Part shown: positions 1-64,000 of the stretch, one piece after another | Layout: each line of letters starts with the position of its first letter | Position numbering within the stretch: position 1 is the stretch's first letter | NCBI GenBank assembly: GCA_949358305.1 | Contig: OX442318.1 | Coordinates: forward strand, 13,872,517-13,936,516 | Length of the DNA: 64,000 bases | Source: Strigamia acuminata | Taxonomy: Eukaryota > Arthropoda > Chilopoda > Geophilomorpha > Linotaeniidae | Reading direction: 5' to 3' | Position numbers and translations under genes: made by a program | The notes under the pieces: generated by a model | The model's input: only the letters and a program-made list of their open reading frames with translations | What the model was told of the DNA's origin: nothing | The model's database searches: none

Positions 1-682
1 AATGGCGGACTTAATATCTAAAAAAAAAAGAATTAAAGTTATTTTTTTGACCGACCCATGGCTTTGGGAAGAAATCAGTACTAACTGTTTTACATAGGAA
101 GTTGAGATAAAATAAAAATTAATTATGTTTAGTTAGTCTCTTATGGAGCTGAAAGCACTTCAATTGTCTACTTCCACGTCAAATTAACGCAAAGCAAAGC
201 CATTGAGTGTAAATGGATTTTACGATCACTTCTCTTTCGGTTCACTTTGGTCGAACCATTCGCCCCACACCCCGTCAATGACTGCCCATTAAATTAAACT
301 GCAGTTTGGCAATGGCAAAAAGGTCAAAGAAAATTGAATCAAAAGAGCTATAAGAAGTAAATGGCAACTTTGCAATCAACGGCCAAACATATTATTGGGC
401 AGAACGAAATAAGACTGCACGAATGCAATGATAAGAAGTCTCCTCATCAGGAGAAAATTAGCCAAACTTTTTCCATTAAAAGTTGAAATTCTCTAATGTT
501 TGCTACATCAATAATAATTGGCATCACAACACATCCATTTTGCTTCGTATTTCCCGATGTTTGATCCGAGGAAATTGTGAAATATTTTTCAATTTTCCAG
601 TAAATCCTGCGAATATATCACTGTATCGCACATTTTTTAAAAGTTCAGTGCAAGGTACCCTAGCAACGTCTCTCCAGCATTA
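1..682. other. AT-rich DNA, no gene seen
   Basis: I see no exon-like block, long reading frame or terminal-repeat structure here. The only open frames are short and low in complexity. Confidence 0.5.
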
Positions 683-860
683 AAAAAGACAATCTTTTAA
701 TGACATCATTTTTTAGTCAATCAGGAGGAACGTATTTGTAATGATGTCATTTCTTTCTTTAAGCCAATCAGGAGGAAAACATTTTTGATGACGCCATTTA
801 TTTAAGACAATCAAGGAAGGAAACATTTTTGATGACGTAATTTTATTTCAGCCAATTTGG
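683..860. repeat. Degenerate ~50-bp tandem repeat, left block
   Basis: About three to four imperfect units run through this block. Each combines a TGATGTCATTT or TGACGTCATTT-like piece with a GCCAATCAGGAGGAAA-like piece. The same unit resumes at 1915-2030, so one array is interrupted by about 1.05 kb of unrelated sequence. Confidence 0.6.
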
Positions 861-1926
861 TTGTAGTAATCCCAAAATTATTACTAGAAAAAGATTTTCC
901 TTCTAAGTGTATTTTGAAATAAATAAAGGTGTAATATTAACTTGTAAGAATGAACAGGATGTAGCCCCTATGATTCCGTGGGAAGCAAGAGGAATCTAGT
1001 TTACAGGAAACGCTATTTCCTGTTAGCCTGAGGAAATCTCCTCAGTCTGAACCAAACCCTGAACATTTAAACATCTCTGCATGAGCACACTTGAAAACAC
1101 AAAACATTTCTTGTTTGCTTGGAGATATCTGTTCAGCCCTTGGACTCGCCGCTCGGAATAACTAGCCAGTTATTTCCAGAAGATTTGGTTATTCTCTTTG
1201 CTACAAAACATATACTGTGTGAGAAAAGGATAATTAGTGGCTACAAATAACAACGGAATTTCCAAGTCCGTTGTCGACGTTGACGCTCGCCCGCTGTCGC
1301 AACCACGAGCGGATCAGTGAGAAGGAATTACACCGTTGCCGAAGTAAATCGCGAATTGTTCACGAAAATTCCCGTACCCAATAAACGGAGAATCCGATTT
1401 ACATTTTGCTCCACTCCAAATAAGTGAAGAGATTCAGCTCAAATCCATCTCTGAGATACCAGAAGAAGCGCCTGTCGAAACACGAGTCGAGTCTCGAATA
1501 GAGACCCACGTACGATTCCAAGTCGAGTCCAATCTGTTGACGAGAGCCCAATCGGATCGAGTCGCGGCCATTCGCTAGTTTCGAACCAAAGCAGTCATCT
1601 TTATTTCTATTGTATTATTTCTTCTTTCCACATTTGTTATCTTCATTTGCATATTTTATCAGGAATACGCGTAGTTTGTATAGTCTAAAGTCGAGTAAAT
1701 TAAACTCGCGTTGTACAACTTCCCAAGTTGAGAAGTTCCTATTTATTCCGTATTCCATCTTTGTAAAATGTTTCAAGACGAAACAATCCCGTCCATATTG
1801 TATTAAATAAATTAAATAAGATTGTTTTGAGAATCCAAGAGATTTTATTGTATAACCGTAAGACTTAGAAATAAGCAACCTCACGATATTTGTCTTTTAT
1901 TAAGTAGTAAAAGTGAGATCGCGACA
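861..1926. mobile_element. Possible solo LTR interrupting a tandem array
   Basis: This block separates two parts of the same tandem repeat and ends in GATCGCGACA, close to the GAGCGCGACA end of the 996-bp LTRs further right. It contains AATAAA-type signals and a moderately GC-rich middle (about 1250-1580). AGCCAAT stands on both sides, but that word belongs to the flanking repeat unit, so it is not independent proof of a target duplication. The left boundary is not a clean TG. An old LTR is my best reading. Confidence 0.3.
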
Positions 1927-2030
1927 AGCCAATCAGGAAATAAGCATTTTAAATGACGTCATTTCTTTAAGCCAATTTGGAAAGAAACATTTTAAATGAC
2001 ATCACTTCTTTAAGCCCAATCAGAAATGTA
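1915..2030. repeat. Degenerate ~50-bp tandem repeat, right block
   Basis: Two to three further units of the repeat at 683-860, with the same AAGCCAATTTGG / AAATGACGTCATTT order and orientation. Confidence 0.55.
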
Positions 2031-5000
2031 ATACTTTCACTTTTTGCTCAGTATCTTGATGACAAACTTAAACGCTAAATCCCGGATGGAATCTTTAATT
2101 AGTCGACTTATAACTACAAATTTTCCAATAAAATTCACCTTCGAGTAATTTTTGCTGTCATGAGAATGCCGAAGAAAAATTTCCCAAACTTGAAAGATAA
2201 AAATAAAAATTAATAAATTATAATTGGAAACAAATGTGTAGTTGCTCGAAGTATGAATATGAATAGTCAAATTCACCAACAGAAAACTGCCCCCAAGAAA
2301 AGATCCTTTGCAAACCATCATTTAATTAAAACCCTTTCCAGACTGTAATTGAAGTGGCTTCACTTCCACTGGGAGTTGAGGCACTAAAACTCACTACATG
2401 TATTGGTCAAAGTTGACGAAATTCCATACTTGCTCTCACTCCAAATTACTCTCGCGGATAATAATAATTCGCTACGAATAACAGCGCTCCGGTGTAAAAA
2501 TAAAATTAAATGAATTTTCAAATCCAGCTGCAGGAAATATGAACACAAGCTGGCAATTTTGAATTTCACAATCAAACTACGAAAATATAAACAACAATCC
2601 CAAACGACATGTTTTTTTTCCCTTATGTCAATTGAGTCAACAAGTCACGACCAGAATGTCTTACAACCGCATTTCCCAAACCACATTTTTCCATTCTCAT
2701 CTTTAACACAATTGATCCTTGCACAATTCCACTTGAAAACAAAGCACAGAATCGAAAATAATAGGGGATTCTTCTGTTCTTTATTTTTTTATTTACCCAA
2801 TTTATACAGACAAATCCAAGCCCCAACTAGGAAAAACTCAACGTCAAAAAGTGAAGTCTATAGTACTAGTGCTTCCTTTTGAATGAATATGTATGTATAA
2901 AAATGTATAAAAATGATTCTATTCTTAGACTATTTCATGTTTTATGAATAAATTTAACCAATTCGATATTTGTCGAAAGATAACTTTCATGACAAAAATA
3001 AATGTGATTGAACTCAAAAATCTATTTGTGAATTTTTTGAATCTATTATTTTTTTTATTGTTTGTTATGATGTTTAAAGAAAATAGATGAAATTTGAGAA
3101 AGAAAATCGCATTAGTATTCATGGAGGGTTAATAGTTCTTGGCCTTCAATCATTCTTGAAAACCCTACAGTTAACAGCTTGGAAATTATAAATTTTTGTT
3201 TTGGATAAATTGAATTTGTCCAATGGAAACGAAAGATATTTTTTTATACAACAAAAATCAAATGCTAGAAGCAATAACTGCGAGAAAGCGCCAGATGTTT
3301 ATAAACCTAAATCTTCAATGACACCTTGCAAACAAGTTTTTGTGTTTTTTTTTATTTATTTAAACTTTTTTTTGAAAAAGTCAATAAATACAATACACAT
3401 TCAATGAATATCATAGAATGCGTTTGAAAAGCATTTTCAAGTTAGTGTTTATATTATCACATTTATTTAAAGTTTTTCAAAACGAAAATAACATTCGTAA
3501 GAATAATTACTCATCTACAATAGATTAACAAAGAAATGGCCACTTTCCCGAATAAATCAACATAAAATGGTATTACAAGACCCTCACAACTATTTTCTAA
3601 TTCACTGGAAGTGAGACTGGCGGATTTATCGTCTCTCGGGCTCTTTTGGGGTCCAATCTGAATTTTTTTGGAATTTGGGGCCCTTCTAAGCCAAAATGTG
3701 TTAAGACAGCAAAGTGTCTGCACGCGAGGCAACGAAAGAAAGGCGTCGAGGCTTCCCGTTTCATCTGCGTGGTCGACACATGTTGTGAATCACGGCGCTT
3801 GTATGTGCACTCATTACACTTAATTTGCACGTTAATTGTTTTTACTTTGCCTAATCATTTAAAAATCTCAGATAACTTGCATAATCTATTACACATTTTA
3901 TGTGTAAAAGCTGAAACACTTCGCCGAAATGAACTTTCTTGAGCTATTATAAAAAGTTTTTACATCTTTCAAATATTTTGAAAGCGTGCAACTAAATATT
4001 CATAAAGGTGAGTCGGGAACAATGGTGTTGGAACAATTTCAAAACTAATTAGATTATGCATGTGTGTAAATTTTAAATAATGCTTATGAGGGTCCATTCT
4101 CATGAGCTGGTAAAACATTAGCTTTGTAAAATTAACACGCCTTTGAGTAAATGCACATTTGTGATCATAAAAATTGTCGCTAAAATTTGAAATGAGTTGT
4201 TTTCATTTGTGGCCACCGTTTCATTTGGAGACTCTTTTTGGAGACAAAACTTTGATAGTTAAGTAAATTACTGTGCATACCGTAAGTTACTGTAAATGTG
4301 ACAACAGAGCTTTTCCTAGAAACGGTTGCCCAGGTAATAGAAAATAAACAATCAGCCAAATTGCCATTTAGGGATAAATAAGGCTTGTTTTGTTTGATTG
4401 TGTGCAAAAGTAGCAGACGACAGAAAGGGAATTTCTTATTTAGAGTGTTTATTTACTAGCGACAAACACTTCAGTTTATTTATTTAGCAGGCAAATATTT
4501 ATGGATAACAAGTTAACAAGATTATGATCCCTAAATCGCCAGTACTATTTACTCTTTCTTTATTTTTATTCGACGCGCTTTAATTCTCTCATGAATTTCA
4601 ATTTGTATTTTCAACAGCTGGTTATAAATCTTGCACGACGATTCCTAGGCATATTGTTACGTGGTTCAGGGGACGTCTATTCTTACAAACGGTTTACATA
4701 GATTTATCTATACAACCTAAATTAAGTTAGACATTAAAACAAAAACTGAATTATAAGAACATATGATTTACAAAAATCATAAGTTAAGTAAAAGACGATG
4801 TGTTTAGAGTTTTTGTTAGAGAAAACCGAGTTTCTGACAATTCGTGCACCGGTTGTCAGTTATCACTTTAAGAGCTCGAGGAGAACTGATTGCAATGGGT
4901 TTTTCTAGCTTTAAGGAAAGCTCCTATTTCCGCATAATGCCTATGGTAGTTGATTATCCCGTGATGTCATAGTAGCCAAACGCCATCTACAGATGATTTA

Positions 5001-5202
5001 TTGAACTAAACCAGATCAAAATGCTAGAAAAAGCCAATTTTAGAATGTGATAATCTGGCCTGGCTTCAGTTGGGATCGAGCGATGCAACTGCACAGGGCG
5101 CGAAAATTTTGTAGGCGCATAAATACTGTTCACCCCAACGATTTGCTGTAGATATCAAGTCACGATACAGAATAGCATGCAGTTTTCGTCTGTGGTGGCA
5201 AC
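2031..5202. other. Non-coding DNA; possible LTR 5' end near 4659
   Basis: No gene is supportable. At about 4659 the text reads ATAT followed by TGTTACGTGGTTC, the same context as the start of the solo LTR at 24981 and of the insertion at 56278. No matching right end with an ATAT copy was found, so this is at most an LTR fragment. Confidence 0.4.
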
Positions 5203-5400
5203 TATACTCTTGTTCGACTCAAAAGGGTGCCCTTCTCCCATTGGCCGAGCCATATCACTGGTGTAGTGATCCAAAAATGTAGACCAAAACACCAGAAATA
5301 AAAACTACTTCTCCTAGTGGTAGTAATACCATAGATTCTTTACTCTATGGTAATACAGACTGGAGTTAGGAGTAATGCGGTGTGTAATGCTGGTGAACAT
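5203..5400 (+). repeat. Partial MITE, ACTCTTGTTCGA family
   Basis: One end matches the terminal repeat of the MITE at 6708-7122 (ACTCTTGTTCGACTCAAAAG, then CCCATTGGCCGA and a TGTAGTGATCC block), but no inverted partner follows nearby. Part of the inner sequence (ACTACTTCTCCTAGTGGTAG) is shared with that MITE. Truncated copy. Confidence 0.5.
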
Positions 5401-5666
5401 CAACGGAACACACCGACTTAATCTCCTATGCACTGTCTCCCAGATTCTAAAAAGAGGGATTACCAATTCAAAGAGCTGATAAGCCTAAAAATCCATAAAA
5501 ACATCGAAGATAATCCTTTCCAGATCCTACCGCATGATTACACTGTACAAACATTCACTGCATTCAAGGAATTATCGAAGATCAAGCCATCTTATTGAAG
5601 AATAACTTATTCCGAAGTGACCACTGGGAAATGATAGCAGTTAATATCTGCTGTGCCCAAGACAGG

Positions 5667-5732
5667 AATTAACTAGATAATTATCTAGTTAATTCTAAGA
5701 CAGGAATTAACTAGATAATTATCTAGTTAATT
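5667..5732. repeat. Two perfect 28-bp palindromes in tandem
   Basis: The palindrome is AATTAACTAGATAA followed by its exact reverse complement. It occurs at 5667-5694 and again at 5705-5732, 38 bases apart, inside a duplicated segment that also includes AAGACAGG. Both copies are perfect, so the duplication is recent or maintained. Confidence 0.9.
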
Positions 5733-5829
5733 TCTGCATGTCATTTCGTTAATTCTAAAACCGATAACAGTTGAATTGCTGGAAGTCAATTAAACATTGT
5801 GGAAGAACGGCTCGCCCGCTGGTCACCTA

Positions 5830-5905
5830 TTCCCAATAGAACGCACAAGTTAAGCAGCATTGGGCCTAGTCGGTACTTGGATGTGGAACCGGCTGGAAAT
5901 CTCAG
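5830..5905 (+). ncRNA. 5S rRNA-derived segment (SINE3-like or 5S pseudogene)
   Basis: The stretch AAGTTAAGCAGCATTGGGCC (5847 onward) and then CGGTACTTGGATG match the internal control region of animal 5S rRNA (A box and C box). The first third of 5S rRNA is poorly preserved, and the distal stem sequence differs (GTGGAACCGGC in place of the usual GGGAGACCGCC). The sequence then runs on into about 200 bases of unrelated DNA rather than a T-run. This fits the head of a 5S-derived SINE better than a working 5S gene. A truncated pseudogene is the alternative. Confidence 0.6.
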
Positions 5906-6347
5906 TTGTTTCACATCCTTATCTGACTACGTTACTGCTTCTAGGGCAAGAACATCTGCCACCCGCCTCCAACTCAGTTATATGTGGTTTTTTTCCAGCT
6001 CTCACTGCAGATGCAAGGTTGGGTCCTAAAAAAAGTCGTCCCACAGATCGTGACTTGCATGGCCGAAATCCCCACACATATATTCTACTTGAAGAGCCAC
6101 GACCACTACAAATTTGATTGATCTACGATACATTCAAATCACTGAACCAATTCTGTTTTAATCTTGTACAGTTTTAGGATCTTGGAACTCGAATGAGATA
6201 AATTGACCATTGCTCAGTGGGCAAATTGAAATTACTGCTTGCGTCTTCACACACAACAGAAAAAATCCCGACAACTTGTTCGTTTTATTGAAAGAGTGCA
6301 CTGATCACATTAAAACGCTCCAACTAACAATTAATTCACTTTGTGCA

Positions 6348-6440
6348 GATATGTCCATTGCTAGGCCACCATACCCATTGCCATGTTTGTTGCTAAGCTG
6401 CCATGTCTGTTGCTAGGTCACCTTATCTTTTGCTAAGGTC
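6348..6440 (+). repeat. Degenerate short tandem repeat
   Basis: Imperfect units of about 20-24 bases built on TTGCTAGGCCACCATG-like words (GCCATGTTTGTTGCTAAGC, GCCATGTCTGTTGCTAGG). Three to four copies. Confidence 0.5.
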
Positions 6441-6707
6441 AACTCATTTCCTGACATGTGTTGAGATTGTAATGGATTCTCTGAGCAGATAGAGTTTAGT
6501 CTTCCACTAGCCAACTAACAAACTGGGTAGTAGTCTATAATAAAATCTTCTAATTTCTAATACTGATTACTTTGATGTTTTAATGACAAACACAATACGA
6601 GATGTAAGTTTCACCAAAAAGGGCTTTCCAACACTGTTTATAAGTACACGGTGAAACAAAAAAAAACCTGACATTTTAGAAAATGTAATTACAGTACTCC
6701 GTAACTA

Positions 6708-7122
6708 TACTCTTGTTCGACTCAAAAGGGGCCCCTTCTCCCATTGGCCGAACCATTTCACTGGTGTAGTGATCCAAAAATATAGACCTAAACACCAAAA
6801 TTGCATTACAAAGTACCGACATTGTAATCGATTGCCTAGGTAACGGCTAAAATTTCAAAATTGTGTGCTTTCCAGACAAAACCACAAATAAACAGAGCAA
6901 ACATGAGTTTAACATTTATATGTGCATAAAACTTTATTTCATAAAAGGAAGTAACACTTTTTAATAAAAATAATCAAAATTATATCAACTTAAATGGTCA
7001 TAACAATCACAAAAAAAATGAAAATCAAAACTACTTCTCCTAGTGGTAGTATACAATCTGGAGTTAAGAGTAATAAGGCTCGGCCAATGGGAGAAGGGGC
7101 CCCTTTTGAGTCTAACAAGAGT
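6708..7122. mobile_element. MITE with ~50-bp terminal inverted repeats
   Basis: The left end TACTCTTGTTCGACTCAAAA, followed by GGGGCCCCTTCTCCCATTGG, is repeated inverted at the right end (7080-7122), where the mirror carries one or two changes (TTAGACTC for TTCGACTC). The left end is preceded by TA, as expected for Tc1/mariner-type target duplication; the right end has drifted. No transposase frame lies inside. Related copies are at 5203 and 23695. Confidence 0.7.
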
Positions 7123-9561
7123 TTATTTGAAACTAAAATCATTATACAGAGATTTGAATGCCATTTTTATGTCTGGAAAATTATATCACTCGGGTGCTTT
7201 GCTTGTGAGCCAGAGAGACCTGAAGAACTCCACATGCTTATTTCTCAGCCACCATTCTAACTGGAGTAGTGTTTGTTGAGGGAAGCAATACCTCAACCGA
7301 TGTCATTTCACTTTTCATGGAGCAATAGATGGCACATCAAGAAAAGGAAAGTATGTGAGTAATATAATTTTGCAGACATAAAAATGGCATTCCAAACTCG
7401 GTATAATCATATTAGTTTCAAATAAAAATCTCAATTATTTACAGAGTAATTACATTTTCAAAATTGTCAGGTCTTTCTGACTCACCTGTAAAACTAACCC
7501 ATTAATACATTACACCAATAATAATAAATTCACAACTAAATTACCAGCACTTTGAACATCCTGTTCCAATTTACAAACCCATCTCGAGCTAATAAAAAAA
7601 AAGATAAATTAATTATATGCACTTTTAAAAGAAAATTCAATTTTGCTGCCAATAAATTTCAATTTTAAAACACTCAACCAAAGTAATTCTTTCTTCTTGC
7701 CATCACCCCAAAGAAAGAAAAACATTCTTTAAGAAATTAACATAGATTTTACCACCTTTTTTGTATTGCATATTTTTAACAAAGCCAAAAAAAAACCTGA
7801 AGCTGAAAGAGTGAAAGTAAATTGCTGATGTTAACATCTGCATAAGTTCCCAATTGTTTTTTCGTAAGGTTTTTAATTATACATTACATTGAGAAAGGGA
7901 TAAGAATCTTCCCCTTCCCTCAAGGAAACCAGGTAAGTGCAATTGGACAAAGAAAACTGATTTCTCACACTGCACCCTTAGGATTGCTTTAAAGAATGAG
8001 AAAGCACTTAAGTAAAAAGTTAGTTCGAACCAAAGTTACGTGTGAAGAATTTTCCATATTTAATTTATATGAAAATAAGATGATGATTAGGAAGACCCAG
8101 GTGCACAGAGGAGAAGAATAATATCCATCTTATTGCATCAAATATTGACAAATATTGGCAAATATTGGACTGTAATTACAATTTGAATTGGTTCAATTAA
8201 ACGTTAAATTCTGTGAGAAACAGCCTATCAAGGTAAGAAAGATGCCACATGGGTCTTCTACTCAACGGCCTGAGTTGATCTAGGGGAATAATGAAACTAA
8301 CACAATTTAAAAAGGAAATGACAAATGTTTTAATTGTTTAATTACATGGTCCTAAATTGAGTAAATGATACAAATAAAATGATAAAATTAAACGGCGGGA
8401 AACGTCTTCTCGGCATTAGCAACACAGAATCACGGTTGCTGTCTTGCGATGGTAAAACGTGAGCACCGATTTCTGTGGAGCACGCTCGACACAGAAATCC
8501 TCTCAGAAATGAAAAGAAAAAGCTTTGATCTAGTAATCAAAGCGTCTGAAGCTACTCTGTAAAATGAACACAGATTAGCGAAGAGTCTCGATTCTTCCCA
8601 TACCACGGATCACACTTAGCAATATTTGAGCATAAGTTTCAGCACGTTGTGGTGTAGTTGGAAGCAAAATCAAGAGTGTCCAGAGTGCGCCATAACGGTT
8701 TGGCCCATCCTGGATTCTGCTCAGAAAACCTGCGCAGAACTATGGAATAAGCTGATTGCGTGCTGACTGCATGCAAACCTCAGAGCAGGCGCAAGCGGAG
8801 GTGAGGAAAACTCATCCCACAATTTGCACCAAGTTGCGACATCAAAAGATGCGCCTCACAGTCACAGCACAAAGGGGGAAACCATTTTGTACTGAGCTAA
8901 GGAGCATTTTCTTACTTGAAATAAACCAAAAAAAAAAGTAAAATGTAATTTACAGAAATAATATTTTACTCCCTTACTAGACCTGCTGGAAACATAATGG
9001 ACACTCAAAGATATACTTTTGAGGTCACCACAACTTTCCGAGAATTCAGTCAAAATCAGCAATGGTACTATCGTGTCTTGAAGTCTTGACTGGTGAGATG
9101 TGCGGAAGCAGCCGTTACGGTAAGTAATTAACATAAGGTGTTTATTCAGATTTAAAAGAAACGCTAAGTGGCGCTGTAACTTGTACAGCATCATAAAATG
9201 TGACAAGTGGTCAAATTGACCAATAATTGCCCTCTCTACAAAGTATATTTTGGTTCTCACCACAAAATTTTCATTATTTAAATTTTATTGGCTTAAATGC
9301 ATTATCCTCAAATTATTTGTTGGATAGATTGCATCGGTAGTTCTAATTAACTTTACTGGATAATAAATTGAACGATCAAATTCGAGCCATTTAGGCAATT
9401 TGACTCGACGATAAGAATTTACATGCCTAATTCTCGAACGTCCTGAAATAACCCAAAAGCTGATGAATGCAACGAAATACTCCGATTCCAACTAGATTAC
9501 TGGCTGATGGTATTTCCAATCAATGGAGAGGATTATGGAAGCAATATTCAGTGGTCAGCAA
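7123..9561. other. Non-coding DNA
   Basis: No gene can be supported. The short reading frames have no recognisable motif. About 8380-8800 is slightly richer in G+C and less repetitive, and could hold an unrecognised exon, but I found no convincing splice-bounded frame. Confidence 0.4.
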
Positions 9562-9754
9562 GATCTAACTCCAGGTGATTTATTTGTTCTGGTGGCACAT
9601 CAAAGATATTGTCTTCCCTTCAAGTCCAACTGATCTGCATTCTTTAAAAAGTCAAATTCACCATGCATGTGAATCAATAAACAGTGGCAATTTGAGACGT
9701 GGGAAAGAGGATGAGCTTAGGGTTAAAAATCAGCGTGCTGTAATTAATTTATGA
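9562..9754 (+). pseudogene. C-terminal relic of a Tc1/mariner-type transposase
   Basis: Reading from 9562 gives DLTPGDLF. After a one-base slip at about 9581 the text continues as FWWHIKD and runs to a TGA at 9752-9754, with LHSLKSQIHHACESIN in between. This corresponds to the SPDLTPxDFFLWGxxK... tail common to IS630/Tc1/mariner-like transposases of arthropods, where a helical stretch follows the last catalytic region. The frameshift and the lack of any upstream catalytic domain mark it as a dead fragment. Recognition is by motif only. Confidence 0.5.
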
Positions 9755-12700
9755 TCCCTTAGGACAAGAATTATAAAAAGTAATCAGAAAAAACTGCCTG
9801 GCTCCAGTAAGTGCCTTAATGATGTTTATTTTATCATTCAAATCACTGATTTTTAGCAAATTTTAACTCTGCTAAAACGAGTTCATTCTGGTGGAACAAA
9901 CATGCAATTATCACAAGTATTACCGCAAATGGTTTGGTTACAATCTCGTGGCAAAACAGTGGTTAATAGTAAAAATCATCATTTCCGGTCTCCAGAAATC
10001 AAGATAATCAGCAAAATCAAAGAAATCCATTTAAGATTGAACGCACCTAATGTCTAAGGATCCAGACATCGCGCTTCCTTTAAACTTATTTACAAAAATA
10101 AATAAACAAATGAACAAAAACTGTAAATAAATAATCCCCATCAAAGACCACCTGACAAAATGACTTCTTTTTATAGTTACCGCAAGTTGCAACCAGTACC
10201 GGATTTAGACAAACGAAAGCAACCTTTACTCCGAAATGTTCAAAGTAGCCTTGACATTCTAAAATAATTTCTTTTAAATACAATTTTGAACTTTTAGTGG
10301 CATTACTTTTCTGTATCAGTAGTCTTTTTTTTTTTTTTAAAAAAAGTAATTTCACCCCTTCCTGGTAAGCCTTATGCACTACGCTTAAGGTACCTAATGG
10401 GAAATCCGGTCCCGGCTGCAGGCACAGGATTCACTGTACTGTAAAAAGTAATGACCACATTTGTAACCTCAACTAGGAATGAAATAAAAATGAAAATATA
10501 AATATTATGCAAATAGCATTGGCCAACTCTCTAAAAAGTTTTCTTAGAAAAAAAATCTTGCAATACCCCAACTCCAACTTCACAAACTATAAATGACAAC
10601 ATGTTCCATAGAAACCACCCACCAAACAATTAGTCCTATATAATAATAATCATCATCATTACCCAACCTCTCACAACCTAAATAAAGCCTAAAGCGGCCA
10701 TTTATTGACAGCAACATGACCCAATAATTACCAACAGAAACCATAATTATCATTACATACAAAAATTGGCACAGAACTAACAAGTAAGAGAATAATATTT
10801 GCTTTTTTCCCACCACATGGCGACCTTTCAAGGACAGCCACCCTGGGACTAATTGGCATCCCCATTCCCCTCCTTTACTTATCTTGACTGGATTTACCAA
10901 ATGCCAATAGGAAATCAATATTCTTCCATTATGCGCTCCTTTGCACAAGCCACTCTTCAGCCTTAAGGCCACAAAAGTGGGAGCGCCCGCGCGGATGCAG
11001 TTGCTTCTCAGCTATTAAATGGGAGCAACTTCTCTTTCAATCTTTCCACTCAGGATTAGAATCCTTTCAACCTTCTATTCCACACACAATTGACGCAAAA
11101 ACATACTGTATTCTTCACCCAAGATATATGTCAGTGGCCCAAGCCCCAAAAAATAACCAAAAAATTGTGACCGGTTTCCGGATGGCCCGCTTAGTACAAC
11201 TCTACCGCGCCCGGAGGTTGATGGTTCCGGAAGTAACCTTTAGGGATCAATGGTGCAAGGACCCAAGTCTAGACATGGCTGGCGCAAGACACTCTTGTTC
11301 ACCATGATGAAGCTTAGGGAATGGACAGTTAAGCCGTGAAGAATGGCATCCGACCATGCTGCCCACACAGGTTTAGACCAAGCGTCTTGGTTGCAGTCGT
11401 GGCGCAAGCAATGGGAAAAGGCATGAGATACTGACCACTAGACACTGAATAAAGGGCTATAAACAATAAAATACAGTTTCTTGTGCCGTTTTCTATAGAT
11501 GTCTAAGTCTTGGTGCCATCCGTCCACTCTCATAAAATGTAGTTATTTTAATCCTCGTTGAGCTTCCGAATATCATGGCACATACAATACATATTGTCAT
11601 AGTTTTTGAGTTTTCAATGTGGTGAACTCACAACATCTGACAATACATATACGGTATTCCAACAAAAACTATTTATTTTGGTTGTGTTAACGTCATTAAT
11701 CTATCTTTAAATTCATGTTTGAGATGTGCGCATTGAAATAGATGCTTCCGGTAATTGGTGGCGCTTTCAATGGCACTTTGAAAAATGATCCTTGACTTTG
11801 GAATCATAGCAAAACATTTTGGAACTTTCAAGCCGTTTGATATACGAAAACAACTTTTTAGTTGAACTTTATTTCATATCTCAAACAGTTCAAAACTTAC
11901 AAAATGATTGACCGTGATTCCAAAGGCAAAGGTCAATTTATAATTTCATTGAAATCACCACCTGACACTTCCTATTTAATTGTTTTAACAGATTTCTTAA
12001 TTTCTAGTTCGTTCTTCCGTAATTCGCTCAAAAAACTATTAGGTATTTTTGTATCTTTCTTGTCCAGATGCAAAATAACAAGCCAAGGTTTGTGCCTAAA
12101 CCTTATACTTCTCCCACTCCTCTAATAGAAATGAAAATCATTTATTGTTCAATACCTGGCCAACCGTTGCTAGGGAAAAAAATGGAAGCTGCATGATGCT
12201 TAAGCATAATGCTCCTGCATGATGCCTCGGCATCTTGCATCCGCATGATGCTTTATACATTGTATTGTTACCAATACAATGTAACTCTCTAGCTGCTCAA
12301 ACCTGCACAATTGCTTGTGGTGCAAATACACCACACGTATACATCGTGTAAATACAGCGTTGATTTTCAAAAGAGAAAAGTATCTGCAGAAACTCCATAA
12401 TAATTGTTTTATTTTACATTTGAATCAAAATTAGTTTTTAGTTGCAGTCTTAAAATATTAATGCCAACAAATTAAATTTTCATTTTCTATTTTAACAGCC
12501 CTTTTATAACTCTCCATAACTCTCCATATGTTTTACATGGAAATAATTCAGAAACTTCAAAGGATGAATAAGTGGGTTGAAAAAACAACTCCGTGAAAAA
12601 AGAAAAACAAAAAAAATTAAATAAAACCCAATTCGAGAAAAACTTTACTCCTCCAGCAAACTTAAAAAGGTTCTTACTTTAAAGCTTTTATTTGAATTTT

Positions 12701-13211
12701 GTAAATGGTGCCAATGAAGTTAGCACGCAACATTTGCACAATTTTATTATGTATAGAGTTTTGTTGCACAACTCATTTAAAATGTGCACCAAATTCATTT
12801 TTTTTTCTTCCTTTCAGCTTACTTCTGTATGATAACTCAAAAATGTGTTTTTCATTCTCTCATGCAAGGCTGAGTTGATTAGTTGAAAAGCCTTTGAAAC
12901 AAAACAACACGGGATAATTTTCACCATGAGATTTAAGCCAGATGGTTATTTTCATGATGACTATAATACAGAATAACTACCGTGTAACGTGCTTTCACAC
13001 GCTCAGTACACCAAATTACAAAAACAAGTGAAAATAAAAGGAAAACAACTTTTGTATACAGTCAGTGCATGGAATCTTGAGCCACAATCATCACAGCATA
13101 TATTCACACATGACGATTTGTAGCATATTGCAGTACAAGAATAATTAAGTTGGAATTTGAGTCAGAAATTAAAGTTTTCGACAAATTCTGAAGATTGTTA
13201 TTAAAATTTGT
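9755..13211. other. Non-coding DNA with a 12-bp-arm hairpin
   Basis: No gene seen. A minus-strand open frame of about 130 codons (10580-10972) has no ATG near its start and no motif. A perfect hairpin with 12-bp arms (TACATTGTATTG, loop TTAC) lies at 12256-12283. The block 11860-12050 is a diverged copy of sequence at 61690-62080, where it belongs to the CAGGGTG transposon. Confidence 0.45.
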
Positions 13212-13450
13212 ACAATTTTAAACAAATTTAGGCAATTTCCTACAATTTTAAACAAATTTAGGCCAATTTCCTACAATTTTAAACAAATTTAGGCCAATTT
13301 CCTACAATTTTAAACAAATTTAGGCCAATTTCCTACAATTTTAAACAAATTTAGGCCAATTTCCTACAATTTTAAACAAATTTAGGCCAATTTCCTACAA
13401 TTTTAAACAATTTTAGGTCAATTTCCTACAATTTTAAACAGATTTTGGTC
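13212..13450. repeat. 31-bp minisatellite, ~8 copies
   Basis: Seven near-perfect units and one partial unit, starting at 13212, 13242, 13273, 13304, 13335, 13366, 13397 and 13428. The core is ACAATTTTAAACAAATTTAG followed by GCCAATTTCCT. The first unit is one base short and the last ones carry substitutions. The array sits within a dispersed repeat that recurs inverted near 22300-22560, where only a single copy of this unit is present. Confidence 0.9.
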
Positions 13451-16400
13451 ATCTAAAAACCCTTTTTGAGCTTGTTTTGGTTCATTTGTGATTGAAATAA
13501 AATCCGAACTCATTTATAACAACGCGTTCCACTTAAAGCGGGGTAATCGAGTAAGTGAAACACTAGACATCAACAGGTGATAATTTAGCCACTTTATTAC
13601 GAAAGAATCCTAAAGACAAGGCTATAAGTACCCTTACACAAACAATTGTTAAATCAGACTCCAGCTTTAGAGTGCTGCCATCAACGCATCTCCTTAAAAT
13701 TCAAACATGGCGGCATGGAGGCCTTTATAACGCACCTTCGATCATGCGCAGTAGTGGTTTTAGGGCAAGATTCCGTGCGTCAACTGCGGGGCTTTGTAGA
13801 GCAAGCTTATACGAAACGATACTCACGATTTAGACGTTTTGCGTAATTATGTTGTGTCACTTGTCAGTTGTGTTTGTTGAGTTAGTGCTCCAGCTGTGGT
13901 TTCTGGTGAAAATCAAAATGGACAAGTTTGTAATATACACTACACATCACTCAACAGTAGTTTAGCTCTAGCAATTAAAGACGCCTTGAAAAAAAAAGTC
14001 AAGTCTTGCTAGGAATGTAAGATGTAATTTGCTCTCCCTCTCCTTGCAACTGTTACTGTCAGTACCAATTACTTCAACCTAATTTATACAACACTTCAAA
14101 GTGATGAGTGCTTTCAATGGGATAATTGCCAGGCTGAATCCATCTCACCCTTGACTATCGTCTTCTCTTCTCCCAATTCTATCTTACGGTGAAGTTCTTT
14201 TTCCATGCTCTATTTTAAATCGGCACATTAAAAGTCGAGTTAAAAAAATAAAAAAATAAAAAAAACACTTCCCATAATCCAGTTAGAAAAGTTTAATCCT
14301 TTTTCTTCGTATTTATTACTTTGAAGTTCAAAGGTTTTCAAGAACTTAACTTTTTAATATACTGTAGTCAGTACATTTTTGTAAAGTCTAAAATTGTTTT
14401 TGCACACAATGAATGTAGATGTTCAGACATTGCAATCGATTACCTATTGTTAAGAAATTGTTTGCTTTCCTGACAAAGCAACCAATAAACTAAACAAAAA
14501 TTTATTATGAAATGCAAACAACCTAAAACATTATTTTATGAATTAAAAAAGTTGTTTAATGTGTAAAAATACACAGGTGGCGCTGCGCACAGGCAGCACG
14601 AACACTCCAGCCCCTGCCTGTATTTGTTACATGAGTGTGTGTGCAGGCAAGGCTTTTTCAGTTTCATCTTGGCATCAAGATGCCGGAACGGGCTCCAGTT
14701 TAGTTTAAACAATCACTTAAAAGTGATTTAACACCGTCTACTGATTTAAATCAGATAAACCAATATGAATGGATCCACTGCAGAGGAATTTAAAGATAAA
14801 AATGAAGATAAAAAATATGCATCAATTGGCTGAATGCCTATTTGAAGTCCCATAGAGATAGATAAGCACGTGGTAAGCACATTTCTAAAGGACTTTCTCA
14901 TCTTTATCAACACAAACTTGGTCTGTCCAATTCAAGTTGGAATGTGAAAGAATAATGAGCTGCAATATGTGGCCACAAAGGATCGACTTCATAACAACTG
15001 GTACTTTAAAAAGTAAAGACATAAAAAGGGCAAATCTGCAGCCAAAAGGCACCAATTAAAACCAAATTACTTTTTTTAAGCAATTAAACTAAAAAGAAAA
15101 AAAAATTTAAAAAGGTTTTAGGAATCCAAAGCTGATCTGAGAAGATCAAGTTACAATTAAAATCTAATGAATAAAAACAATCAATTCATTCTACGAAGAT
15201 AATTAAAATCAACAAAAAATATTTATTTGGTTAAGAAATACTGTATAGAAATACTTTATAGCATAAATTGTTGATAAAAATTATTGTTAAATGCTTTATT
15301 AACCATTTAGTGACAATCACTTTCTGAAATAGGATATTTTTTTCCTATTGAAATTTTCTGCCCCTTAAAACTCCAGCATAACTATTAGGCTAGCTTGACT
15401 GCATTGTTATAGCCGCTTCTTCTAACAGCTTTCGGCTTTTACAAGAAGAATTCTTTATTATTATTGTTCACACACCCCACAAAATTAGTAGTAAACTAAA
15501 AACAAATTAAACGGCGCTTTAAATAATAAAAATTATCCATTACATCAAACCTGTATATTTTACCCTTATGCATAGCAGACGCACCAGTAGTACAGATGAT
15601 CGACTTAACATCACATCTATATAGATACAATATTAAACATCGCATCTATTTAGATGCAATGTTAAATCTTTCATTGTGTTACCTGGGAAGGGTTAAGCTC
15701 TTTAAGCCTAGTTTCCATTCCTAGCTGTCGCGGATGCAACTCGATTTGTAATTTTGGACAAATAAAAGTTACTTTAGATACTCGATTGTTACTAGTTTTG
15801 TTTGATTCTTGCGGATGACAAAATGAAGCATGCGTTCACACAGATTTACATTAGACAGTGAATATTTTATTTAAAACAGAAAATAGGTAATATTCTATTC
15901 TATTCCCCTCCCTTAATACTAATAATAACACATCCCAATCCCAATACATTGTGGCTTGTGGGTCACCGAAGTGACCCTCTGGTGGCCAAACATTGCGCCA
16001 CCTCCAATTCCCCCTAGATGTCACGTTCTTCAGAAACGTCAGTTTCTACACCCGCAAATCAGCAATAGTGAAATTATCGCCGTTATTCAAATGTGCCGAA
16101 CAAATTAATTTTATTGTGATGTTGTAATGGAAATAGTGCTTATGATGGATCGCTATCGCTATCATTAAGCGTAAAATTTTATAATAAATTTTACGTTTAG
16201 AATTTTAAAAATAAAAATAGGTTTAAATAATACGAATGCGCCTACTATTGTGATTATGAATATTGTATACTCTGTAACATTTTAAAACAAGACAGCTCTA
16301 CACTAAGCTTTAATGTACTTTCACATGTAAAAATCCATTTTAGATGCAAAAATAAACCGTGTACTATAAAAAAATTGCTCCTTTAAACAAAAAATTGCAT

Positions 16401-18198
16401 GTTGGGTTGAATAGTGCAGGTATTGAGCAAAAACCTTTATCGGAAGAAAAACATCGTGACTCATTCATCAACTTTAACACATCGTTAATAAAACTAAATC
16501 CCCTAAAAAAAATCCAATTTTCACACTTTGGCATTCCAATGTCTTGTAACGTGTGTCTCTTAAAGGAATTTTCAAGTCCCTACTCTGATGGCGTCACACT
16601 TCTGACAGCCACAGCAGGCACGATGCAACCTTAAACGCTCCGAGACGTTTTCCCATTGTTATAAAGAGCACAGAATACCATTAAGCAGAAAAAATCTTCT
16701 GTCAGGATAAATTAAACACTCCTCTTTCATTTAAAATCAATGTCAAAACAATCTGACTAGTGGTTGCTACGCGGATTTTTCGAAAATACTTTTATGCATA
16801 ATAGAAAATGTCTAAAAATCTACAGCTGCCGCACATATTTTCAACTATTTTAAACGATTCTTTCCTTTAGTTTTATGGAGATAGATGATGCAATTTTAGC
16901 TGAAAAATGTAGTTCTGCCAACAGCTTTGTAGCATAATGTATGCAGATTAGATTGTATCAATTTGAAAACATATATACAGTATTTCCAAATTAGAAGTGC
17001 ATTTAAATAATGGCACACTCCACATTGTGGTTAAAAAAAGAGGAAAAAACGCCGAGTATATTAAATAAAAGGTGGCTTCAAATTGGTTAAGCAAACACTT
17101 TGTGACGGTTTGACAGCCGTAAAAGTTGCAATAAACTCTCATGACAGCACGCTGCACAATTGTGAAACGCGAAACTTTGAATAAATGATTGCTTATTTAT
17201 ATTAACAGCATTCTGGGATGATTTAGACATACTGCATTTCTTCAAATTAAAGTCGCGACAAAAAAATCACTCTTTCGAATACAAGTCGCCCTCGATTGCA
17301 ACCAGCGGTTAATATTTGAAGAAATCCATAAAAAAGATTTAGTGGGTTGTGTGAAAGCAAAATTCATTCAGGTATTTAATACGAATACAGTTTAAAAAAA
17401 TTGATAACAAAAACAGTGCCAATGGGGCAATCGTGATCAATACAGTATGCATACAAATTTCTGCCAACATGTTTCCCAAAATTGCCACCTTGGCGCTGTG
17501 CACTCGCTCGAATGCGGCCGTTAAATATAAAGATTTTTAAATTTTCTTTAACTCTCTCTAGTCCGGACATGTGGCATTGGTCTGGACCAGAGAATGTACG
17601 CCAAATACTGAGATTCCAGATTCCAGATTCCAGCTGATTTCCAAGACGAATCTTAAAAGGTGTACGAGATTCCACCCGTATGTGGAACCCCATAAAATAA
17701 AATTGAAACTATCAACTTAAAACATTCAGGCAAATTTTTCATAACCAATTTCATCGAATACCTTAAAACAAATCATACAAATTTATTTGTTGTTTATACA
17801 CTGCTTTCAGTTCACAAAATAATGATGAGCACTTTGGCTCGCCGGCATCACACGCAACATAACAAACACATACATCAGTAAATGTCTTTTACACGAGCGT
17901 TATAGCAAAATGAGCTGTTAGTAAACCGTGTTATAAAAAGGGCCCAGTGCAGTGTTGTGTTTAGGTGTAAATCCGACCTTTAAAACTACTTCCAAGTTTT
18001 TCTTTTTTAGTTTTATGAGCACAAGTGGAATGTCAATGTCCAAGTAAACACTTCAACTGCATAGTCAATGCGAAAACAACACATGGTGCAGTACCACAAA
18101 CCACTTGCTCTGCCTTTATGACTTTACAAGCTCCCAACGCCAGCTTTACCTGCATCATTGCGACTTTGATTGCACTTTTTTCTCGCCCATGAAGCTTT
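13451..18198. other. Non-coding DNA with dispersed repeat pieces
   Basis: No gene seen. The stretch 15888-16060 (CCCCTCCCTT..., then AAGTGACC and ACGTCAGTTT) is a diverged match to 60555-60690. Hairpins: AACATCGCATCTA mirrored at 15634-15665, and CGTAAAATTT mirrored at about 16169-16195. A GATTCCA triplet repeat is at about 17612-17632. Confidence 0.45.
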
Positions 18199-18223
18199 AA
18201 AAAAAAAAAAAAAAAAAAAAAAA
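18199..18223 (+). repeat. Poly-A run of 25
   Basis: An uninterrupted run of 25 A. It could be the tail of an old retroposed copy, but no SINE or processed gene body was recognised upstream. Confidence 0.9.
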
Positions 18224-18766
18224 GTGAAGCATATTTCAAAGCGCAATAACAAGCTAAGTAAAGTACTAAGTACACAAAGCGCTGGCATTGCAATGACTAT
18301 GCATTGCAATCTCCAACTCTGCAGCTTCGTTAGAATGTCTTTTTGTCCATTAACGGCAGCTTTAATCGGCAAACGTCTGTATTGCATGTTAGAAAGTAAA
18401 TTGCAACCAAAGTGCATTCAGAATTTTGCATGATGATATATTTTGTTACAAGATATTTATTTATTTATTTATTATAAAGTGAAGTAGTGACAAATTATTT
18501 GGAAAAAGGATAATGGCAGCAGAAGCGCTATCATTGGAAGCAAACTGGCGCAATAGGATCAGCGAGTGAGAGACAAAAATGGGACACATGATACGTATCT
18601 CATTTGTGGGTAGGAAAAGCCGAGTTTAGATCCTGCATCCAGTGAGCTTCATCACCTGTGGGAGAAAGGGGAGCGGCAAGATGGCTTTGATAGCAGTTGG
18701 CAATTGGCATAGCTCACCCTAAACAGCGCCAGCACTTAAGGTTTTCTTTTTAACGCAAAAAAAGTT

Positions 18767-19036
18767 TATTTCCAAACTCCAAAAACTACGTTTTTACACT
18801 CACACTCTTTTCCCACTCAAAACTTCCAATATTATACACCAAAATTTTATGTTTACTCTCAGAAACTCCATTTTGACACTCAGAAACTCCATTCTGACCC
18901 CAGAAACTCCATTTTGACACTCAGAAACTCTATTTTGACGCTCAGAAACTCCATTTTGACACTCAGAAACTCCATTTTTACATACAAAATCCAATTTTGT
19001 AGAAAAACTTCAATTATTAGACCCAAAAACTCCATT
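18767..19036. repeat. 21-bp minisatellite
   Basis: The core at about 18858-18983 has six units of CAGAAACTCCATTTTGACAC plus one T, with weaker units on both sides. Because the period is 21 bases, one minus-strand frame stays open and reads as a seven-residue repeat (ECQNGVS). This is a by-product of the period, not evidence for a protein. Confidence 0.85.
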
Positions 19037-19660
19037 CTTGAATGTTTGATGTGCAGCACACTATAGTATTTTGATTTAAAACAAAAAAGAAATCATACTT
19101 TGATAGTGCTCACATGTGTGATAGATATCTGGACTTCGTCATCTTTTGGTAATGCGAACGTTGAGACAGTTAGTGGAACATTAAACAAGTTACTAAACTA
19201 ATTAGCTTCCATATGAATAAACTATACTGTACTTATAAACAAAATGTTCGAATAAATAAGTAATTAAACAATCAAGAATTGTCTCCTGCTCCTGCTCAGC
19301 ACTCATCACAAATTGATTTTCAATCCCACAATCCATTGCACTTTCTATTTCCAACTCATGACAACTAGAATCAAATCTCCAGGTTTCACAAAGAACTAAC
19401 CAGTTTCAAAGAAACCCAAGCTGTGATGGCAGATTAGAAGAGATTATTTTGCCATTTAGGAGGCCACACACCTACACACCAGCTGCATTCGAAAAGCGTG
19501 TCTACAATTACGTTTAAATATGTTTTGATGTTGAAACGTTGTGCCCATGCCCACTCACACTGAAAGCAGACTAAATCAACCGCAATTTTTAAGTTAGATC
19601 AAGACAACCCTCAAGAAAACAGTTTAAATATGTTGTTTAAAAAATGCTGTCCTACATACA

Positions 19661-20095
19661 GTGCTGGGCACGGTACCCCTTACTTGTACCGCGGTACAAA
19701 TCCGCGGTATATGGCACAGACGCACAAAGTACCGTACCAGCACCTGGATTTTGCGGTACATGGGAAAACACGAAAAAACACGAGATTCTCGTGCTTTAAA
19801 ACAAACTTTAAACTTTAAATTTAATAAAAACCAATTAAAAGTTTATTATTAATAAACTTTTAATGGGATTTTATTAATTGTATAACATATTGATGTTTAT
19901 ACTCACTTTGAATGAGTGTAAACATCAACTTTTTAAAATTAAACTGGAAAACGAGGGAAAACATCAGAATCTAGTGTTTTCTTGCGTTTTCCCGTGTACC
20001 GCGAGATGTACTGCCAAATCCCGGTACCGGTACAGTGTAAGCCCTCCAAAGTACCACGGTACACGTACGGGTACCGGCGATACTGCACATTTGCC
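19661..20095. mobile_element. hAT-like MITE, GGTACC-rich ends
   Basis: The left end begins CAGTGCTGGGCACGGTACC, typical of hAT termini (CAGTGNTGGGCA). The right end is an imperfect inverted copy, reading CAGTATCGCCGGTACCCG from the other strand. Both ends are crowded with GGTAC/GTACC words, and the AT-rich centre carries mirrored pieces (AAACACGAG/CTAGTGTTTTC). No clear 8-bp target duplication was found, so the exact borders and superfamily are tentative. Confidence 0.45.
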
Positions 20096-22190
20096 ATGCA
20101 TAACGTTGTAACTTATGACAACAGTTACCCTTGTCAACTTCTTTTCAGTGAAGTGTCTCCTGCCCGCAGAGGTCCCCTTAATAAACCGCACAACTGTTTC
20201 GTTCCCGTTGAATCTCCCGTTCTAATCCGAACGCGCAATCATCAGACCAAATCCACTAAAGCAAGATGGTGACTGACTGTTCATTCGCTGTTACCTGGCC
20301 AACCATTTCAAGGGGAAAATATGGGAGCTCTGTCACTACATTTATGCCTACATCCTCACCAGAATGCAATCCTATCACTATGCATTCACATCCATTAATC
20401 TCCTCGTAGTGTCAGTATACACCACAATAATGTGGTAAATCGTCCATAACCAAGGTGCTTTGCTTGTTTTATCCTTTTGTTGCAACAAAAATATAGCACT
20501 CAACTGCTGCTTTCTTATCTCAAGTAATTCGCATAAAAGCTCTATTTCCATTCCTCCTATTGTATTAAAAAAAGAACAGAAAAGAAAAAGGTAAACCTGA
20601 TCCTCGTGCTTCTCATTTTTTCAACTCACTGATATTTTAAAGCGCCTTTCATTCTTATCTTAAGCCCACCTTTAATTCCAAATGTCAACACCGACATTGC
20701 ACACACAATAAATACTTCTTTCCTTTGTGCTGCCAACGCCATAACGATGCAAAATAAAGAAGAGAAAAGAAATAAACCTTGTTACAACACTTACAGCTGA
20801 TCTTATTGGCAACAAGCCCACTTGGCTGGGCTAAACCCAACACTTTAGCAAATTACACCCACCTAATTAGAGTTTCTTTTTACAGAAAAGCACATCAAAT
20901 TCAAAGATACGACTGAGGTAAACAGATTTCACAACATCAAAAACTATGTTTTTATCTGCCAGCAATGAGATAAACATTTCATCAATTTTGATTTCCTCGT
21001 ACAATTGCTGGAAGAAAATGAGAACCTACCGGTGAATCCAACTCGCTATTTCATAAAAGTGTTTTGAAAAATAAAATGGACAAACAAGGCTGAAAAGTGC
21101 ACGTCTTGCCATGAAACTAACTTATGTACTTCAAAACGGATTTGCTTCTATTTGGAATAACTTCGAAAGCGAAGTGTTTGTTGCCGGTAAATAAACAATC
21201 TGTGAATACCGTTTTCCCTTTGTGTCATCTGCTATTTCCATACACGATCAAACAAGCCTTACTTGTTGCTAAACGACAATACAGCCGACTGTTTATTCTT
21301 CATTACATGGTCAACAGTTTCTTTGGGAAAATATGGGAACCCTGTTGTCACAGAGGTGGATTCATGGGCTGGCACTCTTCTCACGGTCATTTTTAGGATC
21401 TTATTTGTACACATCGAATAAATAAATATTTCTGAATTTGGAGATCCTCCTAAGTACACATAAGTACAGTACTTACAGACTCTGAACATTCAGAGTCTGA
21501 ATTTTCAGGTTGTCACGCCGCAAACGAAATGATTCCACGTGTGTGTTTGGCCGTGTCTTTCCGGGCGCGGAAATTATTTGGTACGCACAATCCGTGCACG
21601 TGTTGTAATTACAAATGGCGACCACTTTCAAAAAATATTGAAATTTGATTTTGCAAAATAAACGGATTAAGTATTTTTAAATTAATAATTAATAATAAAT
21701 TATAAAATAAATTAATCAAACATTTTTAGTATTATATTATCTGTCTTTGTATTCCTTATTCATTTCCGTCTTGTATACGGCCGGTCACGATCGATTGCAT
21801 TACCACAATGCATTCTGCGTACTCAGAATTTGTTCCTGCACGGAAACAATTGAATTTTTCCGTGCACCATCACTGGCAAAAAAAATAGAATTCTGGTCGC
21901 CAGAAAGTTCCCGTGTGTGGTAGGCGGAACTATGTGTACCACGTCGACTTCTGGCCGCTCACAGAAAGTGACCATTCCGTACACGGAATCAGGTCGTGGC
22001 TACTTACTTGTTAGCTTTACCGATAAGCTTCTAATGCCTACAACAGGCTTATCCGCAGTGCACAGATTTCGAAGCTATTCGTTCTCTACGTAAGTTAGTA
22101 CAAGTCGTTCGGTGACTGAAATCAGTCGTCAGTCGAGTAGTAGTAATTATCTGAAGTCAGTAAAGTCACTTCAAGCTGCAATACCGAACT
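20096..22190. other. Non-coding DNA, one exon-like block
   Basis: A stretch at 20149-20268 follows CTTCTTTTCAG and stays open in one frame with varied, protein-like composition, but the family was not recognised and its 3' splice donor is weak. The rest shows nothing supportable. Confidence 0.35.
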
Positions 22191-22560
22191 TACCGTATTA
22201 CCCCGCTTTAAACCGCATGCCGTTACAGTGCAAGTTTTACCAGCATGCCGATAAACCCCGCTTTTACTGGGACGTCGGTGCGAGTACGAACTTTTTTCAA
22301 TCAGAATTGAGCCAAAACAAGCATAAAAAACATTTTTAGACGACCAAAATGTGAGAAATTGGCCTAAACTTTTATAAATTTTCCCAAATTTTAGTAATAA
22401 TCTTCAGAATATCAAGAAAACTCAAATTTCAGGCCCAAATTTCAAAATAATTATTTATCCGGGCTCTTTTAAATAAAAAAAGAAAAACCAGACTTTTCAT
22501 TTATACCGGCAAGTTTCACTTTAGACCGGCATGCTGGTATAAACTGTTTGACTGTAATGT
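22191..22560. repeat. Dispersed repeat, inverted copy of 13140-13560
   Basis: It begins TACCGTATTACCCCGCTTTA, and an AACCGGCATGC-like word recurs near both ends (about 22210 and 22505-22530), suggesting a terminal-repeat element. The centre (22300-22450) matches 13140-13500 on the opposite strand, including AACAAGC..., GACCAAAAT and GAAATTGGCCTAAA words. No coding capacity. Confidence 0.5.
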
Positions 22561-23692
22561 CACAAACCTTTTAAACTCACGTCCAACGGTATGGGGCTTA
22601 AAGCGTATTTCAGTCAAATTTATTCCTTTTCAATGTTCAAATTTTAAAGCAGTTATGCACCTGTGGGAACCAAAGACAAAGAAAAATGTACCTACATGAA
22701 TATGAAAAGCTTAGGAAAAATTGCATATACAATTTCCAAATGATAAAGAAATGGAAAAACAAAAATCCGATTGGAAATGTTCCCGAACGAACAGAAGTAA
22801 ACATCTTACCAGTTGCAAATGAAATGCAATAAGATAGCAAAGAAAATATTGATTATCCCACAAATATTTTACAAGTAAAATAAGCTTAAAGCTTTTTCCA
22901 TTCCTAACATGATAAAAAAGACGTAAAATATATTAAAGAAAATTACATTTTAATAATGGATAAATTAAATTTGATTTCGTATATAAAATATTTAAATTTT
23001 ACTTTTCTCTCAAAATCTTTAACGTTTCATATAAAAATGTCTTAAAAAAATTCATTCCTTCATAAAAATTTTGTAATATTTAAATATTAAAAGTCGATCA
23101 GCCAAAACCACTTTTCTATATTAAATTCCCGAATGGTTCGTGTTAGTTTTAAACGATGTAAAGTTTGTGTTGTGTGTGATCTGCAAACACACTTTACAAG
23201 TCTAAATCTGTTCAGTTCTCGCTTGGCCAAAGGTTGACTCGCAGTGGCTGTGGCTACAAGATTAAAATTCCTATTTGAACTTAACTATTGCTTTAAGCTG
23301 CTTGTTCTTTATTTTCAGTAGGAGCAGTAGGTCAATAAAGAATTAACACAACACGAAAATTGGCACTCCTTATTAACAAGACGGTGTAGTAACGGCTAAC
23401 TCTTAAGCTTAAGTCTATTCTAGGGACTCATCTGCATCAGTTGTTATTTCATTTAAAATTTATTCTAACTAATCATTTCTTAAAATGGTGTTTTACACAA
23501 GATTCTCGCGTTAAATCTCATAACAAGGTGTAATAACACGACCAAGCTGCGCTCAATAATACGTTTTTGATGACAATCGAATAACCTGTTCACGTAGTAA
23601 TTTACTCCGATACCGATAAATACCGATAAATATTACAAAAAACAAAATCAGATTCTTATGAAACTTGTACATAACATAGAGTATTAAGTGCA
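22561..23692. other. AT-rich DNA, no gene seen
   Basis: Very AT-rich (especially 22860-23110), with no reading frame of note. Confidence 0.5.
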
Positions 23693-23694
23693 TA

Positions 23695-23920
23695 TACTCT
23701 TGTTCGAGTCAAAAAGAGCCCTAAATCCCATTGGTCGAGCCTCATTACTGTTCTGTTTATTGCTTGCTTTGTCTGGAAAGCTAACAATGTCCTAACAATA
23801 AGTAATCGATTACAATGTCTGTACATTGTAATGCAATTCTGGTGTTTGGGTCTATTTTTGGGTCTAGTAAAATGGCTCGACCAATGGAATTTAAGACTCT
23901 TTTTGACTCGAACAAGAGTA
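23695..23920. mobile_element. 226-bp MITE, TA target duplication
   Basis: The ends are TACTCTTGTTCGAGTCAAAA and its exact mirror, and inverted similarity continues for about 47 bases (CCATTGGTCGAGCC). TA flanks both sides (23693-23694 and 23921-23922), as expected for Tc1/mariner-driven insertion. It is the cleanest copy of the family also seen at 5203 and 6708. Confidence 0.8.
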
Positions 23921-24180
23921 TAGTAAAAAAAAAAATTTTTCAAATAGTTAATAAATTTTTATATGGTCCCTATTTGTTGCACAGACCAAATCTAACCGAT
24001 TTTCAATTTCTGTCCCTGTACTCCTAATTGTAGCCGCCCTCGAATAGTAGCCGTCCCCGAATATTAGCCGCAGCTGAGACACCAAGTACCAAGTACACCG
24101 TATTTTTGCAAAAGAACGGTATTGTTTCCGTATTTAACCTCACGAATGATGAACGTACGTTTTGTTTACGACGTTCAGAC

Positions 24181-24215
24181 TTCGTTTGTTACATTATACA
24201 TATGTAACAAACGAA
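24181..24215. repeat. Hairpin, 14-bp arms
   Basis: TTCGTTTGTTACAT at 24181-24194 is mirrored exactly at 24202-24215. It lies within a possible MITE (24025-24296) whose ends carry TAGCCGCCCTCGAAT and GAGCGGCGGTTCTTAAT words. Confidence 0.75.
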
Positions 24216-24980
24216 AAACCGAAGTTGTAATTGCTAACAAAAATGGCAGTTTTGAATAAGAGCGGCGGTTCTTAATAATCGATAAAATACGGTACACTGC
24301 ATATTCAATACACTTTCAACTCACTTGATCTTGCTTCATTGAATGTACCTAACTTTGCGAGTATTTTGTTTGATTTTTTGGCATTTTCCTCCGTCTGAGT
24401 TTCTCAAAACTGACATGCCGAGATGTTCTTTTCACAGAGCACTAAAAATGTAACATCATCAGACATTGCTTCAATGTATTCCCCAGAGAAACCATTTGCA
24501 ACTGATTGATTCTTGCTGCATGACTCGCAGGCAGAAAGACTTTTTTAATGAACTACAGTGATGACCACGATCACAAGTGCAGCACTCATAAAAATGCAAC
24601 AAATATTAAAGAATATAATGTCTTGTGTAATGACCATCCCCTGGTTCACGAAGTAATTAAAATTTAAAGTGTCATCGTTATTTCCTCGATTAAACCACAT
24701 GCCTTCAAAAACTACGCTAACTCAACGAATAAACGAGTGCAATAAAATACTCTTTCTAATTTGAATCACCAAATAGTGCAAGAGAGTGCCTCGATAAGCG
24801 TGTTTCTACACATTTGAAGTAATCTGACAAACTGCCAATCTGTGGCACAACTTTCTTCTGGCAGATATTCTTGTAGAAAACATTACTTTTACCTAATGGT
24901 GTGGCGAATGAGAAGTTAAATTCGCCACACCGTGCCAAAATTGAGAAGTTTTATAAAATAACATTATTACTGTAACATAT

Positions 24981-25506
24981 TGTTACGCACCCGAACCACG
25001 CAGTAAGACAGCGGGCTCAAGCGCGTAGTCCTAACGTTTAAATGCCAAATTCTCTCACTAGTCAGCGCTGTGCTAATTATGCACATGACAACTGGGCTGA
25101 TCAACTTATAGATGGGGGAAAGTTTAGAGTTTACTTGCTTAGCAAAACAAGCAAGAGTGATCAGAAGAGTTTGGGACAGTAAGTAGTTAACATGGCTCCA
25201 ACTTGGCTTAGTGGACCAGCGCACTCAACACTTTGTCCCAATAGCTTAAACCCACTTAAGAATAAATAACATTGATTGTCATTTCATGCCTTTTCTATAA
25301 TTTAGGTTTATTGTTTTAAGTTTACTATTTATCATGATTAAGTTAAGTGAAACCACTTGTAATAATTCCCTGAATAAATAGAGTTTGATTTGAAATTGAA
25401 CTATAAAGTCTTTTCAATTTATTTCACCTTAAGATTCTCAAGGTCTCTCATCATAAATAATGATAAATTGTTATGTGTGTTTTAATTCCCCAACTCACAC
25501 GTAACA
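24981..25506 (+). mobile_element. Solo LTR, 526 bp, ATAT target duplication
   Basis: The block starts TGTTACGCACCC and ends CACACGTAACA, so the termini TGTTAC/GTAACA are inverted repeats. ATAT directly precedes it (24977-24980) and directly follows it (25507-25510). It contains AATAAA signals late in the sequence and no reading frame. ATAT target preference is known for some Ty3/Gypsy lineages (for example 17.6 and 297 of Drosophila). Orientation is inferred from the AATAAA position. Confidence 0.8.
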
Positions 25507-26490
25507 ATATTGTTCAGAATTATTTAAAAAATATATATTTAGCCAGGGCCTTGGTCTCAGCAGCCCTGAAGATATTGCAGAATCAATTTCTCCACACTTT
25601 TAGCAGTCCATTCGCCACTTGTGGCATTCGTGACTTGTGGCATTGGCCACCCACTGCGTCCCTAATCAGACAATGATGAAAAACAACTGGGATTCCCAGC
25701 AGATCATCCATCCAAATACAGTGCAAACAAGAGCCATCTCAAGGGCTCTGCTAAGTGCCAAGATAAAACACAAGAGTTGATAAACATAATAGAAAAGTTC
25801 AGAACTTTGGGCAGTTTACTAATGTACCAATCATCAATGGACGTAACACTTGCAGTCTGGGGCACTGAGGCTCTGCTTGTAAAGAAGCTCCACAGCCAAA
25901 AGAAGTTTGAAAACGACTGTAATAAGGTAATGCACCCAATTCAGTGTTTACACGGTAGATACGTTCCGATCAGCCGTTCAAAATCTTCTAATTGGTCTTC
26001 AGAAAAGAACAAATCAACAAACTGATCCACCTGTTTTACTTCCCCAGTCCCCACTAAAAAAAAATAAGTCTTGTCTTAACCATACAATTAATGTCGAGTT
26101 GTTTTTAATAAATATAATCTTTATGCATCAACGATTGTTTTTTAATTTCCACCTTAACGTGACAACAAGAATAATCCATTCCTAGAATCATTCCCACGAA
26201 AATGAGAAGCAAACTCCCATTTTCTTCAACATTGTCAAATTAAAGGTGATTCCCATACTGATATCCAGAAATTAGAATTACTAAAACATTATTAAATACT
26301 TAAGAAAAACTTTCTACAAAATGAAACTTTCTATATTCCAATTTGCATCTAATTACCCATCTAATATCACAATCATATGCTGACATTAAAATGTATTATT
26401 ATGCATTAATGTACGTAAGACACTGAATAAATTTTATTTTTATTCTAACTATTATTTTCATTCGTTTGAATTCCGACAATCAGAAGCAAT

Positions 26491-27000
26491 AGAGAGTTTG
26501 CGGGATTCATTTTTCCCTTACAGTTAAACACTATACGGTATAAAAATAGTGTAAGGGAAAAATGATAAAATAGAGAGTTTGCGGGCTGCATTTTTCCCTT
26601 ATCACTACACTATTTCACTATGTCACGTGATCACCAAAACTGTAGCAGTCTCTTTTGAAAAAAATTAGAGACAATTGTTGTATTTTACTGCTTCAAAACA
26701 ATGAAGCACCTTTATTATTGCGAATTAAAACCAAATGAAAGAGAAAACAATGATATAAACCTTAATACGTGCCCTTTGTGCGATCAAAGCGAAGAAATTA
26801 AAATGGCGGCGAATGAGGTCGTTGCTAATCCAAATTTAAAGGCTCTGTGACGTAAATAGTGGAAAACTACCGGATTGGCTGCGCTATATTTTAATTTAGT
26901 GTTCAAAACGATACACTAAACATTTTTCCCTTACGATATGGCACTGAAATAGTGTAAGGGAAAAATAGTGTAAGGGAAAAATGCATCCCGCAAACTCTCT
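26491..27000. mobile_element. MITE with AGAGAGTTTGCGGG termini
   Basis: The outer ends are AGAGAGTTTGCGGGATTCAT and a mirrored copy ending CCCGCAAACTCTCT at 27000. A second left end begins at 26572, so the element is either nested or has a duplicated terminus. Both termini continue into TTTTTCCCTTA / TAGTGTAAGGGAAAAA repeats. AAT stands on both sides, which may be a short target duplication. A small ATG frame lies inside (26701-26850). Confidence 0.65.
26701..26850 (+). CDS. Small ORF inside MITE, unknown
   Basis: An ATG-to-TGA frame of 49 codons in the centre of the element at 26491-27000. It contains a CPLC pair preceded by HLYYC, which loosely resembles a zinc-binding loop, and it is rich in charged residues. 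No family was recognised and there is no sign of a second exon. It may be a relic of the first exon of the parent transposase, or chance. Confidence 0.2.
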   Translation: MKHLYYCELKPNERENNDINLNTCPLCDQSEEIKMAANEVVANPNLKAL

Positions 27001-27584
27001 AATATCCATCAGCAAAACTATTGAATAACGTCGCTAACAGTACCCGAATGGTTCAAAACATTACATTGAAATTATGTATTTTGAAATGTATTTTGAAATG
27101 TATTTTGAAATGCAATCATGGTCCTGTCCAAACGCACAATTGAGTCCACTTTACCCTTTACATATGACGAATAACACACTTTCTGGGGTCATGGAATGGC
27201 ATTATAGCGCATTTTGGCTGTCTGATTCCCCAGAAAAGTGATTACGAACGCACCCCTGGACCTCAAAACTTCATCTTTTGAAGTCCAAATTAGGCCTAGC
27301 ACTTACGTATTGCTTGGACCCATCTTAAACGACATGCCCAGCATTTGTTTTCTTGTCAATATTTCTTCCAGCTGTCTTATTTTTTATTACCCTAAGAGAC
27401 CTGTCAACAATTTAATTCATGCAAATGCTTGACCACTGGGACTGTGTGATACCCAAGCCATTCAGACTTTCCAATAAACAGACCAGTTGTCCTTCAAACG
27501 AATTTCAATACGAAGGAAAACTGGTTCATGACAAATGATATATTGAATTCTGTGAACTGCATAAAGTGAAAACAATATACAGTA

Positions 27585-27764
27585 CAGTCGAAACTCTTTA
27601 TAACGAATGGCAAGGGACTCGAAAAATCAATTCGTTATAACGAGAAGTTGTTACATCGAAATTTTTTAACGTAGTGTTCTATGGCCAGTCAACCAAACCG
27701 GCCATTTTTAGGTATTCGTTATATCGATAATTCGTTATATCGCGATTCGAGTTTCAACTCTATT
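27585..27764. mobile_element. Short pogo/Tigger-like MITE
   Basis: The left end CAGTCGAAACTCTTTATAAC is mirrored on the right as GAGTTGAAACTCG... (reading the other strand from about 27764). Both flank ATAACGAAT/ATTCGTTAT repeats. Ends of this CAGTNRAANCTC + TATAACGA type are known from pogo-like elements. Related scraps occur at 39885-39915 and 40670-40760. No transposase. Confidence 0.5.
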
Positions 27765-28355
27765 GTAAAATATATTTTTAAACCACATGGGAAAAGACCA
27801 AGACGCTTGTCCACTTTGCATTATTCAGCTCGCATTATACCGTCATCCGATTGGTCCCCCTATCTCCTTCCCGGACCAGCAACTCCCTCTGGGAAGCTGG
27901 AGTTGCACTATCGGTGCTTGGCCAGCCTCGTATCCTTTAGACATGCCTTAACGGTCACATATTTCTAGTTTTCCACTATTGGTTCCAATACAATTGAGCT
28001 CAAGTGAATTCAATTTATTAAAAGTGATTTTCTTTTTATTCCCTCGTGCCCAGTCGCGACTCGCGAGCGATTACGTAGTGCATCGAGTAAATGTGACTTT
28101 AAGAGGCCTTTCGGGTTTTCATCTTAAGCATAAACAGAGCTTTTGAAGACATGAAACACACGATACGACGTATCTCCACGTTGATGGTTAATATGAAGAA
28201 CGAAAGCTGAAGTAAGGTAGAAAATGTAGTCAACTGGAAGATGAATAAAATCGAAAATGTGCCTAGAAAGTAATGGAAAAAAGAACGAACCTGCTGCCCC
28301 TGGCCTCGCGGCTGCACAGCATTTACTGCGGGAATTCTCGTATCATTTACGCACA

Positions 28356-28490
28356 AAAAGTATCACTTTTGCATTAAAAGTATCACTTTTGCATTAAAAG
28401 TATCACTTTTGCATTAAAAGTATCACTTTTGCATTAAAAGTATCACTTTTGCATTAAAAGTATCACTTTGCATTAAAAGTATCACTTTTA
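28356..28490. repeat. 20-bp minisatellite of small hairpins
   Basis: Seven units of AAAAGTATCACTTTTGCATT (the sixth is one base short, the last partial). Each unit contains AAAAGT-ATC-ACTTTT, a perfect 6-bp stem with a 3-base loop, so the array is a string of identical small hairpins. Confidence 0.9.
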
Positions 28491-31400
28491 AACAAAATCG
28501 ATCATTTTGCACATAATTATGCAGTTTTTGTCAATGCAACAATCCACGGAACTGAGGACCCTAAATAGGTCATGCCACAAAAACCACTACTTTAATAAGA
28601 AATTTAATTAGAAAAATTTAACCATGACGCTTATTACTCCCACCACAGCACTACTCACAAGTGAGCAGTACATTTCTTTATTAGACCAACACCAATCACT
28701 TGATACTTGATACAATCAAGTCTGCAGCGACCCCAAATCAAATACCAAACAAAACAAAAATACCAATTAAATTCCATTACACAAAAAAAAAAATAATCTT
28801 TTACTTCCCATGAAAAAGCCAATACGTCACTCTTGCACTAAAGCAATTGGAAAAGCACATCTCACTAAAGAAAATTGAAGCAAAACAAAGGGGCAATTGA
28901 TATTGATTAATGCCGCAATACATTTGCTTGGCACCAAGATAACACTGCAAATAAAGCTCTTAGACAACATTTGCACACAGACGGGCGTGAAGATGACGAG
29001 TTGTCAAAAGAAACCCCCTTTTTACGAGCACAAAACCTCTTATGGAAGTTATGTCTCTTGCAAAACATCATTCTTCACACAGCCACCAGAAGCGGCCATA
29101 AAACTACCTCTTCGCATAGAGCGCCCACAACTCGTAAATATCAACAACGCCAACATACATGCAACAGGAGAACACTCATAACCAGTGGACCGCTTTAAAA
29201 CCCCATTGCTCAACTCTCCTGTCGAAATACGCTACTACCTACACTTGACGGTGCGGAATATAAATTTCAATCAATATAAACTCGGCAGCTTTTCGATAAT
29301 TCATGACTTTGTTCCCAAGTACTTACTGCGCTTCTTTTTTTAGATTCTTTACAGCTTCTGCTTTGTTTACACTTCGCCTATTGTGAAACTCTTAGGCCAA
29401 CTATCTCACACATGTCCTGTAACTTTTACATACACTTGATTTAAACATTTAATTTTATAATTTTAATTTGACATAAAATGTAAAATTTCGTTTACAGATT
29501 TGAATTAAATTAACACGACCTAGAAATTGATCTCAATAAAAGAAACGTGTAAATTGACGTAATACTCTGTACAACGTGTTAAAATTGGTTGAAATGTGTA
29601 AATAGAATGTTAAAATTGGTTGAAATGTGTAAATAGAACGTTAAAATTGGTTGAAATGAATTAGCAAATGTGTAAAAATGAGTAAAACTGGTTGAAATGG
29701 GTTTTAAAAAATGTAAAATTGAGTAAACCCGGTTAAAATCGAAAAAAAATAAAAAAAAAAAAAACCGAAATATTAATCATTCAATTTATTTTTATTTTTG
29801 GCAAAACCCATTTTTCATTTCGCCGAAAACAGCAAGCCGGTTTGAAATTCAGCAAAACGGGACATGACCGAATTGACCTTACAACGTAAAAAGTCACATA
29901 GTCAGAATTCAACTTGACTAATTAATTCAATTCCAACTATTAAGTCAAAATATGAATTGTTCTGTGAACAAAGTTTTGTTAAAAGAATTTCAAATTATGA
30001 CACTAATTTAGAGCTAAGTTTTCGATAACTACACAAGTATGATTGCACCGCAAGAGCAAAATGAATTAAGATCCTACAACAAAATGTAAAAAACCACCTC
30101 GTATTTTTAACCTTTGAACTGTGCGCACACATCAAAGTGTCACACCGAACGTGCGCAATCTGCACGTGTGAGTTTCCTCAAGCCGCACTCATCACCATCA
30201 TCTCGGGAAGATGCAAACAAAGTTTGCGAACATCAAACACGATAAAAGAGATGAATAACTCAAGTTTGCTGATGATCTGGCCTTCAATGGGCACAGAGTC
30301 CAGTTATCGTCTTCCCAACTCGCTTTTACCGCTTGGTTATTGACATCCATGTCACACCGCATTGGACGCCGTGCAATTCCCTCGTCTGGAAATATGTCAC
30401 AAACAGACTCCTCCATTTTTGCACTCGTGTTTAACCCCACTTCCCGTCAAATGAGAACAAAATAGTCAGCGCTAAAAATGGGATCCAGTCCTTCTCTCTT
30501 CAGCTACTGAAACTACTAACAACAACTAAACGACGAAAATGCCGAACATATGAGTTTTGGAATGCACCCTGTGGTGTAGCTGGAACTTTTGCCGCCCGGG
30601 CGGTCCCTGAGTTTGCTGCCTCTCAATACACACCAAAGTACTATAAAAAGTCAAAACGACCTAGAGCAGCGTTTCCCAAACTGTGAGGCGCGAGCTGGTT
30701 TTTGGTGGGACGCAACCGCAAAATTGCAACAATCTAACTAACTTGTAGACATGACGCCCCCCTGGAATAGTGCACTACAATTATTTTTTGCAAACTTATG
30801 TAAAATTTTATGCAAAATTTCTTTTTTTTTCTTTCTTTTTTTCTTTTTTGTAGTTCATTTTTGAAAAATTTAATGCACCGGTAGATGAAGTGGGGCGCGG
30901 AAGATCGCCTTGCTTAAAAATGGGTTGCGATGCTAAAAAGTTTGAGAACCCCTGACCTAGAGGAAATAAAATTGTTTCGAGTGAAAAATATAGCCGCCAA
31001 AAAAGTGCTGCCCAAGGTGGACTGTCCCCTCTGCCCACCTCGGATGTCCGAAATTTTGGAAAGGAAATCGTTTCTTCGACATTCATAACTTCGACATAAA
31101 ATTCTTAGGCACATTTAAAAGAAAACCATTTCTCCCACGTTCACTTCTTCGACTGCATCAGTTCTTCGATTACCGTTTCTTGTGTTCCATCGATCACGTC
31201 GCAGTATCATCGATTATTATTATATTATTACCGTATTATATTTTATATTATATTATATTTTCCAGAAAGTTAAAATCCAGATTTTATTTATCCGAATTAC
31301 CGTGAGCATTTACATGTCCCTAGTTTTCTAGTAAACATGACGCCACATGTGAATTACCCAAAATGCATTCGATTATCTGAAACAACAAAATCTATTTCAG

Positions 31401-33651
31401 CCCCTAAAGAAATCAAATTTTGACACTGGAAATCGTGTTTTTAGCTCATTTCACATCGTTTTCGGTACTAAGTGTTGTTAGTACAACGGCCTAACGTATC
31501 TTTACTACAATGTGACAATATTAAAATCATAATTTTTTAATTTTACAAGCAGTTTTCAATGCGCAAAACGCCCAAAATCTACCTCGTATAACTGGAATTT
31601 AGTTTTCCGAATAAGTTGTTATTTTCTGGAAAACTTTCCTTTACATGATCAGTTTTCCAGAAAAGTAAAATTTGCATTTTCATTTATCCAGATAACTGGT
31701 TACATGTAAACATGGCAAAAAATACAAATTTACTAACCTGTCAATCAGAATTGACTATAAAGTAGATTACAGATGTGGGTCAGTATCAAAACATAACACT
31801 ATTTATTATTATCGAAAGCCCTTTCAAACTCCTGTTTCGACATAGTGATGCCCCACCTCCGTGCCTTAGTGTTTATTAGTATGTCATCCATTCTTTCCTT
31901 AGCCATTATAGAATATCGATAGATACTTTCCTCTGAATTTCCAGTCATTATTGACCTCCGAAGTAAATTTATTGATTTCCTTCTGTTCCACTTTAATAAG
32001 TGAAATAGTATTGACATTTTTGAGCACATTGTTTTTTTGCCAACGATCCTTTAATCAATGTAACATTTTCCTCTTTTTATTATCCGAAGGCTTCAGCCTG
32101 CCAGATGGGCTGTAACAGGTTCCTAAATAAGAATATCAAGTGGAGTGATGCTTTCACATCTGCACTTAACAGTGCAGTTTACGAAGCCAATTAGAACGCT
32201 TGCCAAACTCGAATGCCCTCATCCCTCCCTTCAAATAGTTTGCAAAGAAACTTTTTTCTTGGCAAAAATTCTGCTTGTCTCTTTGCAGCTTTAACTAGGA
32301 AAAAATTGATGAAAACATGCATTCATGAATTTGATTTTATGCATGGCTATCACATGGAATAATAAAGTGCAATGCCAAGCATCCAGAATATATCACTCTG
32401 ATTTCTTGCTCTGTATATCAAGTGATGGCTTCTTTTCAATCTTACACATGAATGATCCGTGAGCGTTAATCAGAAGACTTCTAGTGCCAACCGGACCAAA
32501 TGCACTAAACTGTAATATGAAGAAAAACTTCGCTTGGAATAAGCTTAGAAAGTTAAAATGAAACAAAATTCTATTATCCTACAAGTATTAGCATAATTAT
32601 CGATAGAAACCCACTATCTGCTTGTTCCATTGGTTTCATTCAATAGTTATGGTTTCTGCAGAGAAAGAACTTCCGTGTTTCGACGTTCTTGCGGACTCCC
32701 CTGGGATACACGTCAGTCGAGCTAATGGGACCTCTGCTTCTACATTTTCCTTTTTCTTTTCTTATCTCTTTTGCTCCGCTTTTTTCTCATTACTTTGTCT
32801 TTCTTTTGCCGTTTTACGTATCGGTTGGTTTTCTCACAAAAAAACCCCGTACTGTATTGTAAGACTGCATTCCAATGTATGAGTGTAACGTTTACCAAAT
32901 TCAATATTCTAGAAATAATAAATAATACCTACGAGTGGAGCATGCACCTTGTAGGCAATTTAAACTCGTGTTATTATCAGAATATTACAGTTTGTACTAC
33001 GGCCTTAATATCTGCTTGTGCCGATAAGTCCTATTCTCCCGCTCTTCGACCTTTAAGCCTACGGGTGGCAATGCAACTCTAGTGCACCACTTTATCTGCA
33101 TTAAAATTGTAATGTTTTGCTTCGTTTTCATGAAAAACTACTTGCTCTACAGAGATAACAATACCATATTCAATTTTGGCGTCTGTGGGTTTGAAGATGA
33201 GGGTTGGTTACTCATTCTATGGATGGGAGTTCTCATAGAATATCTGCCCACGCTCTTATAGATCTGGTCGAGCTGAATCGAATAGAAGAAAAATTGATCG
33301 GGACACAAATGTTTAGTAAGATATGATTGGTAGAACACGAGTCTTTAATATAGCTATTGATATATAGTTGATAAGACAATATAAATGGCACGGGGCTTCA
33401 TTTGGTTGCTAATCTAGAGATGTTTATTGTTTGTCTATCTGTGTCACACTTAAATTGGATTGGAAAGAAAAATATATATATATATATTTTTTTTTTTTAC
33501 TAATTTTGTACTGGTGTCAGTTATATTGTTGCGTGTCTCAGTCACACTGTGAACCGTGCGACTTTGATGCGCCATTTTAATATGAATAATTTTTAACTCC
33601 CTCACCAGAGTGCGCTTGAATCTATTACACATGATAATGCAGCATCGGCTA
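28491..33651. other. Gene-poor DNA with a 31-bp repeat
   Basis: The only clear structure is at 29578-29705: about four units of GTTAAAATTGGTTGAAATG followed by TGTAAATAGAA. Two minus-strand ATG frames have protein-like composition but no recognised domain: 31799-32029 (76 codons) and the ATG-led frame at 30412 down to about 30198 (followed by a weak GTAAAAG donor near 30320). A low-confidence first exon is possible for the latter. Confidence 0.35.
31799..32029 (-). CDS. Hypothetical small ORF
   Basis: An ATG-initiated frame of 76 codons ending at TTATTA... near 31799. The product would be basic and largely helical, with a KWNRRKSINLLRRS stretch and an ITMSKQEFERAFD end. I do not recognise it. 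No neighbouring exon, promoter or polyadenylation site supports it, and it could be a fragment of an old element. Confidence 0.2.
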   Translation of the reverse strand: MCSKMSILFHLLKWNRRKSINLLRRSIMTGNSEESIYRYSIMAKERMDDILINTKARRWGITMSKQEFERAFDNNK

Positions 33652-34730
33652 ACAAAGAGACAGCAGGAGTGTGTAATCCACAATTGTTTAAATTTTTTAA
33701 ACATATAGTATTGTTATTATCTAAACAGTCAATACTTTTTTTATTTAAATGCACCTCTCTCTCACATTCTTACAAACAGTTACAACACACAGAATTATTT
33801 ACTGTATGTTGTATCCCTAACTTTTTATTTTTTGAGTAAAAAGGCCAATTTTATCAATACACTTGTGAATAGGCTGCTGTTCTAGAACTAGTTCTAAGGA
33901 CATTTGACATGTGACGTCATAACTATTCACAAGTTCTAAGATGTCTGCCCCAAGGAGGATATGAACAACAGCTGGCAACTGCATTTTCCAAATAAACACT
34001 TTTTTCATTTCCGATTTCAACGTTACAACAACATCGGAATATCAACTAAACAGCAACTTCCAGAAATTACACATTAATAAGCTAAAACATTAAAAGTAAC
34101 TGTATTTCAAATTAATGTTGTAATAAATTATTTTCACTATCAGCAACAAATTGTTAGTATTTTCTTATTTATTTAGAGAAAATGATGAGAATGCTTCAAA
34201 TTTATTCATGTAAACAAATTGGCAAAAGCAAAATAAATATTTGATTTAATACATTTACTGTATAAGACAAACACAAATAAATATGTCCAAATTATTTAAA
34301 TATTCAAACAACTTTAAGAAGTTATTAATGAATAAATCCTGGAAATTGCTGTTTAGTTGTTCTAATGTTGAAATATGAAAAGAAAAGTGTATATTTGGAA
34401 AATGCACTTACCAGCTGTTGTTCATATCCTCCACAGGCAGATATCTTGGAACTTGTGAATAGTTATGATGTCACATGTCACATGTCCTTAGAACTAGTTC
34501 TGGAACAGCAGCCTATTCACCAAGTGCATTGATAAAATTGACCTTTTTACTCAAAAAATAAAAAGTTAGTGTTACAACACACAGTAAAGAATTGCATGTG
34601 TGGTAACTGCTTGTAACAATGTGAGAGAGAGGTGCATTTAAATAAAAAAGTATTGACTGTTTAAATAACAATACTATATGTTGAAAAAATTTAAACAATT
34701 GTGGATTACACACTCCTGCAGTCTCCTTGT
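33652..34730. mobile_element. 1.08-kb fold-back (palindromic) element
   Basis: The left half (33652 to about 34080) is the reverse complement of the right half (about 34330-34730) at roughly 90 percent. Shared words include GGAGTGTGTAATCCACAATT at the outside, GGTGCATTTAAAT, GAACTAGTTCTAAGGACAT, GGATATGAACAACAGCTGG and, near the centre, AACTAAACAGCAA. Only about 250 bases in the middle are unpaired. No transposase frame is present. The form fits a fold-back/long-TIR non-autonomous DNA element. Confidence 0.8.
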
Positions 34731-34902
34731 AAGTCAATTATCATGACGGAGATAATAGGAGTTGACTTGGTCGCGCACAACTCAAACAACGCCAGTTCTT
34801 CTCTGGGCTTAATCAGTCGCCTAGTTGCCTCGTTTGGAGGCAGGCACCACCAGTTAAGAAGCGCTTGCTTAACACAACATACTCGTAGACTGAACCGAGT
34901 AT

Positions 34903-35075
34903 TGTGGTGTTGTGATGTCGAGCATGATCACCAGGGGGCGATCATGGTCGGCAAGTTTATATAAGCTTGTAACACGTGACCGCAAGGCCACTTTCTCTAG
35001 AGTTGATGAGTAATAAAGATGCATCGTCGTTACTGCTAAAGCTGTGTATTATTTAATGGACATAACGACATTACA
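34903..35075 (+). repeat. 5' LTR of element A
   Basis: Starts TGTGGTGTTGTG and ends GACATTACA. It holds a TATA box (TATATAA at 34958-34964) and a polyadenylation signal AATAAA at 35012-35017, giving a compact U3-R-U5. Confidence 0.95.
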
Positions 35076-35077
35076 TT

Positions 35078-35095
35078 TGGCGACGAGGAATTGTG
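35078..35095 (+). other. Primer binding site, tRNA-Ser type
   Basis: Two bases after the LTR the text reads TGGCGACGAGGA, complementary to the 3' end of animal tRNA-Ser(GCU) (…TCCTCGTCGCCA). The match covers the first 12 bases and fades after that. Confidence 0.75.
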
Positions 35096-35201
35096 GACTA
35101 TTAGTGTGTTTGTGAACATTTTGGGACGGTTTGTGGACGTTTTGGGACGGTTTGTGAACATTTTAAATACTTTGTCGTTTGTTTTTTTGAGTGGAGCCAA
35201 G

Positions 35202-38096
35202 ATGGCGGAGCCCACGAGTGCTACGAGCTCAATGGCGGCAGTTTCGACTGGATGGATGCAAGCTACGGGTGTGTTACCGTTTGACATACATGGAGAATTA
35301 TCAACGCAGAGTCAGCGATGGACGCGTTGGCTCAACCGGTTGGAAGTATTCCTGACCGCGGCTGGGATTTCGGAGGACGCTCGTAAGATGGCGATGCTGC
35401 TGCATTATGTCGGCGAAGGAGTTTATGGTGTGTATGAAGCGATGCCCATCAAGGGAACGGACTATAAGACTACGTCGGAGATTTTAACGGCTCATTTTGC
35501 GCCGCAGAAAAATGAAGACTTCTGTATCTATACATTCCGAGCTAGTAAGCAAGAGAGTGGAGAATCGGTCGACCAGTTTTGTGCGCGCTTAAGAGGGTTG
35601 GCGGTAGGCTGTGATTACACGGATTTGGACAAGGAATTGAAAGCGCAGATTATCTTTGCTACGTCGATGGCAAAATTGCGTCGTCAAGCGCTGAGAGCTA
35701 CCGACTGGAAGTTGAAGGATTTGTTGGATGCGGCGCGTGGGTATGAGAGTTCGGAGTGGCAAGCTAAGAAAATGGAAGAGATTGGGAATTTTGAGCGGCC
35801 AATAGAAGTAAATTATGTTAAGAACAGTACTCCTAAGAGAGGAGATCGAGTACAGGGGCCGTTTAAAAGAGAAGGAGGTTCGCCGGGGCCGTCGAGGTTA
35901 TGTTTCAACTGCGGGCGTGCGTGGCCGCATCGTGAGGGATCGGTATGTCCAGCTAAGACGGTAAAATGCCACGGTTGCGGAAAGTTAGGACATTTTATCA
36001 GATTTTGTCGAGCGAAGCCAGCCGGAAGCGAGCGGAAGACGGTCGGAACTGTAAAGGCTGAGCTGGGAGAACAGTTGTATGACATCGAAGGAAATCCAAT
36101 TTTTGGAATTACAGTGGGCTCGATTGAAGCAAAACGCAAAATGCCGATGTTCGAAATCCTGATGGGGCGCTGTAAGATGAAGGTTGTGTTTGGATTGGAC
36201 TCTGGGGCGCATGTAAATGTGTTGAATCGGGAGGTGTATCGTTCAATTGTGCCATTGCCGAAATTGAGGGTTACTCAGGCGCGTTTGTTGCCGTATGGGC
36301 AAACTACTCCGTTGCCGTTGCTTGGGGTGTTATCGGCGACGTTGGAATATGGTGGCCGAAGCGTCGTTGCGGAGGTGTATGTGCCGGATGTGGAGGGGGG
36401 CTCTTTGTTGAGCTTTGACACTGCGACAGAGTTGGAATTAATTAAGGTGGTGCGAACAGTGGGAAGTATGGACATGAAAGAGGAGGTGTTGCTCAAATAT
36501 CCGGGGTTATTTCAGGGTGTTGGGAAGTCGAAAAATCATCTTGTGCATCTTCACGTCGACGAGAGTGTGGCCCCAGTGGCGCAACGTTACAGACCTATCC
36601 CGTTTAGTTTAAGGAGTAAAGTAGAGCGAGAGCTAGAGCGCATGGTTGCGGAAGGCATCATTGAAAGGGTGACGGAGGAGATGGGGCCGACGCCATGGGT
36701 GTCGCCCATTCATTGTGTGCGCAAGCCCAAGGATCCTGATCCTGAGGCCATTCGAATATGCATTGATGCACGGGAACTTAATTTTGCGATACAGCGGGTC
36801 CGCCACACATCGCCGAGACTGGAGGATGTTACGGCGTTGGCGGAGAATGCTACGATTTTCACGAAGTTGGACATGAAGCATGGATTTTATCAATTCGAGC
36901 TGGATGTGGCCTCGAGGGTCCTTACCACATTCGCGACGCATGTGGGCCTATTTAGGTTCCTGCGTTTATTTTTCGGCCTAAATTCTGCTTCGGAGATTTT
37001 CCAGGACAAGATACGACAGATTTTGGAGGGCCTGTTACAGATGTTGAACATTTTAGATGATATTTTCGTCGTTGGGAAGGGGCCGCCGGATCATAACGCG
37101 GCGGTGTACGCAGTCTTGGACAGGTTGTTGGAGGAGGGATTGACTCTTAATGCTCATAAATGTGAATTTGGGAGGTCGAAATTGGTGTTTTTCGGTCATG
37201 TGTTCTCGGAGCGTGGCATTGCTGCGGATCCGAAAAGAGTAGAAGCAATTAGGGCGATGAAGATGCCATCGAGCGTTTCGGAGGTGAAAAGTCTTTTAGG
37301 GATGATTGTGTACTGTGGGCGTTTCATTCCGAAGTTGGCTGATCGGACAAGGTCTTTGCGTGAATTGACGAAGGAATCGAGCGGCGAGTTTAAGTGGACT
37401 GAAGTGCATCAGGCGGCCTGGGACGCCATTATGGTTGAGCTGGGCGATGGAAAGATCATGGCCTATTACAGTCCACATGCAAGGTTGCATTTGACCGTTG
37501 ATGCTAGTCCGGTGGGCGTGGGGGCGATCCTTGCACAGGAGAAGGCGAGGGAGGAAGTGCAAGTGATCGCATACGCGAGCAGAGCTCTCTCCCAGGTTGA
37601 GACCCGCTACTCGCAAATAGAGCGCGAGATGGTGGCGGTGGTCTGGGCTGTGGAATTTTTTTATTTGTACCTTTTTAATAATTTTTTTATTCTTTTTACA
37701 GATCATCAACCTCTCGTAAGCATATTAAAGAACCGCAGAGCACGACCGTCGATACGTTTGGAGCGCCTCTGTGTGAGGGTTCAGCAGTATCGTTTTGAGG
37801 TGCGGCATACCAGAGGCAGCACCAACCCAAGCGATTATATGTCGCGCCACCCGCTGCCCATGACATCAGAGATGGGGGTGGCAATGCTCGAGATTATTGA
37901 GGAGCATGTGAATTTTGTGGTTCGCACACGGATACCGGCGTCGATGACAGTCGAGGAGGTTCTGCGAGAGACTGACTTGGATGAGGTTCTAAAAAAGGTG
38001 CGAGTTGCGTTGAGGAGTCAGATAATGGCCCACCCTTCACGTCACGTGAGTTTGCTGAATTTTTGGCGGACTTTGGGGTTCGTCATCATCGGGTGA
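35202..38096 (+). CDS. gag-pol: Gag-Pol of Ty3/Gypsy element A (integrase truncated)
   Basis: The first in-frame ATG (35202, context CAAGATGGC) starts a frame of 964 codons. Residues 1-230 are Gag-like. Two zinc knuckles follow, an irregular one from Cys234 and a regular C-x2-C-x4-H-x4-C from Cys256. The protease DSGA is at Asp333. Reverse transcriptase shows FFGLNSASEIFQD and an active site reading ILDD (Asp619-Asp620), with Ile where the family normally has Tyr. RNase H has TVDAS (Asp767) and a TDHQ motif. After the linker (EEVLRETDLDEVLKKV) the frame runs out of phase and stops. Gag and Pol share one frame, so no frameshift is needed between them. Whether ILDD is active is unknown. Confidence 0.93.
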   Translation: MAEPTSATSSMAAVSTGWMQATGVLPFDIHGELSTQSQRWTRWLNRLEVFLTAAGISEDARKMAMLLHYVGEGVYGVYEAMPIKGTDYKTTSEILTAHFAPQKNEDFCIYTFRASKQESGESVDQFCARLRGLAVGCDYTDLDKELKAQIIFATSMAKLRRQALRATDWKLKDLLDAARGYESSEWQAKKMEEIGNFERPIEVNYVKNSTPKRGDRVQGPFKREGGSPGPSRLCFNCGRAWPHREGSVCPAKTVKCHGCGKLGHFIRFCRAKPAGSERKTVGTVKAELGEQLYDIEGNPIFGITVGSIEAKRKMPMFEILMGRCKMKVVFGLDSGAHVNVLNREVYRSIVPLPKLRVTQARLLPYGQTTPLPLLGVLSATLEYGGRSVVAEVYVPDVEGGSLLSFDTATELELIKVVRTVGSMDMKEEVLLKYPGLFQGVGKSKNHLVHLHVDESVAPVAQRYRPIPFSLRSKVERELERMVAEGIIERVTEEMGPTPWVSPIHCVRKPKDPDPEAIRICIDARELNFAIQRVRHTSPRLEDVTALAENATIFTKLDMKHGFYQFELDVASRVLTTFATHVGLFRFLRLFFGLNSASEIFQDKIRQILEGLLQMLNILDDIFVVGKGPPDHNAAVYAVLDRLLEEGLTLNAHKCEFGRSKLVFFGHVFSERGIAADPKRVEAIRAMKMPSSVSEVKSLLGMIVYCGRFIPKLADRTRSLRELTKESSGEFKWTEVHQAAWDAIMVELGDGKIMAYYSPHARLHLTVDASPVGVGAILAQEKAREEVQVIAYASRALSQVETRYSQIEREMVAVVWAVEFFYLYLFNNFFILFTDHQPLVSILKNRRARPSIRLERLCVRVQQYRFEVRHTRGSTNPSDYMSRHPLPMTSEMGVAMLEIIEEHVNFVVRTRIPASMTVEEVLRETDLDEVLKKVRVALRSQIMAHPSRHVSLLNFWRTLGFVIIG

Positions 38097-38884
38097 CTCC
38101 GCTCTGGCCGGAAGCTAATGGTGAGGTGGAGAGATTTATGAGGACGTTGAACAAGACTGTGAGGGCGGCTAAAGTGGAGGGTAAGCAATGGAAGCGGGAG
38201 TTAGCTGAATTTCTGCTGAATTATCGGGCTACCCCACATTCGACTACGGGAAGGCCGCCGGCGGATCTTTTACTCGGGAGGACGGTTAGGACGCGACTAC
38301 CGACATTTTGCCGAGATGCAGAGGATCTGCAACTACGTGAGAAGGACTTAATGGAGAAGGCCAAAATGAAGGCGTATGCGGATCGACATCGGAATGCCAA
38401 GCCCCATGACTTTAAGATTGGTGACAGAGTGTTGGTGAAACAGGTGAAAGTTAATAAGTTTTCTACTCCATTTGACCCCAGACCTTTGATAGTGTCCGAC
38501 GTAGTGGGGACGCAGGTAACCGCTATGAGAGGACAGCAGGTAGTAGTCCGAAACGCGTCTTGTTTTAAGCGTATTTGGAATGATGAGAAGCAGGAGAGGT
38601 GTGTGTTGGGGGATGGTGCGCGACGAGAGGAGGAGTGTGCTGGTGACGTAAGTTGGGAGGATGACACGGAGATACGTCAGGGAGTGGTGCCGCCGGAGCA
38701 GATGGAGGGACCCGATGATTTGGTGCAGCAGGAGGGGGCAGCCGTGGATGAAGCCGTGGATGAGAACAGGCCGGATGAGATTGTGCCAGATGAGATTGTG
38801 CCAGAAGAGGGACCCAGGCGTTCTGAAAGGATTAAAAACAGACCTGTCTGGCAGAAGGACTATGATATGAACTTTATGCTTTGA
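38021..38884 (+). pseudogene. Integrase C-terminal part of element A, out of frame
   Basis: A second frame begins at about 38021 with DNGPPFTSREF, the second catalytic Asp of a DDE integrase, then NGEVERF with the catalytic Glu. It continues through the typical NYRATPHSTTGRPPADLL block to a C-terminal tail and stops at 38884. It is in a different frame from the gag-pol above. The HHCC zinc domain and the first catalytic Asp are absent from both frames, so several hundred bases have been deleted at about 38015. This copy cannot make a complete integrase. Confidence 0.9.
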
Positions 38885-38943
38885 TTGGTTTTTGTGATGT
38901 GTTTGTTTAGGTGTAATTTTTAGTTTGTTGTTTATTTTATGAT

Positions 38944-38955
38944 GAAGGGGAGGGA
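38944..38955 (+). other. Polypurine tract of element A
   Basis: GAAGGGGAGGGA lies immediately before the 3' LTR, the expected plus-strand primer position. Confidence 0.85.
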
Positions 38956-39128
38956 TGTGGTGTTGTGATGTCGAGCATGATCACCAGGGGGCGATCATGG
39001 TCGGCAAGTTTATATAAGCTTGTAACACGTGACCGCAAGGCCACTTTCTCTAGAGTTGATGAGTAATAAAGATGCATCGTCGTTACTGCTAAAGCTGTGT
39101 ATTATTTAATGGACATAACGACATTACA
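38956..39128 (+). repeat. 3' LTR of element A
   Basis: Same 173 bases as 34903-35075, with no difference seen by eye. AGTAT follows directly. Confidence 0.95.
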
Positions 39129-39133
39129 AGTAT

Positions 39134-41236
39134 TTTCATCAATATTGTTAGCAAAGCTGTTGAGCTGTGGAATAAACATAACTCATGTTTACTCGAGGAG
39201 CAAAAACAAAGGAGTAATTTAATAAAACAAAAAGACTTAAAAAGTTAACACATTAGGTCAGGTGACCAATACAATAAATAAAGAACAAATCATACATATT
39301 ATCAGATTAATTATTCACAAGATATTATTGGTAGGATAAATCCTTAACAGAAACATGTAATAGAGCAAATGGCACTATTTTAGTTCTTATTTCTAACAAA
39401 TGTAGCTCATTGCATCTCTCAACCAATCACAGCGCGTCATGAAAATAATACGTTGATGTCGGACATGAAGGAAGCCCCTTCGTAATTATTAAGCAAACAG
39501 AGTTGAGTTACTGCATTATTGAAGTCGATTGTGCAGCAAAGCAAAAGTGTATTTATCCTTACAGATTCGCTGCTTCTTTTCGTTGGTGGGTTAGCTCCGA
39601 AGTGGCCAGTAGAAAAGAATGGTTCACCAACTCTTTAACAGCAGGTGGTATTTCAGCAAAAAACCTCTGCTCTTAACGGCGTGTGGTATTGCCACTGTAA
39701 TTGATGAAGATCGATAATGATTGCTTCTCTTCTCCTCATTTACATGCGAATGGGATTTTTACATCTATCCAAGGCGAACCTATTTGCAATATTCTCAATC
39801 CAATGGGAAATTGTGTGCAATCTCAACATGGCATTTCAAACATTTTTTTAATGATAAAATGAGAAAATAATAAAATAATAAAATGAAGAATTCGTTATAC
39901 CGAGGTCCCACCTACCGTACATTCATAAATTAAAAATTATGCTTTCCAATTCCAATATGGTAGAATGAATAACATGAGCTGTTTCACACGCAGAACTTAG
40001 ATTAAATTTAATAAGCCAATAAATTAGCTATGGACGTTTTTCACGGTTAATGTTTTTCTGGAGGTGCCAACTGCAAAATTGAGCCAAATGAAAGCACGCT
40101 TGACTATTATTTTGTCATTATATGTATATTTTTTCCAATATGTACACCACATTTTCTCTTTTTGTGTACAAGGCTGTTGATGCTGCCCAATGGGCCTCAA
40201 CACACGAGGGAAGTATCAATTTTGTTTATCGCGCCGGGGTCTCCGGGTCCATAAGGATCTTGAAAATTTCTGGACCAAGTGTGAAGCTAAGTCAAGCTCC
40301 TGCAGAAAATATATCACAAAATAAGTGCGTTCAATTTGAAAAAGAAAATCTACTTTTGAATGAATGAATGCACTAAATTGTTGTAGAAATAACTTTCTAT
40401 TAATTTACACATTACAATGCATCTTATTTTTTGCAGTGTCCAGGTATTTATTGAGTCGATCCGCCCGGTGCCAATTTGGGGACCCGGCGTTTAATCTGGA
40501 CTGGCGCCAATTTCGGAAATCGCCGATGACTGCCCGGCGCTAAAACGGGTCCGGCGTCTTAATAAACCCGGGCGTTTAAACGAGGCGGTAATACTGTACT
40601 AAATGTTAAATTAAATTTAATTAAATTCTCTATTTAAAAGTATAAAAAAATTAGAAAAATCACGAAATACCTTATTATAACGAATTTTTTATTACAACGA
40701 TTACTTAAAAATGGTTTGGTTGCTAGAAAATTTTGATATAACGAGACTCGGGGCTGCATCGTAATAATATAATCATAATACTTTCCATAAATTGGCGTAG
40801 TAATTATCATTTACTTTCCTTCCGTTGAATTGGCCGTGCAGTCTACCTTTTCCTTATTATTTTTATTTGCTACCTGGTGATTTTAAACCGGAACAGCATT
40901 TCCAAAATGCACAAGGAAGAAAAGAAAAGTGACCTCATTGGTGTCTTTTTCTAACGTGCAAATCCCGGTCACATAAAATGTTCGATTGGCTATGACTAAA
41001 TTAGGTTAGCGTCAACATTTTATATGACTAGGTTGTACCTTTTGGTACTTTCCTTTTGCAAGTGATGACATTTTTACGTCATATCCGCTGACAAAAAAAA
41101 AATAAAAGAAAAAAATAATAAAATACCAAAAGATTCTTTTAGTTTGAATGCACAAAAATGTGAAAAGTTTCCTTGTGAAAAATATTTCCTTTTTATTTTT
41201 TTTAAATATGTGGGTAATTAATTTTTACGCCATTAC
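39134..41236. other. Non-coding DNA with repeat scraps
   Basis: Pogo-like scraps occur at 39885-39915 and 40670-40760. A GC-rich block at 40440-40600 (CCGGCGCC, GGGCGTTTAAACGAGGCGG) resembles the ends of the MITE at 44216. A plus-strand frame at 40165-40330 follows a good polypyrimidine-AG (TTTGTGTACAAG) and is protein-like in composition, but the family was not recognised. Confidence 0.4.
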
Positions 41237-41359
41237 TGCAGCTTCGTCGATAAAATCGGCTTCCGACGTTGTTCCTTCTTTCAAGGTCTTTACAGCAACG
41301 TTGGAGCTAATACCACGGCCGTTTTCCACGTCAATTAGACAATATACTTTTGTTCTTTT
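41237..41359 (-). CDS. Protein tyrosine kinase exon (N-lobe)
   Basis: Read on the minus strand, 123 bases (exactly 41 codons) encode part of a kinase N-lobe: KVY at the end of the glycine loop strand, VAVKTLKEG with the ATP-binding lysine, and DFIDEAA with the helix-C glutamate. The block is bounded by a 3' splice site (TGGTGGTCAG before 41359) and a 5' splice site (GCA then GTAATG after 41237), so it is a phase 0-0 exon. Beyond the donor the frame meets a TAA within four codons, as expected for an intron. VAVKTLKEG plus an EADFIDEA-type helix C is typical of tyrosine kinases of the receptor, Abl, Src or Tec type; I cannot choose among them. Catalytic loop and DFG exons were not found in the window. 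Confidence 0.75.
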
Positions 41360-42388
41360 CTGACCACCAAGACTCAAAGTCCACCATTTTTCATACGCCG
41401 ACATCTCCCCACCCCATCTTTTGTCTCGGTTTATTTATTTATAAAAATAGATATTGATTCACCAGTAACATGACAAGAGATAAACAACAAGTTTGAATGA
41501 AAACGAAAATTGATTGTTTAATTTCTTTATAGCTGTCAACTATTCAACGTGGTCATCGTCATCACAACCTCGATAACGTTATCAGTTCCTATATCTCCGA
41601 TAGTAAAGAATTGGGCATTTCAAAAATACAACTCAAAAACTCCCCACGAAGAATGCATAACTTCGAATGACACTTATCACTATCGGTAGTGTAAGGCAAA
41701 AGTGGGTTGCGGTTGAAGTTTTAAGTTAAAGTTACAAAATTAGACTTTACCTTTTACATGTCACTTGATTACCGAAACTAGTAATGTCTCATTCGCACAA
41801 AAAGAGAGAATTCCTGTTTTTAACTATTGCAATACGATGCTGCAACTACTTGTATGTACAGTTTATTGGGTCTTAGCAATTGCGAGGCTTGGGCCAAGAA
41901 ACATTTTGGCCGAACCTCCTGGGTCACTCACTTTTTTTTCTTGCGCGCCAACAAATTGCCACCACACCACAAAGGGCCCCTTGAGCAAAATATTGGACCA
42001 CTATTGCAAGGTCGGATTGTATCCAATCGGTTCAATTGCCTTAAGGCCAGCTCTGACCAGAGCTTCTCAACTTTTAAAATTAAGTACCCCTTAAAAAAAA
42101 TCTAGTCCACATAAATTTTAGAATAACTACCGTGTACATTACAATTTGCATAAAATACACCCAATTCTGTTTTTACACGGTAGGTACGTTCCAATATAAA
42201 AAGAAAATATGTTATAGGTGTTTGTGTTTTTGTTTCGTGATGTTAAAAAACACAAAAACAAACCCACAAACACCAAAAAAATGCAGTTATTGAATATATT
42301 TTTAAAAATATTTATAAAAAACTGCGTTAAAACAAAAGAAATCGTGTAAAAAAGAAAAAGAATTTATTTTTGAGATTGTATTATTTTT

Positions 42389-42556
42389 ACACTACTTTCC
42401 CTTATATTTTACACTATTTTCCCTTATTTTTTACACTATTTTCCCTTATTTTTTACACTATTTTCCCTTATTTTTCACACTAAAATGCCCTGACTTTTAC
42501 ACTAAATTTCTGAATACCAACACTATTTTTCCTTATTTCTACACTAAAAAATTCAT
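42389..42556. repeat. 22-bp minisatellite, ACACTATTTTCCCTTA
   Basis: About eight units, the middle four nearly perfect (ACACTATTTTCCCTTATTTT plus TT). An inverted scrap is at about 42638-42665. The word is close to the terminal sequence of the MITE at 26491-27000 (TAGTGTAAGGGAAAAA on the other strand). Confidence 0.85.
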
Positions 42557-42795
42557 ACACATCAAGGACTGGTTTAGGTTAGGTTATGTAGTTAGGTAGA
42601 AAAAAGAAAGCGGAGTCGTTTAAAATTTCGTTTCTTTTAGTGTAAAAATAAGGGAAAATAGTGTACAAATAAATGAAGTCCTTTATTTTTCTAGACAGCG
42701 TTAAGTCAATCTAAATCGTATAAGAACAGAATTGGTGTAAAATAAAAACTTCTAATTTCGAATGCGTATCACTTTTATTGTTTTAACAATTTATT

Positions 42796-42799
42796 TTAA

Positions 42800-42830
<31 letters not shown>

Positions 42831-42832
42831 AT
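42796..42832. repeat. AAAT microsatellite
   Basis: About nine uninterrupted AAAT units. Confidence 0.9.
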
Positions 42833-44215
42833 TCTTAAAAGAATTGAGCGTACATGTATTCTAATTTACACACGAAATAACTTTGAAATATTACAACTTC
42901 TACGATAAGCGTTAGTTAAACTCATCAATTTCTCCTCCCATTCGATCAATCCTGAACCATTAACTCGCAAAAATAATATAATCCTAGCACAAAACTGTTT
43001 CACAAATAACCATCATTTTCGCGCCAAACAAACACACTTAAACTCACCCTCCGCACATAACTATTATCCACGTGCATAAAACATCAATACCATGCACAAT
43101 GAATATACAAAATATAAAAAAGTTAAACCACAATAACAAAAAATCCAGGTCACTTAACTCGACATTTCAGAGAGAAAAAGAAATTTTTACGACTCGTCCC
43201 AGCAAAACAACTCGCTAAATTACTCTTAATTCGTCCAATACACTCGAAAATCGCCTTGAACTTCCCTGCGTGACACACAATGACATATACCGTATCCAAT
43301 TCCATTTCACCGACCAACAACAATTTTTTTAATTTTTATATCCGTTCAGTCTATGTCACCAATTAAAAAATGACGATCTAAGTTCAAAGACAAACAAATA
43401 AAGGAATTATTTAATCCTACCTGAAACTGCGATGTGGTCGAGGGTCAATTCTATTAAAAACGAGCGTCTCGTGTTTCTCTATCCTGAGCATAACGCGTGC
43501 GCCTCGCTTGGCATCCTCCTCAGCAGTGCGTGCACGAATAGCAGCAGAAGGTCGTCAATAACCCAGTTACCATTCATCCACAACAGGTGGCGGCAGTGGT
43601 TTAGCCCTAACAAACTCTAAAAATCAGAATTAATTATTATTAATTAAAATTACTTCATTTATTATTATTAGAAAAATTAATATTATTTTAGGAATCAATT
43701 TAGAATTTTTATTTATTTATTTATTTATTTTTTGCTCAAAGGTGTCTGCAATGGAGACTATCACATTCACATCGCAGGGCATTGAATCGCACCAAATCGC
43801 ATCAATTGGGACTGGAATAAATATAGCTTTTAAGTTCGCCACGCAGGAAAGCCGCTTGAAGAAAGAGCACGCATTCCGCACGTTTGACCAGAGCAGTGGC
43901 TGGACCGAAATAAAACTGTGCACGACCTCACATCCTTTAATGCATCATCACCACGTGACCCCATGGATGGCTTGCAGCTTCGCATTCCTAATATCACCAT
44001 TTAAAGCTAAGTTATTTACTTGTATTTATTTATTACCGTATCTATTTTTGTTATTTCTCCAATAAAACATGGCAATAGGCTGAGCCTTAGTCGAATTACA
44101 CCAACAAATAAATCAAAACCAAAACACTTTTGCTAATTGCGTGGTGATCTTCGCTTTCCACGTTTTCACTCTACCGCGATTAAAACGTTGTCCTATTCAA
44201 CACTTCTGTTTGAAT

Positions 44216-44446
44216 TACCGTAAAGGTTCAAATTTGTGCCGAGTTTTAATAGGTGCCGGGGCCTGTTACAGCGCCGAGGGGTCAGCACTAATTTAGAAAA
44301 ATAGCGCCGGTCCCGATTAAGCGCCGGGGTCACCTAAAAATCACCATTTATTGAAACAAATCTGTGAATTTTCGAATAAGCGCCCGGCCCGGGTAGGGTC
44401 CGAAAAATATATAAACGCCCAGGCCGCAATTTGAAGCTTTACGGTA
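44216..44446. mobile_element. GC-rich 231-bp MITE, TACCGTAAAG ends
   Basis: The left end TACCGTAAAGGTTCAAATT and the right end, mirrored as TACCGTAAAGCTTCAAATT, differ at one base of 19. The outer TA on each side may be the target duplication. The interior repeats GCGCCGG-type words about every 30-40 bases. Similar words occur at 40440-40600 and 60440-60560. Confidence 0.75.
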
Positions 44447-45494
44447 CATGATTTCAGTTCTAATTGCAAAAATAAATACACGTATTACTTTGTTAATTTT
44501 TATATCGTTTTTCTTCAATTCTAACTCGCACTTTTTTACACACATGACAGTGCGTCTTACAATCAAAGCATCTTATAAAATGCACATTTTTTTTTCCATA
44601 TTGTTACTTGGTTCGGGGGATGGCACAAACTCGTGACATTTGTCTTTTATGTTTAAATGACTCAGGTTATTTTATTATGAAAATAGAGTTCTTTTATTCA
44701 AAGTCGGAAATTTGGGATTACATCTCTAAAAACCTTCTTACAATCAATGTCGTCATAAGATCAAAGAAATACGGCAGTAATTATTCAATGCATCCCTATT
44801 TACCACACTAAATGTCAATTCACTTTGCGTGACGATTTCTCGGAACCAATTAATCGCGTAATTCGAAGGGTGCCGGTAACAGAAAACCAAAAATGTTGAG
44901 AGAAAAAAAAATCGATTTATGGGATCAATACTGTGGATCTATAGTGGAACATGGCACGGTCAACAAACAAAAGTAAAAATGTGAAAGAAAATAAAGCTAG
45001 GTATCTCCTTCGGATGGATGCTGCAGGAAAGCCAAATAATTTCAAGATTATTGGATGGTGTGATGGAGATGGAGTTCTGCCTATATGAATGTGAAGTGTC
45101 TGTTTTGATACTTTTGAATTATGAATTTTCACAGTGTAGGTACAAGCTTGTAAATAAAAATATTTTTAGACCTTTGGCATTATAAATATTTTGGCAGAAA
45201 ATCTTCAGAAACATGATGAAATTAAATTTGAAAAAAGAAGTTATTTCAGTGCCTGAATTTTTTATGCTTAAAAACTCCGCTGCGATTTATTGATAACCCT
45301 CAAAAGGCAGCATCAATTTTTTACGCAATGCTTCAAACTTTACTGTTGCCAATTTCCATTTTTGAAAACAACAGTGATGAATACTAACTAAATAAAAGTT
45401 CCCATCTGTTACGAAAATTTTTAAATCATGTTCAAATATCAATAAAAGGATTTTGAGCAAAGCATACACAACCCCTGGAAAATAATTGTCAATT
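44447..45494. other. Non-coding DNA, possible LTR fragment
   Basis: At 44602 ATAT is followed by TGTTACTTGGTTC, the start seen in the ATAT-targeting LTR group. A GGTAACA end occurs at 44881, which would give a 280-bp block, but no ATAT follows. No gene seen. Confidence 0.35.
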
Positions 45495-46490
45495 TGTGGT
45501 GACCCGACTGGGGTGGGGCACGAAGAGTTTCTCTCGTGGCCTACATACGGGTAAAGAAGGGGAGTCGCACGCGCGCCTCCCTTCCCTCAGAGCATTGACA
45601 TCCAGTCAATGGACGGGCGTCTGCCCTGGGGGAGTGGGGGAGATTCGTCTTCTCCACTATTGGGTGGCTTTAGTCACCTGTCACCCCCCGCTTTGTGCAA
45701 AGGAATTCGCCTTGCACTGAGCGGGCAGAACCAACACAAAAATCAACCAAGATACACGTAAAAGCCAAACGTCCTAAAACGATCAAGCCTAAGTACAAAG
45801 ACTTCAGGAGTGACCTAGGACAAGGGACTTTCAACGTGAGTACGATTGATTTGTGTTAACCTCCGCAGAGTAACCTGCGAAACAAGATTACCACACTATT
45901 TTAGCAAGCCAGCTAGAAATAGTAAACCTACTCCAATTTAGCGAGTTGTGCAGACAAACGGTCGCACAAGCCTAAATTGCAGTAACCACGACGAGCGTTC
46001 CCGCCGCTGTGTGTATCGCCGGGAACCACCAAGCGTCCGCCGCTGTGTGATCGCCGGACACCTACAAAAAACCCTAAACCTAGACAACAGACCAGAAGTA
46101 AGACCTTTCAGGCATTCACTCGCGCCCGACCAGCGTGAGCCCGAAGGACCGAACGAGAAACGTGAGACGAGGACGCCATTCATTGCCACGCCGGCCCAAG
46201 ACGACACCACGTTGCCACGCGGACGCCATCTTGGATCCACAGCGACAAAGGACGACCTCGACCAGTTTCCCGCCAACTTCACACCCCTTTCCTTTTACCT
46301 TTTTATTCCCTTACATATTTTATTCCCTTTTAACTGTATATTCCCGTATAATAAATACATTTATTATATTTACCTTTTACATTGTCTTGCCGTGTTACAT
46401 TATTTGGGTAACCGCTTGAGTAAAGCGGTATTGCGAGATCAGAGAGTGACTCATACCACGTATCAGCGACAGACCGAGTTGAGCGCGACA
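45495..46490 (+). repeat. 5' LTR of element B
   Basis: Starts TGTGGTGACCCG and ends GAGCGCGACA. A polyadenylation signal AATAAA is at 46350-46355. The long open frames inside it are present identically in both LTRs, but none resembles a known protein. Confidence 0.97.
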
Positions 46491-46492
46491 CG

Positions 46493-46510
46493 TGGGGGCC
46501 TGTCCGGGAT
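46493..46510 (+). other. Primer binding site, tRNA-Pro type
   Basis: Two bases after the LTR the text is TGGGGGCCTGTCCGGGAT. It matches the complement of the tRNA-Pro 3' end (as in the murine leukaemia virus primer site) at 16 of 18 positions, the two mismatches being adjacent. tRNA-Pro priming is the best fit, but a host tRNA-Pro variant or another tRNA could match better. Confidence 0.7.
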
Positions 46511-46558
46511 CGATTTAAACGACTCGAATAGAACTTGAGATCATTTTTATACCCAAAA

Positions 46559-49500
46559 ATGGCAGACAATATCCGAGTAACGGATTCCGACTCCGACGCA
46601 AACAAGAGAGCCGGTAGCCGTAAAGGCGCCGATTATCATTTGCGATCTGGAGGTCCCTTACCCAAAGCCTCAGCGCACGAAGCGAGGCAAAAAAGGCGCA
46701 AGCCTAAACCCGATCGCAGAAGCGCATCAGAGGCATCGCACCCGTCTCGCGCCGAGACGAGGCAGCGGTTAAACGAGACAGAGCGGGGTGAAGAGCAATC
46801 TCACTCCAAACTGCCGCGTTCTAACCGTGACGGCGAGACGAGCGGAAACGAGGTTTTATCCCGTAACCCATCGCCTCGTCTAACGCACGACACCGAGGTG
46901 GGCAGTCCGAAAGCGGCGTCTCCGATACAAAAGACGGCCTCAAATACGACAGCTAATTCGACACTAAACACGCCAATTACGCAAAGCCGCCCAGCTTCGG
47001 TCAGGTCCGAAGGACACAAGTCCAATGCGTCAAAAACTGAGCGTGTTCCGAGCCAGCCTTACAGCGTCTCGGCCACATTGGTTGACACGATGCAGTTGGC
47101 ACAGGCAGAAGGTGTACGATACACTCTGCCAACGGGAAAAATAACTGTGTACGAAACATTACAAATCGTACGTGCAGCTTTAAGAGCGCACAGGTTATCC
47201 CCAGAAATCACCGTTGTTGAAGACGCATACGCTCAACAAATGGTAGACTCCGCTCAATTCGAAGCGGATGCCGAGAATGAGGCCCGACAAGCCATCCGCG
47301 AGAGAAAGCGGAAGCTGGCGGAAAGAGAAGCGCGAGCTCTCGAGTACGGCAAATCCCAGCGCGTTCCGACTACTCCAGAAGAAGTCGAAATAGTTGATCG
47401 AGCCTTACATGCACATCGTTATGCATTCCGTTCTCAACAAGAAGCTGAACAAGCTTTCATGACTAGGCTGCAACGAGACAAACCAAAATCCGTTCGCAAG
47501 CCAGAAGTTAGCTCGTCCGAATTGTCCGACGAGAGCGTAGAAGGCGACCCGAAGCGCACGCCGAAGGTCAGCCCCAAACCCGAGCGAAAAAAGGAAGTGC
47601 CAGTCACTCCACGCAAACGGGAAGTCTCGACCGAACAACGCGTTCGACCTCGCATGATGGCGTTAGACGATAACACTAACAACGCTATCAACCGATTAAT
47701 AAATGCGAACAACGCGCGTCGTAACGAAGAACAGACTCACACGAGCCGACAACGCGACGACCCGCGGGGTAACGACTGGCAACAGCCGGTACCCATCCTC
47801 AAAGACGACGGACCTTCGAGAAAACCTTCCGAAGACCGCACATCGTCACGAGAGGAACGTCAACGCGAAAGAGGACAGCAACAGTATCACTACGGAAACA
47901 GTGATTCGTCGTCGGATGAACTGGAGTCGAATGCACCCAGTCATCACGATTCGGAGAGAGGTTCCGGAGAAAGACGAAGGGAAAGAGAACGCGATGAACG
48001 CAGGGAAAGGGAACGTGACGACCGTCGTAGGGGCCGGAAAGAGTCAAACTCTTCACGGCGCAACCCGCCACGCCGCTCACCGTCTCCCGACCCCAGCTCC
48101 GACCCCTCGTCCAACGACGACAGACGAAATGATAAGTCAAGTAATCGCCGGAAGAGATCCAACTCTCCGCGCGATAGAGAGAAACGACGTCGATCGGAAA
48201 ATAGCGACCACCGACGGGAGGAGTTTCAGGACCTTCCCCGACAAAGCGCGTTTACCGATTCGACGGGTCGGCAGTATACGATGGGAGAGCTTGGAAGAGC
48301 CCTGCTTGGCTCGTTAAAAGCCGAAGGAATCGATCTGAGCAAACGAAATGATCGTAATCGTAACACTGGTGACCGCGTAAAGAAAAAATACGCTGTCTCC
48401 CGACGTGACACCATGAGTGTTACCGGGAATATTAGGTGGCAATTTTATATTCAGAACCGTTTCGACGGGTCATGGAAAGCGGGAGATCGCTTCCTTGACG
48501 AAGTAATTCGGATTAAGACTGCCACTAAAGCCACCGTAGGAGACATGCTCACCCACGGTATTGTCGAGCTAATGACAGGCTCGGCACGTGAGTGGTACCA
48601 AGGATTGAAAGGCGTCAATTGGGACGACTTTTTAATGAGATTCGACCTGCGCTACGGCGAGACACCCGAAGAGGTGAGCCGAAAGATGCGAGGTCTTCGC
48701 CAGATGCCTGGTGAAACCATAATGGATTACGACATTCGCGCCAGATTGTTGTTCGAAAAGGCCCCGATGGAATTTCATGCCACGGGATTCAACCTTTTCT
48801 TTCTCGGCGGTTTGTCGGAATACTCGCAACGGGTGCTACTTGAAGAAAGGGCACCGACAGGAGGCAGCTACGAAGAAATGAGCGCCTTCCTGTTCGAGAA
48901 CACGATAGATATCGAGAAGAGATATTATTCCGCTTTACCAGAAGCGGAGAAAGCAGCAACCGCTAAACGTCTCAAGTTGAGTGCGGAAAGATATGGGGCG
49001 ACAGACAAAATCATGCGCCCTACTGAATATCTTAGCGGTATAATGGAGCTGGCAGAAGCTAGCGTTGGTTTACAAATAAAAAATAAACTGACATCCACGC
49101 TGCCTTCCAACCCATTGGCCGCCCCTAAAAAGGCACCGACAGCGTCAGCCATGCAAGCGACACTGGAGGAGGTCAAGGAGGGGGAGGAAGCCGAACAAAA
49201 TGTCGGAAAATCAGACGAAAAAGAAGAAAAAGACGATTATTCGACGGACGAAGAAATACGAAGCTATCGCGATACCTTATCAACGGGTTGCGATGAGGAA
49301 GGACCGCTAGTACATCTCATCCATCGAGATAGAGCGGTAGAAGAATTTCGCGCCAGGTTAAAACCAAATGCCGGCCGAATTCCGAAGTATTTTCGAAAAA
49401 ATTACACGCCACCGTCGAAAGTAGACCCTGAAAAAAAGAAATCGATTGAAGCCCCAAGAGACAAATCAAATATTCGTTGTTTTAAGTGTAACCAACCGGG

Positions 49501-49639
49501 TCACTATTCCAATGAGTGCCCAAGAACAGCGAAAGAAGACGCTAAGTTTGACGCGATAATGAAGCAGATGGCAGAGATTAAACTCGCCATGGCAAAAAAC
49601 GAGTCAAAAAACGAGTCAGCGCAGGCGGCGAAGAAATAA
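46559..49639 (+). CDS. gag: Gag polyprotein of element B
   Basis: The first in-frame ATG (46559, context AAAAATGGC) starts a frame of 1026 codons, long for a Ty3/Gypsy Gag. Residues 1-180 are low-complexity and charged. A helical stretch is at about 190-270. An arginine/serine/glutamate-rich region at about 450-555 looks like the RS domains of splicing factors (RERERDERRERERDD, then RRSPSPDPSSDPSS). The retrotransposon Gag core (capsid-like) is at about 620-800, with GSAREWYQGL and MDYDIRARLLF. One zinc knuckle, C-x2-C-x4-H-x4-C, begins at Cys974. The end (MAKNESKNES) overlaps the pol frame and contains the frameshift sites. Confidence 0.95.
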   Translation: MADNIRVTDSDSDANKRAGSRKGADYHLRSGGPLPKASAHEARQKRRKPKPDRRSASEASHPSRAETRQRLNETERGEEQSHSKLPRSNRDGETSGNEVLSRNPSPRLTHDTEVGSPKAASPIQKTASNTTANSTLNTPITQSRPASVRSEGHKSNASKTERVPSQPYSVSATLVDTMQLAQAEGVRYTLPTGKITVYETLQIVRAALRAHRLSPEITVVEDAYAQQMVDSAQFEADAENEARQAIRERKRKLAEREARALEYGKSQRVPTTPEEVEIVDRALHAHRYAFRSQQEAEQAFMTRLQRDKPKSVRKPEVSSSELSDESVEGDPKRTPKVSPKPERKKEVPVTPRKREVSTEQRVRPRMMALDDNTNNAINRLINANNARRNEEQTHTSRQRDDPRGNDWQQPVPILKDDGPSRKPSEDRTSSREERQRERGQQQYHYGNSDSSSDELESNAPSHHDSERGSGERRRERERDERRERERDDRRRGRKESNSSRRNPPRRSPSPDPSSDPSSNDDRRNDKSSNRRKRSNSPRDREKRRRSENSDHRREEFQDLPRQSAFTDSTGRQYTMGELGRALLGSLKAEGIDLSKRNDRNRNTGDRVKKKYAVSRRDTMSVTGNIRWQFYIQNRFDGSWKAGDRFLDEVIRIKTATKATVGDMLTHGIVELMTGSAREWYQGLKGVNWDDFLMRFDLRYGETPEEVSRKMRGLRQMPGETIMDYDIRARLLFEKAPMEFHATGFNLFFLGGLSEYSQRVLLEERAPTGGSYEEMSAFLFENTIDIEKRYYSALPEAEKAATAKRLKLSAERYGATDKIMRPTEYLSGIMELAEASVGLQIKNKLTSTLPSNPLAAPKKAPTASAMQATLEEVKEGEEAEQNVGKSDEKEEKDDYSTDEEIRSYRDTLSTGCDEEGPLVHLIHRDRAVEEFRARLKPNAGRIPKYFRKNYTPPSKVDPEKKKSIEAPRDKSNIRCFKCNQPGHYSNECPRTAKEDAKFDAIMKQMAEIKLAMAKNESKNESAQAAKK
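49582..49639 (+). promoter_or_regulatory. gag-pol overlap with two -1 frameshift heptamers
   Basis: The pol frame is open from 49582 and gag stops at 49637-49639, a 58-base overlap in the -1 phase. Within it A-AAA-AAC occurs at 49594-49600 and again at 49606-49612. In both, the gag codons are AAA AAC preceded by A, the exact phase for X-XXY-YYZ slippage, and the sites lie 12 bases apart in a duplicated GAGTC context. A -1 slip at either enters pol. A downstream stimulatory structure was not analysed. Confidence 0.85.
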
Positions 49640-49662
49640 CTTCTCGACCGTCTGCGCCATTC

Positions 49663-52600
49663 ATGAAGAAGAAGGGGTTTAACAAAGGGTTCGATAAACC
49701 GCCACCAGTCAAAGAAATGGGTAGTGACATAGCTAACGCCCAGATCCAAGACAGGGCCAACAACGCTTTGCAGGTAATTACCGCAAACGCTGAGGCTGAG
49801 GCGGAAGAACCAAACCTACTGCTTGAAGAATTACCTCAAGTAGTCGAAGACACAGAAGAATTTCGTGTTTTCATGTGCAACGTGGCGGTCGAATATACCA
49901 GCCGCCTATGTATGCTGCCCATGACAATAGAACGCGAAAAAATTATGGGACTGCTAGACTCGGGAGCAGATCGCTCGTTCGTTTCCGAAGACATAGTAGC
50001 ATCATTGGGTCTCACCGATAAGATAAAAGGCGTTAATAAAAATGTACGTCTAAAAACCGCCAACGGAATGGCGCGTCCAAAAGGAGTTATATTATTGACC
50101 ATGGAGTGGCTCGGAGGGGTAGAACAGCACCCTTTCCTGGTCCTGCCCACGTGCGACAGAATTTTTCTGTTGGGCTTAGACCTCATGGCGTCAATGGAAA
50201 TACAACCAAATCCAATAACGAAATCTTGGAATTATATCAGAAATGATAGAGAAAGACCCGCAATTGTCGTGCCACCAGCTCTTATCAAAGAAGCGGCCGA
50301 CAAGACACAGTGGGAGAAAGGCCTAAAGAAATTCGTTCAAGACTACAATTTTAAAGCATTCGTAGCAGAATTGCAACGGGACAATGTAGTGGAAACGCTT
50401 GTCGCCGACGCCGCTTTAGAATTAAACGAAGCGGCAGCCCTACGAAGGGTCCTACTTAAATATGAGGGGATCCTGTCGAAAAAACCGGGCCGAACGAATA
50501 GGGCTATTCACGAGATTAAATTGACGGATAATAAACCTATACGAGTTGCGTATAAGGGAATGAATCCGCAAAAACGTGAAATAGTGCAAAAAATGTGCCA
50601 AGAAATGCTAGACAGTGGCATTGTCTCCGAGGCCCAGGGAGAATACGCGACGCGAGTTGTGCTCGTGATGCGCCCGGGCTCGGACCCACGCCTATGCATT
50701 GATTACCGCCCATTAAACGCGGTGACAGAGATAGATCCCATACAGATGCCGTCTATCGAATCCATTTTGAGAGAGCTTAGCCCCTTTTCTTGGGTTACGA
50801 CGATGGATCTGTCGAAGGGATACTGGCAAGTTGAGATGAGGCCAGAGGATAAGCTAAAAACAGCATTTTACTCGCCAATTGGACGGTTGATGTTCAACGT
50901 CATGCCGTTTGGTTTAGTGAATGCTCCCAGTACCTTTCAGAGACTAATCGAAAGCGTATTGGGTGATATCCTGCATCAGTTCGTGTGGGCATACCTAGAT
51001 GACATAGTTATTGCCTCTAAAACATTCGAAGAGCACATTGAGCACATCGACCAAGTGCTCACCCGGCTGGCGAAAGCTGGGTTACACGTTCATCCGGGCA
51101 AGAGCAAGTTCTGCCGAAAGGAGCTTGCCTTCCTGGGTTATCGCATTGGAGTCAACGGTTTAGCTATTGGCCCCGAAAAAATCGATGCGATTAATCGTTT
51201 CCCACCACCCGAGGACGTTAAAGGTGTCCAACGGTTTATGGGAATGATAAACTTCTTCGGCAGGTTGCTACCGGGTCTAGCTGAAGTGGCAGCCCCAGTT
51301 ACCGACCTCCTGAAGAATGAAAACGAATTTGTATGGTCAAATGAGTGCAACATCGCATTTAATGCGATAAAGAGGATGCTGACGGAAGTCGGCGTAATGC
51401 CTCTACCCGACTTAAACCGGCCGTTCATATTACATACGGACGCCAGCAGAGTTGGGTTAGGAGCGGCGTTGCTCCAAACACACGTGCGCGACGGAGTCGA
51501 ACAAGACCTGCCGTGCATGTTTATAAGTCGCAAACTCCAAGGCGCTGAAAAAAATTACAACGCCACAGAGTTGGAGTGTTTGGCAGTTGTGTGGGCTATA
51601 AGGAAATTCAGAGATTATCTCGAATATACCAAATTTGTAGTCCACACAGATCATCAAGCGTTACAATGGCTGATGAAATTAAAGGAGCCAGCCGGTCGAC
51701 TAGCCAGATGGCAGTTAGAACTGATGGCATGCGACTTGACCATTCAATACAAGCCCGGCAAATATAACGTCGTGGCTGACGCTCTATCAAGGGCACCAGT
51801 GTCAGATCCTATCGACGCTGACGATGATGGCGAGGATGATTCCCGCATCATTTACTGCCCGACGAGTTGTCACCGTTGGGATTTAAGGAAAATAAATGAA
51901 ATTCCCACCGCGTCTCCAGCAGATGTAAAATTCTGTGGATTCTGGACGCGGTTATACCAACCAGCTGCTGACAATTACCCAAATGCAAAGAAGGAATTTA
52001 AGCTAGAGCGGAGAATAAATGACCCGCTTCTAAGCGCCTTCCACACTCATGTCGGCAAGCAAATGCGAAGCAATCCCCCGACAAGGGAGGAAATAATTGT
52101 GCAACAAAAATTAGACAAGAAATGTCAGGATAGAGCTAGATTCGTACTGACAGGAAAATATCCGCCCAACTTAACCAGAAGGCAGAAGCGTCGTTATGCA
52201 CACGAATCCATAGATTACCTATTGGATGACGGCCTTTTGGTGAAACATCACCCAAATCACCAAGATGACTTGAGTGAATCGGACACCGCAGTAAAGGTAG
52301 TAATACCTGCTTCCTTAATCGGTCGCGTGCTGTGGTTGTTACACGGGCACCCGCTTGCGAGCCATGCGGGAGTAAGCAGAACACTCTATCGTGCTACACA
52401 GCTTTTTCACTGGACAGGGATGAAAAAAGATATTGCTCTTTTTGTCCACCAATGTCAGCGATGTCAAGCGTGCAAGCCGAGGAGTAAATCACCATTCGAA
52501 ACTATTTTCTTAGGGCCTTACGCGCCTTTTGATTGTTTAAGTGTCGATGTGATGGGCCCAAAACCCGTTACGGGAAATAAAAATGCGTACATTATCGTTA

Positions 52601-53733
52601 TAATGGACGTGGCGACTCGTTGGCCCGAGTTGTACGCCGTCGCTAGACCTTCAGCAGAAAAAATCGTTGAATGTATCTACGACGTAGCGTTACGTTACGG
52701 ATTTCCACGTAAAATGATATCCGACAACGGACCCCAATTTATCTCGAAAATTTGGGGTAAGTTTTGTGAGAAATTCGGGATTGTGGCGTCACATACTTCG
52801 ACCTACAATCCCAGAACAAATCCCGTTGAGCGACTCAACAGGGACATTAAATATGCACTAAGTATATTCACTGACATCCACAATAGGTGGGATGAATACT
52901 TGAGGGAGATCGCGTTCAGCATACGAACAACAGTCTCGAGGACGAGAGATTTTTCTCCGGCCTACCTCAACTTCGCCCGGGAGCTACGAGTGCCTTGGGA
53001 CCCACGAGTGGCAGAGTCAGTAAATGTGGTGGACCCCGAGAAACCACATGAGTACGTGTATAAATTGGAGCAAACCATCTCCAACACGTACAAGCACATG
53101 ATGGCGCACATTTTTAACATGCGCGACCGCATTTTACAAGATAAAAGCGGTGGAAAATTCGTGAATTTCGAGATTAATGATTTAGTGTGGAAGGACACAC
53201 ACATCCTCTCAAATGCAGCGAGAGGAATCACCGCCAGCTTGGCCGACAAAAGAGACGGTCCGTATGTGATCATCGGCAAGCATGGCGGTAACGCGTATAA
53301 ATTACGTAAGCTCGAGGACAATACCGAGCACAAATCGATCCAGGTACGAGAGTTAACTCCGTACATTCCGGAATTCCCGCAAGAAATGTGGGCCAAGGGC
53401 CAAGTCAAGTCAAAAACTGACGGCCAAATCGTCGATATGTTCGCTGGCGAGTCGGAAAAAGCACCGCCAAGTGACAACGAGGAGTATTTCGACGCCCCTT
53501 CACCACCGGTAAACGAGATAGTTGAATCCGTTCCGGATCCAATTTTGGTCGGGGGGGAAACAGGAGAAACTCCTGAAACAAACACAAAAAACACGGATAA
53601 AAAAGAAAACAATAATGAGGAGGTACAGACACAAAAAACAACAAAAAATATCGTACCTGTCTCGACTCATCACCTGCGGCCCCGTGGAAGTAATCCGTTT
53701 ATAAAAGACGGAAAGGTCGTAGGAAAGGAGTAG
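49663..53733 (+). CDS. pol: Pol polyprotein of element B
   Basis: 1356 codons from the ATG at 49663; the frame is open back to 49582, so the product is probably made as a Gag-Pol fusion by -1 frameshift. Protease: LLDSGADRS, Asp99. Reverse transcriptase: LCIDYRPLN, MPFGLVNAPSTFQR, and YLDD at 444-447. RNase H: HTDAS with Asp593, ELECLAVVWA and HTDHQAL. Integrase: zinc domain His896, His901, Cys931, Cys934; catalytic Asp962, Asp1021 and Glu1056, the last two 35 apart as usual. The C-terminal tail (about 1260-1356) is acidic then basic; no chromodomain seen. All key residues are present and the frame is unbroken, so this gene looks functional. Confidence 0.97.
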   Translation: MKKKGFNKGFDKPPPVKEMGSDIANAQIQDRANNALQVITANAEAEAEEPNLLLEELPQVVEDTEEFRVFMCNVAVEYTSRLCMLPMTIEREKIMGLLDSGADRSFVSEDIVASLGLTDKIKGVNKNVRLKTANGMARPKGVILLTMEWLGGVEQHPFLVLPTCDRIFLLGLDLMASMEIQPNPITKSWNYIRNDRERPAIVVPPALIKEAADKTQWEKGLKKFVQDYNFKAFVAELQRDNVVETLVADAALELNEAAALRRVLLKYEGILSKKPGRTNRAIHEIKLTDNKPIRVAYKGMNPQKREIVQKMCQEMLDSGIVSEAQGEYATRVVLVMRPGSDPRLCIDYRPLNAVTEIDPIQMPSIESILRELSPFSWVTTMDLSKGYWQVEMRPEDKLKTAFYSPIGRLMFNVMPFGLVNAPSTFQRLIESVLGDILHQFVWAYLDDIVIASKTFEEHIEHIDQVLTRLAKAGLHVHPGKSKFCRKELAFLGYRIGVNGLAIGPEKIDAINRFPPPEDVKGVQRFMGMINFFGRLLPGLAEVAAPVTDLLKNENEFVWSNECNIAFNAIKRMLTEVGVMPLPDLNRPFILHTDASRVGLGAALLQTHVRDGVEQDLPCMFISRKLQGAEKNYNATELECLAVVWAIRKFRDYLEYTKFVVHTDHQALQWLMKLKEPAGRLARWQLELMACDLTIQYKPGKYNVVADALSRAPVSDPIDADDDGEDDSRIIYCPTSCHRWDLRKINEIPTASPADVKFCGFWTRLYQPAADNYPNAKKEFKLERRINDPLLSAFHTHVGKQMRSNPPTREEIIVQQKLDKKCQDRARFVLTGKYPPNLTRRQKRRYAHESIDYLLDDGLLVKHHPNHQDDLSESDTAVKVVIPASLIGRVLWLLHGHPLASHAGVSRTLYRATQLFHWTGMKKDIALFVHQCQRCQACKPRSKSPFETIFLGPYAPFDCLSVDVMGPKPVTGNKNAYIIVIMDVATRWPELYAVARPSAEKIVECIYDVALRYGFPRKMISDNGPQFISKIWGKFCEKFGIVASHTSTYNPRTNPVERLNRDIKYALSIFTDIHNRWDEYLREIAFSIRTTVSRTRDFSPAYLNFARELRVPWDPRVAESVNVVDPEKPHEYVYKLEQTISNTYKHMMAHIFNMRDRILQDKSGGKFVNFEINDLVWKDTHILSNAARGITASLADKRDGPYVIIGKHGGNAYKLRKLEDNTEHKSIQVRELTPYIPEFPQEMWAKGQVKSKTDGQIVDMFAGESEKAPPSDNEEYFDAPSPPVNEIVESVPDPILVGGETGETPETNTKNTDKKENNNEEVQTQKTTKNIVPVSTHHLRPRGSNPFIKDGKVVGKE

Positions 53734-53749
53734 AAAACGTTACGAGTCG

Positions 53750-53941
53750 ATGGCGACGCTGAAAAACAAAAAAATTGACCGATCGACAGCGCTAGCCATC
53801 AAAATCCGAGACTCTGAAAATTTCGCTAAGTCCAACAAAGCGGATATCGGTCGAATTCGCGTCACGAGATGGCGTGGAAACGCGGGACCCGTAGCAAAAT
53901 TATCGGCACGGGTCGGATACCGCGTGCAAAAGACCCCGTAG
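53750..53941 (+). CDS. Small basic ORF after pol, unknown
   Basis: An ATG frame of 63 codons begins 16 bases after the pol stop. The product would be strongly basic with few acidic residues (for example RIRVTRWRGN). No family recognised. Its place after pol and its charge recall small regulatory proteins of complex retroviruses, but that is position only. No splice signal was identified for it. Confidence 0.3.
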   Translation: MATLKNKKIDRSTALAIKIRDSENFAKSNKADIGRIRVTRWRGNAGPVAKLSARVGYRVQKTP

Positions 53942-54213
53942 CAGCGATCGCGCACGGGCGTAGAAACAAAGGAGCCCCGTAGCGTAACATGCGCACGGGC
54001 TGTTGCGCACAGTCATAAGCACCTGGTTCTGGAGTAAAATTACCCAGAACCCACCACGATTGCCTCGTTTTCACCCGGACTTCCGCTAAAATCAGCTGAT
54101 CGTCGTCCGCACGTGATACACAGCGAGTGCATTTTTAACCAAGTTTTTGATCCATTTTACGAGAAGTTTTCAAGTTTTTTAATCGTGGTCTGACTGAACG
54201 CGCAATCCTCACG

Positions 54214-54372
54214 ATGGATGAGGAAGGAGGGGACGAGGAAATGCTTGAAATACAGCATCATGACGAGAATTGGGACCCGGACATAAACGTAGTTCCACCC
54301 GATCAGGTAGTAGTCGGCATCGCCGCACGAGATTTAGCTCCGTGCGGTCGAATTAAAGATACACTTGACTAA
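54214..54372 (+). CDS. Small acidic ORF, possible leader exon for ORF3
   Basis: An ATG frame of 52 codons starting MDEEGGDEEMLE. After 31 codons there is a candidate splice donor (ATCAG then GTAGTAG, 54306/54307). Splicing from there to the acceptor at 55107 would remove 801 bases, a multiple of three, and the donor falls between codons, so the first 31 codons would join ORF3 in frame. The donor is only moderate and other leaders are possible. Confidence 0.35.
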   Translation: MDEEGGDEEMLEIQHHDENWDPDINVVPPDQVVVGIAARDLAPCGRIKDTLD

Positions 54373-54380
54373 TACTTGAC

Positions 54381-54605
54381 ATGAACGCTCTGCGTTCGAA
54401 ATCGTGTATAATTATTATACTAATATCCACGATCGCGAGAGCGATTGTATTTTCTCCTATTATTTGTCTTCAAGGACGCGATAGCAGACAAACTGTCGCC
54501 TCGCTCCTTGAAGATGACTCACGACAATTGACACGAACGAGACAAAGGAAACGAGCTTTCTTTTTATATTCCAGAAATGGGAATAATTTATTGGATGGAT
54601 TTTGA
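54381..54605 (+). CDS. Short ORF with signal-like N-terminus and RQRKR site
   Basis: An ATG frame of 74 codons beginning 8 bases after the acidic ORF. Residues 8-30 are hydrophobic, like a signal peptide or anchor, and a dibasic run (RTRQRKR) lies at about 50-57. In a second frame a hydrophobic stretch follows at 54619-54690. A hydrophobic leader, a furin-like site and another hydrophobic segment between pol and the 3' end suggest a decayed envelope-type gene, but there is no sequence match I can name and much of the region may be intron. Confidence 0.25.
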   Translation: MNALRSKSCIIIILISTIARAIVFSPIICLQGRDSRQTVASLLEDDSRQLTRTRQRKRAFFLYSRNGNNLLDGF

Positions 54606-55079
54606 AAGAATTTATAGAACGTTGTTTCTATTTTTATTTGCTATTTTATTTGCGAATTTTTTCCCGATGACACTAATTTATTATAGATTCGTTTTTTAAC
54701 TCGACTTTAACTCCGAATTTTTGGAGTTATTATTAGACAAATTTATTTCTTTACAAGTTAATTCACGACAAGAACATTTGTTTACATGTTCTAAAATTGT
54801 TATTGGAGATTTTCACGAACGATTTCGCGAATTTATTGGTTTAAATACAAATTTACAGTTTAATTTTAAATTAAGCAATCCGAAGAAAAATTTCCGGATT
54901 AATACGCTCGATTCCGTCTCGTGGTTATCATTGGACGTGAACCAGATGTGCCAAGAAGACTCTTTTCTTCCTGACAAGGACGAATCAATGAACAGGAATA
55001 GGACTCGACGAGCGGTCGCACGTTTCAGCGACGTTCCTCGAGCCCACCCCCTATTTATCTCCGTGTTATTGGCGATTTC

Positions 55080-55107
55080 ATTAATTATTTTGTTTCCATC
55101 ATTGCAG
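55080..55107 (+). promoter_or_regulatory. 3' splice site before ORF3
   Basis: ATTATTTTGTTTCCATCATTGCAG ends at 55107 and is followed directly by ATGG. Pyrimidine-rich tract, CAG, and an ATG as the first exonic codon make this a strong acceptor for a spliced subgenomic message. A CATTAAT branch-like word lies just upstream. Confidence 0.6.
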
Positions 55108-56277
55108 ATGGAGCTCCGAGACACATGGGGAGCGCTCAGCCCCGCATGCATAGTGCGAGCGGGCATATATCGAGGCGTACTGCCCGATTTTCTGCGCCGC
55201 TGCTTTGGCGAAGATGCGAAGCCATACCGCCTGCGCGTATTATTTTCGCGCGCCCTCGCCAAGCGTTGGGTTAACGATTGTACACTCCTGGACGCGTTCC
55301 CGGAGTCGGTGCGAAACGTCGTCGCTGCAGAGCTCGCTCGCATCGATGACCCGAAGTCACCAATCTTCCACCCGGCCCTGTCGAGCCAATACTCCGGCAG
55401 GCCGGCGGAGGAGCATGTGTTGTTCGCGTGGCAAGCGGCCGAGACCGAGGAGGCCCGCGAAGAAGTGTATCAACACTACCGCCAGCAGCTAATCGACACT
55501 GCGCCGGCGGTTGCAGAGCGGATTTTGCAAGACGACGGAATGAGCACCGCCGATATACATCTGTGGTGCGAGCAGATTCGGCAGGGAGAAGTTACGCCAC
55601 AGTGGCGACCGAGAATGGGGATTCTCACGTCACAAGCTGAAATGTGGCAACTCCACTATTTGGGAATTCTCGGCCCCAAATATAATTTCCCAAGGAAGCG
55701 CAAGCGCTCCAAGGGAACCGGGGGCAGCGAATCGCGCTCCCCGGGACGGTCGAAGAAACAGTGCGTCGAACAGCACTCGACCGTCAACGATGGAGCGGGA
55801 ACGTCAGCGCAGCCACCGCGCGACCCCGCGAATTACACCAGACCAAGGGTGTTCGTCAACCGTCAGATGAAAGACGGTAAAGAGACTCGAGAAGTCTGGA
55901 TTTCGGGTGACGAAGAGCGAGTCTCTCGTCCCCGTGTCGGCAGACATCCGCTAACTCATCGTGAGCAGCGGAAACGAGACCGCAAAGAGCGGTATTTCGC
56001 TCGCTGCGAGGCGCGAGGAATTCCCCTTCCCGAACACGCTCTCAAAGCAATCGAAGCGAAGGAAGCGAGAGAGGCACGATCGAAGTCGAGTGGCCGATCT
56101 TCCGGGGAGCGTCGCGTCCTAGCGCCAGACACGCGGGACCTTCGCGAGATCATCACCCAGATGAAACGCAAGAAATTGTCTCGTTTCGACCCCGCGATGC
56201 AGTTCGCTCGCAAGATGGGCGTCGTCGAGCATGGTACCGTGATTCCACACGAAGTGGCACGGTGGTTAAGCGAATAT
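55108..56277 (+). pseudogene. ORF3, N-terminal part (interrupted)
   Basis: 390 codons from the ATG at 55108 up to the nested insertion; in the present sequence the frame reads 22 codons into the insert and stops at 56343. The frame is open further upstream but without an early ATG, and that part overlaps the splice tract. The first ~190 residues look globular and helical, with no motif I recognise. A PRKRKRSK cluster at about residue 195 could be a nuclear localisation signal. The rest is basic and disordered (THREQRKRDRKERYFARCEA), then helical. It is not an envelope: no signal peptide, cysteine pattern or membrane anchor. It resumes at 57649. Function unknown. Confidence 0.65.
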
Positions 56278-57644
56278 TGTTACGTGGATTCCGGGCCTAA
56301 TCAGCGAAAACAGGTCTCTAATCACTTTTCCAGTTATAAATAACACTATAACTCTTTAGCACACAGAACACTTTTCACTTTCTGAAAAATAATTCAATAA
56401 TTAAACACTTCAATTTTCACGGTCATAATTACAAAATATCAAAAAAAACAATTCATTTTCACGGTCATAATTACTAAATTTCATCAAAACTATTCAAGGA
56501 AAAATTTCTTATTAATAACACTTTACAAAAATGCTCTGGAAAGAAAACAAATTCATTAATAAATATAAATAATATATTCTCTATTATCATTCAATTTTAT
56601 CCTAACATCACAATTAAATTCTTCATTACTATACAATTTCATTAAATTTTATCAAAATTCAATCAATAATACTATATCAATTCAATTCAAAGTCAAATAT
56701 CACAGTAAATAACACTCAAATGCAAATTTATCCAATTTAAACACTCAAAACTTCTATTCTATTCTATTTTATTTTTTTAGACTTTATCAATTTTCAATCT
56801 AATTGACCTATTTATTCACTAGCAATGACTCACTCTCACTTTCCTATCAATTTCACAAATGAATCACTCATATTCAAATTAGTTTGGGATTTCTCAAAAT
56901 TTTATATGATTTTCAAAGCTATTTTAAGCCAAATTTGCCAATTTTATGTGATTTTAATTCTAATTTCACTCATTTTACTTTAAATTTTACAATTTTAATG
57001 ATTTTAGCTCTAATTTTCGGGGTTTTTATTCTACTTTTGGTCCCGGGGAAAGAACCGCATCTCCACCATTTGTTACGTGGATTCCGGGCCTAATCAGGTT
57101 TCCACGCAACTATGTTTAATTGGGGTTTAGTGAGTGTGAAAGGAAAGAATGAGATTCATTTATGCTTTAAATTCAATTCAGATTTATTTGACCGGACAAA
57201 CAAAGTTTGTTCGATCCCTTATAAATTCAGATACATTTATTCTCAAACAGGTCAGAATGTTATTTTGGATAAATTGTCACTTCTTACATTTGTCAAATGT
57301 ACAACCTTTATTAATTGGGTTATGAACTACTGTGTGATAACTTAACTGCAATGTAATTAAATTGGTTTTATAGTCAGTCAGCCGCTCTCAGTATCGAGGC
57401 GACATCAGACTCTCTAGTTCTGAAAAGCAAAAGTGATTAGAGACCTGTCTTAGTGCGGGCTCCTTATTTATAGCAAATCTGCCATAAACCCCATAATTGA
57501 ATTGATCGGTCCATCACATGGCGATGACGGAGTCCAAGCCGTCAGCGCCATCTGTGGCCGAAATTTAGCAACATTTAACCTAATAATGATTCGAATTACG
57601 TGCTACGAATCGCGCATCAATTGGCACGGTTCGTACACGTGACA
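56278..57644 (+). mobile_element. Nested LTR-type insertion, ATAT target duplication
   Basis: 1367 AT-rich bases starting TGTTACGTGGATTCC and ending CACGTGACA, with ATAT directly before (56274-56277) and after (57645-57648). The first 27 bases recur at 57071-57097 (one more base matches upstream, 28 in all), so 57071-57644 (574 bp) looks like a whole LTR. The left copy departs from it after that short match, implying a deletion or rearrangement in the left LTR and internal region. There is no reading frame inside. The start resembles those at 4659, 24981 and 44602. Removing the insert and one ATAT (1371 bases, 457 codons) joins the two parts of ORF3 without a frame change. Confidence 0.8.
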
Positions 57645-57648
57645 ATAT

Positions 57649-59346
57649 GTCAATTCGCGACCGCGTGTAGAAAACGCGCCTACGGCCGTCGTTCCACCGA
57701 CGAGTACTGTAAGCCAGCTCCCGGCACTCCAAGTCACGCCGACTGGAGTGCAAGCGACGCTGCCACCGCCAACACAACAGTCTTTGACGTTGCTGTTGCC
57801 GACGCAGTCATCAACGTCGCAACCGTTGCCAGCACAGCAGTCCCTGACGCTGCCGCCGCCGACACAGCCGCTGCCGCCGCCGACGCAGCCCCCGCCGCCG
57901 CCGCCGCCGATGCCGGGTTCGAGCACTACGCCGAACTTGGCCGTCGACGACTCGGTGATGTTGCCCGTTCACCAGAGCATTGCGCGGGAATGCCATAACG
58001 CCCGATTCGGAGAATATTACCCGAGCAAGGCAAGACACGACCGCACCGCGATGTGGTATGAACAGCGTGACGAAAACGCACGGCTGGCTCGAGAAGCAGC
58101 CAATCCATCGATCGAAGAGCTCTTGGCCTTCGCATTTGTGATGGAGGACCCGAGGGCCGCCGCCGCTGCTCTGCAGGGCGCCGACGTCACTCAGCGCCAT
58201 TTCATCGAGTGGGGGATTTCGATGATGCGGCACCACTCGCGCGCGTTCGCTGCAGATCCTGATCGCAGCAACCCTGTAAATCGGCGCAGTCTACAGCTGG
58301 CTTTGACGAAAATCATGGTCCAGTTATTGACCCCCTCGCTCTTTGGGGTCGGACGACAGGCGATGGCCTGTTGGTCCGTAGTAGACAGAGAGGGTGTGCA
58401 GATACCTCGCGCACTCGTTGGAGAATGGAGCGCCATTCTCCCCAACCCGGCGATGACTCGCTTCGAGCTGACCCGGGACGTGGTGAACCCCGAATGGGAG
58501 GGGTATAAGTTGCGGAGCATGGCCTTCCGCCACGCCGTTACCACGTGGGAGCCAACACCGTCAGCGCAGTCACACGCAATGATGGTCACGAGTGAAGAGC
58601 CGATGGAGAGCGACGCCGCCTCTTCGACTGCTTCACGTGGAGCCCCAACTCCACCTCCGCCGCCGCCACCGATGCCACCAGCGGCGACGCCACAGACACC
58701 CGTCCTATCAAATGCGGCGGGTAAGCCTAGACGCCTGCTATGCCGGACGCCGCCAACGATGTCCGCCGCTCGCCAGAGCCTGACGCCTCCCGCAGCCCAA
58801 GAAGCGCAGGAAGAGACTGTCCAGCAGGCAGTGGTTTCGAAGAGCGCCAAGCCAGCGAAAGCGGCGAAGCCTCCGACAAACTACTATGAGAAGTTGTGTG
58901 ACGAGTTCTCTCAGCTGTCGATGACGACGGCGACGCGCAAATTCATCCTCGCGCAGAGAGACAAGGGGAAATCGGTATTCGTTTGGCTACACAACCAGGT
59001 GCGCCAGACCACCGATTTGATCCTCCATCAGCGTTTGCTGAGGGCCCACCGTGCGCCTCGAACGGCCGCGGAGGCGAACGCGATCCGGCACACCAATTCC
59101 GGGTTTTCGGCGTTCATTCCGCGGGTTTGGCTGCATGAGAGGAGACGTGCCCCGTACGAGCCAGCCGGCGGCCACGCATTGTGCTTCATTTCCGAGCACG
59201 AGGACCCCCGCGACCAGTCTTCAGCCTTGGTTGGAGATCTGGTTTTGCCGCCCGGCGTTGTGCCGCCCGGCGCTGAGCCGCCCGTCCCTGGAGTGAGTTT
59301 CGCCCAGGCGATGGATCCAGCGTCGGGTCCCAGCAAGAAGGATTGA
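57649..59346 (+). pseudogene. ORF3, C-terminal part (interrupted)
   Basis: The frame is open from just after the ATAT duplication to TGA at 59344-59346, 565 codons. It has no early ATG (first in-frame ATG at 57910), which fits its being the second half of the ORF that begins at 55108. After about 25 residues comes a glutamine/proline-rich stretch with runs of Pro (to about 57910), a helical globular region (about 57940-58560), a second Pro-rich linker (about 58640-58690), and a C-terminal region with YYEKLCDEFSQL and SGFSAFIPRVWL. No known domain was recognised. It ends about 40 bases before the 3' LTR, so it was the 3'-terminal gene of the element. Confidence 0.65.
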
Positions 59347-59373
59347 TCGCTCCGAACACCGGCGGTCAGAGCT

Positions 59374-59383
59374 GGGAGGGGGA
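59374..59383 (+). other. Polypurine tract of element B
   Basis: GGGAGGGGGA, two bases before the 3' LTR. Confidence 0.8.
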
Positions 59384-59385
59384 CG

Positions 59386-60381
59386 TGTGGTGACCCGACT
59401 GGGGTGGGGCACGAAGAGTTTCTCTCGTGGCCTACATACGGGTAAAGAAGGGGAGTCGCACGCGCGCCTCCCTTCCCTCAGAGCATTGACATCCAGTCAA
59501 TGGACGGGCGTCTGCCCTGGGGGAGTGGGGGAGATTCGTCTTCTCCACTATTGGGTGGCTTTAGTCACCTGTCACCCCCCGCTTTGTGCAAAGGAATTCG
59601 CCTTGCACTGAGCGGGCAGAACCAACACAAAAATCAACCAAGATACACGTAAAAGCCAAACGTCCTAAAACGATCAAGCCTAAGTACAAAGACTTCAGGA
59701 GTGACCTAGGACAAGGGACTTTCAACGTGAGTACGATTGATTTGTGTTAACCTCCGCAGAGTAACCTGCGAAACAAGATTACCACACTATTTTAGCAAGC
59801 CAGCTAGAAATAGTAAACCTACTCCAATTTAGCGAGTTGTGCAGACAAACGGTCGCACAAGCCTAAATTGCAGTAACCACGACGAGCGTTCCCGCCGCTG
59901 TGTGTATCGCCGGGAACCACCAAGCGTCCGCCGCTGTGTGATCGCCGGACACCTACAAAAAACCCTAAACCTAGACAACAGACCAGAAGTAAGACCTTTC
60001 AGGCATTCACTCGCGCCCGACCAGCGTGAGCCCGAAGGACCGAACGAGAAACGTGAGACGAGGACGCCATTCATTGCCACGCCGGCCCAAGACGACACCA
60101 CGTTGCCACGCGGACGCCATCTTGGATCCACAGCGACAAAGGACGACCTCGACCAGTTTCCCGCCAACTTCACACCCCTTTCCTTTTACCTTTTTATTCC
60201 CTTACATATTTTATTCCCTTTTAACTGTATATTCCCGTATAATAAATACATTTATTATATTTACCTTTTACATTGTCTTGCCGTGTTACATTATTTGGGT
60301 AACCGCTTGAGTAAAGCGGTATTGCGAGATCAGAGAGTGACTCATACCACGTATCAGCGACAGACCGAGTTGAGCGCGACA
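59386..60381 (+). repeat. 3' LTR of element B
   Basis: Same 996 bases as 45495-46490; no difference was found in the stretches compared by eye. AATT follows directly. Confidence 0.97.
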
Positions 60382-60385
60382 AATT

Positions 60386-60910
60386 GGGTCAATTGAGCCA
60401 TTTGGACCCACTGTTGTTATAGCATTTCTAATTTGAAATAATCTTCAGTTCAAGGGGCACCGGCGCGCTGTGCAATAAACGTCGCCGACACTCCGGCGTT
60501 TAAACGAATCCCAGCCACTATTTAAACCGGCGTTTATTCAAGGCAATACAGTATGCTAATATTATTCCCCTCCCTTTACACAAACAATTGACTTGAACAA
60601 TTAACACAGTGTGTCACTGAAGTGACCAAACATGGCGTCACCTCCAAAACCCCCTTTATCAATCGTCCCTTTTCAAACGTCAGTTTTATTTTATTTTTAT
60701 TTTTTATTTTATTTATTAAATTCGAACACTCCAATGGAGTAAATACAGTGGATAAAGGAAAAGATTAAGCAGTGTTTTAAACTTTTAAAATATGAATGCG
60801 CAGCCGTTTACGCATGTGCTTGCAATGGAAACGACGAGACACAGAGCAGTCAAAGACCGAGGATCTGACATCATACGGAAGATTGTTCCAGAGTGACATA
60901 TACCGATACA
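60386..60910. other. Non-coding DNA, GC-rich repeat piece
   Basis: 60440-60560 carries CGGCGTTTAAACGAAT and CCGGCGTTTATTC words like those near 40500 and in the MITE at 44216. 60555-60690 is a diverged match to 15888-16060. Confidence 0.45.
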
Positions 60911-61612
60911 TACAGGGTGTCCCAAAAGTCAGAACCTCCCCAACTAATTTCCAAAATACTAGAGATATCAGAAAACTGAAAAAAAAACTCATACAGGAAA
61001 TCATTCATTGAGAATCTGATGGCATCCTCAAATTTGACCTCAAAGGTCATTTTCAAGGTCATTCACTTGCTAACTTCTAAACCAATCAGGTTAGAGCAAA
61101 ATTTCCAATTAGAAAGTAGTAGAGCATGGCCTAATTAGTCTAAAAACATAATTTACTAAAAATCTTTTCCTACAAAATTTTTGAAAAAACCTACTAAAAT
61201 TGTCTCTAGGTTAACGTTAACGTGCAATGTCAAATTTGAAAAAAACTGATTGTAAATTTTGGCTACGGATCAAAAAAGAAAAATCAAATCGTTTTGGTTC
61301 ATCAACTTTTATAAATTCACAAGTTGAAATCTAGAAAAAGTAACTTTTCCATAGCAAATAAACCATTCTCTACAACTTTGTAATTGAACATTTTTTCCCA
61401 TCTCACACAAACTATTTTTAGATTCTTCAGTGCAGGAACATCATTTTTGTATTTCAAGGTGATTTCTCCAAATGTAAAAATGATGTTTTCTGCATTGAAG
61501 AATCTAAAGTGGTCTTCCAAACAAAGGTTGATGTGAAGTTTAAGTGGCTACTTTCTTTGTGAGCACGTAGGTTTGGTTGATTAAGAGCATTTTCATTTGT
61601 GATTCTGTTGGA

Positions 61613-61682
61613 GTCCTGGCTAGCTTAAGTTAATTGGTGGAGCACAAGTCCGGCAAACAAGAGATTTGGGTTGACTCCCGGC
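61613..61682 (+). ncRNA. tRNA-like segment (SINE head or tRNA pseudogene)
   Basis: TAGCTTAAGTTAATTGGTGG followed by AGCA resembles a tRNA A box and D arm. GATTTGGGTTGACTCCCGGC resembles a B box and T arm. Six T follow at once (61683-61688), a polymerase III stop. The anticodon arm does not fold properly, so it is not a working tRNA. Either a tRNA-derived SINE head or a decayed tRNA carried by the transposon. Confidence 0.5.
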
Positions 61683-61787
61683 TTTTTTCAACCGAAAATT
61701 TCCTTTAAATACAAACAGTTTAAAACTTACAAAATGGGTCACCATCATTTTTCACGATGCCATTGAATTCACCACCTGACACTATTT

Positions 61788-62011
61788 TGTTGTGTATTTT
61801 GGTTTGTCACTTTCGATCCAATACAAATCTCGTATGAGGGTCACCTCCACCACGGGAGGTGTATGACATGTAATCTCGCGATTTTGTAACGTCAACGTGA
61901 CTTCCGGTTTGGTAGCATTAACGTGATTGTGTCGTACTGTATCGTGTGCGAATAAATAAACTTTCTCTAATCTACTAAATCGATGAGTTATTCCTTCATC
62001 TAACATCAACA
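61788..62011 (+). mobile_element. Solo LTR, 224 bp, nested in transposon
   Basis: Starts TGTTGTGTATTTTGG and ends ATCAACA (TGTTG/CAACA inverted). The flanks are TATTT (61783-61787) and TACTT (62012-62016), a 5-bp target duplication with one change. AATAAA at 61951-61956 gives the orientation. The homologous block at about 11960-12010 lacks it, which serves as an empty-site comparison. Confidence 0.7.
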
Positions 62012-62095
62012 TACTTAACTGTTTCAACAGATTATTGAATTTCTGCTTCGTTCTTCCGTAATTCTCCTGGAACGCTTTAAAGTAAGCACCCTGTA

Positions 62096-62706
62096 TATGA
62101 CATCCTGAATGTCAATAATTTAATCCCAGACACCAAATTCCATCAGTTACACATGAAGGAGAAAACTAAATTGGCTGTGCCTATTTAAAGTGCTCCGGTT
62201 TAGATCTGTCTTTTTTATCGAGATGACTATTGAGTTGTGGTGGAAATATTGTGTGTTTGGTTGTTTGTCGCCATATTGTATAGTTTGTGAATATTTACAT
62301 TACACACTTTCCGGATATGTGTAATGAATGTGCTGCTATTTAATGTCTCGATGTCGCGTTCAATCGATCTCGATTTTTATTAATGCTGGTTCTGTACCGC
62401 GGTTGAACGTTTCCATTTAGCAGCATGCGCTGATAACATCGTCTGCTCAAAAGAGCGAGTCCTGTATTGTTATTATTGCTTAGTTATCGATTATGAATGT
62501 CATTGCTTTTATTTTATAATGTAAAGGACAAATCATTGAAATCCAACAATGATTTATCCTATTTTTCCGAGTGCAGTTGTTAGCCTCGAAGCGTGTACAC
62601 TTTTATGTGATATTAAACATGGCGCACGCATGTCGGTGTCGCGCACCTGTTTAGACACTCGTCAACTCCTTTCTAACCGATGTTTTGGCCAGGAAATCGC
62701 TTTATA
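62096..62706 (+). other. Region holding the unseen 5' LTR of a Copia element
   Basis: The primer site at 62707 requires an LTR ending just before it. The LTR start could not be placed because the 3' LTR is outside the window. A start near 62230 would be reasonable. No gene seen. Confidence 0.4.
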
Positions 62707-63419
62707 TGGTAGCAGAGGGTGGTTCTCGACGGCCTGACCAGTTTGTAAAGGATTTCCGACCTTTTTGGACGCGAGACGAAGCCAAGACGTCGCCCGACTT
62801 CGCCGCAAACGCGAACCGACCGACGCAGACGGATTTTCTTCGCCAAATCGATTGGAAACGATCGGCAACGTGTGCGGACATTACTACGGACATTTTAGTG
62901 TGTAAGCAGCTTTATTTCGAAATTTTTCTGTGCGAAATAAGCACTTTTTCCGACGTCGTTGTGAAATTCTCCTGCGGCGGCCATTTTGGATTCGGCCGTG
63001 AAGCGAATCGCAGCCCAGACGTGCATCTGAACCGATACACGCCAACACGACGTTATTTTGCCGAGGCAATCAGTATTGCCAGCGAGACGACGCCCATTCA
63101 CGTCGACACGACGGAGTTTCGACGCAAAACGACCGATATTTGTCGTAGGATCGTCGAGGACGAAGATTTGTTCTGTGGCGACCATTTTGATCGTTTTTCA
63201 TCGCCATCGACGGTGAATATTCGTTTTGGAGCTGTGTTTACGTGTAAGTCCACGTACACAGCCATATTTAGCACGAAGAGCCGTGATTTACACCCGACGT
63301 GGAATTACGAAGGCGCGGACGTGCGCAACGACGATTTCAAGAGGAAACCCTGGTTTTGCACGCAGGGTGCACCAGTTGAGAGGGTTTCTCCTCACATTAG
63401 CACCCCGGCGTGCGTGTGA
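62706..63419 (+). CDS. Long ORF in Copia leader, unknown
   Basis: An ATG frame of 237 codons whose start codon overlaps the first bases of the primer site. A 714-base frame without a stop is unlikely by chance, but other frames here are also rather open because stop-rich AT words are few. The product (FVKDFRPFWTRDEAK..., later HFDRFSSPSTVNIRFG) resembles nothing I know. It may be a real leader protein or a by-product of base composition. Confidence 0.25.
   Translation: MVAEGGSRRPDQFVKDFRPFWTRDEAKTSPDFAANANRPTQTDFLRQIDWKRSATCADITTDILVCKQLYFEIFLCEISTFSDVVVKFSCGGHFGFGREANRSPDVHLNRYTPTRRYFAEAISIASETTPIHVDTTEFRRKTTDICRRIVEDEDLFCGDHFDRFSSPSTVNIRFGAVFTCKSTYTAIFSTKSRDLHPTWNYEGADVRNDDFKRKPWFCTQGAPVERVSPHISTPACV
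62707..62724 (+). other. Primer binding site, initiator tRNA-Met
   Basis: TGGTAGCAGAGGGTGGTT matches the complement of the 3' end of animal initiator tRNA-Met (…CCATCCTCTGCTACCA) with one mismatch. Confidence 0.8.
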
Positions 63420-63905
63420 GTTAATTCGACACGTGAAGCCGACGTTGAACACACCGTGGGAACCGATTACGGCGCAAGGATCCCGTAATTGGCCAACTTC
63501 ACATCTAGACTGTTTTGATTTATTTGCATACTTTCGTGAAACTCTGTATAGTTTTAAGTTTTTGTTGTTGGTCCCTTGTTAGATTCGGTGCTACCCTACG
63601 TCCAGTCGGGCACGTAGCACTGTATTCTTGGCTGGGCTTATCCAGGGCCCCCAACCATCCCGCGACCCCAGGAGGTCGGACGGAAGAGTTGGTGGATTGC
63701 CAGTCAAGGTTTTCCAATCTCACTTATTGAGATTCCCCGGGTTGAAACTGTATTTTCGCCTTCCTTTTTGGTTTTTGGGACTAGAGACAATTGTGCATTG
63801 TGTGATTAAGTGCTCCTGTGAAGTGTGTGTGCGGAATAAATTCCGAAATTGTGTTCTCTCTGTGCATAACCAATTATTATTGTGCATTTTCCTGGTGTCG
63901 TCGTG

Positions 63906-64000
63906 ATGGCTTCAAAGCACGACGATTACAAGGATATTAAAAAGCTCGATGGCACGAACTATGCCACCTGGTCCGTGCAGGTCCAGTTATTGCTCAAATA
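63906..64000 (+). CDS. gag: Copia Gag, N-terminus (partial)
   Basis: The ATG at 63906 (context TCGTGATGGC) opens a frame that reads DDYKDIKKLDGTNYATWS and on to the window end. LDGTNYxxWxxxxxxLL is the hallmark start of Ty1/Copia Gag (UBN2/DUF4219-type). No stop before 64000; the frame must continue outside. Confidence 0.85.
   Translation, partial: MASKHDDYKDIKKLDGTNYATWSVQVQLLLK

Follow-up and report, generated by a model that had tools for sequence, protein, structure and literature searches.

The element at positions 45495 to 60381 of the window (the whole 64,000-nucleotide stretch analysed here) is a very young Gypsy-type jumping gene, and it carries a third gene, ORF3, between pol and the 3' LTR. 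From sequence comparison, ORF3 is a conserved soluble protein with a main exon of about 850-960 residues that is under purifying selection, and it is apparently spliced, from a short acidic exon 1 predicted at 54214. We tentatively propose, at a probability of about 0.42, that ORF3 is a spliced nuclear regulator of the element's own RNA that acts like CERV of Cer1. The splicing is deduced by comparison, the mechanism by analogy, and the nuclear location is a prediction.

Structure and age of the element

Long terminal repeats, a target site duplication and the order of the gag-pol domains place the element among the Ty3/Gypsy LTR retrotransposons (Table 1). The LTRs have TG...CA ends and are identical at 996 of 996 bp in a letter-by-letter comparison, as the original prediction had proposed, and the AATT duplication that it described is present on both sides. 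The pol frame is -1 relative to gag, and pol has 2,859 protein-database matches, including named arthropod proteins. Both gag and pol are intact, as had been proposed, and there is a -1 slippery site. In the host genome 54 matches to cuticle domains were found, on which its assignment to the arthropods rests, and the insect odorant-receptor family gave one match among 26 scored candidates.

The element had also been called giant, which overstates its size. Of 721 candidate LTR matches 40 were scored, and these form 18 neighbouring same-strand pairs and four singles. The commonest spacing is exactly 12,520 bp (nine of the 18 pairs); spacings of 12,521, 12,527 and 13,891 bp are seen in one pair each, the last of which is the window copy, and the remaining six pairs are spaced more widely. 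As the commonest value is 12,520 bp and not 13,891 bp, the usual element is about 13.5 kb long, and the window copy is inflated by a nested 1,367-bp repeat. Many copies of ORF3-bearing elements are present in the genome, both near-identical and diverged.

Table 1. Features of the element, in window coordinates.
Feature	Position	Strand	Basis
Target site duplication AATT, left copy	45491..45494	.	sequence read
5' LTR, 996 bp, TGTGGTGA...GCGCGACA	45495..46490	+	sequence read
Candidate primer-binding site TGGGGGCCTGTCCGGGAT	46493..46510	+	read from sequence
gag, first ATG to frame end; long basic N-terminal part, Retrotrans_gag, one CCHC knuckle	46559..49639	+	reading frame and domain matches
pol; protease, RT, RNase H and integrase in order	49582..53733	+	reading frame and domain matches
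Two AAAAAAC heptamers in slippery-site register for a gag to pol -1 frameshift	49594..49612	+	gag frame offset 2
Conserved block, probably non-coding; three CCCGTAGC...GCACGGG motifs, hairpin-like	53865..53999	+	sequence comparison
Predicted ORF3 exon 1, 31 codons, acidic, end CAG/GTAGTA (exon/intron)	54214..54306	+	sequence comparison
Predicted intron, phase 0, end ...cattgcag	54307..55107	+	sequence comparison
ORF3 main exon, part 1; 390 codons, N-terminal domain and basic linker	55108..56277	+	comparison of copies
Nested LTR-like repeat, TG...CA, 1,367 bp	56278..57644	+	sequence read, comparison with other copies
ORF3 main exon, part 2; proline-rich linkers, middle and C-terminal domains, stop	57649..59346	+	comparison of copies
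Purine-rich tract 5' of the 3' LTR	59369..59385	+	by eye
3' LTR, equal to the 5' LTR	59386..60381	+	sequence read
Target site duplication AATT, right copy	60382..60385	.	sequence read

Organization and conservation of ORF3

In the window copy the ORF3 region is split into two stop-to-stop frames (54700-56343, 547 aa; 57643-59346, 567 aa) because of the nested repeat. This repeat is flanked by a duplicated ATAT (56274-56277 and 57645-57648) and is absent from all 15 of the other fetched loci that span the insertion site; in copy L012 ORF3 is uninterrupted and extends for 1,091 aa from stop to stop. The additional region had been described as mostly one long GC-rich frame, and whereas it is GC-rich (0.57-0.64 in the ORF3 exon versus about 0.30-0.39 in the flanks), the window copy has two frames rather than one. 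It would yield only a truncated ORF3 with 390 residues of its own, and the full protein would come from other copies. The interruption, the apparent splicing and the homologues in related lineages had all been missed previously.

A predicted phase-0 intron with GT...AG signals is found at the equivalent position in lineages A, B and E/F. In every lineage compared, a short acidic frame lies upstream in the same place and phase, and its splice signals match. The main exon opens with its own ATG in family A but lacks a start methionine in B and E/F; the predicted splice acceptor of E/F includes an in-frame TAG. A short hydrophobic frame containing an RQRKR stretch within the L012 intron was considered as a small membrane protein and rejected, as the other subfamilies do not keep this frame.

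ORF3 is present in other copies and is mostly open, as the original prediction required. Genome searches, in which only the best candidates were scored, found it open in 47 of 48 full-length matches, with the C-terminal domain open in 147 of 150 matches in one search and in 150 of 150 in another. Across 15 subfamily pairs dN/dS is 0.121-0.262. Linkers rich in basic residues or in proline connect the three conserved domains of the protein, which also contains basic stretches (RKRKR/KRKK) resembling nuclear localization signals. Hydropathy over 19 residues peaks at 1.39 in A and at 1.49 in B, and the protein has no membrane span; it also has no furin-type cleavage motif, and one N-glycosylation motif. 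A single-sequence structure prediction of the N-terminal domain is mostly helical and of poor quality (mean pLDDT 52).

Searches of Pfam, PDB and protein databases with ORF3 gave zero matches, and none of the 8,000 candidates scored in the protein database that yields matches to pol is a homologue. Searches of phage records and viral contigs returned nothing, no RNA-binding, DNA-binding or chromatin domain was recognised in family searches, and the Pfam search gave no match to the rotifer-type enzymes (GDSL, DEDDy). An origin of ORF3 as a duplicate of gag was rejected, as the protein does not resemble the Gag of the element (best E 4.5).

The integrases of lineages B and E/F are 57% identical to that of A, and the ORF3 homologues in related lineages are 27-30% identical; between A and B, ORF3 thus diverges faster than integrase (27% versus 57% identity). 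In families that are more distant, ORF3 is of an unrelated, zinc-ribbon-like kind (type II) with a conserved cysteine block. Type I ORF3, unlike type II, has no conserved cysteine motif (no Cys among 140 invariant columns in five sequences), with only two cysteines in the lineage B protein, and a comparison of the two types found no homology.

The motifs of the conserved block between pol and exon 1 are repeated and inverted, and are consistent with either a DNA site or an RNA structure. A small frame over the block (MAWKRG...) was rejected as a coding frame because a one-base deletion in L039 shifts it, and the block is therefore probably non-coding. Its folding is only modestly better than that of shuffled sequences (z -1.64), none of the 32 hairpin pairs has changed on both sides in a compensatory manner, and shuffles score equally. 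The block was not found in the pieces of lineages B and C that were examined.

Possible roles of ORF3

A plausible scenario is that ORF3 would be translated from a spliced subgenomic RNA, enter the nucleus by way of its RKRKR/KRKK stretches, and there act on the unspliced genomic RNA of the element, by exporting it or by freeing it from retention in the nucleus, the part that CERV plays for Cer1 and Rev for HIV-1. The element would need a factor of this type because its genomic RNA would carry a functional intron that has to be left unspliced, and the motif block is a candidate binding site for the factor. The open frames, low dN/dS, homologues, shared phase-0 intron, basic stretches and the CERV parallel all favor this role. 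Counted against it are the lack of a recognised RNA-binding domain, the poor prediction for the N-terminal domain, the weak hairpin evidence and the absence of the block from the B and C pieces, and the ATG of the family A main exon, such that splicing is not strictly required there. Type I ORF3 also lacks the cysteine loop of CERV, and does not share the arrangement described for CERV in which the first exons are common to gag. A broader version, which we regard as doubtful, is that these elements constitute a previously undescribed arthropod Ty3/Gypsy clade in which a spliced nuclear ORF3 recognises a conserved post-pol hairpin array and licenses unspliced genomic RNA, a system that would have evolved independently of Rev and CERV, and in which the non-homologous zinc-ribbon ORF3 has an equivalent task in the sister families.

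Alternatively, ORF3 could be a nuclear anti-silencing or transcription factor, for which Tat and the plant VANC proteins are models, that either binds the element's DNA or chromatin (perhaps at the set of three inverted motifs that follows pol) or acts by blocking the silencing apparatus. This is possible if somewhat unlikely: the basic stretches and linker suit such a factor, the inverted motifs could equally be a DNA site, and the faster divergence of ORF3 than integrase is expected under host conflict, but no DNA-binding or chromatin domain is recognised, and such a role would not on its own account for the persistence of the intron. A large soluble multi-domain protein with proline-rich linkers might also partner the capsid in structure or packaging, or act as a chromatin tether for the integration complex, although without Gag similarity or a Pfam match this seems improbable.

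We give little credence to ORF3 being a host gene that was captured by the ancestor of the clade and has kept a host-like function. The intron and a GC content unlike that of the flanks would fit, but no homologue is seen among the 8,000 scored candidates, whereas the same database returns named arthropod proteins for pol. Any such capture must be old, since ORF3 is common to lineages whose integrases are only 57% alike; a divergent copy in the host could have escaped notice, as only the best genome candidates were scored and repeats are often masked in annotation. A diverged envelope or other membrane-fusion protein would account for the envelope position and the apparently spliced message, but is scarcely credible given the hydropathy values, the lack of a furin-type motif, the single N-glycosylation motif, the long basic and proline-rich linkers and the lack of a family match, and an envelope identity was rejected. 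The original prediction that the third gene is not envelope-like thus holds, with neither an envelope nor a host domain matched.

Relationship to known systems

We found no description of an equivalent of ORF3 in the open-licence literature, the nearest being CERV and the accessory genes of rotifers, plants and Drosophila. CERV, from the C. elegans Ty3/Gypsy element Cer1, is a spliced, nuclear, non-envelope protein on which the export of unspliced RNA depends (PMC10309623). Like ORF3, it is encoded in the sense direction between pol and the 3' LTR, evolves fast and has no homologue outside its own group, and it has a spliced message (predicted for ORF3), a candidate nuclear localization signal, and three structured domains with flexible linkers (PMC10309623); the likeness is to the published description of CERV. 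CERV differs in having 517 aa, five exons of which the first three are in the gag frame, and an essential cysteine loop (PMC10309623), whereas in type I ORF3 the main exon encodes 856-955 aa, a single intron is predicted, and exon 1 follows pol. The role proposed for ORF3 resembles that described for HIV-1 Rev, a nuclear protein that serves unspliced genomic RNA through a structured RNA site (PMC10309623), although ORF3 is far larger.

The bdelloid rotifer ORF3s are also non-envelope genes after pol, typically with spliced messages and with different types among related lineages, but where their type is known they encode GDSL esterases, DEDDy exonucleases and coiled-coil or membrane proteins (PMC5408684), and the ORF3 described here gave no Pfam match. 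The sORF1 and sORF2 genes of the Drosophila MDG1 group are accessory genes of envelope-less Gypsy-type elements of an arthropod, with low dN/dS, and the sORF1 protein is subnuclear; unlike ORF3, they lie upstream of gag and show no sign of splicing, and their products are short (about 110 aa for sORF1 and about 70 aa for sORF2, the latter a membrane protein) (PMC11952523). Plant elements with additional ORFs, including Retand, share a long region between pol and the 3' LTR in which further ORFs are conserved, their function being unknown (PMC7264820, PMC11963269), but those of Retand are antisense whereas ORF3 is in the sense direction and apparently spliced. The suggestion that ORF3 represents a new accessory class holds in so far as no homologue of it was detected. 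Third genes other than envelopes, however, were already known (PMC7264820, PMC5408684), and one of them, CERV, has a known function (PMC10309623).

The handling of intron-containing genomic RNA by retroelements is understood in few cases, namely HIV-1 Rev, viral RNA elements that bind export factors, and CERV of Cer1 (PMC10309623). ORF3 is a reminder that a third gene at the envelope position is not necessarily an envelope, and its copies, together with the unrelated second type in sister families, provide a natural comparative set for asking whether such regulators arise repeatedly.

Anatomy of the element and of the window copy

One Ty3/Gypsy element with a third gene, ORF3, between pol and the 3' LTR is present in the window. 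As the original prediction had it, the 996 bp LTRs are identical throughout (996/996 bp) with AATT on both flanks, and domains of gag (Retrotrans_gag and one CCHC knuckle) and of pol (protease, RT, RNase H and integrase) are found; two AAAAAAC heptamers lie in a register that suits -1 frameshifting from gag to pol. The best 40 of 721 candidate LTR matches in the host genome are all 100% identical (rounded), and judged from these sequences the family is either very young or has been strongly homogenised, perhaps by gene conversion. When neighbours on the same strand are paired by genomic position, these 40 LTRs give 18 pairs and four singles, with a spacing of exactly 12,520 bp in 9 of the 18 pairs and 13,891 bp in the window copy.

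The extra 1,371 bp of the window copy consists of a 1,367 bp repeat, which looks like a solo LTR, and a 4 bp ATAT duplication. The repeat has many relatives in the genome (75 matching stretches; best 40 of 381 candidates scored) and is absent from all 15 other fetched loci that span the insertion site, two of which (L020 and L021) carry other ORF3 inserts that we read by eye as Copia-like. The window ORF3 product would have 390 residues of its own followed by 21 derived from the insert, and thus the single long frame that had been predicted is a property of the family (1,091 aa, open in locus L012) but not of the window copy. The first ~25 bases of the repeat recur internally, and its relatives frequently lack the first 44-137 bases. 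A 254 aa frame near the end of the window is almost identical to the leader of the L020 insert, and a Copia-like element therefore probably starts there. We also note a second Gypsy-type element of a different clade, with a pol ~28% identical to that of the main element.

Positions of the features discussed (in the window unless a locus is named)
Feature	Position	Remarks
Ty3/Gypsy element with ORF3	45495-60381	
AAAAAAC heptamers	49594 and 49606	
Conserved block	53865-53984	two 60-column windows
Predicted ORF3 exon 1	54214-54306	
Predicted intron	54307-55107	
ORF3 main exon	55108-56277 and 57649-59346	
Nested repeat TGTTACGTGG...CACGTGACA	56278-57644	1,367 bp, ATAT duplicated
Internal recurrence of repeat start	near 57074	
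Frame like L020 insert leader	62655-63416	254 aa
Second Gypsy-type element	35040-38884	frame interrupted near 38000-38096
Tandem array outside element	13211-13445	31-bp unit x 7.6
Tandem array outside element	28356-28489	20-bp unit x 6.8
Type II ORF3, L034	3816-5375	zinc-ribbon-like cysteine block
Type II ORF3, L022	8559-9998	zinc-ribbon-like cysteine block
Mosaic ORF3, L037	G000:C5:12052870-12057500	
Natural pol-ORF3 fusion, L041	G000:C1:59184400-59191100	frame 354-6476, 2,041 aa; short shared stretch IKDGKE

Conservation of ORF3 within and between lineages

The L012 frame, 1,091 aa from stop to stop, encodes 955 aa counted from the ATG after the 3' splice-site sequence. Among the best 48 of 2,808 genome candidates, full-length ORF3 matches are 98-100% identical and 47 lack stops, and 147 of the best 150 of 1,151 candidates for the C-terminal domain are stop-free, with one group at 93-100% identity and another at 82-84%. 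Ten near-identical copies (reference L012) contain 37 distinct codon variants, amounting to 26.5 synonymous and 11.5 non-synonymous changes, and no stops. The 15 pairwise comparisons among six subfamily copies give dN/dS values of 0.121-0.262; the pairs are not independent because subfamilies recombine, and the values are limited to family A, to which the window element belongs, since synonymous sites are saturated against lineage B. In the L012-L039 comparison residues 1-200 have a ratio of 0.13, residues 491-690 of 0.07 and residues 801-925 of 0.05, whereas the two proline-rich linkers reach 0.38 and 0.32. To judge from these sequences, the ORF3 protein is evidently needed by the elements. 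The ORF3 of L037 is a mosaic, L038-like in its first part and L012-like in the remainder, which suggests recombination between subfamilies. Besides the fusion at L041, unusually long frames of 1,377, 1,309 and 1,296 aa occur among the C-terminal-domain and B-domain matches.

Homologues are present in the related lineages B (L035; BLASTP E values of 2e-35 and 1e-34 in two blocks) and E/F (L042 and L043), and the best 150 of 1,135 candidates for the B domain are 59-100% identical, none with a stop. Comparison of five sequences (A twice, B, E and F) yields 140 invariant columns, concentrated in residues 1-192 (45), 561-690 (24) and 801-925 (44) and sparse in 193-395 (11), 396-490 (9), 491-560 (5), 691-800 (2) and 926-955 (0). 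Integrase identities of 57.5% (A-B), 57.4% (A-F) and 71.5% (B-F) compare with 27%, 30% and 48% for ORF3, and subfamilies E and F are 99% and 90% alike, respectively; ORF3 thus appears to travel with pol while evolving faster.

Two more distant families, C (L034) and D (one copy examined, L022), have integrases that are 66% identical to one another and 36-40% identical to those of A, B, E and F. They also carry a sense frame 3' of pol, of 505 aa from the ATG in C and of at least 480 aa in D, where the count runs from a stop to the edge of the fetched piece. These type II products are 35% identical over 158 aa around a zinc-ribbon-like CPFC...CxNC...CPxC block, with no detectable kinship to the type I ORF3 of A, B and E/F (hhalign probability 0.07%). 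The C frame is stop-free at 76 of 85 scored places (best 85 of 733 candidates), and nearly identical L034-type copies number at least 85; the frame opens directly after CAG|ATG, and no upstream exon was found in C.

Predicted splicing and a conserved upstream block

Comparison of the lineages gives good support to the prediction that type I ORF3 is spliced. All A, B and E/F pieces examined have a short acidic frame upstream of the main exon, encoding MDEEGG...NWDPDINVVPPDQ in A, MRRNWK...GNEK in B and MRNDWK...NWDEPNEPDAQPD in E/F. Predicted donors are CAG|GTAGTA, AAG|GTAAAA and GAC|GTAAGT, respectively, acceptors end in GCAG, ACAG or CCAG (A), CTCAG (B) and TTTAG (E/F), and the predicted intron is in phase 0 throughout. 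Exon 1 indels between A subfamilies are multiples of three, and the inter-exon stretch is variable in length, the exon 1 frame meeting stops there in 7/7 pieces. The main exon starts without a methionine in B and E/F, and the E/F acceptor includes an in-frame TAG; the A main exon opens with an ATG of its own and therefore does not strictly require splicing.

Between pol and exon 1 lies a block whose two windows have invariant-column fractions of 0.95 and 0.85 across six A copies; the nearest flanking windows range from 0.33 to 0.82, and one inside the pol end reaches 0.90. L012 and L038 have an ORF3 dS of 1.5, far more diverged than the block, yet their pol ends are identical, and recombination may therefore explain part of its conservation. 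Three CCCGTAGC...GCACGGG motifs in the block fold as hairpins (z -1.64; 9/200 shuffles equally or more stable); 99% of the cells are paired, equal to shuffles, and there is no compensatory change. The paired motif is absent from the fetched B, C and D pieces, D having one half. The block may be an RNA structure, a DNA site or a mere recent exchange, and we place none of these before the others.

Affinities and a possible role of ORF3

The expectation that the third gene is not an envelope agrees with a peak 19-residue hydropathy of 1.39, no furin-type motif and no Pfam or PDB match. Pfam returned nothing for A ORF3 at E values up to 10 (the first piece of the window ORF3 has one sub-threshold match, E 0.17) and nothing above cut-off for B, E and F; no PDB match fell below E 0.9, phage records and viral contigs gave none, and ORF3 shows no similarity to the Gag of the same element. 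In a 5.8-billion-protein database neither a single ORF3 sequence (E up to 0.01) nor a six-sequence alignment (E up to 0.1) found a match among 8,000 scored candidates each, in a search that requires shared five-residue words and where repeat masking may hide ORF3 proteins. Pol gave 2,859 matches with E values of 1e-10 or lower out of 8,000 candidates, including named arthropod proteins (the best 29% identical over 85%), and the database can therefore detect such elements. The host itself is assigned to the arthropods by the cuticle-type chitin-binding family, which all 54 scored candidates of its genome match, many of them in arrays, against no match in 14 control genomes.

A genomic RNA with a working intron would have to escape splicing or nuclear retention. 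Cer1 of C. elegans meets this problem through CERV, a spliced, nuclear, non-envelope product encoded at the same position (PMC10309623). ORF3 resembles CERV, as there described, in lying at this position, in being predicted to be spliced and in lacking relatives, and also in its several conserved domains joined by linkers and its NLS-like stretches; it has another size and exon layout and does not have CERV's cysteine loop. The most likely reading, at a probability of roughly 0.42, is that ORF3 has a CERV/Rev-like role, and we infer a spliced message, a nuclear location, an RNA target and export; the anatomy, the conservation, the selection on ORF3 and the conserved intron signals are read from the sequences themselves. 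The second most likely reading, that ORF3 is a nuclear anti-silencing or transcription factor, is less probable than the first. Additional non-envelope ORFs 3' of pol are already described from plants (PMC7264820), rotifers (PMC5408684) and nematodes (PMC10309623), and accessory genes at a different position from Drosophila MDG1 elements (PMC11952523). Sequence relatives of ORF3 were not found outside the related lineages in the searches above, and the window element's family is a large variant of the known elements with a non-envelope third gene.
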